The notes: generated by a model from the sequence alone, not told the origin. 64,000 nucleotides of DNA from Pseudomonadota bacterium (GCA_025355245.1 JANXZZ010000270.1:1-64000), one strand, 5' to 3'. Counted from the stretch's first letter, positions 1 to 64,000 are shown. Numbers and translations are program-made.

Positions 1-188
1 CTGCCCTTCTGCTCCTCGAAGCTCTTGAGCGTCTGCTCGAGCGTGGAGATCTGGGCCGCGCTCAGCGTCTGCGTCAGGTCGGTCACGCGGGCGACCGGCG
101 GGATCGCCACCTGGCTCCACGCAGGCGCCGCGAGCGCGCACAAAAGCGCGGCGGCGAGCGTGAGCAACCCGAGCCGGATCGATCTCAT
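1..188 (-). CDS. TPM-domain (YgcG-type) exported protein, C-terminus outside window
   Basis: This is the 5' part (about 62 codons) of a minus-strand gene that runs off the left edge; it is not in the ORF track because it is partial. It begins MRSIRLGLLTLAA with a clear signal peptide ending near APAWSQ. It continues PPVARVTDLTQTLSAAQ, which matches the start of TPM domains ('VxDxTGTLs...ei..L...L..fe...G'). TPM proteins are exported or membrane-anchored and of uncertain enzymatic role. The gene starts 19 nt after the lemA stop, and lemA-TPM pairs are a common conserved neighbourhood, which supports the call. The C-terminal transmembrane or Gly-rich tail cannot be checked. Confidence 0.8.
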   Translation of the reverse strand, partial: MRSIRLGLLTLAAALLCALAAPAWSQVAIPPVARVTDLTQTLSAAQISTLEQTLKSFEEQKG

Positions 189-207
189 CGGGCGGCGCGC
201 GGCGGCG

Positions 208-825
208 TCAGCCGGTCGGCTTGGCCGGTGCCGGGGCGCCGAAGTCGACTGTCGGCGGCTTCGAAATCGTCGCCTCGTTCTCGACCGTGAAGTTCGGCTT
301 CACCTTGTAGCCGAACATCATCGCGGTCAGGTTGCCGGGGAACTGCCGCACCTGGATGTTGTAGTCTTGGATCGTCTGGATGTAGCGGTTGCGCGCCACG
401 GTGATCCGGTTCTCGGTGCCCTCGAGCTGCGACTGCAGGTCGCGGAAGTTCTGATCAGATTTGAGCTCCGGATACTTCTCGACGACGACCATCAGCCGCG
501 ACAGCGCGCCCGACAGCTCGCCCTGCGAGGCCTGGAACTGCTTCAGCGAGTCCGGGTTGTTGGCGTCGACCTTTACCTGGGTCGCCTTGGCGCGCGCTTC
601 GGTCACGCCGATCAGCACCGCCTGCTCCTGGGCCGCGAAGCCCTTGACGGTGTTGACGAGGTTCGGGATCAGGTCGGCGCGGCGCTGGTACTGGTTCAGG
701 ACCTCGGACCAGCCGGACTTGGTCGCCTCGTCCAGCGTCTGAATCCGGTTGTAACCACAACCTGACAGAAGGACGGTCGCCGCGAGGACGGGCAGCCACG
801 ACAATGAACGCAGGATCGATCGCAT
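208..825 (-). CDS. lemA: LemA family lipoprotein
   Basis: A 205-aa protein. The N-terminus carries a lipoprotein signal with lipobox LSGC at residues 20-23, followed by the LemA helical-bundle pattern: YNRIQTLDEATKSGWSEV, then QYQRRADLIPNLVNTVKG, and later RNRYIQTIQDYNIQVRQFPGN. These are hallmark LemA blocks. The protein is probably anchored in a membrane facing the periplasm; its biochemical role is not settled. The start is well supported by an AAGGAG Shine-Dalgarno about 5 nt upstream of ATG. It sits upstream of the TPM gene in the same operon. Confidence 0.93.
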   Translation of the reverse strand: MRSILRSLSWLPVLAATVLLSGCGYNRIQTLDEATKSGWSEVLNQYQRRADLIPNLVNTVKGFAAQEQAVLIGVTEARAKATQVKVDANNPDSLKQFQASQGELSGALSRLMVVVEKYPELKSDQNFRDLQSQLEGTENRITVARNRYIQTIQDYNIQVRQFPGNLTAMMFGYKVKPNFTVENEATISKPPTVDFGAPAPAKPTG

Positions 826-870
826 TGGAACTCCTTACGGCCCCGACGGCCGTCGCCGGCACTATATGGG

Positions 871-1611
871 TTACACCCGGCCGATACGCAAGTGGATGGG
901 GAACCTGAATTTGCGGGTACCCCCCGAGGGCCACAGCGGAGCCAGCGCGGCGGCGAGTTCGGGCAGCGGGTCGGACCCGAGGGCCTTGCGGTAGCGCTCG
1001 ACCGCCGACCAGGTGCCCACGTAGTTGACGACGGCCGCGAGCGGCCAGTCGACCTTGAGCTCAAAACCGGGTGCCGGCAGTTCATCGAAGGGAAACGGCA
1101 GGCTCCGGTAGTGCGCATCGACGTGGCGGCGCTCGGGCGGCCAATAGCTCCCGACCGGCCCGCGGTAGAAGTCATCGACGATCGCATCGACGGCCGCGTC
1201 CGCGCGAAACAGCGAGTAGGTCCAGAGCGCGACGACGCCGCCGTGCTTCAGCACCCGGCGCGCCTCGGCGTAGAAGCGTGTGAATTCGAACCAGTGCGCC
1301 GCCTGCGCGACTGCGAGCAGGTCCGCCGCCTCGTCTCGCACCGGCAGCGCCTCCGCGGAGTGGCGCAAATAGCGGACCCGTTCATTGCGGGCGCGGTGCT
1401 GGAGCTGGTTCCAGCTCACGTCACCTGCGAGCACGAGATCGAAATGCCTCGCGAGGTCGAGCGCGGCCTGGCCGTTGCCGGTGGCGACGTCGAGCGCCAG
1501 CGCCGTGCCGGGCGCCGTCGCCGCGAGGAAAGCGGCGAGTTCCGGCGGATAGCCCGGGCGGTAAAGCTGGTACTCGGCCGACTGGCCCGAGAAGTGGTCC
1601 TTGACGCTCAC
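871..1611 (-). CDS. Class I SAM-dependent methyltransferase
   Basis: A 246-aa Methyltransf_11-type protein. It opens MSVKDHFSGQSAEYQLYRPGYP, a pattern common in this family. The SAM-binding motif I is LALDVATGNGQAALDLA near residue 40, followed by an acidic strand (LVLAGDVS) and motif IV-like DLLAVAQAAHWFE. The length fits a small-molecule methyltransferase, but the substrate cannot be read from sequence. The start is GTG at 1611; an ATG 8 nt upstream is out of frame. It lies 45 nt upstream of lemA on the same strand, but lemA has its own strong RBS, so co-transcription is possible and unproven. Confidence 0.85.
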   Translation of the reverse strand: MSVKDHFSGQSAEYQLYRPGYPPELAAFLAATAPGTALALDVATGNGQAALDLARHFDLVLAGDVSWNQLQHRARNERVRYLRHSAEALPVRDEAADLLAVAQAAHWFEFTRFYAEARRVLKHGGVVALWTYSLFRADAAVDAIVDDFYRGPVGSYWPPERRHVDAHYRSLPFPFDELPAPGFELKVDWPLAAVVNYVGTWSAVERYRKALGSDPLPELAAALAPLWPSGGTRKFRFPIHLRIGRV

Positions 1612-1702
1612 CGCGGCATTTTAGCAAGCGCGCCGCGGCGCCCTACCGCTTTGTCGCGGCCGGCAAATCAGCTAGCGTGGGCGCGCCCGGCTCGCGAAGG
1701 TT

Positions 1703-1734
1703 AAAAAAAACCCCGGGATTTTGGCCCAGGGTTT
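1703..1734 (-). terminator. Intrinsic terminator of the 64-aa gene
   Basis: On the minus strand the sequence reads AAACCCTGGG, a 7-nt loop, CCCGGGGTTT, then a run of T. This is a 10-bp stem with one G:T pair followed directly by a U-tract, a textbook rho-independent terminator. It lies 47 nt past the stop of the minus-strand gene at 1781-1975. Confidence 0.85.
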
Positions 1735-1740
1735 GGAAAA

Positions 1741-1772
1741 GCGGACTCGTTCGAAGGGAAGATAAAGTCCGC
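1741..1772 (-). repeat. Inverted repeat just after the 64-aa gene stop
   Basis: GCGGACT (1741-1747) and AGTCCGC (1766-1772) form a perfect 7-bp stem with an 18-nt loop, starting 8 nt after the stop of the 1781-1975 gene. On the minus strand it is followed by TTTTCC and then by the stronger terminator at 1703-1734. It may be a 3' mRNA stabilising hairpin or a first, weaker terminator. Confidence 0.5.
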
Positions 1773-1780
1773 TAGGGGAT

Positions 1781-1975
1781 TCAGTGCAGGCGCGCCCATT
1801 GGAGAATGCGAATTTCCTCGGCCTCGAGATCGAGATCGCGCGCAAGCAGGCGGGCGACCCGTTTCGGATCCGTAGGTACCGCTTCCTGCCCGCCGAGTTC
1901 AACGATCCCGGTGTATTCGCTCGGGCCCCGCGTACCGAGGTCCGCCACGAATCGGGTATAGAACTTGACGCTCAT
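1781..1975 (-). CDS. Conserved-looking small protein, 64 aa, function unknown
   Basis: Within the longer ORF 1781-2425 the only internal Met gives MSVKFYTRFVADLG, ending IRILQWARLH. I do not recognise a family. Support for the gene: a plausible soluble composition (rich in E, L, R), a dedicated intrinsic terminator and hairpin downstream, and divergent placement against greB with a 114-nt shared upstream region. The rest of the long ORF upstream of this Met overlaps greB and is a G+C-driven open frame. No membrane segment or cysteine motif is visible. Confidence 0.6.
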   Translation of the reverse strand: MSVKFYTRFVADLGTRGPSEYTGIVELGGQEAVPTDPKRVARLLARDLDLEAEEIRILQWARLH

Positions 1976-2089
1976 GGAGTGGAAGCTTAGGGACCCAACC
2001 CTCGGGAATCCGTGACTTATGTCCCAAACCCGCGGGCATCGGCACTTCCGGACCGGTGGTGGCGCCCTCAGAGTGAGGAGGAATCGACT

Positions 2090-2590
2090 ATGGGTCGCTG
2101 GCGAGCACCCGAACGGCCGGGGTCCAAATACATAACGCCGGCGGGCGCGGCCCGCCTGCGCGAGGAGCTCGACCGGCTCTGGCGGCAGGAACGGCCGGTG
2201 GTCACGCAGGCCGTTTCCGAGGCCGCCGCGCAGGGCGATCGCTCCGAGAATGCGGAATACACCTACGGGAAAAAACGCCTGCGCGAGATCGACCGCCGCG
2301 TGCGCTTCCTGCGCAAGCGCCTCGAGGGCATTGTCGTCGTCGATACGCCGCCGTCGGATCCGCGGCGGGTCTACTTCGCGGCGTGGGTCACGCTCGAGGA
2401 CGAAAGCGGTACGCAGCGCGAGCACCGGATCGTCGGTCCCGATGAATTCGACATGGATCCACGCTATCTCAGCATGGATTCACCGCTCGGCCGGATCCTG
2501 CTCGGCAAGGGGCTCGACGCCGAGGTGATGGTGCGCCTGCCGGCGGGTGAACGCGTATTCAGCATTGCCGGCATCCGCTACGAGGCGTAG
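2090..2590 (+). CDS. greB: Transcript cleavage factor GreB
   Basis: A 166-aa elongation factor that reactivates backtracked RNA polymerase by stimulating cleavage of the nascent RNA. The N-terminal coiled coil starts YITPAGAARLREELDRLW. The loop at its tip is QGDRSENAEYTYGKKR, with the acidic D/E residues needed to hold the catalytic metal. The C-terminal FKBP-like domain includes the family block DSPLGRILLGK. The length is close to the usual ~158 aa. The ORF extends upstream to 2012, but ATG 2090 has GAGGAG nine nt before it and gives the family N-terminus, so I choose that start. Confidence 0.95.
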   Translation: MGRWRAPERPGSKYITPAGAARLREELDRLWRQERPVVTQAVSEAAAQGDRSENAEYTYGKKRLREIDRRVRFLRKRLEGIVVVDTPPSDPRRVYFAAWVTLEDESGTQREHRIVGPDEFDMDPRYLSMDSPLGRILLGKGLDAEVMVRLPAGERVFSIAGIRYEA

Positions 2591-2611
2591 GCGAAATCGC
2601 CGCTCGCGCGC

Positions 2612-4051
2612 TCAGACGACCCGCACGTTCTTGAACTGCCACGGATCCGAGGTATCGAGATCCTCCGGAAAAAGCCGCGCGCGGTCGTGCAGCGGGTTCC
2701 ATTCCGTGTACTCCCCGACGACGGGGCCTAGATAGGGCATGCAGATCTCGAGATTGCGGCGGAAATCCATTTCGTCGGGCTCGACGAGGCCGCGCGCCGG
2801 ATTCTCGATTGCCCAGACCATACCGGAGAGAACAGCCGCCGTGACCTGCAGGCTGGTCGCGTTGTTGTGCGGCGCGAGCGTGCGCGCCTCGTCGACCGAG
2901 AGCTGCGAGCCGTACCAGTAGGCGTTCTTCTTGTGGCCGGCGAGCAGGACGCCGAGCTCGTCGATGCCGCCTGGCACGATCTCCGCCATGAGGATGCGTT
3001 TCTGTTCCTGCAGGCGCCAGTTGAGTCCCGCGAACTCGTGCACGGAAAGCACCGCCGAATCGCAGGGGTGATAGGCGTAGTGGACGCTCGGCCGGTAGAG
3101 GAGCTGGTCGCCGTCCTTGACCGTGTAGTAGTCGGCGATCGACATCGCCTCGCCGTGCGTGATCAGGAAGCCGTGGAAGTAGCCGGCCTTGGGCGTCCAG
3201 GTGCGCACCCGCGTCGCGGCACCTGGCTGCATGAGGTAGATCGCGCAGCCGCAACCGAAATCGTGCTTGCGACCATCGCGCGGAAAGTTGCGTTCGTGCG
3301 ACCCCCAGCCGAGCTCGGCCGGCTGGCAGCCTTCGCTGACGAATCCCTCCACCGACCAGGTATTGACGAACTCCCCGGCCCGCTTCGGGACGCTCGGCAC
3401 CTGCGTGTCGCGCTCGGCGACGTGAATGACCTTGACGCCGACCGCCCTGGCGAGTGCCGCCCACTGCTCGCGGCTTACGGGGCTGCCCGCGTCGATCTTG
3501 AGGTCGGCCGCAAGGTTCAAGAGCGCCTGCTTCACGAAATGCTGCACGAGCCCGGGATTCGCGCCGTGCGTGAGCACCGCGGTCGGCTTCGGCGTCGTAT
3601 CCTTTTCCTTGAGCTTGCGCAGCGCAAGCGCTTCCTCGCGGAGCGCGTAATTCGTGCGCCGCGAAGGCGACAGCGACGGATCCGTGTAGCCGCCCGGCCA
3701 CGGCTCGATGCAGGTGTCGAGGTACAGCGCACCGCGCTCCCAGCAGAACTTGATGAGCGCAATCGAGGAGACATCGACCGAAACGTTGAGCACGAAGTCG
3801 CCGCGGCCGACGAGCGGCTCGAGCACCTGGCGGAAATTCTCCCGCACCAGCGGTTGCTTGATCACGCGGATGCCGTATTCCTGCGCGACCTTCTGGCCGG
3901 CATCGTCGGCGGTCACGATCGTGATCCGCTCCGGCGTCAGGCCACCGATGTGCCGCAAAACAAGCGGCAATACGCCCTGGCCGATGCTACCGAAGCCAAT
4001 GAAGATGATTCGGCCCGGAAACGTCACGTGAATCTTGTGTTGCGTGCTCAT
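2612..4051 (-). CDS. hss: Homospermidine synthase
   Basis: A 479-aa protein, the expected size for bacterial homospermidine synthase, which makes sym-homospermidine from putrescine with an NAD-dependent mechanism. After the start MSTQHKIHVTFPGR it has the Rossmann motif FIGFGSIGQGVLP (GxGxxG) and further family blocks such as VSVDVSSIALIKFCWERG and LDTCIEPWPGGY. ATG 4051 is chosen over the ORF track's upstream start because it gives the family N-terminus. It converges with greB and is divergent from the sulfurtransferase gene. It is near speA, whose product feeds putrescine synthesis through agmatine, so the two probably act in one polyamine pathway. Confidence 0.93.
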   Translation of the reverse strand: MSTQHKIHVTFPGRIIFIGFGSIGQGVLPLVLRHIGGLTPERITIVTADDAGQKVAQEYGIRVIKQPLVRENFRQVLEPLVGRGDFVLNVSVDVSSIALIKFCWERGALYLDTCIEPWPGGYTDPSLSPSRRTNYALREEALALRKLKEKDTTPKPTAVLTHGANPGLVQHFVKQALLNLAADLKIDAGSPVSREQWAALARAVGVKVIHVAERDTQVPSVPKRAGEFVNTWSVEGFVSEGCQPAELGWGSHERNFPRDGRKHDFGCGCAIYLMQPGAATRVRTWTPKAGYFHGFLITHGEAMSIADYYTVKDGDQLLYRPSVHYAYHPCDSAVLSVHEFAGLNWRLQEQKRILMAEIVPGGIDELGVLLAGHKKNAYWYGSQLSVDEARTLAPHNNATSLQVTAAVLSGMVWAIENPARGLVEPDEMDFRRNLEICMPYLGPVVGEYTEWNPLHDRARLFPEDLDTSDPWQFKNVRVV

Positions 4052-4308
4052 GATCACCCGTGTGCGAGAGGCGCCGGAATCATCCGCGCGCAGCCTGCGA
4101 TTCGGCTCGCCGAAACCTCTGCGCGAGCGATGCGTACTGTACCTCAACAGGCGTCGGTCGCGAGCGCTTCGGACCGGTCGCCGGCGCCCGCGAAATCCGC
4201 CCTCCGCGACGTCGCGTCGCCGGCTTGCGGCGGCCGCTAGCGCGGCGGATTGTGGCCGATTGGTGCGCGCGCGGCGTTACACTCGAACGAAGCCGAGGGC
4301 GCACCGCG

Positions 4309-5166
4309 ATGAGTCAGCAGACGATCGTCGACGTCGATACTCTCGCCGCGCACCAGCATGATCCCGCGTGGCTCGTCGTCGATTGCCGCTTCGACCTCGG
4401 CGATGCCGGCGCCGGCGCACTCGCCTTCGCACGCGGCCACATCCCGGGCGCCGTCTACGCGCATCTTGATCACGACCTGTCGGCGCCGCGCACGCCGTGG
4501 AGCGGCCGGCACCCGTTGCCGGAGGCCGCGACGCTGGCGGCGACGTTCGGGCGGCTCGGCATCGGCGCCGGGATCCAGGTCGTCGCGTGCGACGAGGGCA
4601 ACGGCGCCTATGCGGCGCGACTCTGGTGGCTGCTGCGCTGGCTTGGCCATCGCGACGTCGCTGTGCTGGACGGGGGCCTCGCCGCGTGGCACGCCCGCCA
4701 TCTGCCACTCGTGAACACCGCGACCGTAGTCGTGCAGCGGGACTTCGTCGCGCGCCCCGACGACCGGGCGCACCTCACCGCCGACGAGGTGGCGGAGTTT
4801 CTCGGCCACGGCGGCGGCGTGCTGCTCGATGCGCGCGCCGCCGAGCGCTTTGAGGGGCGCCTCGAGCCGCTCGATCCCAAAGCGGGGCACGTTCCCGGCG
4901 CGCGCAATCACCCTTTCAGCGCGAATCTCGGCGCGGACGGCCGTTTCCTGGCCGCGCTGGCGCTGCGCGAGCGACTTTCGGCGGCCTTGGGTCCCGTGCC
5001 GCCGCGCCTCGTCGTCAGCATGTGCGGCTCGGGAGTCACCGCCTGCCACACTCTGCTCGCACTGGAAATTGCGGGACTTGAGGGCGCCCGCCTGTACCCG
5101 GGCTCGTGGAGCGAGTGGTGTCGCGATCCCGGGCGGCCGGTCGCGACCGGTGCCGAGCCGCGTTGA
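4309..5166 (+). CDS. Sulfurtransferase, tandem rhodanese (3-mercaptopyruvate type)
   Basis: A 285-aa protein with two rhodanese domains. The N-terminal, inactive domain contains VVDCRFDLGD, GHIPGAVYAHLDHDLS and a WWLLRWLGH...VLDGGLAAW stretch. The C-terminal domain carries the active-site loop CGSGVTACHTLLAL. In this family CG[ST]GVTA loops are typical of mercaptopyruvate sulfurtransferases, while thiosulfate enzymes usually have CRKGVTA. It transfers sulfane sulfur to a thiol or cyanide acceptor in the cytoplasm. The start ATG 4309 is inside a longer ORF; upstream codons lack family similarity. It lies 66 nt upstream of speA. Confidence 0.9.
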   Translation: MSQQTIVDVDTLAAHQHDPAWLVVDCRFDLGDAGAGALAFARGHIPGAVYAHLDHDLSAPRTPWSGRHPLPEAATLAATFGRLGIGAGIQVVACDEGNGAYAARLWWLLRWLGHRDVAVLDGGLAAWHARHLPLVNTATVVVQRDFVARPDDRAHLTADEVAEFLGHGGGVLLDARAAERFEGRLEPLDPKAGHVPGARNHPFSANLGADGRFLAALALRERLSAALGPVPPRLVVSMCGSGVTACHTLLALEIAGLEGARLYPGSWSEWCRDPGRPVATGAEPR

Positions 5167-5170
5167 CTCA

Positions 5171-5198
5171 TTTACATGTAGCCTCGTTTTGCTATCGT
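5171..5198 (+). promoter_or_regulatory. Candidate sigma70 promoter for speA
   Basis: TTTACA (5171-5176), a 16-nt spacer and TATCGT (5193-5198) lie in the only non-coding gap before speA. They would place the transcription start near 5205, about 28 nt before the GTG. Predicted by eye only. Confidence 0.4.
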
Positions 5199-5232
5199 GC
5201 GCGCGATCGCAGATCCGCGCTGAGGCAGCCCC

Positions 5233-7200
5233 GTGAATAGTCCCGCGCCCCGCTTGGTCGCGCCGCTTGGTTGGAAGGTCGATGACTCCGCGCAGCTCTA
5301 TCAGGTCGACGCCTGGGGCAGCGGCTATTTCGGCGTGAACGAAGCCGGACACGTCGTGGTCCGGCCCGACCAGCGCGCCAACCGGGAGATCGACCTGCTC
5401 GAGGTTGTCGAGGGCCTTAAGGCCCGCGACCTGACGGCGCCGGTCGTGATTCGCTTCTCCGACATCATCGCGCACCGCCTGCGCAGCCTGAACGATGCGT
5501 TCGCGCAGGCGATCACCGAGAACGACTATCGCGGCCGCTACGCCGCAGTGTTCCCGATCAAGGTTAACCAGCAACGCCTCGTCGTCGAGGAGGTCTACCG
5601 CAGCGGCAAGGAGTTCGGGTTCGGCCTCGAGGTCGGCTCGAAGCCGGAGCTCCTCGTCGTCATGGCCATGACCGAGGATGCGCCGGACCGGATCATCGTC
5701 TGCAACGGCTTCAAGGACGACAGCTACATCGAGACGGTGATCCTCGCCGCCAAGCTCGGCCGGCGCATCATTCCGGTGGTCGAGAATTTCGTCGAGCTCG
5801 GTCTCATCCTGCGCCACGCGCAGAAATACGGCGTCCGGCCGAGCATCGGCGTGCGTGTGAAGCTCGCGGCGGAAGGGGCCGGGCGCTGGCGCGAGTCGGC
5901 CGGCGAGAAGTCCAAGTTCGGCCTCTTCATCACCGAGATCCTCGAGGTCGTCGAGGTGCTGAAGCAGAACGACATGCTCGATTGTCTGAAGCTCGTGCAC
6001 TGCCACACGGGCTCGCAGCTGCAGGACATCCGCCGCGTCAAGGAAGCGGTCACCGAGCTCGCGCACGTCTATGCCGAGCTGAAGCTCATGGGTGCCGGGC
6101 TCGAGTACATCGATATCGGCGGCGGCTTGGGCGTCGACTACGACGGCAGCCGCACCAACTACGAATCCTCGATGAACTACACGCTCAACGAGTACGCGAG
6201 CGACGTCGTCTACCGGATCGCGACCGTCTGCAACACGCGGCGCATCCCCCACCCGACCATCATCTCCGAGTCCGGCCGCGCGATCGTCGCGCACCACTCG
6301 GTGCTGGTGTTCAACGTTCTCGGCACGAGCGCGCTCGACCAGTTCCGCGTCGCCAATCGCCTCGAGGAAGACGTGCGCGACGGCGGTGAGATCCCGCAAC
6401 CGGTGCGCGACCTCTTCGATGCCTATCGATCGGTCAGCGAGCGCCGCCTGGTCGAGTGCTGGCACGATTCCCTGCAGGCGCGCGAGCAGGCGCTGCAGAT
6501 GTTCAACCTCGGCTACCTCAGCCTCGAGTTCCGCGGTCTCGCCGAGCGCCTCTACTGGGCCACCTGTGCGCGCATCCGCGACATCTGCCGCCGCCTCGAG
6601 GCGATTCCGGAGGAACTTGAGGGCCTCGAGACGATCCTGTCGGACATCTATTTCTGCAATTTCTCGATCTTCCAGTCGCTGCCGGACTCCTGGGCGATCA
6701 GCCACCTGTTTCCGATCATGCCGATCCACCGGCTGAACGAGCGCCCGGCGCGAAACGCGGTACTCGCCGACATCACTTGCGACTCCGACGGAAAGATCGA
6801 CCGCTTCGTTTCGCTCAAGGAAACTAAGCGCACGCTCGAGGTCCACGAACTCAGGGGCACCGAGGATTACTACCTCGCGGCGTTTCTGGTCGGCGCCTAC
6901 CAGGAAACGCTGGGCGACCTGCACAACCTTTTTGGCGACACGCACGTCGTGCACATCCGCCTGCTCGAGGAGGGCGGCTGGTGGATCGAGGAGACGGTGA
7001 AAGGCGACACGGCCATCCAGGTGCTCGGCTACATGGAGTACGACACCGACGAGCTCTACCCCCGCCTCGCCCGCGATTGCGAGCGCGCGGTGCGGGAGAA
7101 TCGCCTGTCGGTCCCCGAGAGCCAGCGCCTGAAGCGATTCTATGAAGCGGAGCTGCACGGCTACGCGTACCTGGAACCGGACGGCGAGTTGAACGCCTGA
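5233..7200 (+). CDS. speA: Biosynthetic arginine decarboxylase SpeA
   Basis: A 655-aa PLP enzyme converting arginine to agmatine, the first step of the agmatine route to putrescine. E. coli SpeA is about the same size. The PLP lysine is in VFPIKVNQQRLVVEEV. Other family blocks are HCHTGSQLQDIRRVKEAV, YIDIGGGLGVDYDGS, SESGRAIVAHHSVLV and the C-terminal ITCDSDGKIDRFV, which holds the catalytic cysteine region. The start is GTG 5233; MNSPAPRLVAPLGWKVDDSAQLY is the expected N-terminus. An agmatine-processing enzyme (speB or aguAB) is not in this window. The 973-aa antisense ORF over this gene is a shadow. Confidence 0.96.
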   Translation: MNSPAPRLVAPLGWKVDDSAQLYQVDAWGSGYFGVNEAGHVVVRPDQRANREIDLLEVVEGLKARDLTAPVVIRFSDIIAHRLRSLNDAFAQAITENDYRGRYAAVFPIKVNQQRLVVEEVYRSGKEFGFGLEVGSKPELLVVMAMTEDAPDRIIVCNGFKDDSYIETVILAAKLGRRIIPVVENFVELGLILRHAQKYGVRPSIGVRVKLAAEGAGRWRESAGEKSKFGLFITEILEVVEVLKQNDMLDCLKLVHCHTGSQLQDIRRVKEAVTELAHVYAELKLMGAGLEYIDIGGGLGVDYDGSRTNYESSMNYTLNEYASDVVYRIATVCNTRRIPHPTIISESGRAIVAHHSVLVFNVLGTSALDQFRVANRLEEDVRDGGEIPQPVRDLFDAYRSVSERRLVECWHDSLQAREQALQMFNLGYLSLEFRGLAERLYWATCARIRDICRRLEAIPEELEGLETILSDIYFCNFSIFQSLPDSWAISHLFPIMPIHRLNERPARNAVLADITCDSDGKIDRFVSLKETKRTLEVHELRGTEDYYLAAFLVGAYQETLGDLHNLFGDTHVVHIRLLEEGGWWIEETVKGDTAIQVLGYMEYDTDELYPRLARDCERAVRENRLSVPESQRLKRFYEAELHGYAYLEPDGELNA

Positions 7201-7704
7201 TCAGACGGCGGCCGGCGGCGCGCGCCCGCCACGCCCGCCATTCCGCTAAGTCTTTGGTCCGTGTCCGGAACGCTCCCGACCGGACGCTCCTTCAATGGAC
7301 CCGGCCCGCTCCGCGATCGGCGCCCGGACCCCGGTCGATGCGGCGTTGTTGCTGGCGCGCGACATGTCGGAATTTGTGCACTGCATTGGCAAAGTCATTG
7401 ATCCTTATGGCGGAAAATTGCACGCCCCGTTTGGACCGCGTAGGATCGAGCGCGGTTGTAATCGCCGAATCCGCTTCGACGGGCGTCTCGGTCGGTCCTT
7501 GAAACCGTATGTTTTTTGCACCGACGCTCTGCCTCCTTGCCCGCGCGAGTTGATCAGCGCACGACCTACGGTTCGGACTCATTCCGCCGCAGGCGGCCAG
7601 GATTGTGCGTGGCTTGCCGGTGACGGACACCTGGTCCGAGGTTGAGGACCGCGATGCGCCGAGGCTTCTGGCCGAGGGCACGCCTGAGCGAGTGAGAAGT
7701 CTCG
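7201..7704 (+). other. 504-nt gene-free region; likely long 5' leader of the RRM gene
   Basis: No ORF here shows protein-like composition or a recognisable family. Its A+T content is locally higher than the neighbouring genes, and a promoter-like TTGCAC-N17-TAGGAT is at 7418-7446. Downstream are short inverted repeats, including CCGCC-gca-GGCGG near 7584 and GGTCC...GGACC near 7635. If the promoter is used, the RRM mRNA has a leader of about 250 nt. The first ~200 nt after speA show nothing I can name. Confidence 0.5.
7418..7446 (+). promoter_or_regulatory. Candidate sigma70 promoter for the RRM gene
   Basis: TTGCAC (7418-7423), a 17-nt spacer and TAGGAT (7441-7446) give good spacing and 4/6 matches in each box, in a locally A+T-richer stretch. 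The transcription start would be near 7453, leaving a ~250-nt untranslated leader. Confidence 0.4.
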
Positions 7705-8088
7705 ATGACGACCATTTACGTAGGCAACTTGCCCTTTTCTGCGACCGAGGACGAAGTGCGCTCGGTGTTTGAAGCGCACGGCAAAGTCGAGTCGGTAAAG
7801 CTCATCAACGATCGCGAGACAGGCCGCCCGCGCGGCTTCTGCTTCGTGGAGATGTCGAGCTCCGACGCACAGACGGCAATCTCTCAGATGAACGGGTTCA
7901 ACATGGGCGGTCGTCCGCTGCGTGTGAACGAGGCCCAGGAGCGTCCGGCCCGCGGGCCGCGACCGGGCGGTGGCGGTGGGGGTTACGGCGGCTCCCGCGG
8001 CGGCGGCGGCGGCTACGGTGGCGGTGGCGGTGGCGGTGGCGGCGGCTACGGCGGTGGCGGTGGTGGCTACGGCGGCCGAACCTACTAA
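7705..8088 (+). CDS. Glycine-rich RRM RNA-binding protein
   Basis: A 127-aa protein with one RNA recognition motif and a low-complexity tail. RNP2 is IYVGNLPF at residues 4-11. RNP1 is RGFCFVEM at about residues 44-51, with the aromatic residues that stack on RNA. The last ~35 residues are almost only Gly, Tyr and Arg (GGGGGYGG repeats), as in cyanobacterial and plant cold-induced glycine-rich RNA-binding proteins. It probably binds single-stranded RNA as a chaperone or regulator. It is a single-gene unit with an intrinsic terminator 41 nt downstream and a long leader. The SD upstream of ATG is weak. Confidence 0.93.
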   Translation: MTTIYVGNLPFSATEDEVRSVFEAHGKVESVKLINDRETGRPRGFCFVEMSSSDAQTAISQMNGFNMGGRPLRVNEAQERPARGPRPGGGGGGYGGSRGGGGGYGGGGGGGGGGYGGGGGGYGGRTY

Positions 8089-8128
8089 GTCGGCCCACAC
8101 CGACTTCTATCGGAAGCGAAATACCTGA

Positions 8129-8151
8129 CCCCGCCGCGAGGCGGGGTTTTT
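8129..8151 (+). terminator. Intrinsic terminator of the RRM gene
   Basis: CCCCGCC, a 4-nt loop GCGA, GGCGGGG and TTTTT form a perfect 7-bp G+C stem with a U-tract, starting 41 nt after the RRM stop codon. Confidence 0.92.
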
Positions 8152-8167
8152 GTTCTGGGGGATTCTA

Positions 8168-9088
8168 ATGAGCGGTCGCACTTGCGCACGAGCGTTCGGA
8201 ATCGGAATGGCGGCCGCGATCGCGCTGGCGAACGGCTGTGCCTCGGCGCCGCCCAAAGCGGGTCACGCCGCAGCGGCTGCGACCGCGACGGCGCCGGCCA
8301 AGCACATCGAGACCGCGCGGTCCGACGCCGCGACCCTCGCCGCGCTCGATCGGGTACTCGCCGGTGCGCACCGTTCGGACGCGAACCGCGCCCGCGACGT
8401 CTATCGGCATCCGCGACAGACGCTCGAGTTCTTCGGCATCCGCGCGGACAAGACGGTCATGGAAATCTGGGCGGGCGCCGGCGGCTGGTACACCGAGGTG
8501 CTCGCGCCGCTGCTGCGCGACCGCGGCCACTACATCGCGGCCAACTGGGACCCGAGCTCCGACCTCAAGGTTGTGCAGGACAGCGTCGCCGCCTTCAAGA
8601 CCAAGCTCGACGGCAATCCCGACCTCTACGACAAGGTGACCGTGTCCGCGCTCCAGTACCCCGGCGCGATGAACCCCGCACCGCCGGGCTCGGTGGATCT
8701 CATCGTCACCTTCCGCAACCTTCACAACTGGCTCGCGCACGATCAGGCGGCGCCGGCGATGCTGCGCGCGATGTACACGGCCCTGAAGCCGGGCGGCGTG
8801 CTCGGCATCGTCGATCACCGCGCGGATCCCGCGCTGCCCGTCGACCCCAAGGCGCGCACCGGCTACGTTAACGAGGCCTTCGCGATCGAGCTCGCCAGGA
8901 GCGCGGGCTTCGAGTTCGCCGGTGCCGCGGAAATCAACGCGAACCCCCAGGACACGCGCGACTACGAGCAGGGCGTGTGGACGTTGCCACCGACCTGGCG
9001 CCTCGGCGACAAGGACCGCAGCCGCTACGCCGCGATCGGCGAGAGCGACCGCTTCACCCTCAAGTTCGTGAAGCCGCGCGCCCCTTGA
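8168..9088 (+). CDS. Exported (lipoprotein) methyltransferase-like protein
   Basis: A 306-aa protein. ATG 8168 is preferred over 8150, which lies inside the terminator. The N-terminus is a signal sequence ending at a lipobox-like ALANGC. The mature part resembles the predicted exported methyltransferases of the COG4798 type: RHPRQTLEFFGIRADKTVMEIWAGAGGWYTEVLAPLL holds the motif I position (EIWAGAGGW), then ANWDPSS and IVTFRNLHNWL. It has a SAM-like fold, but its substrate and whether it binds SAM outside the cytoplasm are unknown. It is preceded by GGGGG 9 nt upstream and follows the RRM terminator, so it has its own promoter or depends on read-through. Confidence 0.82.
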   Translation: MSGRTCARAFGIGMAAAIALANGCASAPPKAGHAAAAATATAPAKHIETARSDAATLAALDRVLAGAHRSDANRARDVYRHPRQTLEFFGIRADKTVMEIWAGAGGWYTEVLAPLLRDRGHYIAANWDPSSDLKVVQDSVAAFKTKLDGNPDLYDKVTVSALQYPGAMNPAPPGSVDLIVTFRNLHNWLAHDQAAPAMLRAMYTALKPGGVLGIVDHRADPALPVDPKARTGYVNEAFAIELARSAGFEFAGAAEINANPQDTRDYEQGVWTLPPTWRLGDKDRSRYAAIGESDRFTLKFVKPRAP

Positions 9089-9104
9089 GCGAACGCGCGC
9101 GCGC

Positions 9105-10892
9105 CTACCTGACGTTGCGCTGCGTTATCGTGATCAGCGTGCCTTCGGCCCGGTAAACCACCGCGCCCCGGAACAGCGTCAGCTCGCACTTGAGGTCCTT
9201 GAGCGCGGCCACGGGGACCGAGACTAGGTCGCGGTCCCACACCGCGATGTCGGCACTCTTGCCGACCTCGAGCGAGCCTGCTTCATTGTCTATGAACAAT
9301 TGGTGCGCGGCCCAGATCGTATACGCGCGCAGCGCCGTCTTCACCTCAACCGACTCCGCCGTCCCGAACGGCTGCGCCCCGAAGGTGCCGCGCGCAGTCG
9401 TGCGCGCGACCGCCGACCAGAGGCCGTAGCGAGCGGCGAGCGGCGTCACCGGATAGTCCGAACCGCCGGCCCAGCGGATGCCGCGCTCAAGATAGGTGTG
9501 GTAGGGATTAAGCCGGCCGAGGCGCTTGGGTCCCAGGTTCGCCGCATAGTTGTCGCCGATCCACCACGTGAAGGGCGGCTGCGTCTCCGGGTAGCCCGCG
9601 TCGAAATCGCGCTGCAGCGCTGCCATCGCGTCGATCGCATGCGGTGCCGGAATGTTGGCGTGGATGATGCCGTGGCGCAGTCCCTTGCTCGGGTGTTCCT
9701 TGAGCGCCGCGGCGTAGCTGTCGACCACCCAGTCGATCGCGCGATCGCCGATCGCGTGCGTCGAGACGTGAATGCCTGCTGCATTGTAGAGCCCGACCGC
9801 GATCCGATAGTCGGTCGGATCCGTCAGCGGGTAGCCCTTGTTGCCGGCGTCGACGTCACCACCGTTCTTGTACCAGTCGTCGTACACCCAGGCGGTACGC
9901 CCTGCGCCGCTGCCGTCCATGAAGAATTTCACGCCGCATGACAGCAGATTGTCGTGAAACGCGTTCGGCGGCTTCGGCAACGTCGCAAGGTGCTTGATCA
10001 TCCTGCGCACCCCGTCCTGCGAGGAATCGGAATGCCAGAGCACGCAGACGTGCGCGGTCATGAGGCCGCGCGCGGCCAGGTCCGCATAGGCATCCCACTC
10101 AAACTGCGAGATGTTGGGATCCTTGGCGGCCGTCATGCCTTCGCTATTCATGAGCGCGAGGCTCGCGAGTATGCCTTTGCGCTCCTGCTCGACCGTCGGC
10201 GCCGGTATCAGCTTGGTCAGCAGGTCCTTCGCGGATTCCTTGAGCACGCCGGTCAGCTTGCCGTCCGCGTCGCGATCGATGGTGCCGGCGGGCGGATTGG
10301 CGGTCGCCTCGCTCATGTGCGCGCGCTTGAGCGCGGCGCTGTTCGCCGCGCCGTAGTGCCCGGTCGTATGCTCAAGCCAGACGGGGTTGTTTGGTGCGAC
10401 GGCGTCGAGGTCGGCTGCGTGGATGTAACGGCCTTCGCTCAGCTTCGCCTCGTCCCAGCCGGAGCCGAGGACCCATTCGCCAGGCTTGGCGGTCTTGGCG
10501 CGCGCCGCGACGCGGCGCACGATCTCCGCGATGCTGGTCGCGTCGCTCAACTCGATGTCATAGACCGCCGACTCGCCGCCCTCGGCGATGTGTGCGTGGC
10601 TGTCGATGAGGCCGGGCGTCGCCGTACGCCCGTGCAGGTCTATGACGGTCGCGTCGGGCGCGGCCATGGCCCTTATCGCGGCATTGGCGCCCACCGCCAC
10701 GATCTTGCCGCCGCGAATGGCGATCGCCTCGGCAACGGTGTCGACCGCATCCACCGTCAGCACGTGGCCATTCACGAGGATGACCTCGGCCCCGGGCGGC
10801 CCTCTCAAGCCTGCCAGCGCCGGCGTCGTGGTCACGAAAGCAAGCGCGCAGCCGAGTGCGAATGCCGCGCCGCAGTGGATTTTTCGAAGCAT
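9105..10892 (-). CDS. Exported amidohydrolase (YtcJ-type)
   Basis: A 595-aa protein with a signal peptide MLRKIHCGAAFALGCALAFVTTTPALAG. The metal-dependent amidohydrolase fold is shown by TPGLIDSHAHIAEGG (HxH metal ligands), THAIGDRAIDWVV (third histidine region) and GSDYPVTPL (catalytic Asp). The order and length match YtcJ/NfdA-like enzymes that hydrolyse amides or formamides; the substrate is unknown. ATG 10892 is chosen over the 664-aa ORF start because it gives the signal peptide and has GGGGGAG seven nt upstream. It lies 25 nt after the flavoprotein gene, likely the same operon, so the two may act in one catabolic pathway. Confidence 0.88.
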   Translation of the reverse strand: MLRKIHCGAAFALGCALAFVTTTPALAGLRGPPGAEVILVNGHVLTVDAVDTVAEAIAIRGGKIVAVGANAAIRAMAAPDATVIDLHGRTATPGLIDSHAHIAEGGESAVYDIELSDATSIAEIVRRVAARAKTAKPGEWVLGSGWDEAKLSEGRYIHAADLDAVAPNNPVWLEHTTGHYGAANSAALKRAHMSEATANPPAGTIDRDADGKLTGVLKESAKDLLTKLIPAPTVEQERKGILASLALMNSEGMTAAKDPNISQFEWDAYADLAARGLMTAHVCVLWHSDSSQDGVRRMIKHLATLPKPPNAFHDNLLSCGVKFFMDGSGAGRTAWVYDDWYKNGGDVDAGNKGYPLTDPTDYRIAVGLYNAAGIHVSTHAIGDRAIDWVVDSYAAALKEHPSKGLRHGIIHANIPAPHAIDAMAALQRDFDAGYPETQPPFTWWIGDNYAANLGPKRLGRLNPYHTYLERGIRWAGGSDYPVTPLAARYGLWSAVARTTARGTFGAQPFGTAESVEVKTALRAYTIWAAHQLFIDNEAGSLEVGKSADIAVWDRDLVSVPVAALKDLKCELTLFRGAVVYRAEGTLITITQRNVR

Positions 10893-10917
10893 GAAACTCC
10901 CCCTGTTATCCGGGCAC

Positions 10918-12849
10918 TCAGCCGCCGAACAATTCACCGACCGCGCGATGCGCCTCATCGATGGCGGCGTCCATGTACGCCTTGCTGCCCGCGTCCGAAT
11001 TGGCAATCGTGATCGCGCCGCGGCGCACGCGCCCACGGACGTGCGCGCGTTGCGCCTCCGGCACCACCGGCTCGAACAGCGGATTGAACTCGGGCGCATA
11101 GCCGTGCGGCCAGCGGTTCACGGTGATCGCGACAATGTCCCGCCCCGAGTCGAAACCACCCGGCCCGAGCATGCGATCGAGCTGCGCGCGGATCTCGGTC
11201 TCGTAGCGCTCGAGACTGGTCGCGATGATCTCCGCGCGGCCGACCTTGTTCTGCTGGTGCTCGGGCAGCCCTGGGGCGCACGGCGTGCGCACGAGGCGCA
11301 CCAGCGTCGGGCGCTCGAGGTTCGTCGGCGTCGCGTAGTCGCCCATCGCCACGCACTCGTTGAGGTAGGTGTCGGCGAAGTACCCGGCCGGTGCATGGAT
11401 CGTCGAGACGCCGAGGCGCTGCCACGCGCGCACGTCGCGAACCGCGACGTTCGCATAGATGAGCGGTGTCTTCACGAGTTCGTGCAGTGCAGCCTTCTGC
11501 GGCTCCGGCAGCTCCGGGCAGATGTGCGGGATCACCGCGTTCCAGCACGCGAGGACCGCGTGCCGCGCATGCAGGGCGTAGCCGTGCGCCGCGCGCTGGT
11601 ACTCGATGCGCACCGCCTCGGCGCCCGCCGCGGTCTTGATGTTCGCGACGTGCGTGACGATCGAGTTGAGGCGAATCCGCGTCGGCGCACCGCCGCGATC
11701 GAGGCGCGCATAGTCGGCGTGCGCGGTCACGAGGTCATCGACCGTGGCGCCCGGCAGCGCCTCGGGAATGAGCGCGCGCACGAGTGCGCGCGCGATCGTC
11801 GCCCCGCCGTCCGGCAGGTGTACGTCGACCGAGCCGCCGGTGTCGGCTAAACCGGCCGCGGTCTCGCCCATTGAGGGCGAGGAGCCCGGCGGCAGCTTCA
11901 TGCCCGCGAACCCCGGCAGCCCCGTCGCCCAGGCCTCGAGCGCGGAGACCGCCTCAATGCCGACGCCCCACAGGCCGTGCGGCCGCTGTTGGTAGTACCG
12001 GGCGACGATCGGGTCGGCGCCCACCACCTTGAGCAGGAACTCGCGGTAGCTCAAGGTCGCCAGGTAGTCCTTCTTCGCCGCGGGCGTGAGCGCGTGCAGG
12101 TAGTCGGGCGGCGCATCCTCGAGGATCGCGATCTCGCGCCGCGCGCGCTCGCTGAACGGCGCACCGGCAAGCGCCCTGGCGAGCGGTGCATCCTTGGGCT
12201 GGCGCAACAGGTAATCGGCGCCGAAGGTCTCGCGGTCGAGAAAAGTTGCGGAGACGAGGCCCACCGATTCGTAGTACTCGGGCTTCTGGACGCGCTTGGC
12301 GAGCTCCGCGGCGCGGATGCCGAGACGCTCTAGTACGCCGTTCGCGATCGCGCTGTACGGCCGGGGGCTCTCGATGCTGTAGGTGCCGCCGTTCATCAGC
12401 TGCAGGCGGCCGTCGAGCCAGAATTCGTTGCGCTTGGCGTGGCCGCCGAAGTCATCGTGGTTCTCGAGCACCAGGATCCGTGCGTCGGGCTCGCGATCGC
12501 GATAGAGGAGCGCTGCGGTGAGGCCACTGATGCCGCCGCCGACCACCACCAGGTCATACACCTCGCCGGTCTCGGCCGGCGCCGACGGACTCGCGCCGTC
12601 GCGCACGGCGTGCATCGCCTCGAATGAGCCGACGTGGCTGCCGCGCAGGCCCGTGCGGGTCGGCGGGTAGTAGCCCGGGAGATCCTGGGCCGCGACCGCG
12701 GCCCGCGGCCCCGCGCCGGTCGTCGATTCGCAGCCGCCGAGCGTCAGCGGCGCGAGTGCGGCGCCCACGCCCAGCGCAACCCCTTCGAGAAAATCACGCC
12801 GACTGACGTCCGCGCGCTCGGCGCCGGATGTGCGCACGTCCCTGGTCAT
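10918..12849 (-). CDS. Tat-exported FAD oxidoreductase, spermidine dehydrogenase-like
   Basis: A 643-aa protein. It carries a Tat-type signal (SRRDFLEGVALGVGAALAPLTLGGC), whose end also looks like a lipobox. The FAD site is YDLVVVGGGISGLTAALLYR, then ARILVLENHDDFGGHAKRNEF, a stretch I associate with the Pseudomonas spermidine dehydrogenase (SpdH) family. That enzyme oxidises spermidine in the periplasm. The substrate here is inferred, and the nearby homospermidine synthase and speA make a polyamine plausible. The start ATG 12849 gives the twin-arginine leader. The gene is followed by an amidohydrolase that could process the product. Confidence 0.78.
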   Translation of the reverse strand: MTRDVRTSGAERADVSRRDFLEGVALGVGAALAPLTLGGCESTTGAGPRAAVAAQDLPGYYPPTRTGLRGSHVGSFEAMHAVRDGASPSAPAETGEVYDLVVVGGGISGLTAALLYRDREPDARILVLENHDDFGGHAKRNEFWLDGRLQLMNGGTYSIESPRPYSAIANGVLERLGIRAAELAKRVQKPEYYESVGLVSATFLDRETFGADYLLRQPKDAPLARALAGAPFSERARREIAILEDAPPDYLHALTPAAKKDYLATLSYREFLLKVVGADPIVARYYQQRPHGLWGVGIEAVSALEAWATGLPGFAGMKLPPGSSPSMGETAAGLADTGGSVDVHLPDGGATIARALVRALIPEALPGATVDDLVTAHADYARLDRGGAPTRIRLNSIVTHVANIKTAAGAEAVRIEYQRAAHGYALHARHAVLACWNAVIPHICPELPEPQKAALHELVKTPLIYANVAVRDVRAWQRLGVSTIHAPAGYFADTYLNECVAMGDYATPTNLERPTLVRLVRTPCAPGLPEHQQNKVGRAEIIATSLERYETEIRAQLDRMLGPGGFDSGRDIVAITVNRWPHGYAPEFNPLFEPVVPEAQRAHVRGRVRRGAITIANSDAGSKAYMDAAIDEAHRAVGELFGG

Positions 12850-12909
12850 TGAGCCACCGCCATCAGGAGGGGCGCCAGTATCGGCCACGAGGCCGACGGG
12901 CGGCAACGG

Positions 12910-14991
12910 CTAGTCCCAGAGCGCGCGCATCCGCGAACCCAAGTCGATCGGCGGGACGTGCCCGCTCGCCCCGGCGGCGTCGGCGGCGGGCGCCGCGTGG
13001 CCGCCGAGCACGTCGAGCGTGCCGAGCACGCGGGGTGTGAGGAACCGGCTCGGCGCGCCGTACACGTGCGCGTCCCCGAAGCGTGCTTGCTGAGTGATGT
13101 AGTACTTGAGCGGCGTGACGAGGTGCAGCGAGTCGCGCGCCCGGGTCATCGCCACGTAGAGGAGTCGCCGCTCCTCCTCCAGGAGCTCGGGCTTGCCGGC
13201 AGCGAACTCCGAAGGAAAGTTGCCGTCGTTTACGTTGAGGATGTACACGGACCGCCATTCCTGGCCCTTCGCGGAGTGCACCGTGGAGAGCACCAGGTAA
13301 TCCTCGTCGAGCAGCGGCGGCCCCGCATGGTTGCCGCTCGCCTGCGTAGGATCGAGCGCAAGCTCGCTCAGGAAGCGCTCGCGGCTCGCATAGCCGCCGG
13401 CGATGCGCGCGAGCTGCTCGAGATCGCCGGCGCGAACCCCCGCGGCCTCGTAGTGGCGCTCGAGGTGCGGGCGATACCACTCGAGCACCTGCTCGACCTG
13501 GCCGGGCCAGGCAGCGCCCGGTCGTGCGAGCGCGAGCATCAGCGCGCAGAGTTGTGGCCAGTCGTCCTGTGCCGCGGCCGGTGAACGCCAGCCGGAAAGT
13601 GCCGACCAGGCGCCCGCGAGCCGGCCGAACTCCTCGAGGCAGCGCTGGCTGTTGGCCGGACCCATTCCAGGCAGGAGCTGCAGGACGCGAAAGGCGGCCA
13701 CTCGGTTGCGCGGATTGTCGGCCCAGCGCAGTACTGCCAGCAGGTCCTTGACGTGCGCGGCCTCGAGGAACTTGAGGCCGCCGTACTTCACGAAGGGAAT
13801 GTTCCGCCGCGTGAGCTCCACCTCGAGAAAATCGCTGTGGCTGCTCGAGCGGAACAGCACCGCCTGCTGCATCAGCATGACGCCGGCCTCACGCGCCTTG
13901 AGGACCTCGTCGATCACGTAGTCGGCCTGCCCGCGATCGTCCGCGACCGTGACGAGGCAGGGCCGCGCGCCGCCGCCACGCCGCGCGCGCAGCTGCTTCT
14001 GGTACTGCCGGTCAGCCTCCGCGATCAGCGCGTTGGCGGTGTCGAGGATCGGCTGCGTCGAGCGGTAGTTCTCCTCGAGGGCGATGACCTCGGCGGGCGG
14101 CGCGAACTGTGCGGGAAAGCCGAGGATGTTCTCGACCGCGGCCGCGCGGAACGAGTAGATCGACTGTGCATCGTCGCCGACGACGGTGAGCCCGCCACCT
14201 TGCGGCTTCAGCGCCAGCAGGATCTGCGCCTGCAGCACGTTCGTGTCCTGGTACTCGTCTACCAGCACGTGCTCGAAGAGACCGCCCACCGCGCTCGCGA
14301 GCCGCGCCTCGCCGACCAGCCCGTGCCAGTAGAGCAGCAGATCGTCGTAGTCGAGCACCTGCTCGGCCTGCTTGCGTACGACGTAGGCGCGGAACAGCTG
14401 CGTGAGCTCCGTCTCGAGCTCGAGGCACCAGGGCCATTGCTCCTCGAGCGTAGTCTTGAGAGCGCGCTGCGTGTTCACGCGGTGTGAGTAGATCGCAAGG
14501 CAGGTGTCCTTGCGCGGGAAGCGTCGCTCGCGCGCCGAAAACCCGAGTTCGTGGCGCACGATGTCGATGAGATCCGCGCTGTCGCCCCGATCGAGCACCG
14601 AGAATGAAGGATCGAGCCCGACCTCGCGCGCGTGCAGCCTGAGCAGCCGGTTGCCAATGGAGTGAAAGGTACCGGCCCAGGGCAGGCGCACGGCGGCCGT
14701 GCGGTGTCCGGCGCCGCGCGCGGCGGCCAGCGCCCCGGCGACGATGCGCTCGGCGCGGCGGGTCATCTCCTCCGCCGCCCGGCGGGTGAAGGTCAGCAGC
14801 AGGATGCGCGCGGGATCGACGCCCTCGAGGACGAGGTGCGCGACCCGGTGGGCCAGCGTGTTGGTCTTGCCGGTACCTGCGCCGGCGATGACCAGCAGCG
14901 GCCGCGCCGCGAAGCGACCGTTGGCACGCTCGCCAAAGGCCGCCGCCGCGCGCTGCGCGTCGTTGAGTGCATCAAGGGGGCTGGCGGCCAT
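12910..14991 (-). CDS. UvrD/Rep-family superfamily I DNA helicase
   Basis: A 693-aa ATP-dependent 3'-5' helicase. Motifs are in order: Walker A GAGTGKTNTLAHRV (residues ~36-49), Ia LLLTFTRRAAEEM, II LVDEYQDTN, III VGDDAQSIYSFRAA, IV ENYRSTQPIL, V STVHSAKGQEW and VI YVAMTRARDSL. All catalytic blocks look intact. The length fits UvrD, Rep and related repair helicases; the C-terminal end is short, so I do not assign UvrD itself. It is upstream of the flavoprotein on the same strand (60-nt gap) and divergent from the small membrane protein. Confidence 0.9.
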   Translation of the reverse strand: MAASPLDALNDAQRAAAAFGERANGRFAARPLLVIAGAGTGKTNTLAHRVAHLVLEGVDPARILLLTFTRRAAEEMTRRAERIVAGALAAARGAGHRTAAVRLPWAGTFHSIGNRLLRLHAREVGLDPSFSVLDRGDSADLIDIVRHELGFSARERRFPRKDTCLAIYSHRVNTQRALKTTLEEQWPWCLELETELTQLFRAYVVRKQAEQVLDYDDLLLYWHGLVGEARLASAVGGLFEHVLVDEYQDTNVLQAQILLALKPQGGGLTVVGDDAQSIYSFRAAAVENILGFPAQFAPPAEVIALEENYRSTQPILDTANALIAEADRQYQKQLRARRGGGARPCLVTVADDRGQADYVIDEVLKAREAGVMLMQQAVLFRSSSHSDFLEVELTRRNIPFVKYGGLKFLEAAHVKDLLAVLRWADNPRNRVAAFRVLQLLPGMGPANSQRCLEEFGRLAGAWSALSGWRSPAAAQDDWPQLCALMLALARPGAAWPGQVEQVLEWYRPHLERHYEAAGVRAGDLEQLARIAGGYASRERFLSELALDPTQASGNHAGPPLLDEDYLVLSTVHSAKGQEWRSVYILNVNDGNFPSEFAAGKPELLEEERRLLYVAMTRARDSLHLVTPLKYYITQQARFGDAHVYGAPSRFLTPRVLGTLDVLGGHAAPAADAAGASGHVPPIDLGSRMRALWD

Positions 14992-15096
14992 CGCCGGATT
15001 ATCCCGTCGCCCTGTATGTTTATCCAGTCCGCCCGCCGGACGCGCCGCCGGGCGCTGCTACACTTCGCGCGGACCCGCTTCCCGGACGGCCGAACG

Positions 15097-15522
15097 ATGC
15101 CCACCATGGAATCCCTCTCGCCGCGCGGCTTCCTGCTGCGGCTCGCGGTCGCGGTGGCGCTCGTCGCCATGACCTACAACCCGACCGGTCACTCCTACGT
15201 GCACTGGATCGGCGGCACGTTCCCGACGATCGGGCCGCTGCAGGCGGTGGCGGGGCTCCTGCTGGTCGGCTCCTGGGGATTCTTCCTGCACGCCACCTGG
15301 CGCTCGCTCGGCACGGCAGGCGTCCTGTTCGCGACCGCGCTGGTCGCGGCGCTCATCTGGCTGCTCGTTTCGTGGGGCTGGTTCAGCCTCAAGGACACCG
15401 GTGTCATCAGCTGGCTCGCGCTCGCGAGCCTCGCGGTCCTGCTCGCGGTCGGCGTCTCCTGGTCGCACATCCGCAGGCGCGTAACCGGCCAGACGGACGT
15501 CGACGAAGTCGACCGCCGCTGA
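15097..15522 (+). CDS. Four-helix membrane protein, DUF6524-like
   Basis: A 141-aa integral membrane protein with about four transmembrane helices: LLRLAVAVALVAMTYNP, LQAVAGLLLVGSWGFFLHA, AGVLFATALVAALIWLLV and ISWLALASLAVLLAVGVSW. It ends in a charged cytoplasmic tail (RRRVTGQTDVDEVDRR). The pattern MTYNPTG-SYVHW after helix 1 recalls DUF6524, an assignment from memory. Function unknown. ATG 15097 or 15106 can start it; a TACACT -10-like box lies at 15059. It is 11 nt upstream of the AhpD-like gene, likely one operon. Confidence 0.72.
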   Translation: MPTMESLSPRGFLLRLAVAVALVAMTYNPTGHSYVHWIGGTFPTIGPLQAVAGLLLVGSWGFFLHATWRSLGTAGVLFATALVAALIWLLVSWGWFSLKDTGVISWLALASLAVLLAVGVSWSHIRRRVTGQTDVDEVDRR

Positions 15523-15533
15523 CGGGAGCCCGC

Positions 15534-16112
15534 GTGCCGCAACCGAAGCACCTGACCGGCCTCAAGCTGCGCCCCCCTCGGCGCGCCAAGCTCGATGCCG
15601 ACCTGCAGAAGTACTTTCGGATCTGCGAGGAAAAACTCGGCTTCGTGCCGAACGTGCTCGCCGCCTACAGTTTCGACCAGGCCAAGCTGCGCGCCTTCGC
15701 GACGCTTTACAACGACCTCATGCTCGCCGAGTCGGGGCTCAGCAAGCTCGAGCGCGAGATGCTCGCGGTCGTCGTCTCGAGCACCAACCGCTGCTACTAC
15801 TGCCTGACCGCGCACGGCGCGGCCGTCCGCCAGTTGAGCGGCGACCCGGAACTGGGCGAGATGCTGGTTATGAACTGGCGCACCGCGCGGCTGCCCGCCC
15901 GCCAGCGCGCGCTCCTCGAGTTCGCGTACAAGCTCACGGCGAGCCCGGCCGAGGTCGGCGAACCCGACCGCGCGGCGCTGCGCGCGACCGGATGGACCGA
16001 ACGCGACATCTGGGACGCGGCGAGCGTGGTCGGCTTCTTCAACTACACGAACCGGGTCGCGACCGCGGTCGACATGATGCCGAACGCCGAGTATCACTCG
16101 CAGGCCCGTTAG
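15534..16112 (+). CDS. AhpD-like / peroxidase-related carboxymuconolactone-decarboxylase-fold protein
   Basis: A 192-aa protein. The diagnostic motif is NRCYYCLTAHGAAV, the CxxC...H active site of AhpD-like alkylhydroperoxidases and 'peroxidase-related' proteins. N-terminal EEKLGFVPNVLAAYS and C-terminal VVGFFNYTNRVATAVDMMPNAEY also fit the family. It probably reduces peroxides or takes part in thiol redox in the cytoplasm. The ORF track gives a much longer frame (14967); I choose GTG 15534, which has GGGAG upstream and gives the family N-terminus. It converges with the ureG remnant, leaving only 12 nt. Confidence 0.88.
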   Translation: MPQPKHLTGLKLRPPRRAKLDADLQKYFRICEEKLGFVPNVLAAYSFDQAKLRAFATLYNDLMLAESGLSKLEREMLAVVVSSTNRCYYCLTAHGAAVRQLSGDPELGEMLVMNWRTARLPARQRALLEFAYKLTASPAEVGEPDRAALRATGWTERDIWDAASVVGFFNYTNRVATAVDMMPNAEYHSQAR

Positions 16113-16124
16113 GCCGAGCGCCCC

Positions 16125-16689
<565 letters not shown>

Positions 16690-16700
<11 letters not shown>

Positions 16701-16845
16701 GGTTGATGAGCTGGACGTTGCAACCCTCGCGGGCGATGCCGGCGCGCGCCCGGTAGCCGCCACGCTCGGCGAGGCGGTTGAGACGAGAGACGCCCTCGGG
16801 CGCGCACACGCTGAGCTCGACGCCGGCATCGAGCCTACCGCTCAC
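16690..16845 (-). pseudogene. ureD: ureD, N-terminal fragment joined out of frame to ureG
   Basis: Starting at GTG 16845 the frame reads [19 protein letters not shown], then [15 protein letters not shown] and [11 protein letters not shown]. This fits the N-terminus of UreD ('GrL.l.f...dG.trl.r...........avliNtaGGl.GGD'). After the GG it collides with the ureG P-loop in another frame and ends at 16642 after 67 codons. Only about 50 of the ~280 UreD residues remain. The GTG overlaps the upstream kinase stop by 4 nt (GTGA), which supports it as the original start. The UreD call rests on a short stretch. Confidence 0.6.
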
Positions 16846-17399
16846 CGGACGCCGCCGGCGGCGAAGACAGATTCGAGCTGGTCGAGAACTGCGGCGAATT
16901 CGAACCCCGCCGTCGTGTCCCAGACGAGCACGCTCGCGCGCGGCAGCACCGGTGCGTCGGGCGCCTCGAGCTCGCGCTCGAGCTCCGCCGCCGCTTCAAG
17001 ATCGACGTGCCCGGGATGGCGGGTGCCGTCGAGCGCGCGGCGCCGGTAGCGTTCGATCAGCACCGCGGGCGCGGCGACGCAGTGCACTTCGGCGAAATGC
17101 GCGCCCGGCACTGCGGCGAGGGCCGTCACGACCGCGGCCTGCGGGGCGCGGAAATTCCCTTCGAGCACGCAGTCGTGACCGTGAGCGAGCGTGCTCGCCG
17201 CCTCGCAAAGGAGCAGATCCCACGCGAGCAGACTCACGCGGCGCGACCATTCGCGGTCGCGCCCGCCGAGGTGGCGGAACACGCGCTCCTTGTAGAGGTC
17301 CTTGCAGAATAGCGGCCAGCGAAACCGCGCCGCGAGCGCGGTCGCGAGCGTGGACTTCCCTGCGCACGGTGGCCCGGAAACGACGATGCAGCGACTCAT
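16842..17399 (-). CDS. Small P-loop kinase / AAA-family ATPase
   Basis: A 185-aa protein with an N-terminal Walker A CIVVSGPPCAGKSTLATALA (residues 4-23) and a layout like small nucleoside, shikimate or zeta-toxin-type kinases. Other stretches are ALAARFRWPLFCKDLYKE, CVLEGNFRAPQ (a Walker B-like strand ending in acidic E-G-N-F) and VLIERYRRRALDGTRHPGH, a lid-like basic helix. The length suits a single-domain kinase; the substrate is unknown. It is divergent from the NUDIX gene (45 nt) and translationally coupled by GTGA to the ureD fragment. Confidence 0.75.
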   Translation of the reverse strand: MSRCIVVSGPPCAGKSTLATALAARFRWPLFCKDLYKERVFRHLGGRDREWSRRVSLLAWDLLLCEAASTLAHGHDCVLEGNFRAPQAAVVTALAAVPGAHFAEVHCVAAPAVLIERYRRRALDGTRHPGHVDLEAAAELERELEAPDAPVLPRASVLVWDTTAGFEFAAVLDQLESVFAAGGVR

Positions 17400-17444
17400 G
17401 GGACGAGTCTACCGACCGCAGGGCCCGCCATGGGATCATGCGCC

Positions 17445-17969
17445 ATGGACCTGAAATCCCGCCGCGTGTTCAAGGGTCGGGTGATCACGCTCGATGTGAC
17501 CGACGTGCAGCTTCCGAACGGTGAGGTCGCCGAGCTTGAGATCGTCGGTCATCCCGGCGGCGCGGCGGTCGTCGCCGTGAACGAGCGCCGCGAGGTCTGC
17601 CTGCTGCGCCAGTACCGCCACGTCGCCGGCGGCTGGCTCTGGGAAATCCCGGCCGGCAAGCTCGACGGCGAGACGCCGGACGCGACGGCGCGGAACGAAC
17701 TGCGCGAGGAAGCGGGACTTCTGGCCGCGCGCTGGGAATCGCTCGGCCGGGTCATCAGCTCGCCCGGGGTCTTCACCGAGGTCGTGCACCTTTTCCTCGC
17801 ACGCGAGCTGACCCACGTGCCCGCGGCGCATGAGCGCGACGAGGTCATCGAGGTGCGCTGGCTGCCGCTCGCCGAGGCGGCGCGGCGCGCCCTGAGCGGT
17901 GAAATCGAGGACGGCAAGTCGGTCATCGCGCTCTTGCGCGCGGTGCGGCTTATTGACGTAACGACGTGA
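17445..17969 (+). CDS. NUDIX hydrolase, ADP-ribose pyrophosphatase type
   Basis: A 174-aa protein (from ATG 17445; ATG 17430 is also possible). The Nudix box is intact: GKLDGETPDATARNELREEAGLL, with the REEAG metal-binding core. The N-terminal part (SRRVFKGRVITLDVTDVQLPNGEVAELE, HPGGAAVVAV, LLRQYRHVAGGWLWEIPAG) and the later SPGVFTEVVHLFLA match the ADP-sugar pyrophosphatase subfamily (NudF-like), which cleaves ADP-ribose to AMP and ribose 5-phosphate. It is a single gene here. Confidence 0.9.
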   Translation: MDLKSRRVFKGRVITLDVTDVQLPNGEVAELEIVGHPGGAAVVAVNERREVCLLRQYRHVAGGWLWEIPAGKLDGETPDATARNELREEAGLLAARWESLGRVISSPGVFTEVVHLFLARELTHVPAAHERDEVIEVRWLPLAEAARRALSGEIEDGKSVIALLRAVRLIDVTT

Positions 17970-18017
17970 ACTAACGCACGGGAAGTGGCTGTTGTTCGTC
18001 GTTTTTCGCGCGCCGAT

Positions 18018-18033
18018 TGTGACCCGTGTCACA
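18018..18033. promoter_or_regulatory. Perfect CRP-type binding site
   Basis: TGTGACCCGTGTCACA is an exact TGTGA-N6-TCACA palindrome, the CRP consensus core, with symmetric flanks (ATT...AAT). Its centre (between 18025 and 18026) lies exactly 41.5 nt upstream of the start site predicted from the TATCGT box at 18055-18060. It is in the non-coding gap between the NUDIX gene and the 113-aa orphan. Confidence 0.7.
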
Positions 18034-18054
18034 AATCCCACCGGCAGCTCCACT

Positions 18055-18060
18055 TATCGT
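18055..18060 (+). promoter_or_regulatory. Candidate -10 box (TATCGT) for the 113-aa orphan
   Basis: TATCGT sits so that the +1 would be near 18067 and the CRP-type site would be centred at -41.5, the class II activation position. No good -35 box is present, as expected for such promoters. Predicted by eye. Confidence 0.45.
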
Positions 18061-18122
18061 TTTCTGCATTCTAAAGTGCCTTCAGGGATTGGTCGTTTCA
18101 GTTGGAAACGGCGAGAGACATA

Positions 18123-18464
18123 GTGGTAGACACAGTCAAAATATTGCGGCCGGATTTCGCGACGGATGACGACAATCCGACGGGTCAGGTCGCGCACGAT
18201 GAACGTGGCAACGCAGTCTGGAAGTGGTCGAAGGACCTCGCCGTGCTGCCGTTCCAGTTCGATCAGCCCGCCCTCTCGGTCGCCGAGGACGCGCCCTCGG
18301 CTGTCGGCAACGTCACCGTCAACAAGGTGGCAACGAAAACCGGCTACAACCCGTACGAGAGCGGCATGATTCTGAAGAAGGCGCGAGCCAAGAAGCGCGA
18401 CCTGAAAGAATTGTCGCGCTGGATCGAAACGCGCAAGAAGCTGGGCGAGCCTTCCGAGACCTGA
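18123..18464 (+). CDS. Unknown 113-aa protein behind a CRP-type promoter
   Basis: I do not recognise the family. The ORF opens at TTG 18102, but GTG 18123 has a GCGAGAGA purine stretch upstream and is the better start. The protein is polar and probably soluble: an N-terminal VVDTVKILRPDF, a central KWSKDLAVLPFQFDQ, and a basic C-terminal half TGYNPYESGMILKKARAKKRDLKELSRWIETRKK that looks helical and could bind nucleic acid. No cysteine, signal peptide or membrane segment is visible. Its own regulated promoter argues for a real, condition-dependent gene. Confidence 0.65.
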   Translation: MVDTVKILRPDFATDDDNPTGQVAHDERGNAVWKWSKDLAVLPFQFDQPALSVAEDAPSAVGNVTVNKVATKTGYNPYESGMILKKARAKKRDLKELSRWIETRKKLGEPSET

Positions 18465-18489
18465 GCCCGTCGCGCGCCGCGAGGGTCGC

Positions 18490-19146
18490 CTAGACGGCCT
18501 CGATGCAGCGCAGCTTACCCGCATCCCCGAGCCGGTAGAAACGCCTCAGCTCCGCGAGCATGTCGCCGACGCGCGCACGCCGCGGGCGCAGAAACCTCTC
18601 CTCCAGCCGCCGGCAGAAACGCGCTGCGTAGCGATTCGCCTTCGCGTACAGCGTACCGAGCGCGTCGTCGAGGTCAGCCCGGAACCGCACCCGGTCGAAC
18701 AGCCGCTCGTGGAGGCCGCGGACGAGCGTACCGCCGCGCTGCGAGCCCGCCAGCAGCACCGACACCGCGTACTTGTCGATCTCCGCCTGCATCTCCAGGC
18801 CGAAGATCGACACCGACCAGTCGCGAGCGGCGCTGAAGGCGACGCAATGGAAGTGGCTCACGCCCTCGAGTGCGGTGCAGAAGTCCTCGAGGTTGTCGTC
18901 CGTCAGGTGCTCAAGCGGCGCGCTCGCCTGCAGCCGCGCGAGGAGCCCGGGATCGAGGTACAGGCCGAGATCGAGGCCGCCGCGGTGCTCGGCTACCAGC
19001 AGGCTCTCGGGCGTGCCCGACGCAAAGGCCGGCGCGTGCCAGTGCGCGAGTGCGCGGCGGTCGGTGATCAGAAAATCGCAGACGTCCTGGCGCACTTCGG
19101 CATCGTTGATCGTCGCGAGGAGTCCCTGCAGATCACGCAGCAGCAC
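18490..19146 (-). CDS. Unknown 218-aa protein, second gene of a two-gene operon
   Basis: Not recognised. It starts at GTG 19146, 3 nt after the stop of the upstream gene. The sequence is soluble and mainly helical, with a conserved-looking core HLTDDNLEDFCTALEGVSHFHCVAFSAARDW and DKYAVSVLL. 'SHFHCVAF' and 'EMQAEIDKYAV' suggest a globular enzyme-like or sensor fold rather than a membrane protein. The C-terminal ~40 residues are Arg-rich. I would expect a DUF family in proteobacteria, probably always paired with the neighbouring gene. No function is claimed. Confidence 0.7.
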   Translation of the reverse strand: MLLRDLQGLLATINDAEVRQDVCDFLITDRRALAHWHAPAFASGTPESLLVAEHRGGLDLGLYLDPGLLARLQASAPLEHLTDDNLEDFCTALEGVSHFHCVAFSAARDWSVSIFGLEMQAEIDKYAVSVLLAGSQRGGTLVRGLHERLFDRVRFRADLDDALGTLYAKANRYAARFCRRLEERFLRPRRARVGDMLAELRRFYRLGDAGKLRCIEAV

Positions 19147-19149
19147 GGC

Positions 19150-19770
19150 TCAGTGGCTCCACCGCACCCGGGCGGTCCCGGCGGGCTCGACGCCGAGCGC
19201 ACGCAACCGATTCGCCGCCCGCGGGCTGCCGGTCTTGATCCATACCTCGTAGAGGCGCATTAGCTCGTCGTGCCCCGGCGGCCGGGCGGCGGCCGCGATT
19301 TCGTTGAGCGCATCGACGAGCGCACCGAACTTGGCGGCGAGCTCCGCGAACACGCGCCCGATGCAGCCGCCGCGCGCGGAACCGCGCGTCGTGTCCGCGA
19401 GCGAGCCGTAGGCGCGCCCGCCCATCGCGATGTGGTAGTCGACGTCGACGAGCTTGCGGGCGAAGCCCTGCGGCAGGAAGCCGGCAATGAACAGCGATAC
19501 GTCGCCGAGTCGCTGCAACGCGTGCTGCCGCTCGGCCAGCGTCGGCGCGCCGAGCGCCTCGGCGAGCATGAGCGCGAGCGGCCGCAATCGCGGCCCCGTG
19601 GGCGTCTGGTCGAAGAACGCGTCCGCGCGCGAGAACGTCGTGAGCATGTTCACGACGTAATGCTCGGTGTGGCCGTCGAGCGCAAGGCGCTGCTTCTCCG
19701 CGGCGCCGTGCAGCTCGTCGCGAAAGAACTCCTCTAGGCTCGCTACCTGCAGCACTGTCCCGTCTGACAT
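19150..19770 (-). CDS. Unknown 206-aa protein, first gene of a two-gene operon
   Basis: Not recognised. ATG 19770 has a strong GGAGG five nt upstream. The protein is helical and soluble. Notable stretches are HTEHYVVNMLTTFSRADAFF near residue 35, LQRLGDVSLFIAGFLPQGF and DYHIAMGGRAYGSLAD. The ordered pattern and lack of low complexity argue that it is real. The downstream gene follows after 3 nt, so the two are very likely co-translated and functionally linked. Confidence 0.7.
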   Translation of the reverse strand: MSDGTVLQVASLEEFFRDELHGAAEKQRLALDGHTEHYVVNMLTTFSRADAFFDQTPTGPRLRPLALMLAEALGAPTLAERQHALQRLGDVSLFIAGFLPQGFARKLVDVDYHIAMGGRAYGSLADTTRGSARGGCIGRVFAELAAKFGALVDALNEIAAAARPPGHDELMRLYEVWIKTGSPRAANRLRALGVEPAGTARVRWSH

Positions 19771-20107
19771 CGTGCCTCCTCAGCGTACTCAAGCTATAGA
19801 TCGTCCGGCGCGAACAATAATTGACACGTCTGCGCTCGAAGAGATAGCGGCGCGTCGCACATTCGCCGTGTTTTTTTGGTAGCAGCCGCGTGCGTCGAGT
19901 GCTGATTCATATTCCGCGCACCAGCGCGGCGCGGCGCTACGTGCGCACGCACCGCGGGCGTGCATCGAATGCGCGCGCGGATCCATTTGACAGATTCCAC
20001 CGACGCTCGTGATGGAGTTCGCGGCTGCGGCGTGACGCGCATCGCGAATCCCGCTGCCGGAGGCGGTGCACACTTGTTTCGACCGGCAGACGCCGGATGA
20101 TGGAGCC
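19771..20107. other. 337-nt divergent intergenic region
   Basis: It lies between two divergent genes and is locally less G+C-rich. On the minus strand TTATTG-N16-TATAGC near 19795-19825 could drive the two-gene operon. On the plus strand TTGACA occurs twice (about 19825 and 19988), one possibly serving the 85-aa gene. A run of seven T after CGCCGTG near 19870 has no hairpin, so I do not call a terminator. ORFs in the track here overlap in opposite frames and look spurious. Confidence 0.5.
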
Positions 20108-20365
20108 ATGACAGCCCCAATCGGCACCACGGGTGTCCCTGCGTTTCTGAGCGCGCTCGATTACGCGCGCGAGGGAATCGACAAGGGCATGCAGTCCTTC
20201 GACCAGGTCGCGCAGGCGGTGGCCGGTGCGGTCGCGAATCCCGCCGCGATATCCGCCGGCAACGACGTCGCCGCGTTCAGTGCGCAGGCCCAGGTCGCCG
20301 CTTCCGCGAAGGTCTTCCAGACCGGCGACGAGATCCTGGGCACGCTCCTCAACCTGCGCGCCTGA
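20108..20365 (+). CDS. Small 85-aa protein with a flagellar-rod-like C-terminal helix
   Basis: MTAPIGTTGVPAFLSALDYA is followed by a long amphipathic Ala/Val/Gln-rich helix, and it ends QVAASAKVFQTGDEILGTLLN. The end resembles the C-terminal helix of flagellar rod and hook proteins (pattern 'A..kvi.TaDemlqtLlnl'). No other flagellar gene is in the window, so this may be an orphan small family sharing that helix. ATG 20108 is chosen over the ORF start at 20066 because it follows a GGAG and avoids an unlikely leader. No signal peptide. Confidence 0.65.
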   Translation: MTAPIGTTGVPAFLSALDYAREGIDKGMQSFDQVAQAVAGAVANPAAISAGNDVAAFSAQAQVAASAKVFQTGDEILGTLLNLRA

Positions 20366-20378
20366 CGGCGCGCCGGCA

Positions 20379-21080
20379 TCAGCGCTGCGTCAGCGTTTCG
20401 ACCAGCGCCGCCAGCGCGGCGAGGTCCGCGACCTCGTGCTCGGCGCGCGGCAGCTCCTCCGGCCACGGCGCCCCATCGCGGTTCATCCACGCCGTCCTGA
20501 TCCCGGCCGCGCGCGCGCCGTGCACGTCCGCAATCGCATCGTCGCCAGCGTGGAGGATCTCCTCGGGGGCAACCCCGCTCATGGCGATGAGCTTGAGGAA
20601 GATCTGCCGGTCGGGCTTGGCGGCACCCGCGGCGGCGGCATCGATGGCGCCGCGAAAGTAGTGCCCGATGCCGACCTGGTCAACGCAGGCATTGCCATTG
20701 GTCAGCGCGAACACCGGCACCCGCGCCGCGAGACGCGCGAGCGCGCTGTCGACGTCGGCGTAGAGCTCGACGGCGTTGCGCTCGCGCCAGAAAACACCGA
20801 AGGCCTCCTCCGCCAGGTCCGCCGGATAACCGGCGGCGGTGGCGGCGTGACGCAGGCTCTCGGTGCGCAGCCACGTCACGTCGTGGGCGCGGCCGGGATG
20901 CTGGCGGGCGAGGCGCGCGCGTAGCGCACGAAAGTGCGTCGCATCGAAAGCCGCCGCGATGCCGGGCGCGTTGGCGCCGAGCCACGCGCCAAGCGCCGCC
21001 TCCGCGCGCACGAGCACCGGCGGCGTATCCCACAGGGTATTGTCGAGGTCGAGCGAGACGGCGCGCAGCGCTTGCGGCAT
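20379..21080 (-). CDS. HAD-superfamily hydrolase
   Basis: A 233-aa haloacid-dehalogenase-type phosphatase. Motif I is VSLDLDNTLWDT (nucleophile Asp), motif II FALTNGNA, motif III around GAAKPDRQIF (Lys) and motif IV HAGDDAIADVHGA. An alpha-helical cap sits between motifs I and II. This looks like a YjjG- or FMN-phosphatase-like C1-cap enzyme that dephosphorylates small metabolites; the substrate is unknown. It converges with the 85-aa gene and is divergent from the GDPD gene with only 20 nt between starts, so one promoter must lie inside the other gene. Confidence 0.88.
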   Translation of the reverse strand: MPQALRAVSLDLDNTLWDTPPVLVRAEAALGAWLGANAPGIAAAFDATHFRALRARLARQHPGRAHDVTWLRTESLRHAATAAGYPADLAEEAFGVFWRERNAVELYADVDSALARLAARVPVFALTNGNACVDQVGIGHYFRGAIDAAAAGAAKPDRQIFLKLIAMSGVAPEEILHAGDDAIADVHGARAAGIRTAWMNRDGAPWPEELPRAEHEVADLAALAALVETLTQR

Positions 21081-21100
21081 TCAGGCATTATCCGCTCCCG

Positions 21101-22081
21101 ATGGCACCGGCATCCACCTCGCGGCCCTTCGGCCCGCCTATCGTCATCGCCCACCGTGGCGCGTGCGGATACCTCCCGGAGCATAGCTTTCCGGCGAAGG
21201 CCTACGCGCACGCGCTCGGCGCCGACTTCCTCGAGCAGGACGTGGTGCTCACCCGGGACGACGTGCCGATCGTCTTCCACGATCTGATCCTCGAGGAAGT
21301 GACCGACGTCGCGACGCTGTTCGCGAGCCGCGGCCGGGCGGACGGCCACTGGTATGCCATCGACTTCAGCTACGCGGAACTGCAGACGCTCGCGCTGCAC
21401 GACCGCATCGAAACCGGCGGTGCTGCCACCTGGCCGCATCGCTTCGGTGAAAGGCTGCCGCTGCGGATCCATTCGCTCGCCGAGGAGCTGACCCTGGTGC
21501 GCGGGCTCAATCGCGCCACCGGCAAGAGTGTCGGCGTCTACACCGAGGTCAAGAGCCCGGCGTGGCACCGCGCCGCCGGCAAGGATCTCGCGCCACGGGT
21601 CCTCTCGGTGCTCGCCGACTTCGGTTATCGCACGGCGGCCGACGCTTGCTGGCTGCAGTGCTTCGATGCCGCGGAACTCGCGCGCATCCGCTTCGAGCTC
21701 GGTTCGCAGCTGCGACTCGTGCAGCTAATCGGCGAGAACGCGTGGGCCGAGGCCGCGACCGACTACGATGCGTTGCGCACGCCCGCCGGCCTCGCCGGCG
21801 TCGCACGCTATGCGCAGGGCATTGGGCCGTGGATCGCCCAGATCGCGACCTGGCCGTCCGCCGGGGCGGCGCCGCTGATCAGCTCCCTGGTCGCGGACGC
21901 GCACGCCGCGGGGCTCGCGGTGCACGCCTACACCTTTCGCATTGACCAATTGCCCGCGCACGCGCCGGACGCGGACGCCGCGCAGCGCGCGCTTTTCGAG
22001 CTCGCCGGCGTCGACGGCCTGTTCAGCGATTTCCCGGACGTTAGCCTCGCCTTCCTCGGGCGCCGCAAGGACTGCCCGTGA
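21101..22081 (+). CDS. Glycerophosphodiester phosphodiesterase
   Basis: A 326-aa GDPD-fold enzyme that hydrolyses deacylated phospholipids to glycerol 3-phosphate and an alcohol. Catalytic blocks are PIVIAHRGACGYLPEHS (first His), GADFLEQDVVLTRDDVPIVFHD (Glu/Asp metal ligands and second His) and VYTEVKSP. GlpQ-type layout and length fit, but the N-terminus (MAPASTSRPFGPP) has no signal peptide, so unlike E. coli GlpQ it would be cytoplasmic. The downstream GST gene overlaps it by 4 nt (GTGA). Confidence 0.9.
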   Translation: MAPASTSRPFGPPIVIAHRGACGYLPEHSFPAKAYAHALGADFLEQDVVLTRDDVPIVFHDLILEEVTDVATLFASRGRADGHWYAIDFSYAELQTLALHDRIETGGAATWPHRFGERLPLRIHSLAEELTLVRGLNRATGKSVGVYTEVKSPAWHRAAGKDLAPRVLSVLADFGYRTAADACWLQCFDAAELARIRFELGSQLRLVQLIGENAWAEAATDYDALRTPAGLAGVARYAQGIGPWIAQIATWPSAGAAPLISSLVADAHAAGLAVHAYTFRIDQLPAHAPDADAAQRALFELAGVDGLFSDFPDVSLAFLGRRKDCP

Positions 22082-22737
22082 CCGAGCTCACCCTCGTGAC
22101 CGGCAACCGCAACTACAGCTCCTGGTCGCTGCGGCCCTGGATACTGATCCAGCACCTCGGGCTCGGCTGCCGCGAGGTCCGGATCGCGCTCGACACCCCG
22201 ACCTTCGCCGCGGAGGCGGGCCGCTATTCACCGACGTTGCGCGTGCCGGTGCTCATGGACGGCCCGCTCACCGTCTGGGAGTCGGTCGCGATCCTCGAAT
22301 ACCTGAGCGAACTCAAGGGTGGCGCCGGCTGGCCGGCCGAGCGCACGGCACGCGCGATGGCGCGCTCGGTCGTTGCCGAGATGCACGCGGGCTTTCAGGC
22401 GCTGCGCTCGGAGTACCCAATGAACATCCGCGCGCGCAACCGGCGCGTGCCGATGACAGACGAGCTCGCGGCGTCGATCCGGCGAATCGATGCGCTCTTC
22501 ACCGACTGCCGCCGCGAGCACGGCACCTCGGGGTCGTGGCTGTTCGGCCAGTATTCGGCGGCCGATGCGATGTACCTGCCGGTAGCATTCCGCTTCCAGA
22601 CCTACGGGCTGGAGGGCCTCGGTCGCGTCGCGCGTGACTACGTCACGCTCGCCGTGCACGATCCGCTGGTTGCGCCGTGGGTCGCGGCGGCCGAGCGCGA
22701 GGTCGAGACGATCAAGCACGAGGAAGTCGGCCGGTAG
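22078..22737 (+). CDS. Glutathione S-transferase family protein
   Basis: A 219-aa protein with the two GST domains. The N-terminal thioredoxin-like part has LVTGNRNYSSWSLRPWI, with the active-site Ser/Tyr position, and RVPVLMDGPLTVWESVAILEYL, the conserved cis-Pro and Glu-Ser glutathione-binding block. The all-helical C-terminal domain includes LFGQYSAADAMYLPVAFRFQTYG. The substrate is unknown. It starts at GTG inside the GDPD stop (4-nt overlap), so it is translationally coupled. Confidence 0.9.
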   Translation: MTELTLVTGNRNYSSWSLRPWILIQHLGLGCREVRIALDTPTFAAEAGRYSPTLRVPVLMDGPLTVWESVAILEYLSELKGGAGWPAERTARAMARSVVAEMHAGFQALRSEYPMNIRARNRRVPMTDELAASIRRIDALFTDCRREHGTSGSWLFGQYSAADAMYLPVAFRFQTYGLEGLGRVARDYVTLAVHDPLVAPWVAAAEREVETIKHEEVGR

Positions 22738-22777
22738 CGGCAGCGGGCCCACGCTCGCGCCACCCCCGGAGACCGAC

Positions 22778-23038
22778 ATGCGTACGCTCATCTTCCTCGT
22801 TGGCGGGCTCGCGCTCTTCGGCGCTTGCATCGGCGTTGCGCGACTCCTCGGCACCGCGGCGAACCTGACTGCGGCAACGCTTGGCTGCGTCGCGCTCTGG
22901 TTCGCGGTCTCGGCAGCGAACCTGTGGCTGGGCGTGACGCGCGCCGGCTATTCGTTCACGGAGGAGCTGCCCATCTTCCTGCTGATCTTCCTGGTGCCGG
23001 CGGCCGTGGCCGTCCTGGTGCGCTGGAAGTTCCTTTGA
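22778..23038 (+). CDS. Small three-helix inner-membrane protein
   Basis: An 86-aa protein with helices LIFLVGGLALFGACIGVARLL, LTAATLGCVALWFAVSAANLWLGV and LPIFLLIFLVPAAVAVLV. No family name is assigned. It lies between GST and the TMEM175-like gene, on the same strand, with ATG preceded by CCGGAGACC. A membrane role linked to the next gene is plausible, but only by position. Confidence 0.72.
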   Translation: MRTLIFLVGGLALFGACIGVARLLGTAANLTAATLGCVALWFAVSAANLWLGVTRAGYSFTEELPIFLLIFLVPAAVAVLVRWKFL

Positions 23039-23058
23039 AGCAGCATCCCGTCGCGCCG

Positions 23059-23643
23059 ATGGGCAAGGGACGGCTCGAGGCCTTCAGCGACGGCGTGATC
23101 GCGATCATCATCACGATCATGGTGCTCGACCTCAGGGTGCCGGTCGGCGAGAGCCTCGAGACGCTGGCGCCGGTCGTGCCGGTGTTCCTCGTCTACGCGC
23201 TCAGCTTCATCAACCTCGGCATCTACTGGAACAACCATCACCACATGCTGCACGCCTGCGAACGGGTGACGGGTCCGATCCTGTGGGCAAACCTGCACCT
23301 GCTCTTCTGGCTGTCGCTGTTTCCGTTCACGACGGCGTGGATGGGCGAAAACCACTACGCGGCGGTGCCGGCCGCGCTCTACGGTTGCGTGCTGCTGCTG
23401 GCCTCGATCGCCTACGTGATCCTGCAGCAAACCATCATTGCCTCGCAGGGGGCGGACTCGCTCCTGAGGAAAGCGGTGGGCCGCGACCTCAAGGGCAAGC
23501 TGTCGTCGGTTTTGAACGTGATCGCGATTCTCGCGGCGCTGCTCGTGTCGCGCTGGGTGGCGATCGGCCTCTACCTGCTGGTCGCGCTCATCTGGTTCAT
23601 CCCGGACCGGCGCATCGAAAACGCGCTCAGCAGCGACTCCTAG
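23059..23643 (+). CDS. TMEM175-like (DUF1211) membrane protein
   Basis: A 194-aa, six-helix membrane protein. The family signature FSDGV is present at RLEAFSDGVIAIIITIMVLDLRVP, the pore-lining first helix of prokaryotic TMEM175 potassium channels. Also present are GIYWNNHHHMLH and LFWLSLFPFTTAWMGE. It probably forms a tetrameric cation-selective pore. ATG 23059 gives the usual N-terminus; a TTG at 23035 overlapping the upstream stop is an alternative. The stop TAG and the convergent apt stop share the same CTAG. Confidence 0.87.
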   Translation: MGKGRLEAFSDGVIAIIITIMVLDLRVPVGESLETLAPVVPVFLVYALSFINLGIYWNNHHHMLHACERVTGPILWANLHLLFWLSLFPFTTAWMGENHYAAVPAALYGCVLLLASIAYVILQQTIIASQGADSLLRKAVGRDLKGKLSSVLNVIAILAALLVSRWVAIGLYLLVALIWFIPDRRIENALSSDS

Positions 23644-24155
23644 AACGTCATCACGCTCGACAACGTGCGACCTGCGAGCCGGCCGCGGCCACCGAGCTTC
23701 GCGAGCTCGAGCACGAAGGCGAGGCCGACGACCGTGGCGCCCAGGCGCTCGAGAAGCGTGACGCTCGCCGCCGCCGTGCCGCCTGTCGCGAGCACGTCAT
23801 CGACCAGCAAGACGCGGCGCCCGCGCGGTAGCGCGTCGCGCTGTATTTCCAGGGTCGCCGTTCCGTACTCGAGCTGGTAGGTCACCGCCTCGACGGCGGC
23901 GGGCAGCTTGCCGGGCTTGCGCAGCGGCACGAAGCCGGCACCGAGCGCATGCGCCGCGAGCGCGCCGAAGATGAAGCCGCGCGCTTCCATGCCGGCGACC
24001 GTCTCGATGCCGAGGTCGCGATAGGGAGCCACGAGCGCCGCCGTCGTCGCCCGCAGTGCCGCGGCATCGCCCATCAACGGCGTGAGATCGCGGAACAGGA
24101 CGCCCGGCGTCGGAAAATCGGCGACCGTGCGCACCAACGCGGCGAGATCGGTCAC
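23640..24155 (-). CDS. apt: Adenine phosphoribosyltransferase
   Basis: A 171-aa purine-salvage enzyme making AMP from adenine and PRPP. Apt blocks include FPTPGVLFRDLTPLM, MEARGFIFGALAAHALGAGFVPLRKPGKLP and the PRPP motif RVLLVDDVLATGGTAAA. The C-terminus FVLELAKLGGRGRL is typical. GTG 24155 overlaps the upstream ATP-grasp stop (GTGA), so it is preferred over the track's 24179 start. It is the last gene of the minus-strand operon beginning at 30197. Confidence 0.95.
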   Translation of the reverse strand: MTDLAALVRTVADFPTPGVLFRDLTPLMGDAAALRATTAALVAPYRDLGIETVAGMEARGFIFGALAAHALGAGFVPLRKPGKLPAAVEAVTYQLEYGTATLEIQRDALPRGRRVLLVDDVLATGGTAAASVTLLERLGATVVGLAFVLELAKLGGRGRLAGRTLSSVMTF

Positions 24156-25192
24156 TCCGCAGCCTCGTTGGCGCGCCACGCCGCCTGGTAGCCGAGGCCG
24201 AGCGAGAGGATTCGGCCGAGCAGATCCTCGTACTTCATGCCGGCCGCGCGCGCCGAACGCGCGAAGTCTTCTTCCTCGGCGAGGTTCGGGTTGGCATTCG
24301 CCTCAAGGACGAACATCGTGCCGTCCGCGCGTACCCTGAAATCCATGCGCGCATAGCCCGTGAGGTGCAGCGCCCGGTAGATGCGCTTCGAGAGCCGCCC
24401 AAGCTGCGCGACTACGGCCTCCGGCAGTTCCGCGGCGGCACCGGTCGTGATGCCGTGGCGCTTCTGGTAGCGACGGTCCCACTTCACCTTGCGCGTCGCG
24501 ATCGGCGCCTGGCCTTCCGGCAGCGTCCCGAAACTCATCTCCCACACTGGCAGCACCGTCAGGCGGTCGTTGCCGAGGACGCCGACGTAGATCTCCCGTC
24601 CCTCGACGTACTCCTCGACCAGCGCATCGCTCTGCGTCTGCTCGTGCACGAACTTGATGCGCTCGCGCACGCTCACCGGATCCGAGCAGATCGAGGCCTG
24701 CGCGATCGCGAGCGAGGCATCGTCGGTCGCGGACTTCACGAACAGCGGGTAGCGCAGCCGCGCCGGCAGCTGCACGCGCTTGCCGCGGCGAAATAGCGCG
24801 AACTGCGGCGTCGGGATGCGGTGATAGGCGAGCAGTTGCTTGGAAAGCACCTTGTCGCGCGACAGCATGAGACCGCGCGGATTGCAGCCCGTATAGGGCT
24901 GGCGCAGGAGCTCGAGGAACGCGACCACGTGCTGGTCGTGCTTGGCGATGCCGTCGAATTCCTCGAGCAGGTTGAAGACGAGGTGTGGCTTCCATTCCTG
25001 GATCGTCGCGCGCAGCTCGGTCAGGCTGTCGAGGAGCCCGATGCAGCGCACATCGTGGCCCGCGCGCTTCAGGTGCGAGACGACGTCGTACTCGGTACGC
25101 CACTCGTCGATCTCCCGGTCCGCATGCCCGGCGAGGCTGTCGGGCGGGATCAGGCTCTCGTGGACCGTGACCAGGATCCTGAGCTTCTTCAT
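24152..25192 (-). CDS. ATP-grasp ligase, D-Ala-D-Ala ligase-like
   Basis: A 346-aa protein. N-terminal MKKLRILVTVHESLIPPDSL and VFNLLEEFDGIAKHDQHVVAFLELLRQPYTGCNPRGL follow the D-Ala-D-Ala ligase layout. ATP-grasp blocks are RYPLFVKSATDDASLAI (phosphate loop), VEEYVEGREIYVGVLGN (Glu ligand) and FVLEANANPNLAEEEDFARSA, the metal-binding end. It probably joins a carboxylate to an amine in the cytoplasm; substrates are unknown, and the DDS...GCN region differs from true Ddl. ATG 25192 overlaps the upstream metallopeptidase stop (ATGA). Pairing with a peptidase suggests peptide-like substrates. Confidence 0.85.
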   Translation of the reverse strand: MKKLRILVTVHESLIPPDSLAGHADREIDEWRTEYDVVSHLKRAGHDVRCIGLLDSLTELRATIQEWKPHLVFNLLEEFDGIAKHDQHVVAFLELLRQPYTGCNPRGLMLSRDKVLSKQLLAYHRIPTPQFALFRRGKRVQLPARLRYPLFVKSATDDASLAIAQASICSDPVSVRERIKFVHEQTQSDALVEEYVEGREIYVGVLGNDRLTVLPVWEMSFGTLPEGQAPIATRKVKWDRRYQKRHGITTGAAAELPEAVVAQLGRLSKRIYRALHLTGYARMDFRVRADGTMFVLEANANPNLAEEEDFARSARAAGMKYEDLLGRILSLGLGYQAAWRANEAAE

Positions 25193-26232
25193 AGCGTCAG
25201 GCGCCGCCCGACGCTGCGCTCGAAGACGCGGGCGAAGCGCGTCAGCAGCCATTCGCAGTGGCGCGCGGCGCGGCGGCGATCGCCCTGCACGTAGAGCTCG
25301 AGCTCGGTCGCGCGCCTGATCGCGGTGCGCATGACCTGGTGGATCAGGTAGGCGCTGCAGCCGACGCGCGCGGCCACGAGCTCGTGGAGTTTCGGGCGCA
25401 GGCGCCTGAGCAGCGTCGCGGCGCGCAGGCGCTCGCGTCCGGGCTCGCGCGAGAACACCCGGTCGAGGAGTTCGTCCTCCTCGCGGCGGGTCGGCGGCGA
25501 GTAGCGCTTCAGCATCGCCCGGTAGTGCTCGCGCAGCGTCCGCGTGTCGTGCACGAGGGAGTCGATGTGCAGGCGCGTGCGCACCGCCGCCGGCTCCTCG
25601 CGTACCTCGCGCATGAGCCGATCGACGAATTCGAGCTTGGCGAGCGCGGGCCAGCCCGCGTAGTGGGAGCGCCAGCGCGAGGCGGGCTTGAGCCACACCG
25701 CGAAGGTCTCGGCGAAGTCCTCGGTGGGGTGGCTCTGCGCGTACCAGCTGCCGAGGTGCTGGACGTAGCGGCGGCTGCCGGGCCGCGTGCGGTAGCTGTC
25801 GGGGTACGGCAGCGAGGCGGGCCCGAAGGTCTCGCGCCACAGGCGCCGGCGCCTCAAGCGGTAGGCGTTGTCGATCGCGTGCCCGGCCTCGTGGCGCAGG
25901 ATGCGCATGACCCAATTGCGGTTGCCGCCCTCGACCTCGCCGAGCATGCGCCGCTCGAGCTGGCGCAGGCGCGGGTGGGTCAGGAAGAACGGCACCGCGA
26001 ATCCGGGCACGCCGTCCGGCGTGAACCACTCCTCGCCCAGCCAGCAGTGCGGCCGGAACTGGATGCCGCGGCGCTCGAGGTCCTCGTATAGGCGCGCGAT
26101 CAGGGCCGCGAACGGCGAGCCGTCAAGCGTGAGCCCTAGGTCGCAGAAGCGCACCTCGAGCAGCTCCTCGTCCGGGAGCTTGGCCCACCAGTAGCCGCGA
26201 CGGGCGCGACGCGACCGGATCCGGGACGGCAC
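25189..26232 (-). CDS. Putative zinc metallopeptidase with HEAGH motif
   Basis: A 347-aa protein. GTG 26232 is chosen: it has GGGAG upstream and no Met lies nearby in frame. The core is GEEWFTPDGVPGFAVPFFL, then MRILRHEAGHAIDNAYRL, the HExxH zinc site, and QSHPTEDFAETFAVWL, where the downstream Glu may be the third ligand. This fits the 'putative zinc-binding metallopeptidase' (Mx) family. The C-terminal ~100 residues are Arg-rich and helical. No signal peptide, so cytoplasmic. It is translationally coupled to the ATP-grasp ligase, a pairing that suggests joint handling of one peptide-like substrate. Confidence 0.8.
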   Translation of the reverse strand: MPSRIRSRRARRGYWWAKLPDEELLEVRFCDLGLTLDGSPFAALIARLYEDLERRGIQFRPHCWLGEEWFTPDGVPGFAVPFFLTHPRLRQLERRMLGEVEGGNRNWVMRILRHEAGHAIDNAYRLRRRRLWRETFGPASLPYPDSYRTRPGSRRYVQHLGSWYAQSHPTEDFAETFAVWLKPASRWRSHYAGWPALAKLEFVDRLMREVREEPAAVRTRLHIDSLVHDTRTLREHYRAMLKRYSPPTRREEDELLDRVFSREPGRERLRAATLLRRLRPKLHELVAARVGCSAYLIHQVMRTAIRRATELELYVQGDRRRAARHCEWLLTRFARVFERSVGRRLTL

Positions 26233-26243
26233 TTCGAGTCTCC

Positions 26244-27794
26244 CTACTCCAGGGCGATGCGCCTGAGCGCACTCGCCAGCAGCCGGTCCGCGCTCGTCCC
26301 GATCTGTGGACCGAGCGCGAGCCCCGACACCCAGTGCGGCGGCAGGCCCTCCGCGCCATAGAGCGCGCCGGCGAGACTGCCGAGCAGTGCGCCGTTGGCA
26401 TCGGCATCGAGCCCGAGGTTCACGGCGCCGAGCACAGTATCGCGATACTGCATGCCGCGGGCCAGCGCCCAGAGCGCGAGGGCGAGGCTGTCGAGCGCGG
26501 TGCCGCCCGCGACCGGCACGAACCCGGGGACTCGCCAGCTGCCGGCCGCCACCGCCGCCACCTCGCGCCTGAGCGGCCGGCGCTGCCAGAGGCCGGCGAC
26601 GGGCGTGAAATCGGGCGCCACCAGCGCCTGCCGCGTCGCGCCCTGCAGCGCGCCAACCGTCAGCGCCCCGACGTAGCGACACGCATCGAGCACCACGGGA
26701 GCCTGGTGGGTCGGGCGCGCGACCTCCGCCGCGAGCTCGATCGCGGCCTCGGGGTCGCTCAGCGCGAACGCGGCGGCGACTCCCGCGCGGACCAGCGGCT
26801 CCGTGTCGGCGCGCGCGGGATCGTGGGAACCGGCGAAAGGATTGCCGCTCCACTGCGCCTGGGCGATGGCCTTGGCGGTCGATGCGGTGATGCCGAGGCA
26901 GTGCCCGGTCGCGGAGCCGTAACCCTCGCGCTGCCAGCGGAACAGCCGGCCGACGAAGTCGCGTGCGTCGAAGCCGTCGCTCTCGGCCAGGCTCTCCGCG
27001 AGCAGCAGCGCGACCGCGGTGTCATCGGACCACGCGCCGCGCGGCAGCTCGTAAGGTCCGCCGCCGAGCAGGTCGCCGAGCGGCGTGAACGAGCCCGGGC
27101 GCCGGTGCTGCGCGGGCGCCGCGAGCGCATCGCCGAGCGCGAGTCCGAGCAGCAGGCCGCGATAGCGGTCCTTGAGTCGGTCCGCGACCTCGGCCGCCCG
27201 CGCCGGGCGAGCGGGCTCGGGCCGCTCACGCCGCGGTGCGGCCGGACCGTCCCGCTCGCACCACGCACGGACGTAGCTGGCCTGGGCGGCCGTCTCCGGG
27301 CTGCGCGGCCAGTCGCGATCGCGCCCTGCGGCCTTCCATAGGCGGTCGAGTTCCGCGAGCGCCCGCGCGCCGTCGCCGAGGCGCTCGGCGAGGTAGCAAC
27401 CGACGACCGTCCCGGTACGGCCGATCCCGGCGCGGCAATGAATGTAGAGGCAATGGCCGCCCGCGAGCGCCGCGTCGATTTCCGCCAGGATCTCGCGCAT
27501 CTCCTCCCTTGAGAGCGGCAGGCCGTGGTCCGCGACCGGGTAGCGGGAATATCTGACGGCGCCACCCGCATCCTGGTCGGTCGGCCCGGGCAGGAGCTCG
27601 TCGTACTCCGGCAGCTCACCGGGCCAGGTGAGGTCGATGAACCAATCGATGCCGAGCGCGAGCAGCGATCCGATGCGCGCGGTCGCGTAGCTCGGCTCCA
27701 CGTGTCCGGGATAGGCGCCGGCGAGGAAGCGCCCGGACTCGACCCAGTAGGTCCCCGGCGGCGGCGTGCTAGCGGGGGACTGCGCGGCGCTCAC
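26244..27794 (-). CDS. Dual-specificity phosphatase / ADP-ribosylglycohydrolase fusion
   Basis: A 516-aa two-domain protein. Residues ~1-170 form a protein tyrosine/dual-specificity phosphatase with the P-loop [21 protein letters not shown] (CX5R) and an upstream acid loop around [11 protein letters not shown]. Residues ~200-516 are a DraG-type ADP-ribosylglycohydrolase: [15 protein letters not shown], the Mg-binding [14 protein letters not shown] and [22 protein letters not shown]. Both catalytic sites look intact. It may erase ADP-ribose and phosphate marks on the same target, or process ADP-ribose 1''-phosphate-like molecules; this is inference. It starts at GTG overlapping the ttcA stop (GTGA). 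Confidence 0.9.
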
Positions 27795-28687
27795 TCGGCG
27801 GCCCCGACCTCCGCAGGCGCGGTCGGCGCGAACGCGCGCCGATCCTCGAGGCTCGCGAAATCAAACAGCCGGCGGTCCGCGAGCTGCGAGGGCGCGACGT
27901 CGGTCAGTGCCGCGAACACCGATTCGACGCGGCCGGGGTGCTCGCGCTCCCAGTCGCGCAGCATCCGGCCGGCGCGCTCGCGCTCGAGGTTTGCCTGCGA
28001 GCCGCACAGCGTGCACGGGATCAGCGGAAATCGCCTGGCGCGCGCATAGCGCGTGATCGCGCGCTCGGTCACGTAGGCGAGCGGGCGGATCACGATGTGG
28101 CGCCCGTCGTCGGAAAGCAGTTTGGGCGGCATCGCCTTCAGCTTGCCGCCGTGAAAGAGGTTGAGAAAGAAGGTCTCGAGGATGTCGTCGCGGTGGTGGC
28201 CGAGCGCGATCTTGGTGATGCCGTTTTCCGCAGCGTAGCGGTATAGCGCGCCGCGACGCAGGCGCGAGCACAGCCCGCACATGGTCTTGCCCGCGGGAAT
28301 GACCCGCTTGACCACGCGGTAGGTGTCCTGCTCGATCACGTGCCAGGGGACGCCGAGCCGGGTCAGGTAGTCGGGCAGCACGCGCTCGGGAAAGCCGGGC
28401 TGCTTCTGGTCGAGGTTGACCGCGATGAGCTCGAAGCGGACCGGCGCGCTGCGCTGCAGCGACAGCAGCAGATCGAGGAGCGTGTAGGAATCCTTGCCGC
28501 CCGACAGGCACACCATCACGCGATCGCCGTCGCGGATCATGGCGTAGTCGTCGATCGCCTTGCCGACGAGGCCGCGCAGTTCCGCCTGCAGGCGCTTGAA
28601 GGTCCTCGAAGCGCGCACGGGATCGGCGGCGACGGAGGGTCGGGCCGCGGGCGTCACACGCTCGGGATGAAGGACGACGGCGGACAT
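27791..28687 (-). CDS. ttcA: tRNA 2-thiocytidine(32) synthetase TtcA
   Basis: A 298-aa enzyme that thiolates C32 of some tRNAs using ATP and an Fe-S cluster. The PP-loop is [19 protein letters not shown]. The two cysteine pairs are [11 protein letters not shown] and the C-terminal [14 protein letters not shown], as in Ttc[19 protein letters not shown] is another family block. E. coli TtcA has 311 aa. ATG 28687 is preferred to 28726, which overlaps the upstream gene. It is the second gene of the M32-to-apt operon. Confidence 0.95.
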
Positions 28688-28697
28688 CGGCGACGCC

Positions 28698-30197
28698 TCA
28701 GCGCGGTTCCAGGTACTTCGCTTCAAGGTACCTGAGCGCGGGCGCGGCTGACAGTGGCCTGTCGGTCGCTTCCTTGACGAGGTCCTGGACGGTCAGTTTG
28801 GCGCCCGAGGAATGCACCCGCTCGCGCAACCACGTGAACAGGCCCTCGAACTGCCCGCGCGAGATTTCCTCGTCGAGGTTCTCGTGCGCGGCGCGGAGCT
28901 TTTCCCACAACTGGATCGCGATCAGGGAGCCGAGCGCGTAGGCCGGGAAGTAGCCGAACTGGCCGACCGCCCAGTGCACGTCCTGCAGGCAGCCTTCGAC
29001 GTCGTTCTGGGGACGCAGGCCGAGGCGCGTCTGGGCGCTTTCGTTCCAGGCCTCCGGCAGGTCGGCGACGCTGAGGTCGCCCGACAGCAGACGCTTTTCG
29101 AGGTCGTAGCGCAGCAGGATGTGCGCCGGATAGGTGAGCTCGTCCGCGTCCGCGCGCACGAGGCTGCGCTGCACGCGCGTCAGGTGCCGGTAGAGGTTCT
29201 CGACCTCCCATTCGGGGCCGCTGACGCCGTAGTGCTTCTCGAGCAGCGGCTTCAGGTAGGTCAGGAACGGCCGGCTGCGCACCACCAGGTTTTCGATGAA
29301 CAGCGACTGGCTCTCCTCGAGCGCCATGCCGCGGTTGCGCCCGACGGGCTGGTCGCGCCAGGCCGTGGGCAAGCCGATGTCGTACATCGCGTGCCCGGTT
29401 TCGTGCAGCGCACCCAGCAGTCCCTGGAACGGGTCGCTGGCCTCGAAGCGGGTCGTGATGCGGATGTCGCCGGCCATGCCTTCCGTGAACGGATGCTCGC
29501 TCTCATCGACGCGGCCGCGGTCGAAGGGAAAGCCGACCGCCTTCATCGCCTCGAGGCAGAGCGCGCGCTGTTTCGCCGGCGCGAACTTGCCCGTCAGCGG
29601 CAGGGACGGATTCGCGGCCTGCAGCTCGATCGCCTCGCGGACCAGCGTCGGCAGCCGCCGCGCGAGCGACTTGAACAGCGTATCGATGTCGGCGGCGGTG
29701 ACGCCGGGGCTGAATTCATCGACGAGCGCATCGTAGGGTGCGAGGCCGAGGTGCTGGCCGAGGAGCCCCGCGCGGTCGCGGATCAGCTGCAGCACCTCCG
29801 CCAGGTGCGGGGCGAAATCCGCGTAGCGGTTGGTACGGCGCGCCTCGAGCCAGTAGAGCTCGGCGCGCGCGCTCGCCTTGGCGAGGCGCGAGACCAGGGA
29901 GTTCGGCATCGCGAGCGCGTGGTCGCGCTGGCGGCGCATCTCGCGCAGGTTCGCGAGCTGCCAGTCCTCGAGGCTCTGCGAGTTGGCGTGCGCGCGGTCG
30001 ATCAGGCGCGAGACCTTGGGCGAACCCAGGATCGCGTGGCACTCGGTCTCGAGCGCGGCCAGCTGCTCGCCGCGGACCTCGGCGCTGCCGCGCGGCATCA
30101 TGACGGCGGAGTCCCAGCGCAGGAGCGCGAGCGCGCCGCGAAACGCGTGCACGCGTCGAAACTCCTCCTCGAGCTGCTGGTAGGGCGAAGCGGCCAT
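28698..30197 (-). CDS. M32-family metallocarboxypeptidase
   Basis: A 499-aa carboxypeptidase Taq-type protein, matching the family's ~500 aa. The zinc site is [16 protein letters not shown] (HExxH), followed by the third ligand region [35 protein letters not shown] and [18 protein letters not shown] are typical. It removes C-terminal residues from peptides in the cytoplasm. It is the first gene of a minus-strand operon with ttcA 10 nt downstream. Confidence 0.95.
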
Positions 30198-30482
30198 GAT
30201 CCCCTTGAGGCCCGCCAGTCGCGTTGCTTGTCGGAATCAACCGCCCGAGGGAGGGCTGGTCGGAGTCGTCGCAGGCACTGGTCGGGTGACTGGCAGTGTA
30301 CCAGCGACCCCCTTCAGGGCGGCCCCTAAATGCTCATAAGGCATTGTTTATTATGCAGAAAGATAAATATTACGCTCTTGACACTGCCGCCGCCGGGTCG
30401 CGCCGGTGGGGGTGCTCGGGAGCCGACCCTTAAGGCCGCCGCGCCCGGCGTTTCAGGGGCCCTCAGGGGTCCCGCGGCAGCC
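30198..30482 (-). other. 285-nt gap holding the promoter region of the M32-apt operon
   Basis: It lies between the phaC stop and the M32 start, both minus strand. A conspicuous A+T-rich block (about 30327-30375) contains minus-strand TAATAT and ATAATA candidates for a -10 box. I see no clear -35 partner or phaC terminator hairpin with a U-tract. Confidence 0.45.
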
Positions 30483-31535
30483 TCACCGCCCCTTCAGCCA
30501 GGCCGCGATCTGGGTCGGCACGGCGGCCGCCCTGGAGCTCACATAGATGCCGATGTGCCCGCCCTCGAAGGCAATCTCGCGGTAGTCCCTGGAGCCCACG
30601 AGGCCGCCCAGCGCGCGCGCCGCCGCCGGCGGTACCAGGTGGTCGGCGGTCGCGTAGATGTTGAGCACCGGCATCGTGATGCGCCCGAGATCGATCGCGC
30701 GTCCGGCGAGCGTCGCGGTGCCCTTGGCGAGGCGGTTCTCCTGGTAGAACCATTTGATGAACTCACCAAATGCCTGCCCCGCCTGGTCGGGGCTGTCGAA
30801 GATCCACTTCTCCATGCGCAAGAAGGACTCGAGCGCGCGCGGGTCGTCGGCGCCGTCGACGAGCGCGAGGTACTTCTGCAGCGTCAGGCGAAACGGCATC
30901 AACGACAGGAAGGTTGCATTGAGCAACTCCCCCGGCACGTTGCCGAAGGTCTCGACGAGCCGGTCGACGTCGCTGCCGCGCGCCCACTTCGACAACAGGT
31001 TGTCCGGCGTGTGGAAGTCGACCGGGGTCACCATCGTGACCAGCCGGCGGATGCGCGCGGGCTCGAGGCTCGTGTAAAGGAGCGACAGCGTCCCGCCCTG
31101 GCACACGCCGAGCAGATCGACGGGCCGGCGACCGCCGTCGATGGCCTCGACCGCACGGTGCAGGTAGCCGAGCGTGTAGTCGGCGAGCCCGGTGTGCCGG
31201 TCGCCGCGATCCGGATAGCCCCAATCGAGCAGGTAGACGTCGAGGCCCTGCGCCAGCAGCCCGCGGATCAACGAACGGTCGGGCTGCAGGTCGAGTACGG
31301 TCGGGCGATTGACGAGCGCGAACACCACCAACAGCGGCGGCCGGCCGCTCGCCCGCGCGTCCGAGCGGTAGCGCCACAGCGTGACTTTGCCGTCGCGGTA
31401 GACGGCGTCGCGAGGGGCGGTCGCGAGCGTCACGGGCGGCAGCGATGCGATGAGCGCGCTGCTCGCCGCCAGCCGCCGCTGGAACTCGCGCACCTCGCGC
31501 TCGACGGCGCCGGCGTCGGGGGCGGTCGTGTTCAT
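30483..31535 (-). CDS. phaC: Class III PHA synthase, catalytic subunit PhaC
   Basis: A 350-aa alpha/beta-hydrolase-fold polyhydroxyalkanoate synthase; class III PhaC proteins are about 355 aa. The lipase-like box with the catalytic cysteine is DLLGVCQGGTLSLLY; the Asp is in IYATADHLVPPAA and the His in FEGGHIGIYV. DWGYPDRGDR and LDVYLLDWG are further PhaC blocks. It polymerises (R)-3-hydroxyacyl-CoA at the granule surface together with PhaE. ATG 31535 overlaps the phaE stop (ATGA), so the subunits are translationally coupled. Confidence 0.95.
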   Translation of the reverse strand: MNTTAPDAGAVEREVREFQRRLAASSALIASLPPVTLATAPRDAVYRDGKVTLWRYRSDARASGRPPLLVVFALVNRPTVLDLQPDRSLIRGLLAQGLDVYLLDWGYPDRGDRHTGLADYTLGYLHRAVEAIDGGRRPVDLLGVCQGGTLSLLYTSLEPARIRRLVTMVTPVDFHTPDNLLSKWARGSDVDRLVETFGNVPGELLNATFLSLMPFRLTLQKYLALVDGADDPRALESFLRMEKWIFDSPDQAGQAFGEFIKWFYQENRLAKGTATLAGRAIDLGRITMPVLNIYATADHLVPPAAARALGGLVGSRDYREIAFEGGHIGIYVSSRAAAVPTQIAAWLKGR

Positions 31536-32233
31536 GGGCGGCGCTTGCGGACCTTGCGCGCGGGCGGCTTCGCGCGCGCCGCCGGCTTGGCGCGCGTGGC
31601 GCGTTTCTGCGGTGCCGACGGCAACGGCGCCGTCGCGCGCAATTCACGCAACTGGTCGTAGAGCGCGTCGACTTCGCTGCGCGTCGGCAAGCCGAGAGCG
31701 CGCGCACCGCGCTCGAGGAATTCCTGCTGCCGGCCGCGCGCGCGCACGAACTCGTTGAGAAGGCGCGCCTGCGCCGCAATGAAGGCATCGGAGTGCGCGG
31801 CCACCTGGTACGCGCCTTCCGCCGAGTCGATGAAGCGGTCGAAGGTCGCGCGCAGCGTGGCCGGCGGGTCCGCCGCGAGCGAGGTTGCGAAGCGCCGCGC
31901 CGTCTCGGTCGAGATGTCCGCAAGGACCTTTGCCCACGCATCAACGGCACTCGCCCATTCGGCGCCCGCCGCCGCGGGCGCGGGCCAGGTCGGAACGGCG
32001 CTGCCGACGAAGCGATCGGCGAGCGCGTGCAGGTCACGGGTGAAGCGGTTCCAGGCCTCGGGCGCGGCCGGACCCGCCGCGGGCCGGGAGAGCGCGGCGT
32101 AGTCCGCGGCGAAACGCGCGAACGCCGCGGTCGCATCGACGGGGCCCGGCGGCACGCCGGTGCCGCCGAGGAAGCCCTCGCCGAGGCGCTTCCACGCCCC
32201 CAGTACGGCTTCGGCCTCATCCACGGGTTTCAC
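31532..32233 (-). CDS. phaE: Class III PHA synthase subunit PhaE, with basic tail
   Basis: A 233-aa protein, shorter than characterised PhaE (~350 aa). The central helical region (RLGEGFLGG, ATLRATFDRFIDSAEGAY, LNEFVRARGRQQEFLERGAR) and the C-terminal GLPTRSEVDALYDQLREL block are PhaE-like; the gene is coupled to phaC. The last ~25 residues are Lys/Arg/Ala/Pro-rich (KRATRAKPAARAKPPARK), like the histone-H1-like tails of PhaF-type phasins, so it might bind DNA. It starts at GTG 32233. A PhaM-like or phasin origin of the tail cannot be excluded. Confidence 0.87.
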   Translation of the reverse strand: MKPVDEAEAVLGAWKRLGEGFLGGTGVPPGPVDATAAFARFAADYAALSRPAAGPAAPEAWNRFTRDLHALADRFVGSAVPTWPAPAAAGAEWASAVDAWAKVLADISTETARRFATSLAADPPATLRATFDRFIDSAEGAYQVAAHSDAFIAAQARLLNEFVRARGRQQEFLERGARALGLPTRSEVDALYDQLRELRATAPLPSAPQKRATRAKPAARAKPPARKVRKRRP

Positions 32234-32379
32234 ATAATTCCATAGTGCGGTGCGGGATTTCGGTCGCTCCCTTCGATGCTGGCTCCCGGGAACGTCGGGT
32301 CCAGCTACCTGTAACTAGCTGTTTTAATACACATTTATCTACGGGTCGAGCGATCGGTCCGGCCGTCGATAAAAACCTG

Positions 32380-32415
32380 TTGCAATGCAAAATAACTTAC
32401 GTATACTGCACTGCA
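32380..32415 (+). promoter_or_regulatory. Phasin promoter with two TGCA-N-TGCA palindromes (likely PhaR operators)
   Basis: TTGCAA (32380-32385), a 16-nt spacer and TATACT (32402-32407) form a good sigma70 promoter. TGCAATGCA (32381-32389) covers the -35 box and TGCACTGCA (32407-32415) begins at the last base of the -10 box and runs past the start site. Both are 9-nt palindromes of the form TGCA-N-TGCA with centres 26 nt apart. TGC/GCA-rich sites are known for PhaR, whose gene lies downstream. Confidence 0.7.
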
Positions 32416-32443
32416 ACAAAGCTTCTCACACCGAGTACACACC

Positions 32444-32809
32444 ATGACCAACACCGCTGCTGAAATCAATGCGTTCCTCGAAAACTCGCGCAAGCTCGCC
32501 GAGCCGGTAGCCCGCTTCCAGGAGCTGACCGCCCGCACCACCGAGCGCTTCGCGCGCTACGGCTACGAAGTGGCCGGCGACTACCTCAACGCCACGATCG
32601 CCGCGCTGCACGCTGCGACGGGCGCGAAGGACCTGCCGGAGCTGCTGAAGAAGCAGGCCGAGCTCGCCAACGCGTACTTCGAGAAGCAGACCCAGCGCTC
32701 GCAGGACCTGCTCAAGATCGCCGGCGAGACCCAGGCGACCGTGACCCAGTGGATCGACCAGACGTCCACCGAGTTCACCGCCCGCGCCAAGACGGCGAAG
32801 GCCGCCTAA
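32444..32809 (+). CDS. Phasin family protein
   Basis: A 121-aa amphipathic helical protein that coats PHA granules. Sequence features: SRKLAEPVARFQELTARTTERFARYGYEVAGDYL and LKKQAELANAYFEKQTQRSQDLLKIAGETQATVTQWI, the helical 'phasin_2' pattern. No cysteine or membrane segment. It is expressed from its own promoter with two palindromic operators and followed by a terminator before phaR. No strong SD is visible upstream of ATG. Confidence 0.9.
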   Translation: MTNTAAEINAFLENSRKLAEPVARFQELTARTTERFARYGYEVAGDYLNATIAALHAATGAKDLPELLKKQAELANAYFEKQTQRSQDLLKIAGETQATVTQWIDQTSTEFTARAKTAKAA

Positions 32810-32859
32810 CGAACCCGCTGCCCGCCGCGGTTGCGGCGGGCGGCAGACCCTCCCCCCTC

Positions 32860-32898
32860 GGGACGGTGTGGCCTTGTGCCCACCGTCCCATTTTCTTT
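32860..32898 (+). terminator. Terminator between the phasin gene and phaR
   Basis: GGGACGGTG and CACCGTCCC form a perfect 9-bp stem with a 12-nt loop, followed by ATTTTCTTT. An earlier G+C stem (32820-32841) lacks a U-tract and may be a 3' stabiliser. Confidence 0.75.
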
Positions 32899-32960
32899 GG
32901 GAATTCGTGCGCTTTTTGCGCTGCGGGGAAACCCCGAACCGTTGGGGTAAACTGAGCGCC

Positions 32961-33491
32961 ATGACAAACGCACGCCTGATCAAGAAATACGCCAATCGCA
33001 GGCTCTACGACGCCTCGCAGTCCCGGCACGTCACGCTCGAGGACATCCGCGAATTCATCATGCACGGCGAGAAGATCACGGTCGTCGAGGACAAGAGCGG
33101 CGAAGACATCACGCGCCTGATCCTGCTGCAGGTCATCGCCGAGCAGGAGCAGTTCGGCAAGCCCATCCTCTCGACCCAGCTGCTCGAGTCGATCATCCGC
33201 TTCTACGGCAACGGCATGCACGAGTTCATGAGCCGCTACCTCGACAAGAGCGTCGAGACCTTTGCCCGCCAGCAGGAGCAGCTGCAGGGTCAGATCTCGA
33301 AGCTGATGGCCAACGCGCCGATGAGTTCCATGGCCGAGATTGCCAAGCAGAACCTCGACTACTGGACGCGCATGCAGGAGTCGGTCGCGACCGCGTTCAT
33401 GCCGATGATGCGCGGCGCCACCGGGGCTAGCCCCGAGGCGGCTCCCGAGGCCCCGACCGACGCCGCCAACGGCAGCGGTACGCGCCGCTAG
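32961..33491 (+). CDS. phaR: Polyhydroxyalkanoate synthesis repressor PhaR
   Basis: A 176-aa regulator. The N-terminal DNA-binding domain is RLIKKYANRRLYDASQSRHVTLEDIREFI, near-identical to the PhaR signature, followed by the PHB-accumulation regulatory domain (QVIAEQEQFGKPILSTQLL, MSRYLDKSVETFARQQEQL). It senses PHA granules and represses phasin and PHA genes. ATG 32961 is chosen over 32868, which would read through the terminator. The palindromes upstream of the phasin gene are its likely targets. Its stop shares a CTAG with the convergent S9 peptidase stop. Confidence 0.95.
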   Translation: MTNARLIKKYANRRLYDASQSRHVTLEDIREFIMHGEKITVVEDKSGEDITRLILLQVIAEQEQFGKPILSTQLLESIIRFYGNGMHEFMSRYLDKSVETFARQQEQLQGQISKLMANAPMSSMAEIAKQNLDYWTRMQESVATAFMPMMRGATGASPEAAPEAPTDAANGSGTRR

Positions 33492-35617
33492 GGCGCGGCC
33501 CGCACCGGGCTCGCAAACCAGTCGAGGATCAGCCCCAGCCGCTCGATGCGCTGGTTCGGCCTGCCGCCCCGGCTCATGCCATGCGAGGAGTCGGGAAAGA
33601 CCGCGAGCCGAGCCGGTTTTCCGAGCATCTTGAGCGCCGTGTAGAACTGCAGCCCCTGGTCGAGCGGCACCCGGAAATCGTCCTGGTTGTGGATCACGAG
33701 CACCGGCGTCGTCACCGCATCGACGTAGCTGATCGGCGAACGCGCGAGATAGTCGCCGCTCTCGCGCCACGGTACGTCGTGGAACCAGCGGGTCGCGAAC
33801 CAGTAGTTCATGTCCGCAGCGCCGACGAAGCTGTACCAGTTGATGACCGCGCGCTCGACCACTGCCGCATTGAAGCGCGTCGTATGCCCGACCGTCCACG
33901 CCGACAGTAGCCCGCCACCGCTGCCACCGGCCACAAACAAGCGCTCCTCGTCGATGTAGCCGCGCGCGAGCACTGCATCGACGCCCGCCATCAGGTCGAG
34001 GTAGTCATCGCCCGGGTAGTGGTTGTGGATCACGTCGGCGAACTTCTCGCCGTAGCCCGTACTGCCGCGCGGATTCGTCATCAGCACGACGTAGCCCGCG
34101 TGCGCGAGCACCTGCATCTCGTGGAAGAAAGCCGTGCCGTACATCGCGTTAGGGCCGCCGTGGATGTAGAGCACGAGCGGGTAGTGCTTCGCCGGGTCGA
34201 AGTCGGGCGGCTTCACGATCCACGACTGGATCCACTGCTGGCTGCCGGGCGCGTGGCCGTCCATGAGGGTCACGAGCGGCGCCGAGCCGCGGTACCAGAA
34301 CTCCTCGTAGGGCACGAAGGCCGATTTGGCGACGAGCTCGGCGTTGAATGCGGTGAGCGCGCGCCAGCGTTCGGTACGCGCGGCGTCCTTGAGCGCAAAG
34401 GCCACCAGCTCCCCCGGACGTTGCGCGCTCGAGTGCACCGCGACCACCCGTCCCGAACGGTCGACGGCAAAGGCGCGCACGTCGCCGTCGGTCAGCTCCG
34501 TGACCGCGCGGTATTTGCCGTCGAGCGTCGCCTCCATCAGCTGCGCGACGCCGCGGTCGGCGCTCGCGAAGTACACCGCCTGCGAATCCGCGCGCCACAC
34601 GAGGCCGCCGCCCTCGCCGCGCGGTGCGCCCATGTCGGCCATCACCCCGTCGCCGATCGCGCGGTCGAGCCCGTGCGCGAGCGCGCGTACCTCTCCGGTC
34701 GCGGGATTGAGCACGAACAGGTGCGCCTCGGAATAGCTCTGCGGCGGCGTCGTGTCGTCGAATCCCGTGTACGCGAGCCAGCGGCCGTCCGGCGAGGGGC
34801 GCGGGCCGTCGTCCGGCCCCTTGCGCGCCGTCAGCGCCTTGGGCCCCAGAGCACCGTCGGCAGGAACCGCGTAAATCTCCGTGTCGGTCGTCTCGCGGTC
34901 GGCATCGGGTTTGCGCACGGCGCTGAAGTAGATCGTCTTGCCGTCGGCCGACCACGCCGGCTCGCCGTCGTCGAAGTCACCGCCCGTGATCCGCGTGGCC
35001 GCGGCCTTGGTTCCCGCCGTGGTCGCTACGATCCAGACGTGCGCGCGACGTGCCGGCACCCAGCCCGGGCGGCCGTCCGCGCGCGTCGTCAGGCGCTCGG
35101 TTACGAAGGCGGGCTTGGACTGTCCGGCGACCGGCTCCGGCGCCTGCTTCGCATCCTCCCCCGGCCCCGGCGCGCGCGACAGGAACGCGATTCGAGTGCC
35201 GTCGGGCGACCACGCGAAGCTCTGCACGCCCTCGCTGTCGTCCGTCAACTGCCAGGCCTCGCCACCCGCGAGATCCAGGACGTGGATTTCGCGCTTGCCG
35301 GAGCGCTTCGACACGAACGCGAGGCGCGAGCCGTCCGGCGACCAGCGCGGCAGCATCGCGTCCCCGGCGAAGGTCGCGGCGCGCGCGGGGCGCTCGCCGT
35401 CGATGAGCCAGACGTCGCTCGCGTAATCGTCGCGGCTGGCATCGACCGTGGTCCGGAGGAACGCGACGCGGCGACCGTCGGCGGAGATCTGCGGGTCGGA
35501 CACCCAGCTGAAGTCCCGCAGCGACGCCGGCGCGAGCGCGGGCGCCGCCGCAAGCGGAGCCGGCAGCAACCAAGCACCGAGGGCGACCCACAGGCCCGAC
35601 ACTGCAGCGCGTTGCAT
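33488..35617 (-). CDS. Exported S9-family prolyl oligopeptidase-like peptidase
   Basis: A 709-aa protein with a signal peptide MQRAAVSGLWVALGAWLLPAPLAAAP. The first ~430 residues form a beta-propeller of repeated 'SPDGxxLAF' blades (ISADGRRVAFLR, WSPDGSRLAFVS, WSPDGTRIAFLS). The C-terminal hydrolase domain has the nucleophile in VAGGSGGGLLSAW, Asp in IHNQDDFRVPLDQG and His in PDSSHGMSRGG. It resembles acylaminoacyl peptidases/DPP4-like enzymes that trim peptides in the periplasm. ATG 35617 gives the signal peptide. Confidence 0.92.
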   Translation of the reverse strand: MQRAAVSGLWVALGAWLLPAPLAAAPALAPASLRDFSWVSDPQISADGRRVAFLRTTVDASRDDYASDVWLIDGERPARAATFAGDAMLPRWSPDGSRLAFVSKRSGKREIHVLDLAGGEAWQLTDDSEGVQSFAWSPDGTRIAFLSRAPGPGEDAKQAPEPVAGQSKPAFVTERLTTRADGRPGWVPARRAHVWIVATTAGTKAAATRITGGDFDDGEPAWSADGKTIYFSAVRKPDADRETTDTEIYAVPADGALGPKALTARKGPDDGPRPSPDGRWLAYTGFDDTTPPQSYSEAHLFVLNPATGEVRALAHGLDRAIGDGVMADMGAPRGEGGGLVWRADSQAVYFASADRGVAQLMEATLDGKYRAVTELTDGDVRAFAVDRSGRVVAVHSSAQRPGELVAFALKDAARTERWRALTAFNAELVAKSAFVPYEEFWYRGSAPLVTLMDGHAPGSQQWIQSWIVKPPDFDPAKHYPLVLYIHGGPNAMYGTAFFHEMQVLAHAGYVVLMTNPRGSTGYGEKFADVIHNHYPGDDYLDLMAGVDAVLARGYIDEERLFVAGGSGGGLLSAWTVGHTTRFNAAVVERAVINWYSFVGAADMNYWFATRWFHDVPWRESGDYLARSPISYVDAVTTPVLVIHNQDDFRVPLDQGLQFYTALKMLGKPARLAVFPDSSHGMSRGGRPNQRIERLGLILDWFASPVRAAP

Positions 35618-35692
35618 ATTCCCGGTCCTCGCGTATGGAGCGCGGCATTCTCCGCCAATCGGCGCGAGCCGCAAATACGCGTTTGACAAGCA

Positions 35693-36646
35693 ATGGCCGC
35701 GGCCCCGACGATCCTACCGGTGATCGACCACGCCATTCTCGGACCGCAGTTTCACGTGCCCAACCTGCGCGAGTGCCTCGCCGGCCTTGGCATCAGGGGC
35801 CCGCTGGTCGCGGTCTCGGCGGGCTGGCAGGAGCGCGAGGGTGAACTCGAGGAGTTGCGCGCCCACGTCGCCTTGCCGGTCACGGATCTCGCGCTCTACG
35901 CGCGCGCCGAAGCGGTCCATGCCGCCGATCCACCGCTGGCGGAGGCCGCACGCGAGCGCCAGGCGGAGCTCCAGGAACTGCAGGAACTCTACCGGGTGCG
36001 CCTCGGCGCGCTGATGGGCGCGGTCGTCGAGCTCAACGAGCAGAGCGGCGCCTCGGCTGCGCTGAGGCGCGCGCGGCGTGCCGCGCGCGGCGACGTGCGC
36101 CGCCTCGATCGCGCGCATCTTGCGGCGACCGCCGCCGTGCACGCCCGTTTCGCGCGCGACTGGCTCGATGGCGAGCGGCAGAGCCTCGATGCGCACCGTC
36201 GCGCGCTGGCGCTCGCCGTCGCCGCCGCCGATGCGGTGCTGGTCGCCGGCGGGCACGTCGCGGTGCTGCTCAACCGCCTGCGTCTCTTCGGCTTCGCCGA
36301 GCTCGTTCGTGGCAAAACACTGATCGCCTGGTCGGCGGGCGCGATGGCCCTGAGCGACCGGGTGGTCCTGTTCCACGACCGGCCGCCGCAGGGCGCGGCG
36401 CACGCCGAGCTCCTCGAGGGCGGGCTCGGGCTCATTCCGGGCGTTGTCGCGCTGCCGTACGCCCACGAGCGGCTTGCGCTCGAAGACCCGGAGCGCGTGC
36501 GCGAATTCGCGCAGCGCTTCGCACCCGCGAAGTGCCTGACGCTCGAGCACGGCAGCCTGCTGCGCTGGCACGCAGGGCGCATCGTCGAGGCGCGCGACGT
36601 CAAACGCCTGGCCCGCTCGGGCCAGGCCTTCGAGCTTGCGCCATGA
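35693..36646 (+). CDS. S51-like / type 1 glutamine amidotransferase-like protein
   Basis: A 317-aa protein. The C-terminal half has VLVAGGHVAVLLNRLRLFGF, KTLIAWSAGAMALSDRVVLF and GLGLIPGVVALPYAHERL. The SAGA nucleophile elbow and these blocks resemble the peptidase S51 fold (dipeptidase E, cyanophycinase). The N-terminal ~130 residues are Glu/Arg/Ala-rich and helical, an unusual extension (ERQAELQELQELYRVRLG). The predicted serine nucleophile is W-S-A-G-A. No signal peptide. First gene of a five-gene cluster; the next gene overlaps by ATGA. The substrate is unknown; acidic or amide-linked peptides are possible. Confidence 0.75.
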   Translation: MAAAPTILPVIDHAILGPQFHVPNLRECLAGLGIRGPLVAVSAGWQEREGELEELRAHVALPVTDLALYARAEAVHAADPPLAEAARERQAELQELQELYRVRLGALMGAVVELNEQSGASAALRRARRAARGDVRRLDRAHLAATAAVHARFARDWLDGERQSLDAHRRALALAVAAADAVLVAGGHVAVLLNRLRLFGFAELVRGKTLIAWSAGAMALSDRVVLFHDRPPQGAAHAELLEGGLGLIPGVVALPYAHERLALEDPERVREFAQRFAPAKCLTLEHGSLLRWHAGRIVEARDVKRLARSGQAFELAP

Positions 36647-37776
36647 GCAAGACGCTCGCCGAACTCCTCGCGCACGGGCCTCCGGACCGCGAGTCGCTCG
36701 ATGCCTTCGTCGCCGACCACGACGTCCCGCTGGTCGACCGCGATGGCGTGACGTTCCTGTTTCGCGGCGAGGCTGACGCGGTGTTCCTGCGGCTGTTCAT
36801 CTCGGGGCTGCCGGCCGCGCAGCCGCTCGAGCGCGTCGCGGGCAGCGAGCTGTGGCTCCTCCGGTTCGCGCTGCCGGCCGAGTCGCGTTTCGAGTACAAG
36901 TTCGAGGTGCAGCGCGGCGGCGGCACGGAGTGGATCACCGACCCCTTGAATCCCAACCGCGCGGCCGACCCCTTCGGTGCGAATTCGGTATGCCAGGGCT
37001 TCGGCTACCTGCCGCCGGAATGGACTCTGCCGGACGCGGCGGCGCGCACCGGCAGCTTCGAGGAATTGGCGATCGATTCCAGGCATCTCGGCCGACGCCG
37101 GCTGCCGCTGTACCTGCCGGCGCGCTTCCGGCGCTCGCGGCGCTATCCGCTCCTGGTGCTGCACGACGGCTCGGACTACGTCCGCTACGCGCAGCTGAAA
37201 ACGGTCCTCGACAACCTGATCCACCGGCTGGAGATCCCGCCGCTCGTCGTCGCGCTCACCGACTCCCCCGACCGCCTGCACGAGTATGTGGGCCTCGATG
37301 CGCACGCGGACTTCCTGGTCAGGGAACTCCTGCCGGCGCTGGCCGAGCGCCTGCCGCTCGACCCCGACGTCACCGCGCGCGGCGCGATGGGCGCGAGTCT
37401 CGGCGGGGTCGCGGCGCTGCACGCCGCGTGGCGGCACCCGGGGAGCTTCGGGCGACTGCTGCTGCAGTCGGGTTCCTTCGCGTTCACCGACATCGGCGAG
37501 AACAAGCGCGGCCCCGTGTTCGAACCCGTGGTGCGCTTCATGAACACCTTCCGCGCGAGCCCGGGGCGCCCGGCCGAGCGGATTTATGTCAGCTGCGGCA
37601 TCTACGAGTCGCTCATCTACGAAAACCGCTCGCTGGTGCCGCTCCTGACCCGGCAGCGCATCCCGGTGCGCTACGAGGAAGCCCGCGACGGACATAACTG
37701 GCAGAACTGGCGCGACCGGCTGCGTGCCGGACTCACTTATCTGTTCCCGGGACCCCTGTGGATGGTGTACGAATAG
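36643..37776 (+). CDS. Alpha/beta-hydrolase esterase with N-terminal E-set domain
   Basis: A 377-aa protein. Residues ~35-130 look like a carbohydrate-binding-like E-set (VTFLFRGEADAVFLRLFISG, FRFALPAESRFEYKFEV with the 'eYkf' strand). The C-terminal part resembles the Fes/esterase D fold: YPLLVLHDGSDYV, the nucleophile elbow GAMGASLGGVAALHAAWRHPG and the C-terminal His region ARDGHNWQNWRDRL. The arrangement resembles enterochelin esterases and starch-associated esterases. It is coupled to the S51-like gene (ATGA); no signal peptide. It may cleave an ester in the cluster's product. Confidence 0.8.
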   Translation: MSKTLAELLAHGPPDRESLDAFVADHDVPLVDRDGVTFLFRGEADAVFLRLFISGLPAAQPLERVAGSELWLLRFALPAESRFEYKFEVQRGGGTEWITDPLNPNRAADPFGANSVCQGFGYLPPEWTLPDAAARTGSFEELAIDSRHLGRRRLPLYLPARFRRSRRYPLLVLHDGSDYVRYAQLKTVLDNLIHRLEIPPLVVALTDSPDRLHEYVGLDAHADFLVRELLPALAERLPLDPDVTARGAMGASLGGVAALHAAWRHPGSFGRLLLQSGSFAFTDIGENKRGPVFEPVVRFMNTFRASPGRPAERIYVSCGIYESLIYENRSLVPLLTRQRIPVRYEEARDGHNWQNWRDRLRAGLTYLFPGPLWMVYE

Positions 37777-37802
37777 CGTCGGGGAGGCGCGGAGGAGTGG
37801 CT

Positions 37803-39038
37803 ATGGGGGACGTGACGCGACGCATCGGGCTCTCACTCGGTGCGGACATCTGCTGGCCGCGCTGCTACGAGGAAATCCTCGGGCGGCTCGACCTCAGGAT
37901 CCCGTGGCAGGGCGACACGCTGCGCTTCGCGGTCGAGCGGGTGACGATCGAGCCCTTCGACCTCAAGCAGCCGGTGCGCTACGACGTCGTCATCGATCGC
38001 CTGACGCACTGGTACCACACGAGCCGCGAGTGGATCAAAAAGGCGGTCGTGCTCGACGGGCTCTACGTCTTCAACAACCCGTGGTCGATCCAGGCGAACG
38101 AGAAGCACACCACCTACGCGGCGATGACGCGGCTCGGGCTCAAGATCCCTGATACCTGGATGATTCCGCCGAAATCCTATGACAAGTCGGCCGACCTGAA
38201 GCCGACGCTCGAGCGCTACGCGCAGCTGTTCGACATTGCGGCGATCGGCAAGAAGATCGGCTATCCGCTCTTCATGAAGCCCTACGACGGTGGCGGCTGG
38301 GTCGGCGTGACCAAGATCGACGACGAGGCAGCCCTCAAGGCAGCCTACGAGGCGAGCGGCACGAAGATCATGCACTTGCAGGCGGGCGTCATTCCCTACG
38401 ACCGCTTCGTGCGCTGCATCGGCCTCGGGCCGCAGACGCGCGTCGTGAACTATGATCCGGGTGCGCCGCTGCACGATCGTTACCGCATGGACCTCAATTT
38501 CATCAGCGCCGCGCAGCAGGCGGAGCTCGAGGCGATCACGCTCACGATCAACGCGTTCTTCGGCTGGGACTTTAATTCCTGCGAGGCGCTGCTGAGGGGC
38601 GATGACTGGCATCCGATCGATTTCGCAAACGCCTGCCCCGACTCGCAGGTGACCTCGCTCCACTACCACTTCCCCTGGCTGGTAATTGCGAACCTCCGCT
38701 GGTCGCTGTACTGCGCAGCGACCCGCCGACCCATGCGGCAGAACCTGGACTGGCAGCCGTTCTTCGAGGCGGCACGCGACAACACCGGTTACCCGGCAAG
38801 GATCGCCGCCTACGCGCGCCTCGCACGCGCGTACTTCGAGACGGATCGGTTCACCGAATTCTGCGCGACGCACCTCGGCCATCTCGATGCCGTGGCGAGC
38901 GAATTCTTCGGCAGCTCGGTCGCCCGGGAAGCGGTCCGCGCCAAGGTGCAGGCGCTGTTTCCGGCACACGAGGTCGATGAGTTCACGGAACTCTTCTTCG
39001 GCCGGATTCAGGAGTGGCGCCGCCAGGTCGGCGCCTAG
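37803..39038 (+). CDS. ATP-grasp ligase of unknown substrate
   Basis: A 411-aa protein. ATG 37803 has GGAGGAG upstream. It begins MGDVTRRIGLSLGADICWPRCYEEIL, followed by an ATP-grasp fold: LFMKPYDGGGWVGVTKI (P-loop lysine and Gly-rich loop), KIMHLQAGVIPYDRFVRCIGLG, INAFFGWDFNSCEALL and HPIDFANACPDSQVTSL, where the D...N pair should bind metal. The RimK/glutathione-synthase type of fold is likely. It presumably makes an amide or thioester-like bond. It is in the middle of the cluster, with esterases on each side. Confidence 0.8.
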   Translation: MGDVTRRIGLSLGADICWPRCYEEILGRLDLRIPWQGDTLRFAVERVTIEPFDLKQPVRYDVVIDRLTHWYHTSREWIKKAVVLDGLYVFNNPWSIQANEKHTTYAAMTRLGLKIPDTWMIPPKSYDKSADLKPTLERYAQLFDIAAIGKKIGYPLFMKPYDGGGWVGVTKIDDEAALKAAYEASGTKIMHLQAGVIPYDRFVRCIGLGPQTRVVNYDPGAPLHDRYRMDLNFISAAQQAELEAITLTINAFFGWDFNSCEALLRGDDWHPIDFANACPDSQVTSLHYHFPWLVIANLRWSLYCAATRRPMRQNLDWQPFFEAARDNTGYPARIAAYARLARAYFETDRFTEFCATHLGHLDAVASEFFGSSVAREAVRAKVQALFPAHEVDEFTELFFGRIQEWRRQVGA

Positions 39039-39052
39039 ACGGCCAAGCGACC

Positions 39053-39784
39053 ATGCAATCACAACACTGGAACTGGGCGTCGCAGCGACTGCCCGAGCCC
39101 GCGCGCGTGGTGCGCTGGGGGCACTTCGGGACGCCGCTGCTGCTGTTTCCGACGGCGGGCGGCGACTACGAGGAGGTCGAGCGCTTTCACCTGATCGGCG
39201 CGCTCAAGGATCTCATCGACGGCGGCCGCATCAAGGTCTATTCGATCGACAGCGTCGCCGGCAAGCACTGGCTGCGCGGCACGGACTCCCCCGAATACTG
39301 CTCGAAAGTGCAGAACCTGTTCGACGATTTCGTCTACAGCGAGGTGGCGCCGCTCATCCGCAACGACTGCAAGTCGCCGGATATCGAGATCGTCGCGGCC
39401 GGCGCCTCGATCGGCGCGTTCAACTCGGTCGCGACGGTCTGCCGGCATCCGGACGTGTTCAAGCTCGCGATCGCGATGAGCGGCACCTTCGACCTGTCGA
39501 AGTATCTGAACGGGCATATGAACCTCGACTTCCACGTCTCATCGCCCATCCACTACCTGCCCGGCCTCGAGGAAGGCCCGCGACTCGCGCGCCTGCGCGA
39601 GCGCTACATCGTATTGCCCACCGGCCAGGGACAGTGGGAGGACATCGGCGAGTCGTGGCGCCTGGCGAACCTGCTCGGCCGCAAGGGCATCCCCAATCGC
39701 GTCGACCCGTGGGGCCGGGAGTGGGACCACAACTGGGTCACGTGGCGGGCGATGCTGCCGAAGTACGTGGAGGAGTTCACATGA
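39053..39784 (+). CDS. Alpha/beta-hydrolase-fold esterase
   Basis: A 243-aa protein. It opens MQSQHWNWASQRLPEPARVVRWGHFGTPLLLFPTAGGDYEE, with the oxyanion-hole strand LLLFPTAGG. The nucleophile is in IVAAGASIGAFNSVATVCRHP (G-x-S-x-G), and the C-terminal GREWDHNWVTWRAMLP supplies the His. This resembles the esterase D family seen as a distinct 'esterase' next to ATP-grasp genes. No signal peptide. The cupin gene overlaps its stop by ATGA. The 5' gap to the ATP-grasp gene is 14 nt. Confidence 0.8.
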   Translation: MQSQHWNWASQRLPEPARVVRWGHFGTPLLLFPTAGGDYEEVERFHLIGALKDLIDGGRIKVYSIDSVAGKHWLRGTDSPEYCSKVQNLFDDFVYSEVAPLIRNDCKSPDIEIVAAGASIGAFNSVATVCRHPDVFKLAIAMSGTFDLSKYLNGHMNLDFHVSSPIHYLPGLEEGPRLARLRERYIVLPTGQGQWEDIGESWRLANLLGRKGIPNRVDPWGREWDHNWVTWRAMLPKYVEEFT

Positions 39785-40140
39785 CGACGCCACGGCTCAT
39801 CGACTTCCGGGAGCAGGCGACGCCGGTCGAGGCGCCCTTCGATCCTGCCAGGCTGGTCGCAGGGGCGCCGCGAGCGACCGTCGACAATCGCTACTCGGAC
39901 CCCTCGCAGCAGTTCCACTGCGGCATCTGGGCCAGCACGCCGGGAACGTGGCGCGTCAGCTACAGCGAGCACGAGTTCTGCCACCTGCTGGAGGGCCGGG
40001 TGCGCCTGACGGGCGACGACGGGCACTCGGTCGAGTTCCGGGCAGGGGACGCCTTCGTGGTCCCGGCCGGTTTTTCCGGTACCTGGGAGACGATCGAGGC
40101 GGCCCGCAAGTACTACTCGCTCTACGAGCGCAGCGCCTAG
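39781..40140 (+). CDS. Cupin-domain protein (EutQ-like)
   Basis: A 119-aa single-cupin protein. Motif 1 is around CHLLEGRVRLTGDDG and motif 2 around GDAFVVPAGFSGTWETI, as in DUF861/EutQ-like cupins. HEFCHLLEG supplies likely metal ligands. Such small cupins act as isomerases, lyases or ligand sensors; nothing more specific can be said. It is the last gene of the cluster, coupled to the esterase by ATGA, which suggests it handles the same compound. Confidence 0.85.
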   Translation: MTTPRLIDFREQATPVEAPFDPARLVAGAPRATVDNRYSDPSQQFHCGIWASTPGTWRVSYSEHEFCHLLEGRVRLTGDDGHSVEFRAGDAFVVPAGFSGTWETIEAARKYYSLYERSA

Positions 40141-40264
40141 CGTGGCCGCGCTCGACAGGCGCGGGTCGAGGACCGGTGGATCCGGGAATTTCCCTGAGTC
40201 CCGCCACACGGTTTCGGACAGCGGCAATGTTTTGCCGCAGAATCCGCGGTTGCATCACGGTACG

Positions 40265-40292
40265 TGGACGCGCGTGCGTGCTTTGCTACACT
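40265..40292 (+). promoter_or_regulatory. Candidate promoter of the PBP7-type gene
   Basis: TGGACG (40265-40270), 16 nt and TACACT (40287-40292), in the form GCTACACT, lie 35 nt upstream of ATG 40327. Similar GCTA(C/T)ACT boxes occur before several other genes in the window. Confidence 0.35.
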
Positions 40293-40326
40293 AATTATGG
40301 TCAATGCCAGATAGGCGAAACGGTTG

Positions 40327-41304
40327 ATGAAAAGCGCGATTTCCCTGGCGGCGCTCGCAGGCGCCCTGCTTCTGACCTGGAGCGTGGGTTCCGGGGCGAC
40401 CGCGATCGGCGATTCCGTGACCGGCCTCCCCGACGCGACGCTGCGCGCCGGCGGCGCGCCATCCACCTCGAGCAAGGCCTCCGCCCGGCGCGCGGTCGCG
40501 CGTGGCCACCGGCGGCGCAGCGGAATCGATGAGCCGGCGCTGCGCTCAAGTGCGGCGCTGGTGGTCGATGAGTCGACCGCCGCGATCATCTTCTCCAAGC
40601 ACGCCGACGTGCCGACGCCGATCGCCTCGATCACGAAGCTGATGACGGCGCTTGTCGTCCTCGACGCGAACCAGTCGCTCGACGAGACCGTCGAAATCAC
40701 GCGCGACGACCAGGTGCTCGGCAAGCCTACGACCTCGCGGCTCACGGTAGGCACCGCGCTCAGCCGCGGCGACCTGCTGCACCTCGCGTTGATGTCCTCC
40801 GAGAACCGCGCCGCGAACGCGCTCGGACGCAACTATCCAGGCGGCCTGCCGGCCTGCGTCGCCGCGATGAATGCCAAGGCGCGAGCGCTCGGCATGACGA
40901 GTGCGCACTTCGTCGAGCCGACGGGCCTCTCGAGCGACAACATCGCGAGCCCGGAGGATCTCTCCAAGCTCGTGATCGCGGCCTCGCAGAACGCCTCGAT
41001 CCAGAGCTACTCGACCGACAGCCGCTACATCGTGCCGGTGGGGCGCCACATGCTCGAATTCCGCAACACCGATTCGCTGGTCTCGAGCCCAAGCTGGAAT
41101 ATCGTCGTGCAGTAGACCGGCTACATCGCCGAGGCCGGCAAGTGCCTGGTGATGAAGGCGATCATCGAGGGCCGCGCGATCGTCATCGTGCTGCTCGATT
41201 CGGTCGGCAAGCAGAGTCGCCTCGCCGACGCACGCCGCATCAAGAAGTGGATGGAGTCGCACCTGAGCAGCGAGACGCCGCGCCTCGCCTCGCGCAGGGC
41301 CTGA
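40327..41304 (+). pseudogene. D-alanyl-D-alanine endopeptidase (PBP7-type), interrupted by an in-frame TAG
   Basis: This frame encodes a low-molecular-weight PBP (PbpG/PBP7-type) of 325 codons. It has a signal peptide, the SxxK motif SITK (residues 101-104) with the acylated serine, and SxN in SSEN (158-160). At codon 263 the sequence is CAG TAG ACC GGC: a TAG stands where the family has AAG, the lysine of the third catalytic motif KTG. The frame then continues in perfect register (TGYIAEAGKCLVMK, then IVIVLLDS) to TGA 41302-41304. Everything else looks intact, so a recent nonsense mutation or a base error is likely. Truncation at 262 aa would remove catalysis of peptidoglycan cross-link cleavage. 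Confidence 0.9.
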
Positions 41305-41361
41305 TTCCGCCGGGCGCGCTACCAGCGCGCCCTCCTCGCCCGCGGCGTCAGCCGCTCGCGC

Positions 41362-44172
41362 TCATTCCTTGGCCGCCAGGATCGCCTGCCAGTTCAGCAG
41401 CGCATTCCACAATAGCCTCTGGTCGCCGCGATTGAGGTCGCGGTGCAGCGGGTTGAAGTTGAACGCGACCACATGCCCGTGGCCGACCGGCATGTCGAGA
41501 ATCGCCGGGCGACCGATGAGGTTGGTCTCGCCCCACGCCTGCCCGCTGACGACGAACGGCGCGCCATCGCGATCGCCCCACTCGAGTACGACGCCGCGCG
41601 GGTCGAAGGGACCGTCGAGGCAAGTGGTGCAGTACGAGGCGCGCAGCCAGCGGCGCGGCACCGCGTAGAGCGGGAAATTCTGGCGGAACACGTGTGTGCG
41701 CGGCGCGTAGCCGTAGGCGATCGGGTGCTCGGGCCTCGCGAAGGAGACCCGGAGGTGGGCGCCGGGAGTGCGCGTGACGGCATCGTGGGAGGCGGCTGCC
41801 GCCGCCGCGCCGCCACCGGCGGCACTGCGCGGAACGCCGCCCTCGTCGCGGCGCACGCCGCGCACTATCCCGCCCTCGAGCGGCAGCATCGAGCCAGTGC
41901 CGAGGGTCACGAACAGGCCACCGCCTTCCGTGAATTTCTGGATCTCGGCGAGGCCTTCCCAGCCGATGCCGCCGGTGATGTCCTCGGATGCGGCCGGCGT
42001 GCCGTGGCTCGGGGTCGCCGCCGTTTTCTTGAACGGCATCGGCCCCCAAGCCTTCGGGATGCCCTGCACCTGCTCGGCGAATTCGAGATCGACGTTGCCG
42101 TACAGGAGCACGTCGAAGCGCTGTTTCAGCTTGCCCGCGCGGATGTCCTCGTCGCGCACGTAGACGTAGGGGATGTGGCGCTGGTCGAAAGAATAGCGGA
42201 TCCAGGCGATCGAATCGGTGTCCGCCCACGGCACCCACACGCCGACGCGCGGCGCTGGCGCCGCGTGCCGCGCGACCGCCGGCATCGTCGCGGCCCCGGT
42301 GAAGTTGAGGCCAAGCGCATCGCCCGTCGCGCGCAGGCGTTCGATGAGGCCGGGCTGGGAGCGCAGCAGCCACGACCCGGCGGGGTAGTCGATGCCGTCG
42401 ACCGAGAACGCGCGCTCGGCAATCTCAAGCGCAGTGCCCGCGAGCCGGTAGCGCGCTTCGAGAAGTTCTTCCTGGCCCGTGTCGCGCAACAGATAGACCG
42501 CCGCCGGCCCGGTCACGCCACCCGGCACGTGCGGAGCCACGGTGAGGGCGACGAGCGGCGCATCGCGCACGCTCGCATCGGCGGTCGGAACGACGGTCAG
42601 GTGGTAGTGCGCCGGCAGCTCCCAGGAAACGTCGTCGTAGGGATCGGCGCCATCCTTGGGATAGGCCTGCGCGCTTAGCAGGTCGACCGCGTAGTTGCGG
42701 TACGGCTGGTCGAGCCGGACGACGTAGGTCCCGGCCGGATAGGCGCCGTCCGCGAGCTTGAGCGGCGCGGTCGCGCGATGCACCTCGATGCGCTGCGAAA
42801 GGAGGCGCGCCACGAGCGCCGCGACGCGCGTCGGGTCGCCCTGGTCGTCCGCAATCAGGTAGGCGTACGGCGGGTGCTCGAGGCCGGCGTGCAGCGAGTT
42901 GTAGCTCTTGCGATACCAGTTGCGCAGGTAATCCTTGGCGTGCGAGGCGACCTGGTCGAGCGCGGCGAGCGCGCCGGTTTCGTTGTAGTTGACGTTGTCG
43001 CGCGCCGACCAGAGGAAGGGCGTGCTCGGCGGCGGCACCACCCGGTACCACTCGCGTGTGATCGCATCGTCGGGCGCCGTGCGCAACATCGTTTCCGCGC
43101 TGCCGTTGCCCATGGTCTCGTAGCCGCGGCCGATCGAGTTGTGGTTCATCGCGACCGAATCGGAATAAAGGTGCGCGAAGCCATCGCCGAAGTTCCAGGT
43201 CGACACGCCCGGCATGCCGAGCGCGGTCATCGCCTGCACCTCGTGGAAGCTGAGTTCCAGAAACTCGGTGAAGGTGATCGGATCGATGTTCGGGTTGTAC
43301 GGACCGGTGCCGTTCCACGTCATCAGCAGCGCCACCTCCTCGTGCATGTCGTGCACGACGGTCGGGTGCCAGTCGTGGAACATGTTGTGCACGGCTTTGG
43401 TGGTCTCGTGCGTCTGCTGGTGCGCGTCGCGGTTGATGTCGACGAAGGCGTACTTCGACCAGTAGGGCGGTGCCTGGCGCGGCAGCGTCGCGCGGTCAGT
43501 CTTGCCCTTGAGGAAGCGGTAGAACCACTCGACCTGCTTGTCGCGCCCGTCCGGGTTCGAGACCGGGTTGATGAGCACCACCGTGCTCTCGCGGATGCGG
43601 CGGATCATCGGCTGTTCGGAGACCGCGAGCCGATAGGCGAGCTCGAGCACCGACTCGGTCTCGCCGGTCTCATCCGAATGCGGACCCACATTGAAGTAGT
43701 AGATCGGGCGCCCGTCCGCCACGAGCCGGTCGGCGGCGGCCGCATCGATGCGCCTGGGATCGCCGAGCAGCGCCGTCGTCTCCTTGAGCCGCGCGAGGTT
43801 CTTGATTCCGTCCTCGTCGGCAATCGCGAGCATGACGATGTCGCGGCCTTCCTCCGAGCGCCCGATCGTGAACATGCGCACGCGCGGCGAGGCGGCGGCC
43901 AGCGCCCGGCAGTAGGCGTAGGCCCTGGCGGAGTCGACGAACTCCCCGGGCGCGCCGGGAATGCGGTGCAGGAACGCCCGCGGCGAGGGGACGCTCGCCG
44001 ATGCCGGCAGGTACGCCACCCACGGCGAGAGGTATCGGGGCTCGGTTGTCGCGGCCGCGATCTCCTCGATCGAACCCGCTTCGGCGGTGTCGGGCCCGGT
44101 GTCGACCGGCGCCGCGAGGCTGCCGACCGACGCGGCGAGTAGCGAGGCGAGCAGCAAGACGCGATTCGGCAT
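41362..44172 (-). CDS. Exported M14-family metallopeptidase, large multidomain
   Basis: A 936-aa protein with signal peptide MPNRVLLLASLLAASVGSLAAP. Residues ~70-330 form a zinc carboxypeptidase domain: FTIGRSEEGRDIVMLAI, NVGPHSDETGETESVLELAY (HxxE zinc ligands), INPVSNPDGRDKQ and HDWHPTVVHDMHEE, a likely third His. The rest (~550 aa) includes a long region of unclear fold and a C-terminal part resembling a GATase/ThuA-like domain (FTEGGGLFVTLGTGSM, HVVAFNFNPLHRDLNRGDQRLLWNALLNWQ). It is periplasmic or secreted and removes amino acids from peptide or peptidoglycan-like substrates. It lies between the PBP7 gene and the ATP-grasp gene. Confidence 0.85.
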   Translation of the reverse strand: MPNRVLLLASLLAASVGSLAAPVDTGPDTAEAGSIEEIAAATTEPRYLSPWVAYLPASASVPSPRAFLHRIPGAPGEFVDSARAYAYCRALAAASPRVRMFTIGRSEEGRDIVMLAIADEDGIKNLARLKETTALLGDPRRIDAAAADRLVADGRPIYYFNVGPHSDETGETESVLELAYRLAVSEQPMIRRIRESTVVLINPVSNPDGRDKQVEWFYRFLKGKTDRATLPRQAPPYWSKYAFVDINRDAHQQTHETTKAVHNMFHDWHPTVVHDMHEEVALLMTWNGTGPYNPNIDPITFTEFLELSFHEVQAMTALGMPGVSTWNFGDGFAHLYSDSVAMNHNSIGRGYETMGNGSAETMLRTAPDDAITREWYRVVPPPSTPFLWSARDNVNYNETGALAALDQVASHAKDYLRNWYRKSYNSLHAGLEHPPYAYLIADDQGDPTRVAALVARLLSQRIEVHRATAPLKLADGAYPAGTYVVRLDQPYRNYAVDLLSAQAYPKDGADPYDDVSWELPAHYHLTVVPTADASVRDAPLVALTVAPHVPGGVTGPAAVYLLRDTGQEELLEARYRLAGTALEIAERAFSVDGIDYPAGSWLLRSQPGLIERLRATGDALGLNFTGAATMPAVARHAAPAPRVGVWVPWADTDSIAWIRYSFDQRHIPYVYVRDEDIRAGKLKQRFDVLLYGNVDLEFAEQVQGIPKAWGPMPFKKTAATPSHGTPAASEDITGGIGWEGLAEIQKFTEGGGLFVTLGTGSMLPLEGGIVRGVRRDEGGVPRSAAGGGAAAAAASHDAVTRTPGAHLRVSFARPEHPIAYGYAPRTHVFRQNFPLYAVPRRWLRASYCTTCLDGPFDPRGVVLEWGDRDGAPFVVSGQAWGETNLIGRPAILDMPVGHGHVVAFNFNPLHRDLNRGDQRLLWNALLNWQAILAAKE

Positions 44173-44210
44173 GAGATTTCGTTCTCGCGGTCGATGAAGC
44201 CTGGTCGAGT

Positions 44211-45428
44211 CTAGCGGGCGAGCAGCCGCAGCTGGTCACCAACTTCATCCGCAATCGCGAGCGTGGTCGCGAGATCCGGATGGCGCAGCATCAGGAAGCC
44301 GTCGGAGACGAGCGTCTGGCGCCAGTTGCGGCGCCGCGCGCCGACCGGTGAGAGATTGTTCCAGACGATTGTCGCGCCGTGTCTGCGGTTGATGGCCTCG
44401 AGCCCCTCGATCGCGTGGATCCTGCCCTGGCCTTCGGCGCGCTTGAACACCATCGCGACGTTGTACTTGCGCTCGATCCGCGCCTCGAAGGCACCGTGCG
44501 TGACCGCGCGCGCCCACTCCCGGAACACGTCGAAGTCGCAGGCGTAGTTCATCTGGTCGACCTGGTGGGCCCCCGGCGGGCGCGCGGCGACCTCGCCGAA
44601 CACGACCTCGCCGTCGGCCTTGCGGTACCACTCCATGTGCGTGAAGCCACGTTCGAAGCCGAGCGCGCGAATCACCTCGAAGCCCATGCGGACGCCGGCG
44701 GCGAGCGCGGCGTCGTCGGTGTCTCTGAGCGCGATCACCTGCGGGCTGATCCACTCGTTGGAGCGCGCGATCAGGGGCCGCGGGCGATACCAGGCAACGT
44801 TGTAGTAGGCGATCTGTCCGTCGATCGTGACGGTGTCAAAGGTGTACTCCTCGCCGTCAATGAACTCCTCGACGCTGACGATGGGTACGTGGGCGACACG
44901 CGGCAGCACGTCCCGGAGTTCGTCGGGCGTGTCGCAGCGGTAGGTATCGGCGGAGCCGGCGCCGGCGATCGGCTTGACGATCACGGGGAAACCGATGCGC
45001 TCGGCCGCCTCCCAGCACTCGGCCACCGAGTGCGCGGCGACGTGCCGGGGCGTGCGGATGCCCGCGGCATCGAGCTTCTGCTTCATGACCTCCTTGTCAC
45101 GATACGGCACCGTGTCCGCAACGCTGAGGCCGGGAGCACCGAAGGCTTCGCGAAGCCGCGCCGCCAGCAGCATCAGCGGCTCCCACAGCGATTCGACGCG
45201 GTCGATGCGCCGGCCCGCGAGCGCGGCGCGCAGTTCCTCGAGCGTGCGAGCCTCGTTCCACAGGGACCCCACCTGTACGTAGGCCGCGAGTGCGTGGCGG
45301 GTCCGCTCGGTCAGGGCGCTCGCCGGCTGGTCGCCGACGCCGATCACGGTCGCCCCGACCTCCGCGAGACCGCGCGTGAATTCGGGCATATCGGTCGGAT
45401 ATCCCGGCGAAAGCATCAGCACGTTCAT
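44211..45428 (-). CDS. ATP-grasp ligase, paralogue A beside glgA
   Basis: A 405-aa ATP-grasp protein. It begins MNVLMLSPGYPTDMPEFTRGLAEVGATVIGVGD; ATG 45428 is chosen because it matches the paralogue MNVILVEPAFPYN at 46984. ATP-grasp blocks are GFPVIVKPIAGAGSADTYRC (P-loop Lys and Gly-rich loop), VEEFIDGEEYTFDTVTIDG and GFTHMEWYRKADGEVVFGEVAARPPGAHQVDQMNY, the metal-binding end. It is a carboxylate-amine/thiol ligase of the carbamoyl-phosphate-synthetase-like branch. It is divergent from glgA over a 67-nt gap. Confidence 0.87.
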   Translation of the reverse strand: MNVLMLSPGYPTDMPEFTRGLAEVGATVIGVGDQPASALTERTRHALAAYVQVGSLWNEARTLEELRAALAGRRIDRVESLWEPLMLLAARLREAFGAPGLSVADTVPYRDKEVMKQKLDAAGIRTPRHVAAHSVAECWEAAERIGFPVIVKPIAGAGSADTYRCDTPDELRDVLPRVAHVPIVSVEEFIDGEEYTFDTVTIDGQIAYYNVAWYRPRPLIARSNEWISPQVIALRDTDDAALAAGVRMGFEVIRALGFERGFTHMEWYRKADGEVVFGEVAARPPGAHQVDQMNYACDFDVFREWARAVTHGAFEARIERKYNVAMVFKRAEGQGRIHAIEGLEAINRRHGATIVWNNLSPVGARRRNWRQTLVSDGFLMLRHPDLATTLAIADEVGDQLRLLAR

Positions 45429-45495
45429 GGTCACCCCCGGCCCCCGATGCTAGCGCAACGCCCCGGCAAAACGCCTTCGCTATACTCGAAAAGCC

Positions 45496-46956
45496 GTGTC
45501 GTACCGCGTTCTCTTCGTGACCGCCGAATACACCCCGCTCGCGAAGACCGGGGGCCTCGCGGACGTATCGGCGGCATTGAGCCGTTTCCTGCACGATCGC
45601 GGCGACGACGTGCGGGTGTTCCTGCCGCTCTACCGGCAGATCGCGGAGCGCCCGTTCCCCCGCCAGCCGGTCGATTTCCTGCAAAACCTAAGTCTCTCGA
45701 TCGGCAGCCGGGAGTACCGGTACTCCATCCTCTGCGGACAGGCGCCGGGGTCGACTCTCGAGCTCTACTTCGTCGACTGCCCGGCCCTCTACGACCGGCC
45801 GGGCATCTACACCCCCGACGCCGACGAGCATCACCGCTTCCTGTTGCTGACGCGCGCGGCGTTCGAGTGCAGCCAGCGCATGGGCTTCGCGCCGCACATA
45901 CTGCACTGCAATGACTGGCACACCGCCTTTGGCCCCCTGTTCCTGAGGACCGTCTATGCGTGGGACCGCTTGTTCAGCGGCACGAAGTCGGTCCTGACGA
46001 TTCACAACGTCGGCTACCAGGGCGTGTTCGCGGCCGCCGACGTCGCGGCGCTCGGCCTCGGCGAGGCGGCCTGGCTGGTCCACCAGGAGGACCTCGTCGC
46101 GGGGCGCATCAATTCGCTGCTGCACGGCATCCTCTATGCCGACCTCGTCACGACCGTGAGCCCGAACTACGCCCGCGAGATCTGCACGCCGGAGTACGGC
46201 GTTGGTCTCGACGGCTTCCTGCGCATGCGCGGCGACCGCCTCGTCGGGATCCTGAACGGTGTCGACTATGCGGAGTGGAACCCGGAGACGGACCGGTACG
46301 TGCCCCTGCATTTCTCGGCCGCGGCGCCCGCCGGCAAGGCCGCCGTCAAGAGCGCGTTCACCGAGCGCCTGCGCCTGCCGCGGAACCCGGACACGCTGTT
46401 CGTCGGCCTCGTCAGCCGGCTGGTCGCCCAGAAGGGCATCGAGCTCCTGCCGCTCGTGCTGCCCGGGCTGCTGCGCGCGCGCAACCTGTGTTTCGTCGCG
46501 GTCGGCAGCGGCGAGCCCCGCTACGAGGATGCGCTGGCAAGCTTGCAGCGCGCGTTCCCGGATCGCGTCGTCTACCACCGCGGCTACAGCGAAGAACTCG
46601 CGCACTGGATCGAGGCAGCGTCGGACGTGTTCCTCATGCCCTCGCTTTATGAACCCTGCGGCCTCAACCAGATGTACAGCCTCAAATACGGGACCGTGCC
46701 GATCGTGCGTCGCACCGGCGGACTCGCGGACTCCGTGTCGCAGTACTCACCGGCCAGCGGACGGGGGACCGGTATCGTGTTCGAGCACTTCGACTCGACG
46801 GCACTGCGCTGGGCGCTCGAGACCGCGCTCGATCTGTTTGCGCGCAAGGACCACTGGCGACGGATCATCGCCAACGGCATGGCCGAGGATTTCTCATGGA
46901 CGCGCCAGGGCGCGCTCTACATCGACCAGTACCGGCGCATGGCCGGCGCCGACTGA
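45496..46956 (+). CDS. glgA: Glycogen synthase GlgA
   Basis: A 486-aa ADP-glucose-dependent alpha-1,4-glucosyltransferase. The ADP-glucose site KTGGLADVSAALSRFL (K-x-G-G-L) is at residues ~15-30. LHCNDWHTAFGPLFLRTVYAW and VSPNYAREICTPEYGVGLDGFL are classic GT5 blocks, and the C-terminal SLYEPCGLNQMYSLKYGTVPIVRRTGGLADSV is the donor-binding domain. The start is GTG 45496. TATACT (45481-45486) ends only 9 nt before it, so the mRNA may be nearly leaderless; I see no good -35. The two flanking genes are ATP-grasp paralogues. Confidence 0.96.
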   Translation: MSYRVLFVTAEYTPLAKTGGLADVSAALSRFLHDRGDDVRVFLPLYRQIAERPFPRQPVDFLQNLSLSIGSREYRYSILCGQAPGSTLELYFVDCPALYDRPGIYTPDADEHHRFLLLTRAAFECSQRMGFAPHILHCNDWHTAFGPLFLRTVYAWDRLFSGTKSVLTIHNVGYQGVFAAADVAALGLGEAAWLVHQEDLVAGRINSLLHGILYADLVTTVSPNYAREICTPEYGVGLDGFLRMRGDRLVGILNGVDYAEWNPETDRYVPLHFSAAAPAGKAAVKSAFTERLRLPRNPDTLFVGLVSRLVAQKGIELLPLVLPGLLRARNLCFVAVGSGEPRYEDALASLQRAFPDRVVYHRGYSEELAHWIEAASDVFLMPSLYEPCGLNQMYSLKYGTVPIVRRTGGLADSVSQYSPASGRGTGIVFEHFDSTALRWALETALDLFARKDHWRRIIANGMAEDFSWTRQGALYIDQYRRMAGAD

Positions 46957-46983
46957 GCGCGCCCGCGGAAAGGTTAGAGGCAC

Positions 46984-48204
46984 ATGAACGTAATCCTCGT
47001 CGAGCCCGCGTTCCCCTACAACCAGCGTGAATTCGCCCGCGGCCTCGCGACTGCCGGCGCGCGCGTGATCGGCATCGGCGAGCGTCCCGTCACGCACCTC
47101 GATCCGGAGCTCGCGAGCTGGCTCACGCACTACGAACAGGTCTCCTCGGTCGTCAACGAAGGCGCGCTGCTCGCGGCAGTGCGCCGCGTGCAGCAGCGCG
47201 TGCGGGTCGATCGGCTGGAGGCGACCGTCGAGGCGCACATCATGAGCGCGGCGACCGTGCGCGAGGCCGCCGGCATCCAGGGCACCTCGGTGCGCACGGC
47301 GTGGCTGTGTCGTGACAAGCCGACCATGAAGGAGGCGCTGCGCCAGGCGGGGGTGCCGTGCGCACAGTCGATCAGCGCGGAGGATGGCGCTACCGCGCGC
47401 GCCTTCGCCGCGAGCGTCGGCTTCCCGCTGATCGTGAAGCCGCGCGCCGGCGCCGGCGCATCGGGCACGCGGCGGGTCGACAACAATGCCGAGCTCGACG
47501 CGGCGCTCGCCGCGGCCGGGGTCGGCCGCGGCCAGTCCGTCGCCGTCGAGGAGTTCATCGAGGGGCACGAAGGCTTCATCGACACTATCTCGATCAAGGG
47601 CGAGGTCGCGCACGAGTTCATTTCCCACTATTTCCCGGGCGTGCTCGTCGCCATGCGCGAGCGCTGGATCTCGCCGCAGATCGTCGCAACCAACCGTCTC
47701 GATGCGCCGGGTTACGAGGAAGTCCGCGCGATGACGCGCCGGGTGATCGAGGTGCTCGGCATCGGCACCTCGGCGACGCACATGGAGTGGTTCTTCGGCC
47801 CCAAGGGCCTCAAGTTCTCCGAAATCGGCTGCCGGCCGCCGGGCGTGGGCCAGTGGGACGTGTACGCGGCGGCGAACGAGTTCGACATCTACCGCGAGTG
47901 GGCGATGGCGATCGTGCACGGCCGCCGCGGGACCGAGCCCTCGCGGCGCTACTCTTGCGGGATGATTGCGCTCAGGCCCGACCGCGATGGCCGCATCAGC
48001 GGCTACGACGGCGCCGAACAAGTGTTCGCGGCGTTCGGCGAGTGGATCGTCGCCTCGCACCTGCCGCCGCCGGGAACGCCGACGCAGCCGGTCGAGGCGG
48101 GCTACATGGCGAACGCATGGATCCGGATCCGCCACCCCGACTACGACCGGCTGCGCTCGATGATGGACACCATCGGCCAGACTCTGAAGGTGCGCGCTAG
48201 TTGA
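46984..48204 (+). CDS. ATP-grasp ligase, paralogue B downstream of glgA
   Basis: A 406-aa ATP-grasp protein clearly paralogous to the gene at 44211. It shares the N-terminus (MNVILVEPAFPYNQREFARGLATAGARVIGIGE), GFPLIVKPRAGAGASGTRRV, AVEEFIEGHEGFIDTI, and ATHMEWFFGPKGLKFSEIGCRPPGVGQWDVY. ATG has GGAAAGG upstream; the gene lies 27 nt after glgA, so they are probably co-transcribed. No signal peptide. Its tail overlaps the convergent LEA-like gene by 8 nt. The substrate is unknown; a link to glycogen is suggested only by position. Confidence 0.87.
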   Translation: MNVILVEPAFPYNQREFARGLATAGARVIGIGERPVTHLDPELASWLTHYEQVSSVVNEGALLAAVRRVQQRVRVDRLEATVEAHIMSAATVREAAGIQGTSVRTAWLCRDKPTMKEALRQAGVPCAQSISAEDGATARAFAASVGFPLIVKPRAGAGASGTRRVDNNAELDAALAAAGVGRGQSVAVEEFIEGHEGFIDTISIKGEVAHEFISHYFPGVLVAMRERWISPQIVATNRLDAPGYEEVRAMTRRVIEVLGIGTSATHMEWFFGPKGLKFSEIGCRPPGVGQWDVYAAANEFDIYREWAMAIVHGRRGTEPSRRYSCGMIALRPDRDGRISGYDGAEQVFAAFGEWIVASHLPPPGTPTQPVEAGYMANAWIRIRHPDYDRLRSMMDTIGQTLKVRAS

Positions 48205-48658
48205 GCGTGAAGGTTCCGCGCTGATCGAAGGGAACGGAGCTCAGGAACGTGAGCTCGGTCTCGACCTTGCCCGTCAGCCGGTACTCGATCGGCTGCGAAC
48301 GGTCCTTGAGCTTCGGCAGGATCCTGAGCAGCGTCGTCGCGAGGTCAGTCGTCACGATCGTCTCGAATTCAGCCGAGCCAAGCGCAGGGACGGTGAACGG
48401 TGCCGCGCTCGCGCCGTAGCCGAAGTCCTCGCCCGCCACCTGCATCGTGAAGCTGAGGCCGCGGATCGGCAGCGCCCGGTCGTTCGGATTGTCGACACGC
48501 ACACGGACGCGGAAGCGCTGCTCCAGGAGCTGCGTGCCCTCGACCTCGACGCCGATCACCGACAGGTGCGGATGCTCGAAGTGCGGCGCGAGGCTGCAGG
48601 CGCCCGCGTCGAGCGCGAGGACCGCGACGAAAAGAAGCGAAGCCGCACGATTCAGCAT
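48197..48658 (-). CDS. LEA type 2 / WHy-domain exported protein
   Basis: A 153-aa protein. ATG 48658 gives a signal sequence MLNRAASLLFVAVLALDAGACS, possibly a lipoprotein signal with a weak lipobox. The mature part SVIGVEVEGTQLLEQRFRVRVRVDNPNDRALPIRGLSFTMQVAGEDF has the 'NPN...lpi.gl.y.l.v.g' pattern of the LEA14-like/WHy domain, a small beta-sandwich found in desiccation- and stress-related proteins. The function is probably membrane- or protein-protective. It is 69 nt after malQ, perhaps in the same operon. Confidence 0.82.
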   Translation of the reverse strand: MLNRAASLLFVAVLALDAGACSLAPHFEHPHLSVIGVEVEGTQLLEQRFRVRVRVDNPNDRALPIRGLSFTMQVAGEDFGYGASAAPFTVPALGSAEFETIVTTDLATTLLRILPKLKDRSQPIEYRLTGKVETELTFLSSVPFDQRGTFTLN

Positions 48659-48727
48659 GATCCGATTTCCTCGCCCGACCCATTGCAGCCATTCTGACAC
48701 TACGCGGCGCGCGGTGTTCCCGGCGAC

Positions 48728-50188
48728 TCAGCCGCGGCCGTACAGCCGGTTCCACTTGAGGCAGCTCGCGGCGAGCCCCGTGGGAACCTGCGACCAGGCG
48801 AGCTTCCAGGTCCAGTTGCCGGTGACGGTACCGGGCGTATTCATGCGCGCCTCGCGGCCGAGCCCCAGAAGATCCTGCATCGGCACCACCGCGAGTACGC
48901 CGACCGATGCCAGCAGCGCGCGCGTCAACGCCGCTACGATCGCCTCGGCGCGGCTGTCGAGGTAGTCGCAGGCTTGGGCCCGAAACTCGGGCGCGAGGCC
49001 CGCAAACCAGCCCGCCGTGGTGTCGTTGTCGTGGGTTCCCGTGTACACGATCGCACGCGGGCTCCAGTTGTGAGGCAGGTGCAGGTTCGCGGAGTTCCCG
49101 TCGAATCCGAACTGGGCTACCCGCATGCCCGGCAGCCCGAAACCGTCGCGCAGCCGCTCCACGTCCGGGGTGATCACGCCGAGGTCCTCGGCGACCACGT
49201 TGAGGCGGCCGAACACCTCGCGCGCGCGCGCCAGCAGCTTCTCGCCCGCCGCGGCCCGCCACTCGCCGGAGGCGGCGGTTGGCGCACCCGCCGGGACTGC
49301 CCAGTACGCGGCCAGCCCCCGGAAGTGGTCGATGCGCACCAGGTCGAAGAGCTCGAACTGCGCCCGCAGCCGCTCGATCCACCACGCGAACGCGCTGGCC
49401 TCGTGGGCTTCCCAGCGATAAAGCGGATTCCCCCACAGCTGGCCATCGACGGAAAAGTAGTCGGGAGGCACGCCCGCGACGGCCGTGGGACGTCCCGCCG
49501 CATCGAGCTGGAAAAGTCCGCGATGACTCCACACCTCGACGCTGTCGGGCGCGACGTAGATCGGAATGTCGCCGAACAGATGCACTCCGCGCCCGGCGGC
49601 GTAGTCGCGAAGCCTGCGGTACTGGGCGTGGAAGAAGTACTGCGCAACCTCGACGTCGGCGCGAGCCTGCGCAAGCTCGGCACGAGCGCGCTCGAGCGCG
49701 CTGGCATCACGATCGCGGAGCGCGGGCTGCCACTCCCACCACGGCCGGCCGTTCTCGCGCGCCTGGATGGCGCTGAACAGCGCGTAATCCTCGAGCCAGT
49801 ACTGCTCGCGCGCGAGGAAGGCGTCGAGCTGCTGGGCATCGGCGCTGCGCTCCCTGCGGAGCCGCTCGCCGGCGCGGCCAAGGAGCGTGGCGCGGGCCTC
49901 GCCCGCAAGCTCGGCCGCGCTCAGCAGCCCCGCGGCGGCAAGCGTCGTGAGATCGATGAGTTCCGGGTCGCCGGCGTGGTTCGAGCGCGCGTAGTACGGC
50001 GAGCGGTCGCTGCCTACCGGGCCGAGCGGCAACAGCTGCCACACCGAAAAGCCCGCCGCTGCCAGCCAGTCGACGAAGTTGCGGGCGGCGCTGCCGAGCG
50101 CACCGTGTTCGGCGTCCGGAAGCGAAGTCGCGTGGAGCAGTACGCCCGCGCGCCGCCGGTCGAGAACCCCGGGTACCGCCTCAGCCAC
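48728..50188 (-). CDS. malQ: 4-alpha-glucanotransferase (amylomaltase)
   Basis: A 486-aa GH77 enzyme that transfers alpha-1,4-glucan chains. Family blocks include the N-terminal RRAGVLLHATSLPD, FSVWQLLPLGPVGSDRSPYYARSNHAGD, GDIPIYVAPDSVEVW, LVRIDHFRGLAAYWAVPAGAP (catalytic region) and ARAIVYTGTHDNDTTAGWF. It starts at GTG 50188, 24 nt after the glgC stop, same strand; they form a glycogen operon with the LEA-like gene. It remodels maltodextrins released by GlgP. Confidence 0.94.
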   Translation of the reverse strand: MAEAVPGVLDRRRAGVLLHATSLPDAEHGALGSAARNFVDWLAAAGFSVWQLLPLGPVGSDRSPYYARSNHAGDPELIDLTTLAAAGLLSAAELAGEARATLLGRAGERLRRERSADAQQLDAFLAREQYWLEDYALFSAIQARENGRPWWEWQPALRDRDASALERARAELAQARADVEVAQYFFHAQYRRLRDYAAGRGVHLFGDIPIYVAPDSVEVWSHRGLFQLDAAGRPTAVAGVPPDYFSVDGQLWGNPLYRWEAHEASAFAWWIERLRAQFELFDLVRIDHFRGLAAYWAVPAGAPTAASGEWRAAAGEKLLARAREVFGRLNVVAEDLGVITPDVERLRDGFGLPGMRVAQFGFDGNSANLHLPHNWSPRAIVYTGTHDNDTTAGWFAGLAPEFRAQACDYLDSRAEAIVAALTRALLASVGVLAVVPMQDLLGLGREARMNTPGTVTGNWTWKLAWSQVPTGLAASCLKWNRLYGRG

Positions 50189-50212
50189 GGCGGGAGACCG
50201 CGAGCGCTGAGC

Positions 50213-51481
50213 TCAACCCGGGGTCCGGAGCATTTCCGGCGTGACCAGCACGACGCCCTTCTCGGTGACCTCGAAGCGGCGCTTGTCGGCGGCGACGTCG
50301 ACACCGATGCGCATGCCGTCCGGTACCACGCAACCCTCGTCGAGGATGGCGCGGTTGATGATGCAGTTGCGCCCGACCGTCACGTCCGGCAGCACCACCG
50401 AGGCCTGCACGACCGAGCGCTCCTCGACGTGCACGTCGGAGAACAGCAGCGACTCGCGCACCAGCGCTCCCGAGATGATGCAGCCACCGGCCACGAGCGA
50501 GTTGATTGCGGTGCCGCGGCGCGCGTCGTCATCGAGCACGAACTTCGCCGGCGGGCGCTGCAGCTGGTAGGTCCAGATCGGCCACTCCTCGTCGTAGATG
50601 TTGAGCTCCGGATCGACGTAGACGAGCTCCATGTTGGCCTCGTAAAACGCATCGAGCGTGCCGACGTCGCGCCAGTAGGCCTGCGCGCGCGTACGCACGT
50701 CCTCGAATGCGTAGGCGAACACCTGCAGTTCCGAGAGCGCCGCCGGGATGATGTTTTTGCCGAAGTCGTGCTGCGAATCCTCGCGCGCCGCATCCGCGTT
50801 CAGGAGCTTGTCGAGGAGCCGCGCGTTGAATACGTAGATGCCCATCGAGGCGAGTGCGGTGTCGGCGCGGCCGGGCATGGGCTCGGGGTTGGCAGGCTTC
50901 TCGGTGAACTTCACCACGCGGTTCCATTCCGTCACCGAGAGCACGCCGAATTCCTTCGCGCGCTCGACCGGAACCTCGACGACGCCGATCGTGATGTCGG
51001 CGTTCTTCTCGACGTGGTAGGCGATCATCGGACCGTAGTCCATCTTGTAGATGTGATCGCCGGCCAGCACCAGCACGTGCTTCGGCCGGTGCGCGCGGAT
51101 GTATTCAAGATTCTGGTAGACGGCATCGGCGGTGCCGCGATACCACTGCAGCCCGGTTTGCTGTTGGGCCGGAACCACGTCGACGAATTCGCCGAACTCG
51201 CCTCGCAGGTAGCCCCACCCGCGCTGCACGTGTTCGATGAGCGACTGCGCCTTGTACTGGGTGAGCACCGATATCTGGCGGATTCCGGAGTTCACACAAT
51301 TGGAGAGCACGAAGTCGATGATGCGGAACTTGCCGCCGAATGGCGTTGCCGGCTTCGCGCGGCCGGTGGTCAGCTGCTTCAGGCGCTCGCCGCGACCGCC
51401 GGCCATGACGATGGCCAGCGTGCCGCTGGTTAGCCGGCTCACGTAGCGTCCCGAGCTGCTGCTGGGGCCTTTGCTGCTCAT
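50213..51481 (-). CDS. glgC: Glucose-1-phosphate adenylyltransferase
   Basis: A 422-aa enzyme making ADP-glucose from glucose 1-phosphate and ATP; the substrate for GlgA. Blocks: LAIVMAGGRGERLKQLTTGRAKPATPFGGKFRIIDFVLSNC (nucleotide-binding), QWYRGTADAVYQNLEYIRAHRPKHVLVLAGDHIYKMDY and a C-terminal left-handed beta-helix region (INSLVAGGCIISG). An N-terminal Ser-rich extension (SSKGPSSSSG) precedes it. It is divergent from glgB across 76 nt, which should contain both promoters. Confidence 0.96.
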   Translation of the reverse strand: MSSKGPSSSSGRYVSRLTSGTLAIVMAGGRGERLKQLTTGRAKPATPFGGKFRIIDFVLSNCVNSGIRQISVLTQYKAQSLIEHVQRGWGYLRGEFGEFVDVVPAQQQTGLQWYRGTADAVYQNLEYIRAHRPKHVLVLAGDHIYKMDYGPMIAYHVEKNADITIGVVEVPVERAKEFGVLSVTEWNRVVKFTEKPANPEPMPGRADTALASMGIYVFNARLLDKLLNADAAREDSQHDFGKNIIPAALSELQVFAYAFEDVRTRAQAYWRDVGTLDAFYEANMELVYVDPELNIYDEEWPIWTYQLQRPPAKFVLDDDARRGTAINSLVAGGCIISGALVRESLLFSDVHVEERSVVQASVVLPDVTVGRNCIINRAILDEGCVVPDGMRIGVDVAADKRRFEVTEKGVVLVTPEMLRTPG

Positions 51482-51557
51482 TCGTTCGCCGGCACCATGA
51501 CGGGCCTATGTTACCGTGCATCGGCCGCGCCGCAACCGCGGTGCACGCAGCATCGCC

Positions 51558-53735
51558 GTGAGCGTTTTTCTCGAACAACTCCTCGAGCGGCTGAAGCCGG
51601 ATCTACTGCGCCTCGCCGCCGCGCGGCACGGAGACCCCGGGAGCGTCTTGGGCGCGCACCGGCACGGCGCCCGCACGGTCGTGGTCGTGCTCCTGCCGGA
51701 TGCGGTCCGGGCCCGCCTCAATCGACGCCGTGACCTCCTGCGCTACGGGGTGAGCCCCCTGTTCGCGTGGAGCGGCCGCAGCGAGGGCCTTCCCGAGCGA
51801 TATGTCATCTCCTGGGAGGGCGCGGCCGGCGACTTCCACGAGACCTACGATCCCTACTCGTTCGCCGCCCTCACCCCGCGCGCCGCGCTCGAGCGATTCA
51901 TCGAGGGCACGGGCGTCGAGGCGGCGACGCTATTCGGTGCGCACCCCGAGCGCCGCGCCGGGATCGAGGGCGTCCGGTTCGCGACCTACGCGCCCGCCGC
52001 GGCCAGCGTCGCGGTCGTGCTTAGCCGCACGCGCCGCTGGCCGATGCGCCCACTCGGCAGCTCCGGCGCCTGGGAGTTGTTCCTGCCGGGCGTCGGGCCC
52101 GGGGCACGCTACCGGTTCGACATCGAGTCGCAGAACGGCGGTACGGTCACCCGCAAGACCGATCCCTTCGGCCGGCACTTCGAGCTGCGGCCGCGGCGCG
52201 CGGCGCTGGTCCCGAACGCCGAGCCCTTCCCGTGGACCGACCGAACCTGGCTCGCGCGCCGCCGGCGCAGCGCCGCACCCACGGCCCCCCTCAGCATCTA
52301 CGAGGTGCACTTGGGATCGTGGCGCCGACCCGCCGGTCGGTTCGCGAACTACCGGACGCTGGCTCCGCAGCTCGCCGAGCACGTGCTCGCGCTCGGTTTC
52401 AGCCACGTCGAGCTGCTGCCGCTGACCGAGCATCCCCACGACGACTCGTGGGGCTACCAGGCGACCGGCTATTTCGCACCGACTGCGCGGCACGGGACGC
52501 CGGACGACTTCCGCTGGTTCGTCGACCACCTGCACGGCCGCGGGATCGGCGTCATCCTCGACTGGGTTCCCGGTCACTTCGCGGCCGACGGCCACGCGCT
52601 CGCGTCGTATGACGGCGGCGCACTCTTTGAGTACGCGGATCCGCGCCGTGGGGTGCACCGCGAGTGGGGCACGCGCGTGTTCGACTTCAGCCGGCCCGCG
52701 GTCCGCTCCTTCCTGCTGGCGAGCGCGCGGCTGTGGCTCGAGTCCTTCCACATCGACGGAATCAGGGTCGATGCCGTCGCCTCGATGCTCTACCTCGACT
52801 ACGGCCGCGCGACCGGCGAGTGGCTGCCGAACGCGGACGGCAGTCACCAGCACGAGGCCGCGATCGAGTTCCTGCGGCTCCTCAACCAGATGATCCGCCG
52901 CGACTTCCCCGGCACGCTCAGCATCGCCGAGGAATCGACGGTCTGGCCCGGCGTGACGCTACCCGCAGCGGCGGGCGGTCTCGGCTTCGATCTCAAGTGG
53001 AACATGGGCTTCATGCACGACAGCCTCGCCTACTTCGCCGAGGATCCGCTGTTCCGCCGGCACCACCACGAGCGACTGACCCAGGGGATCCGCTACGCCT
53101 TTGGCGAGCGGCACCTGCTGCCGCTCTCGCACGACGAAGTCGTCCATGAGAAGCGCTCGCTGCTCGGGCGCATGCCGGGCGATCGCTGGCAGCGTTTCGC
53201 GAACCTGCGCCTCCTGTTTGCGTGGCAGTGGATGTTCCCGGGCAAGAAGCTGCTATTCATGGGCGGGGAATTCGCGCAGCCGTCCGAATGGGACCATCGC
53301 CACGAGCTGCCGTGGGCGCTGGCGGCGCTGCCCGGGCACGCGGCGATGATGGCGCTGATCGCAGACCTCAATCGCCTGTACCGCGAGACCGCGGCACTGC
53401 ACACGCTCGATCACGACGCGGAAGGCTTCGCGTGGCTCGATCGCGACGACAGCCTGCGCTCGCTGATCAGCTTCGAGCGCTGGGCGGGAGGAGACGTGGC
53501 CGTGGTCGCGTTCAATTTCACGCCCGTCCCGCGTCTCGGCTATCGCCTCGGCCTGCCGCGCGCCGGTGCCTGGCGCGAGGTCCTCAACACGGACGCGGCG
53601 TACTACGGCGGCAGCAACGTCGGCAACCTCTCGCAGGTCGAGGCAGTGCGGGATCCCGCGATGGGCCGCAGCTATTCGGCAAGCGTAACCCTGCCGCCGC
53701 TGGCGGCGATCGTACTGGTGCCGCACTCACGCTGA
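51558..53735 (+). CDS. glgB: 1,4-alpha-glucan branching enzyme
   Basis: A 725-aa GH13 enzyme that inserts alpha-1,6 branches. From GTG 51558 it has an N-terminal E-set domain, a CBM48 (SIYEVHLGSWRR) and the catalytic barrel: VELLPLTEHPHDDSWGYQATGYFAPTARHGT, DGIRVDAVASMLYLDYGR (catalytic Asp), LSIAEESTVWPGVTLP (Glu) and LPLSHDEVVHEKRSLLG. E. coli GlgB has 728 aa, a close fit. The GTG start matches the family N-terminus (VFLEQLLERLKPDLL); the longer ORF start 51516 is not supported. Confidence 0.95.
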   Translation: MSVFLEQLLERLKPDLLRLAAARHGDPGSVLGAHRHGARTVVVVLLPDAVRARLNRRRDLLRYGVSPLFAWSGRSEGLPERYVISWEGAAGDFHETYDPYSFAALTPRAALERFIEGTGVEAATLFGAHPERRAGIEGVRFATYAPAAASVAVVLSRTRRWPMRPLGSSGAWELFLPGVGPGARYRFDIESQNGGTVTRKTDPFGRHFELRPRRAALVPNAEPFPWTDRTWLARRRRSAAPTAPLSIYEVHLGSWRRPAGRFANYRTLAPQLAEHVLALGFSHVELLPLTEHPHDDSWGYQATGYFAPTARHGTPDDFRWFVDHLHGRGIGVILDWVPGHFAADGHALASYDGGALFEYADPRRGVHREWGTRVFDFSRPAVRSFLLASARLWLESFHIDGIRVDAVASMLYLDYGRATGEWLPNADGSHQHEAAIEFLRLLNQMIRRDFPGTLSIAEESTVWPGVTLPAAAGGLGFDLKWNMGFMHDSLAYFAEDPLFRRHHHERLTQGIRYAFGERHLLPLSHDEVVHEKRSLLGRMPGDRWQRFANLRLLFAWQWMFPGKKLLFMGGEFAQPSEWDHRHELPWALAALPGHAAMMALIADLNRLYRETAALHTLDHDAEGFAWLDRDDSLRSLISFERWAGGDVAVVAFNFTPVPRLGYRLGLPRAGAWREVLNTDAAYYGGSNVGNLSQVEAVRDPAMGRSYSASVTLPPLAAIVLVPHSR

Positions 53736-53769
53736 ACCGGCCGCAGCACGCACCGTCCGGCGCCCACGG

Positions 53770-56379
53770 CTACAGCCAGCGCATCAGCCCGAGTTCGTAG
53801 GGATGCGAGAGCAGCTCGTGGAACGGTACCGCGCGCACCTCCGCCGACAGGCGCCCGCACCAGGGCGGCGTGCACTCGATCGCGAACAGTTCCGCACCGT
53901 CCGCCGCCTTTTCGCCCGTCGGCCGGAATAGCTCGATCGCCACCTCGTGACCGTCGCGAATGGTGCTCCCCTCGCGCGTCGCGCCGAAGGATGTCAGTGG
54001 CGCGCGCTCGAACGGTCCGTCGGGCAGCTCGCGCGTGAGCAGGAGTTCCACGCGCAGATCCGTGGGCGCGAGGCCGCCGAGACTGACGGCGACCGTCATC
54101 TTCACGCGGTCGCCGAAACCGACGCGTTCGGGCCGTTCGGAGGCGAGCCTGAGCGCCACCGTCGGCCACGCGGCACGACTGCGATCGCGCCAGCTCGCGA
54201 GCGCCGCGGCGCCCCGGCAGTCGTCCGCGGCGAGCCGCCTGCCCTGCGTGGCGGCGGGCCGGTACAGCCCCGAAACGTAGTTGCCGACCATGCGGCGCGT
54301 GTTGAACGCGGGCAGCAGCGTTGCCATGGAGCGCTTGGCGCGCTGGATCCAGCGCTTGGGCAGGCGCGCGCTGTCGCGCTCGTAGTAGAGCGGCACGACC
54401 TCGTCCTGCAGGATCTCGTAGAGCGAGCGTGCATCCTCGTCGTCGCGCCGCGTGCCCTCGGCGGTGGAGGACGGTATCGCCCAGCCGTTCTGCCCGTCGA
54501 AGCCCTCGGCCCACCAGCCGTCGAGCACGCTCAGGTTCATCGTGCCGTTGATACCGGCTTTCATGCCGCTCGTGCCGCTCGCCTCGAGCGGATAGACGGG
54601 GTTGTTGAGCCACACGTCGACGCCCGCTACCAGCGAGCGGGCCAGGCCCATGTCGTAGTCTTCGATGAAGACCACTCGGCCGAGGAACTCGGGGCGCTGC
54701 GACATCGCGTAGACTTCCCGAATCATCTGCCGGCCCGGCTCATCGGCCGGGTGCGCCTTGCCAGCGAACAGGAACGCGACTGGCCGGTTGGCGTCGGCGA
54801 CGATCGAGGCGAGCCAGCGCGGATCGCGGAACAGCAGCGTCGCGCGCTTGTAGGTCGCGAAGCGCCGCGCGAAGCCGATCGTCAGCACGTCGGGATTTTC
54901 AGGGTCGATCCAGCGCGCCAGTCGGTGGAAATGCGCGTCGCTGACGTTGTTGCGCCGGCAGCCCTGGCGCAGGCGCGTGCGCACCAGGCGCAGCATGCTC
55001 GCCTTGATCCCCTGCTTGATCTCCCAGAACAGCGGATCCGGCAGCTCGTAGAGAGCGTCCCAGAAACCGGGCTCCGACAGGCGTCGCCGCCAGCCCTCGC
55101 CGAAGCGCGAGTCAAACAGATCCTTCCAGCGCTGGAACAGGAACGTCGGCACGTGCACGCCGTTGGTCACGTAGCCGATCGGGTTGTCCCCGGCCGGAAT
55201 TTCCGGCCATGCCGGCGCGCAGATCTCGCCCGACACGCGCCCGTGGATGCGGCTCACGCCGTTCTGGTGCCGTGACAGGCCGAGCGCCAGGAAGGTCATG
55301 TTGAAATCGGCGCCCGCGCCGTTGCGGCCGAGCGCGAGGAACTCGTTGGCGTCGAGCCCGAGCCGGCGCGCGTAGTCGCCGAAGTGCCGCAGCATCAGGT
55401 CGGGCGGGAAGACGTCATGCCCGGCCGCGACCGGCGTATGGGTCGTGAACACGCAGGCGGCGGCGACCGCGGCGTGCGCCGCCGGGTAGCGCACGCCGCG
55501 ATCGACGAGCTCGCACATGAGCTCGATGCCGAGAAACGCCGCATGGCCCTCGTTGAGGTGCCAGACGGTCGGTGCCAGGCCAAGCGCCCGCAACGCGCGC
55601 ACGCCGCCGATGCCGAGCACGATCTCCTGCTGGATGCGCACCTCGCGATCGCCGCCGTAGAGCTGGTGGGTGATCGCGCGATCCGGCTCGGCGTTCTCCG
55701 GGAGGTTGGTGTCGAGCAGCACCACGGTCACCCGGCCGGCGACCGCGCGCCACAGCTGCGCGGCGACGTCGCGCGCGCCCAGGCGCACCGCCACCTTGAT
55801 CGGCGCACCGCTCGCATCGAGCGCCTTCTCGACGGGCAGGTCGAGCGAACTCAACGCGCGGTACTGCGGCACCTGGTTGCCATCGGCATCGAGCGCCTGC
55901 GTGAAATAACCCTGTCGATAGAGGAGCCCGACCGCAACGAAGGCGAGACCCATGTCGCTGGCTGTCTTGCAGTGGTCCCCGGCGAGGATTCCGAGACCGC
56001 CCGAATAGTTCGGGAAGCTCTCGTGGAAACCGTACTCGGCGCAGAAGTACGCGATCAGGTCGCCGCTCTCGAGGCTCTCCGCCGCGTGCTCGGCGCGCGG
56101 CTCGCGAAGGTACGCATCGAAGCCGCGCAGCACGCGGTGGTACTCGTCAAGAAAGGGCTCTGAGGCCGCCGCCCGATCGAGCGAGGCCTGGTCGATGCAG
56201 CGCAGGAACAGGCGCGGATTTCCGCCGACCGCCGCCCACAGCCCGTCGTCCAGCGTCTCGAAAAGCTTGCGGGTCGGCCGGTGCCAGCTGAATCGCAGGT
56301 TGGTGGCGAGTTCCGCCAGGCGGCGGAGCGCCGGGGGCAGCGCCGGATTGACTTCGAGCGTGAACTTCTGGCCGTTCAT
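53770..56379 (-). CDS. glgP: Alpha-glucan (glycogen) phosphorylase
   Basis: An 869-aa GT35 enzyme of the 'alpha-glucan phosphorylase' (DUF3417) subtype rather than the E. coli GlgP subtype. It has the N-terminal LRRLAELATNLRFSWHRPTRKLFETLD block and EYGFHESFPNYSGGLGILAGDHCKTASDMGL. The PLP lysine is in EASGTSGMKAGINGTMNLSVLDGWW. It releases glucose 1-phosphate from glycogen ends. It converges with glgB, with a 34-nt gap. ATG 56379 follows CCTAAGTAC and a weak SD. Confidence 0.95.
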   Translation of the reverse strand: MNGQKFTLEVNPALPPALRRLAELATNLRFSWHRPTRKLFETLDDGLWAAVGGNPRLFLRCIDQASLDRAAASEPFLDEYHRVLRGFDAYLREPRAEHAAESLESGDLIAYFCAEYGFHESFPNYSGGLGILAGDHCKTASDMGLAFVAVGLLYRQGYFTQALDADGNQVPQYRALSSLDLPVEKALDASGAPIKVAVRLGARDVAAQLWRAVAGRVTVVLLDTNLPENAEPDRAITHQLYGGDREVRIQQEIVLGIGGVRALRALGLAPTVWHLNEGHAAFLGIELMCELVDRGVRYPAAHAAVAAACVFTTHTPVAAGHDVFPPDLMLRHFGDYARRLGLDANEFLALGRNGAGADFNMTFLALGLSRHQNGVSRIHGRVSGEICAPAWPEIPAGDNPIGYVTNGVHVPTFLFQRWKDLFDSRFGEGWRRRLSEPGFWDALYELPDPLFWEIKQGIKASMLRLVRTRLRQGCRRNNVSDAHFHRLARWIDPENPDVLTIGFARRFATYKRATLLFRDPRWLASIVADANRPVAFLFAGKAHPADEPGRQMIREVYAMSQRPEFLGRVVFIEDYDMGLARSLVAGVDVWLNNPVYPLEASGTSGMKAGINGTMNLSVLDGWWAEGFDGQNGWAIPSSTAEGTRRDDEDARSLYEILQDEVVPLYYERDSARLPKRWIQRAKRSMATLLPAFNTRRMVGNYVSGLYRPAATQGRRLAADDCRGAAALASWRDRSRAAWPTVALRLASERPERVGFGDRVKMTVAVSLGGLAPTDLRVELLLTRELPDGPFERAPLTSFGATREGSTIRDGHEVAIELFRPTGEKAADGAELFAIECTPPWCGRLSAEVRAVPFHELLSHPYELGLMRWL

Positions 56380-56486
56380 GTACTTAGGGAATCCCCGAGA
56401 ATCGCGAGCCGGGAGTCTAGCACCCCGTTGACCCCCCGCTGGAGGCCTCCCGGTCGGATAAATGAACTGACTACTATTACTAAGTA

Positions 56487-56514
56487 TTGACTAGTATCTA
56501 GTTAGCTATATACT
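56487..56514 (+). promoter_or_regulatory. PadR-gene promoter with an internal palindrome
   Basis: TTGACT (56487-56492), 16 nt and TATACT (56509-56514) form a strong sigma70 promoter. ACTAG-TAT-CTAGT (56490-56502) is a perfect palindrome in the spacer and -35 box, a likely autorepressor operator. Transcription would start near 56521, only about 4 nt before ATG 56525, so the mRNA would be nearly leaderless. Confidence 0.6.
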
Positions 56515-56524
56515 TATCTCCACA

Positions 56525-56962
56525 ATGCAATCTCCTGATGAAATCAGCCCCGATTCCGACCCGACGCCCGCGGAAGCGCTGGACGTCGACGGCCTGGTCA
56601 GGAAGTTCCAGAAGGAACTCAACTCGGGCCTCATCGGGCTCGTGCTCCTCTCGGTGCTCGAGCAGGCGGGCGAGGATTTGTACGGCTACCAGATCGCCAA
56701 GCGCCTGCAGGGCATGAGCGACGGCGGCAGTCCCATGAAGCAGGGCGCACTTTATCCGGTGTTGCGCATGCTCTCCGCCCACGGGCTCCTCGCGAGCCGC
56801 GTCGTGCCCTCCTACTCGGGGCCGCCGCGCCGCTTCTACAAGATCACTGCTGCCGGCCGCGAGACCTTCACGCGCTGGCGCGCGACGTGGCAGGCCACGC
56901 GCGACTTCGTCGACAACGCCGGCGGCTCTCGGGCCGCACCTCCAACCTCCGACCACGAGTGA
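56525..56962 (+). CDS. PadR-family transcriptional regulator
   Basis: A 145-aa regulator. After a poorly conserved N-terminus it has the winged-helix PadR domain: LNSGLIGLVLLSVLEQAGEDLYGYQIAKRLQ, then GALYPVLRMLSAHGLL and SGPPRRFYKITAAGRETFTRW, including the wing (RRFYKIT). PadR proteins bind as dimers to palindromes and usually repress an adjacent membrane or transport operon in response to a ligand. The palindrome in its promoter suggests autorepression. The next gene, with a DUF1700 N-terminus, follows after 7 nt. Confidence 0.92.
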   Translation: MQSPDEISPDSDPTPAEALDVDGLVRKFQKELNSGLIGLVLLSVLEQAGEDLYGYQIAKRLQGMSDGGSPMKQGALYPVLRMLSAHGLLASRVVPSYSGPPRRFYKITAAGRETFTRWRATWQATRDFVDNAGGSRAAPPTSDHE

Positions 56963-56969
56963 GCCGCCC

Positions 56970-57875
56970 ATGAACCGGCCAGCCCCCCGCTCCATCGATC
57001 AATACCTCTCCCAGCTGCGCGACGCGCTCAAGGGCGAGGACCCGGCGCTCATCCAGGACGCGCTCTACGACGCGGAGGAATACCTGCGCGCCGAGCTGGC
57101 TCAGCACCCCGGCAAGAGCGAGGCGGACATGCTCGAGCTCATCGCGAGCACCTACGGCGCGCCCGACGAGGTGGCCGAGGCATACCGCACGACGGAGAAG
57201 ACCGTGCGCGCGGCCCTCAAGCCGCCCGCGCCGCGGCCGAACCGCAGCGCGCTGGGACGCTTCTTCGGCGTGTTTTCCGACAGCCGCGCGTGGATGGCGC
57301 TCTTCTATATGCTGCTGTCGCTCGTGACCGGCATCTTCTACTTCGTCGTGACGATCACCGGGCTTTCGATGTCGGTCGGACTCGGCGCGCTCGTGATCGG
57401 CATTCCCTTTTTCCTGCTCTTCATCGGCTTCACCCGCGTGCTGTCGCTGGTCGAGGGGCGGATGGTCGAGGGCCTGCTCGGCGTGCGCATGCCGCGCCGG
57501 CCGGTGCGCTCGACGCAGGGCGCGCCGCTCGGCACCCGCATCAAGGACATGCTGCTCGACCGGCGCACCTGGACCACGCTCTTCTATCTGCTGCTGATGC
57601 TGCCGCTCGGCATCCTCTACTTCTCGGTCGGCATCTGCATGGTCGTAATCAGCTTCGCCTTCATCGCCGCACCGTTCGCGCAGCTCGTGCACCTCTTCGG
57701 CGTGCCGGACCTGGGCATGCAGATCGACGGCTGGTTCGTGCCGTGGCCGGCAACGGTGCCGCTCGCGATCATCGGCGTCCTGATGCTCGCGGTGTTCCTG
57801 CACGCCGCGCGCGGCCTCGGTGCGGTGCACGGCGAACTCGCGCGCGCGCTGCTGCTGTCGCGGGACCCGGAATGA
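56970..57875 (+). CDS. DUF1700/sensor-domain membrane protein
   Basis: A 301-aa protein in a PadR operon. Residues 1-80 form a DUF1700-like helical cytoplasmic domain (LSQLRDALKGEDPALIQDALYDAEEYL). This is followed by a membrane part that looks like two related halves: SRAWMALFYMLLSLVTGIFYFVVTITGLSM and RRTWTTLFYLLLMLPLGILYFSVGICMVV. This resembles the 'sensor' membrane domain of PadR-linked proteins. It probably senses envelope or small-molecule signals with PadR. The next gene overlaps by ATGA. Confidence 0.85.
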   Translation: MNRPAPRSIDQYLSQLRDALKGEDPALIQDALYDAEEYLRAELAQHPGKSEADMLELIASTYGAPDEVAEAYRTTEKTVRAALKPPAPRPNRSALGRFFGVFSDSRAWMALFYMLLSLVTGIFYFVVTITGLSMSVGLGALVIGIPFFLLFIGFTRVLSLVEGRMVEGLLGVRMPRRPVRSTQGAPLGTRIKDMLLDRRTWTTLFYLLLMLPLGILYFSVGICMVVISFAFIAAPFAQLVHLFGVPDLGMQIDGWFVPWPATVPLAIIGVLMLAVFLHAARGLGAVHGELARALLLSRDPE

Positions 57876-58420
57876 GCTGCCCCGCGCCCGCGGACGCCTT
57901 CTTCGAGGCGCACCTCGCCGGCGCCGTCAGCGCGGTCGTTGCCTGGCAGGCCGCGGACATGGAGTGCGAGGGCATGCGCCGGCCCGACGGGCAGGGCCTT
58001 CGCGTGACCTTCCGGGGTGCCGAGGGCGGCGAGCACCTGACGCTTGTGTTCGGCGTGCCGCGGCTCGCCGAAGGCGCGGCCGGGCGCGCGGTTCCGGTCA
58101 ACGTGACGCTGATCCGCGAGGGTGGCTCGATGTACAGCACGCGCGGCGAGGACAAGTGCGTCTTCGACAGCGTGCGCCAGGACGCACTCGAGCCCACGAC
58201 CCCCGAGGCCGCGACCGGGGCCGGCGCCGCTGCCGCGCCGCGTCACTGGCGGATCGAGGCGCACGGCTTCTGCCTCGAGCCCGCGCGCGCCGTCGGTGAC
58301 GGCCGGGATGCGATACTACTGTCCACTTTCGACTTCCGTGGGCAGCTCACATGGGAACCCGATCCGCAGACCTCGCCGCTGTTGCCCGCGAAGCCCGCCG
58401 GCGCCGCACCCCGCCGCTAG
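57872..58420 (+). CDS. Unknown 182-aa protein
   Basis: Not recognised. ATG 57872 overlaps the upstream stop by 4 nt. The sequence is soluble and beta-rich with no signal: MSCPAPADAFFEAHLAG, MYSTRGEDKCVFDSV and FLEPARAV. Three cysteines (CP, DMEC, EDKC) may be structural. An Ala-rich linker precedes HWRIEAHGFCLEPARAV. It appears to be part of the PadR operon and overlaps the following DUF192 gene by 70 nt. Confidence 0.65.
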   Translation: MSCPAPADAFFEAHLAGAVSAVVAWQAADMECEGMRRPDGQGLRVTFRGAEGGEHLTLVFGVPRLAEGAAGRAVPVNVTLIREGGSMYSTRGEDKCVFDSVRQDALEPTTPEAATGAGAAAAPRHWRIEAHGFCLEPARAVGDGRDAILLSTFDFRGQLTWEPDPQTSPLLPAKPAGAAPRR

Positions 58421-58905
58421 CGCGGCGCAGCCGCGCGCTCCTGGCGCTGCTCGCGATCGCGAGCCTGCTCGCGAGCACCGCCGTGCCCGCGCAGGAGCCA
58501 CGCCCCGAACCGCTCGCGCAGTTCCCGAGCGCGGAGATCACGCTCGATGCGCACGGCACGGTGCAGCACTTCCACGTCCACATCGCCGCGACCGAGACAC
58601 GTCGCAACCAGGGACTCATGTACGTGAAGTCGCTGCCCACGCACGAGGGCATGCTGTTCTTGTTCGATGCCCCGCAGAGCGCGACCTTCTGGATGAAGAA
58701 CTGTTTGATCTCGCTTGATATCATGTTCGTGGGCGCGGACGGTCGCATCATCCGCATCGCCGAGAATGCGGTGCCGGGCTCGGAGGCGACGATCAGCTCG
58801 ATGGGTAAGGTGCGTGGCGTGCTCGAGCTCGGCAGTGGCGCCGCCCGGCGGTTCGGCATCCAGCCGGGCGACAGGATTCACCACCCCGCCTTCGAGACTC
58901 ACTGA
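58351..58905 (+). CDS. DUF192-family exported protein
   Basis: A 184-aa protein. The N-terminus (RRSRALLALLAIASLLASTAVPAQE) is a signal peptide with a long Arg-rich lead. The DUF192 domain is clear: HIAATETRRNQGLMYVKSLP, GMLFLFDAPQSATFWMKNCLISLDIMFVGADGRI and the C-terminal VLELGSGAARRFGIQPGDRI. The family is of unknown function and usually exported. Its start overlaps the upstream gene by 70 nt and lacks a strong SD, so a shorter start is possible. Confidence 0.87.
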   Translation: MGTRSADLAAVAREARRRRTPPLARRSRALLALLAIASLLASTAVPAQEPRPEPLAQFPSAEITLDAHGTVQHFHVHIAATETRRNQGLMYVKSLPTHEGMLFLFDAPQSATFWMKNCLISLDIMFVGADGRIIRIAENAVPGSEATISSMGKVRGVLELGSGAARRFGIQPGDRIHHPAFETH

Positions 58906-58995
58906 GCCGCCCGCTCGGGTATCATTGGCGCCGGGCGCGCTGGCAACGGATGCCCGCTATAACCGGCCCTCGCGGCTGCCATCGGAGACAGGATC

Positions 58996-60180
58996 ATGCA
59001 CAGACTGCACACGCGTGCGCTCACGCTCGGCCTCGCCCTTCTCGGCTTCTCCGCGCTCGCGGCGGCGGACGACGATACGGTCGGCAAATGGTACGTGGCG
59101 CCGACGCTCTGGGCCGTGCGCACGGGTACCGACCGGCAGGTCAAGGACGGCGCGGCCTTTGGCCCCGCGCTTGGCAAGAACCTCTCGAACGCCTGGTCCG
59201 TCGAGGCCGCCTTCAGCACCGGCAACTTCGACGGCAAGGCCCCGGTCAACGATCTCACGATCAACGCGCTCAGCATCGACGTGCAGCGACACTTCTACCG
59301 CGACGCGCCGATTCATCCCTACCTGACCTTCGGTGCGGTGCAGTCCGACGAGAGCCGTTCCTCGACCGGCAATTACCAGCGGCAGATGCTGCAGGGCGGC
59401 CTCGGCCTGCTCGCGCACCTCTATACGCAGCCCGATCACTCGGGCGTCCTGCAGGTCCGGCTCGAGGCGAAGGGACGCTGGCACGTGAGCTGGCTGACGG
59501 ACCCGCACCAGGGCGAGCCCGCGGACTTCCTGATGGGCGTGGGCCTGCAGTGGAACTGGGGCGCCGCGGCTGCGCCGGCTCCCGTCGCCAAGGAACTGGT
59601 CGTGCCGCCGGCAGCGCCCGCGCCGCCGGTCGCACCGCCGCCGCCGAAGGACTCCGACGGCGACGGCGTGCCGGATGACATCGATCGCTGTCCGAACACG
59701 CCTCCGGGGGTCAAGGTCGACGCGGTCGGCTGCCCGATCGATTCGGACCACGACGGCGTTCCGGACTACCTCGACAAGTGCCCGGGCACCCCGCCCGGCG
59801 TCAAGGTCGATGCCAACGGCTGCGAGATCGAAGAGATCGTGCTCAAGGGCGTCAACTTCGATTTCAACTCGGCGAAGCTGACGGCGGCGTCCGAGACGGT
59901 GCTCGACGAGGTGGTGGCGCTCCTCAAGCTGCGCCCCGGCGCGCCGGCCATTCTCGGCGGCCACACCGACAGCAAGGGCAAGCCCGCCTACAACCTGAAG
60001 CTTTCCGAGCGGCGTGCCGCGGCCGTTCGCGACTACCTGATCGCGAAGGGCATCCCGGCGCAATCGCTGACCGCGAAGGGCTACGGGGCGACCAAGCCGA
60101 TCGCCTCGAACGCGACCGACGAGGGGCGCGCGCAGAACCGGCGCGTGACGCTCGAGTTCACGCGACTCGCGACGCGGTGA
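58996..60180 (+). CDS. OmpA-family outer-membrane protein with TSP3 repeats
   Basis: A 394-aa protein with a signal peptide ending ALAAADDD. Residues ~25-190 look like an eight-stranded OmpA-type beta-barrel (alternating aromatic and polar residues, ending AVQWNWG-like). A Pro-rich linker (APAPPVAPPPPKD) leads to two calcium-binding thrombospondin type 3 repeats (DSDGDGVPDDIDRCPNTPPG and DSDHDGVPDYLDKCPGTPPG). The C-terminal OmpA-like domain (VNFDFNSAKLTAASETVLDEVV, GHTDSKGKPAYNLKLSERRAAAVRDYL) binds peptidoglycan. Likely a structural porin tethering the outer membrane to the cell wall. Confidence 0.93.
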   Translation: MHRLHTRALTLGLALLGFSALAAADDDTVGKWYVAPTLWAVRTGTDRQVKDGAAFGPALGKNLSNAWSVEAAFSTGNFDGKAPVNDLTINALSIDVQRHFYRDAPIHPYLTFGAVQSDESRSSTGNYQRQMLQGGLGLLAHLYTQPDHSGVLQVRLEAKGRWHVSWLTDPHQGEPADFLMGVGLQWNWGAAAAPAPVAKELVVPPAAPAPPVAPPPPKDSDGDGVPDDIDRCPNTPPGVKVDAVGCPIDSDHDGVPDYLDKCPGTPPGVKVDANGCEIEEIVLKGVNFDFNSAKLTAASETVLDEVVALLKLRPGAPAILGGHTDSKGKPAYNLKLSERRAAAVRDYLIAKGIPAQSLTAKGYGATKPIASNATDEGRAQNRRVTLEFTRLATR

Positions 60181-60201
60181 AGCGGTGAAGCGGTGAAGCG
60201 G
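60174..60201 (+). repeat. 3.5-copy 8-bp tandem repeat GCGGTGAA at the ompA stop
   Basis: GCGGTGAA is repeated three times, followed by GCGG. The first copy contains the OmpA-family stop TGA (60178-60180). It lies at a 3' end, so it could vary the C-terminus by slipped-strand mutation only if the repeat shifted the stop. Confidence 0.9.
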
Positions 60202-60293
60202 CGGGACCGAGTCCCGTCCGCCGGCCGCGCGTTCACGGCGCCGGCACTGGCGCCGCGGGCCCGCGCCGCCCGCTGAGTTCGGGCCAGCCACGC

Positions 60294-61922
60294 ATGCCGC
60301 GCGACCTCGAGGCCGACCAGGCGATGCTGCGCGAGGTGCTGGAGCACGCGCAGAAACGCGACATCCCGCGCGCGGCGGCGATCGCGGAGCAGGCCCTCGC
60401 GAGCGGTTTCGAGCATCCGCTGCTGCTCAACGTGCTGGCGACGCGCCTCGAGCTCGCCGGCAAGTTCGAGGAGGCCGTCGGGCTCCTGGAGCGCGCGGTC
60501 GAGATCGCACCCGGCGATGTTCCGGCGCGCAACGCACTCGCGCTCACGCTGCAGCGCGTCGGTCGGCCGGCGGAGGCGCTCGCGCACACGGACGAACTCC
60601 TCAAGGCGCACCCCGAGCTCTCCTTCGTGCACGCCAACAAGGGCGATGCACTGGTCGCGCTCGGCTGGCTCGCGCGCGGCCGCACGAGCCACTTGCGAGC
60701 GCTTGAGCTCGACCCTGGCAATTTCTCGTCGGTCGTCTCGCTTGCCTCGATTGCAAGCCACCTCGGCAAGCACGACGAGGCGCGCCAGTGGTCGGAGCAG
60801 GTCCTCGCCAAGATCCCCAACTTTCCCTCCGCCGTCATCAGCCTCGCGGCCGCGGAGCTGGCCGCCGGTGCGACGGAGCGCGCCGAAAAGCTCATCCGCG
60901 CGCTGCTCGCGGATGCGCGCGTCGCGCCGTCCGACCGGGCGCGCGCGAACGGGCTCTTGGGCGACGTCTTCGACGCGGCCGGGCGCTACAACGAGGCCTT
61001 CGGCGCCTATTCAGCCTGCAACGACGCCCTGCGCCATGCGCACCAGCGCTTTGCGGGCAGCTCGAGCCTGCTCCTCTACGCGCGTGCGCTGACCCGCGCG
61101 ACGCGCGCGGCCGCTGTCGCCGACTGGGCCGCAGGCACGGCACCCCCTGCGAAGCCGACCGATCCGGTCGCGCACGTGTTTCTGATCGGCTTTCCGCGCT
61201 CGGGGACGACGCTGCTCGAGGTCGCGCTCGACGGCCACCCCGCGGTCGTCAGCCTCGAGGAGCACGAGCTCCTGACCGAGGGCGTGGTGCAGTTGATGGC
61301 CGACCCCGGCGACCTCGGCGCGCTCGCGCGCGCCGACGAGGGGCAGCTGAATCGGCTGCGCGCCGAGTACTGGCGGCGCGTCCGCGCCGCCGAGATCGAC
61401 GTCGCCGGCAAGGTGTTCCTCGACAAGCACCCGATGAACACGCTGAAGCTGCCACTGATCGCCCGCCTGTTCCCGCGCGCCAAGATCCTGTTCGCGCGCC
61501 GCGATCCGCGCGACGTGGTACTGAGCTGCTTCCGGCGGCGCTTCAAGATGAACCCGGCCATGTACCAGATGCTCACGCTCGAGAGCGCCGCGAGCTTCTT
61601 TGATGCGGTCATGGAGTTCGCCGCCGAGCTCAAGCCCGGCGTCGGCCTCGCGTGGCACGAGGTGCGCTTCGAGACCCTGGTCACCGACTTCGAGCCCGAG
61701 ATCCACGCGATCTGCGACTTCATCGGTCTGCCGTGGGTCGCCGGCATGGGGGATTTCGCGGAACGCGCCAAAGGCCGCGAGCACGCGACGCCGAGCACGG
61801 CGCAGCTGACGCGCGGGCTCGATCGCGCCGGCGTCGGCCACTGGCGCCACTACGCGACGCCGCTCGCGCCGGTCCTGCCCGTGCTTGCGCCCTGGGTGAC
61901 GCGCTTCGCGTACCCGGCCTAG
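60294..61922 (+). CDS. TPR-sulfotransferase fusion protein
   Basis: A 542-aa protein. Residues ~1-240 contain several tetratricopeptide repeats (IAEQALASGFEHPLLLNVLATRLELAGKFEEAVGLLERAVEI and similar). The C-terminal half is a sulfotransferase: the PAPS 5'-phosphosulfate loop HVFLIGFPRSGTTLLEVALDGHPAV, the 3'-phosphate site FARRDPRDVVLSCFRRRF and later HEVRFETLVTDFEPEI. TPR-sulfotransferase fusions are known in bacteria; the TPR may bind the protein or peptide acceptor. No signal peptide, so cytoplasmic. It converges with the TPR-glycosyltransferase-like gene (13 nt). Confidence 0.9.
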   Translation: MPRDLEADQAMLREVLEHAQKRDIPRAAAIAEQALASGFEHPLLLNVLATRLELAGKFEEAVGLLERAVEIAPGDVPARNALALTLQRVGRPAEALAHTDELLKAHPELSFVHANKGDALVALGWLARGRTSHLRALELDPGNFSSVVSLASIASHLGKHDEARQWSEQVLAKIPNFPSAVISLAAAELAAGATERAEKLIRALLADARVAPSDRARANGLLGDVFDAAGRYNEAFGAYSACNDALRHAHQRFAGSSSLLLYARALTRATRAAAVADWAAGTAPPAKPTDPVAHVFLIGFPRSGTTLLEVALDGHPAVVSLEEHELLTEGVVQLMADPGDLGALARADEGQLNRLRAEYWRRVRAAEIDVAGKVFLDKHPMNTLKLPLIARLFPRAKILFARRDPRDVVLSCFRRRFKMNPAMYQMLTLESAASFFDAVMEFAAELKPGVGLAWHEVRFETLVTDFEPEIHAICDFIGLPWVAGMGDFAERAKGREHATPSTAQLTRGLDRAGVGHWRHYATPLAPVLPVLAPWVTRFAYPA

Positions 61923-61935
61923 CGCGGCGAGCGTC

Positions 61936-64000
61936 TCAGCCGCGCATCGCGATCAGGTCCGCCGCGACGCGCTCGAAGACTTCGTGCCAGTCGCCGTCGG
62001 TCTTCTGGCGGTACAGACGCATGCCCGGATACCACGGGCTGTCGCTGCGCTCGGTCAGCCAGCGCCAGTCGGGCACTGCCTGTAGCACCACCCACACCGG
62101 CACGCCGAGCGCACCCGCGAGGTGCGCAAGCGCAGTGTCGACGGTGATCACTAGATCGAGTCCCTTCAGGATCGCCGCCGTTTCGCCCGCGATCTCGTTC
62201 GCGCCCATGTAGCCGGGATCCGTGAGCTGGTGGATCGCTGCCGAAAACTCGACGCTGGTGCGCTGTTCGGCGCCCGCGCCTTTCTGCAGCGACACGATGC
62301 TGAAGCCCGCGAGGCGCGCGAGCGGCGCGGCGGCCGCGAGCGGGAACGAGCGCGCCTGCATGCTCGCGTCCTGCTCGGCCGCGACGTTGCCCTGCCAGTT
62401 GAGCCCGAGCTTGTAGCCCGACAGCTCGGCGAGCCGCGCGCGCCAGGCCGCGACCGGTGCTTGCGCGACGCCGAGGTAAGGGACCTCGCGCGGGATCGTC
62501 GCGAGCTCGGTGCCGAAGGCGAGCGGCAGGCTCACGAGCGGTACCTGCAGGTCAAACCGCGGCAGTGGCTCGCCGCGCCCGAGCAGCGTGCCCTGCATGT
62601 CGAGCGAGCCCAGCAGCTTCACGAGCACGGGCTGCACTTCGAGCACGACCTTCGCTCCGCGCGCCTCGAGGAGCGGTACATAGCGGCAGAATTGCAGCGT
62701 GTCGCCCAGGCCCTGGTCGGCGTAGACCAGCAGCGTCTTGCCCGCGATCGGCTCCGCACCCGACCAGCGCGGCGCATCGAAGCTGCGCAGCGCCGCGCGG
62801 TTCTGCTCGAGCCTCAAGCGCGACTCGTACAGAGGCCAGCCCTCGCGAAGCTCGCCGAGCGACAGTTTCGCGAGTCCCTTGCCCCAGGTCGCGCGCGCAT
62901 CGCCGGGCGCGATTGAGAGAGCGCGGTCGAAGTTCTGCAGCGCCTCCTGGTAGCGGGCGAGGCCCATCTGCGTATTCGCCGCGTTGATGTAGGCGACCGG
63001 GTAGTCCGACTTCAGCAGGATCGCCTGCACGAAGTCCGCGAGCCCGTCGGCCGGGCGTCCCACGCGCACCCGCACCGCACCGCGGTTGTTGTAGCCCTCC
63101 GCTGAAGCGGGATTCAGCTCAAGCGCCCGATCGAAGCATGCGAGCGCGTCGGCGTAGCGCCGCAGCTGCGTGAGCGCCATGCCGCGGCTGAGCTCCGCCT
63201 CGAAGTTCCGCGGCTCCGCGGCGAGTGCAGCGTCGACGCTCGCGAGCGCCTCGTTCGGCCGCGCGAGCTCGATGAGCGCCTTGGCGCGCGACAAAAGTGC
63301 GAGCGGCGTCGCGGGTCCGAGCGCCAGCGCGCGCTCGAAGCTCGCGAGCGCCTCGGCATGGCGACCGAGATGCATGAGCGCGAGTCCGCGCGCGTGGTGC
63401 GCATCGGCGTGCGTGGGTGCGATCACGAGCGCGGCGTCGTAGCTCGCGAGGGCCTCCGGGCCGCGCTCGAGTGCGAGCAGCACGTGGCCGCGGTTGGTGT
63501 GCACGGCGGCGTGCTCAGGCTGCAGCGCGAGCGCCCGGTTCATGCTGACGAGCGCCGCGTCCGGGCGCCCGAGAGTCAGCTCGATCAGGCCGCGGTTGTG
63601 GTGCGCGCTCGCGAGCGCGGGATCGAGCGCCACCGCGCGCTCGAAGCAATAGAGCGCATCGGGCAAGCGCTTCGCGCGCTCGAGTGCGACGCCGAGCTCG
63701 CTGTGCGCCGCGGCGTCGTTGGGCGCGAGCCGGACCGCCTTGCCGAGGTTCGCGAGCGCCTCCTCGAGCCGGTCGAGCCTGAGGAGCGCAACCCCGCGGC
63801 CGTTGTAGGCCGCCGCGAACTCGGGTCGCTGCGCAATGGCGCGGTCGAAGTGCGGGATCGACTCGTCGTGCTGGCCGAGCTCGCCGAGTGCGCGGCCGAG
63901 ATTGACGTGGATGTCGGCGTTCGCCGGCTGGACCTGCGCGGCCGCGGCGAGCAGCGGCAGCGCCTGGCGCACGTGTCCCGAGCGCGCGAGCGCGACGCCG
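61936..64000 (-). CDS. TPR protein with C-terminal GT9-like glycosyltransferase domain, N-terminus outside window
   Basis: The frame runs open through the right edge (the track's start 63972 is internal), so the gene is partial; at least 687 codons are visible. It has more than ten TPR units (e.g. AAYNGRGVALLRLDRLEEALANLGKAV, AVHTNRGHVLLALERGPEALASYDAAL). The C-terminal ~260 residues (WSGAEPIAGKTLLVYADQGLGDTLQFCRYVPLLEARGA, KLGLNWQGN, VSLQKGAG, DLVITVDTALAHLAGALGVPVWVVL) match the common bacterial TPR-plus-glycosyltransferase family related to GT9/GT41. It probably glycosylates proteins or cell-surface components. Confidence 0.9.
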   Translation of the reverse strand, partial: GVALARSGHVRQALPLLAAAAQVQPANADIHVNLGRALGELGQHDESIPHFDRAIAQRPEFAAAYNGRGVALLRLDRLEEALANLGKAVRLAPNDAAAHSELGVALERAKRLPDALYCFERAVALDPALASAHHNRGLIELTLGRPDAALVSMNRALALQPEHAAVHTNRGHVLLALERGPEALASYDAALVIAPTHADAHHARGLALMHLGRHAEALASFERALALGPATPLALLSRAKALIELARPNEALASVDAALAAEPRNFEAELSRGMALTQLRRYADALACFDRALELNPASAEGYNNRGAVRVRVGRPADGLADFVQAILLKSDYPVAYINAANTQMGLARYQEALQNFDRALSIAPGDARATWGKGLAKLSLGELREGWPLYESRLRLEQNRAALRSFDAPRWSGAEPIAGKTLLVYADQGLGDTLQFCRYVPLLEARGAKVVLEVQPVLVKLLGSLDMQGTLLGRGEPLPRFDLQVPLVSLPLAFGTELATIPREVPYLGVAQAPVAAWRARLAELSGYKLGLNWQGNVAAEQDASMQARSFPLAAAAPLARLAGFSIVSLQKGAGAEQRTSVEFSAAIHQLTDPGYMGANEIAGETAAILKGLDLVITVDTALAHLAGALGVPVWVVLQAVPDWRWLTERSDSPWYPGMRLYRQKTDGDWHEVFERVAADLIAMRG

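Follow-up and report, generated by a model that had tools for sequence, protein, structure and literature searches.

Among the closest described systems are small cytoplasmic operons in which ATP-grasp ligases make amides. Production of N-acetylglutaminylglutamine amide (NAGGN) relies on an amidotransferase resembling asparagine synthetase and on an ATP-grasp enzyme to which an acetyltransferase is joined. Operons of the Aravind type (2009), with amidoligases, ATP-grasp enzymes and GCS2 ligases, reportedly combine several amide ligases with hydrolases and are said to have been predicted. ATP-grasp and GCS2 ligases make amides via acyl phosphates. Enzymes of the CE1/Fes type act on acylated polyols and sugars, from which they split off the acyl group or pass it on, and GT5 enzymes add α-glucosyl units from ADP-glucose. 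The glycogen of bacteria is regarded as a polymer of glucose and nothing else.

The cassette analysed here is in the style of the Aravind-type operons, with several amide ligases and hydrolases. It resembles the NAGGN operon and other peptide-solute operons in being a small cytoplasmic ATP-grasp operon; however, neither the amidotransferase nor the acetyltransferase–ATP-grasp protein of NAGGN recurs among its neighbours. The preliminary description knew of no characterised system with this content, and we likewise found no matching pathway in the open-licence literature that we searched. No description of an ATP-grasp/glycogen/esterase cluster was found in that literature, to which the 2009 amidoligase survey does not belong (an earlier mention is possible), nor was any link of glycogen synthase to amidoligase-type operons. 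The cassette is widespread and apparently undescribed. Our analysis suggests that bacteria may decorate storage sugar, or couple it, with amino-acid-like groups.

Organization of the locus

The window is a 64,000-nt stretch of DNA from a Pseudomonadota bacterium, in which positions 35693–40140 had been flagged as a cluster of five co-directional genes. None of the five ORFs is missing or broken, and all point in one direction:

35693–36646, + strand, A: S51 (peptidase E/cyanophycinase) fold protein (PF03575, model, PDB fold matches)
36643–37776, + strand, B: enterochelin-esterase-like/CE1-type alpha/beta hydrolase (PF00756, PDB relatives)
37803–39038, + strand, C: divergent ATP-grasp ligase (model and fold search)
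39053–39784, + strand, D: second PF00756 esterase (Pfam, invariant residues)
39781–40140, + strand, E: EutQ-like Cupin_3 protein (PF05899, 93.5 bits)

The ORF coordinates bear out the two 4-nt overlaps claimed in the preliminary description, between A and B (36643/36646) and between D and E (39781/39784). The families that it proposed (S51-like for A, esterases for B and D, ATP-grasp for C, cupin for E) agree with the Pfam matches and, for C, with the structural model. Its grouping of the five genes as one unit has to be revised, as the cupin lies outside the conserved block A-B-C-D. Congeners without C carry the same glycogen locus (described below) with the cupin, some with an M14 peptidase gene, and without A, B, C, D, 2a and 2b; the cupin adjoins GT5 or M14 there. 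Therefore, E is a resident gene of the glycogen locus and stands outside the cassette, and we rejected it as a pathway member. A–D, 2a and 2b are an accessory set that is gained or lost as a block.

The cluster extends beyond the five genes to 44211–48204, within a glycogen locus reaching 56379:

44211–45434, − strand, 2a: ATP-grasp (PF02222/PF13535 above cut-off), transcribed away from GT5
45496–46956, + strand, GT5 glycogen synthase (GlgA; TIGR02095, 503.5 bits, cut-off 328)
46984–48204, + strand, 2b: ATP-grasp (PF02222), directly 3′ of GT5
48206–48658, LEA_2 (desiccation-type) protein gene in the glycogen locus
48728–50188, − strand, MalQ 4-alpha-glucanotransferase (PF02446, 502.5 bits)
50213–51481, − strand, GlgC-type glucose-1-phosphate adenylyltransferase (PF00483, 211.9 bits)
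51516–53735, + strand, GlgB-like branching enzyme (ORF, with 42–58% identity to its counterparts at other glycogen loci; named by sequence reading and this homology, not by profile scan)
53770–56379, − strand, alpha-glucan phosphorylase (PF00343 and PF11897)

GlgA, GlgB, GlgC and glucan-degrading genes stand together at 45496–56379, which identifies a glycogen locus. The GT5 gene at 45496–46956 is the sole GlgA copy found in this genome. The preliminary description had missed this locus, the two further ATP-grasp genes, and a GCS2 ligase that belongs to the other variant of the system; the core of its proposal, a conserved cytoplasmic operon of ATP-grasp ligases and hydrolases, is supported.

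Distribution and variants of the cassette

A strong match to C occurs in 13 of 60 relatives, where the order A-B-C-D is kept; two of them (L024 and L025) have no D match within the stretch read. The presence of C is patchy within the genus. Across the class as a whole C is uncommon, with one match in a class-wide draw of 274, in the genome under study itself; the plasmid collection holds no match. Relatives of C were found in at least 573 candidate stretches in named genomes, of which the best 80 loci, those most similar to the query, were examined. Among these best 80 of 573, the loci belong to Pseudomonadota, Myxococcota, Acidobacteriota, Planctomycetota, Gemmatimonadota and Candidatus Eiseniibacteriota, and most contain the A-B-C-D block, with its order conserved across phyla. 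B, C and D occur together in most loci and A in 53 of 77; the extra ORFs between B and C in four (L042, L053, L059 and L082) include nothing recurrent. The conservation of A-B-C-D is far beyond chance. The search for the five-gene order across genomes that had been proposed as a check thus finds A–D together, both in relatives and across phyla, without the cupin. Recurrent neighbours, identified by ORF clustering, are other ATP-grasp genes, GT5, GCS2, GlgC, GlgX, GlgB and MalQ.

Several genes track C among the 60 relatives. B is present in exactly the 13 C-positive genomes (p = 2e-13). Matches to the 2b family occur in 11 of the 13 C-positive and 0 of the 47 C-negative genomes (p = 2e-10), and GCS2 in 13/13 versus 20/47 (p = 1e-4); for the 2b family, the fragmented genome G285 has matches at paralogue level only. 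All these p values ignore relatedness among the relatives and are therefore optimistic. GT5, present in 48 of 60 as a housekeeping glycogen synthase would be, does not track C (p = 0.43).

The system has two variants. Of the 53 loci that include A, 39 have glycogen genes close by (19 of the 26 long ones), and the gap between GT5 and 2b is 2–30 nt from Gammaproteobacteria to Myxococcota. In Myxococcota, the genes are arranged as FGase-GT5-2b-A-B-C-D-GCS2 on one strand with small gaps, and a second, more diverged GlgA is encoded elsewhere in the genome, indicating that the GT5 of the cluster is an extra copy. In a GT5 tree, the cluster type is split from the Myxococcota GlgA paralogues (99/95), and GlgA of cassette-free relatives falls within the cluster-type group.

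The second variant lacks A and is arranged as GCS2-B-C-D-2b. It is found in Alphaproteobacteria (Microvirga, Rhodobacteraceae) and some Gammaproteobacteria (Granulosicoccus), as a stand-alone cassette with unrelated flanks. None of 12 such loci, several of which lie on short contigs, has glycogen genes nearby, nor does a cluster-type GT5 accompany this variant. The core chemistry therefore does not require GT5.

The ATP-grasp ligases

Protein C has only sub-threshold matches to Pfam ATP-grasp families and belongs to no named family at cut-off. Structure prediction, which had been suggested for this protein, yields a RimK/LysX/ArgX-like fold (pLDDT 88.8); the best PDB matches are ArgX (3vpc/3vpb) and RimK (7qyr), and LysX/Ddl-like folds match as well. 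Residues K159, E261, D273 and N276 are invariant in 50 sequences and are assigned to the nucleotide–metal site by motif, not from a complex. C combines a predicted ATP-grasp fold with the Lys/Glu/Asp/Asn ligand residues, as do RimK, LysX and ArgX. Unlike these enzymes, C has an extra C-terminal helical region in the model, and it scores 22 bits against the RimK family TIGR00768 (cut-off 143.4), which places it outside that family. No LysW-like carrier gene was seen in the packed cluster, and the spacing of the genes leaves no room for one (gaps in the packed operons are mostly <120 nt). By family cut-offs, C is not glutathione synthase or another named ligase, the identification that, according to the preliminary description, would have undone its proposal.

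The other ATP-grasp proteins, 2a, 2b and 2c, are paralogous, 32–36% identical to each other, with PurT/PRK02186/PRK07206-like profile matches. Of the three, 2b is the ATP-grasp common to both variants and is 65% identical to the alphaproteobacterial copy, and 2a is retained as a neighbour at 30 of 77 loci. The gene for 2c is on another contig of this genome, and an FGase–GCS2 pair, the FGase named by sequence reading, is on a third.

A possible amide-ligase pathway coupled to α-glucan

We tentatively favour the reading, which we put somewhat short of an even chance, that A–D, 2a and 2b form an accessory cytoplasmic amide/peptide-ligase pathway coupled to α-glucan. From gene content and order, presence or absence of the block, linkage to glycogen genes and the predicted folds of A and C, we infer the following reactions and products. 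C, 2a, 2b and 2c, with a GCS2 carboxylate-amine ligase supplied from elsewhere in the genome, would activate carboxylates as acyl phosphates and link amino-acid-like building blocks to form an amide or peptide group. B, with its carbohydrate-module-like N-terminal domain, and D may transfer this group, or take it off, as an ester. In cassettes that include A, the partner or substrate would be an α-glucan or α-glucoside made with GT5, and the likely product an amino-acyl- or peptidyl-modified α-glucan or glucoside. The intermediate that A probably binds or processes would be an acidic amino acid or peptide, and A would no longer act as a standard S51 peptidase.

Coupling to glucan is favoured most by the deep GT5–2b association and the extra GT5 in Myxococcota. 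It is also supported by the CE1–CBM48 structural relatives of B, by the RimK/LysX/ArgX-like character of C, and by the presence of GCS2 in all C-positive relatives. It is opposed most by the free-standing GCS2-B-C-D-2b variant, and is weakened by the rarity of CBM_48 matches in the N-terminal domain of B (1 of 29 members). In addition, because the GT5 of this genome is the sole copy and is equally present in cassette-free relatives, the glycogen linkage may mean co-regulation only.

We regard the main alternative as almost as likely: the cassette would make a small molecule of peptide type, as a compatible solute or for storage, by serial ATP-grasp/GCS2 ligation, in the manner of NAGGN, and the glycogen genes would be adjacent through shared induction by stress or carbon excess. 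The compact second variant, which stands alone without sugar genes, fits such a pathway, as does the LEA_2 gene in the glycogen locus, and the chemistry that can be named is carboxylate-amine ligation for every enzyme except B and D. Yet these two, both carbohydrate-esterase-related hydrolases, belong to the core of both variants, the short GT5–2b gaps persist over a large phylogenetic distance, and GT5 has been duplicated for the cluster in Myxococcota.

Set into glycogen loci, and with glycogen synthase duplicated in Myxococcota, these amide ligases and esterases would imply either a storage glucan that is chemically modified or glycan-linked peptide metabolites of a new class. In a bolder form of glucan coupling, which we consider unlikely, glycogen would receive an amino-acyl or peptidyl modification in bacteria of several phyla, or peptides would be assembled on a carrier linked to glucan. 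Three to four ATP-grasp ligases, a dedicated GT5 and two CE1-like enzymes, as acyl transferase/esterase pair, would serve this purpose; the result would be an undescribed hybrid carbon–nitrogen reserve or signal polymer. The system can be tested directly by gene removal: it is compact, the cultured genus Microvirga carries its five-gene variant, and close relatives either have the whole block or lack it.

Protein A and cyanophycin metabolism

Protein A matches Peptidase_S51 (PF03575) with 26.2 bits (cut-off 23.9). The top PDB matches of its model (pLDDT 91) are all S51 members, namely peptidase E and cyanophycinases (6nqc, 3en0 and 6a4r), which places A in the S51 fold; a long helical hairpin (residues ~80–158) is inserted into this fold. 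The catalytic serine (Ser214, in an SAGA motif) is conserved: 40 of 43 family members retain it, and 2 have Cys instead. The column of the canonical S51 histidine, after the serine, contains His in 23/43 and otherwise Asp, Gln, Ala, Asn or Glu; the protein of the window has Tyr there. Since 20 of the 43 members, this one included, lack the canonical His, the standard S51 triad of A is not under constraint. His228 and Asp229 are kept in 42/43 and 37/43, respectively.

These data bear on whether the ATP-grasp enzymes make an isopeptide polymer that A degrades, as in cyanophycin metabolism (CphA1/CphB). The S51 fold of A, the ATP-grasp ligases nearby, and a weak match of 2a and 2b to part of the cyanophycin synthetase ATP-grasp domain (about 34–39 bits) point in that direction. 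However, the cluster encodes no CphA1-type synthetase (ATP-grasp plus Mur-ligase domains) with CphB, profiles and model reveal no polymerase-type ligase domain in C, and the second variant dispenses with A. A genuine CphA1 (1099 bits) lies beside a canonical cyanophycinase with a normal S51 motif on another contig of this genome (C277), so that A was rejected as its cyanophycinase. A cyanophycin-like role is therefore very unlikely, and the evidence does not support A as an active S51/cyanophycinase-like serine hydrolase in the recycling of a polymer.

Esterases B and D

B contains an Esterase domain (PF00756, 84.9 bits, cut-off 22) preceded by an E-set-like N-terminal domain, and has a sub-threshold match to Enterochelin_N, which is found in 25 of 29 members. 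Residues S252, E322 and H351 are invariant in the alignment, giving the Ser–acid–His triad of an esterase. D, a distant relative of B (29% identity over 164 aa), also matches PF00756 and has invariant S119, E196 and H226. The nearest PDB relatives of B are Fes (2b20) and CE1 feruloyl/acetyl esterases joined to CBM48, with which it shares the esterase domain, the catalytic Ser/acid/His and the E-set-like N-terminal region. In contrast to these enzymes, B has no signal peptide that we could see, is encoded in an operon with ATP-grasp ligases, and falls below the cut-off of the curated Fes equivalog (103.2 bits against 222).

The closeness of B to enterochelin and ferulic acid esterases could mean a catabolic or uptake role, with B and D as siderophore or feruloyl-type esterases and the ligases serving another task. 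We consider this highly improbable: B is far from the Fes cut-off, B and C are always together in relatives, no transporter or siderophore gene recurs among the neighbours, and no case was seen in which the ligase genes are lost and B and D are conserved together. It is just as improbable that the glycogen link is an insertion accident in one lineage, for all the patchy presence within the genus, as glycogen genes adjoin the cassette in Gammaproteobacteria, Myxococcota, Acidobacteriota and others, and the GT5–2b neighbourhood is the same in distant phyla.

Additional ATP-grasp and amide-ligase genes

In the Woeseiaceae-type loci (L054, L056, and L092, together with L076, L086, and L093), a BesA/PGM1-like peptide ligase is added behind the ATP-grasp gene 2b, and in three of the six a PurD-like ATP-grasp gene stands there as well. 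Therefore, up to six ATP-grasp-type genes surround one glycogen synthase.

Two further loci lie on other contigs of the genome that holds the window.

C228, 687-2691: N-formylglutamate-amidohydrolase-like gene and GCS2 carboxylate-amine ligase gene (L150)
C277, about 24000-30300: genuine cyanophycin locus (L151)

In L150, the GCS2 gene lies immediately downstream of the N-formylglutamate-amidohydrolase-like gene; the same two families flank the Myxococcota version of the cluster at its two ends. L151 encodes CphA1 (1099 bits) and an S51 cyanophycinase of the canonical type, and it holds a further C-terminal match of the CphA-like kind.

Other genes of the glycogen locus and its surroundings

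Window 40324-41115, plus strand: D-Ala-D-Ala carboxypeptidase-like (Peptidase_S11) frame, stop at about 41113-41115
Window 41362-44172, minus strand: large protein resembling M14 carboxypeptidases, apparently with a signal peptide
Window 48206-48658, minus strand: LEA_2 (desiccation-type) protein

The LEA_2 gene is positioned within the glycogen locus, between 2b and MalQ, consistent with a stress role for the locus. The M14 gene is retained between the cupin gene and GlgA in several congeners that lack the cassette. The Peptidase_S11 frame carries an in-frame TAG at the expected Lys position of the conserved KTG motif and is still open past it; the TAG is either a nonsense mutation or a fault in the assembly.
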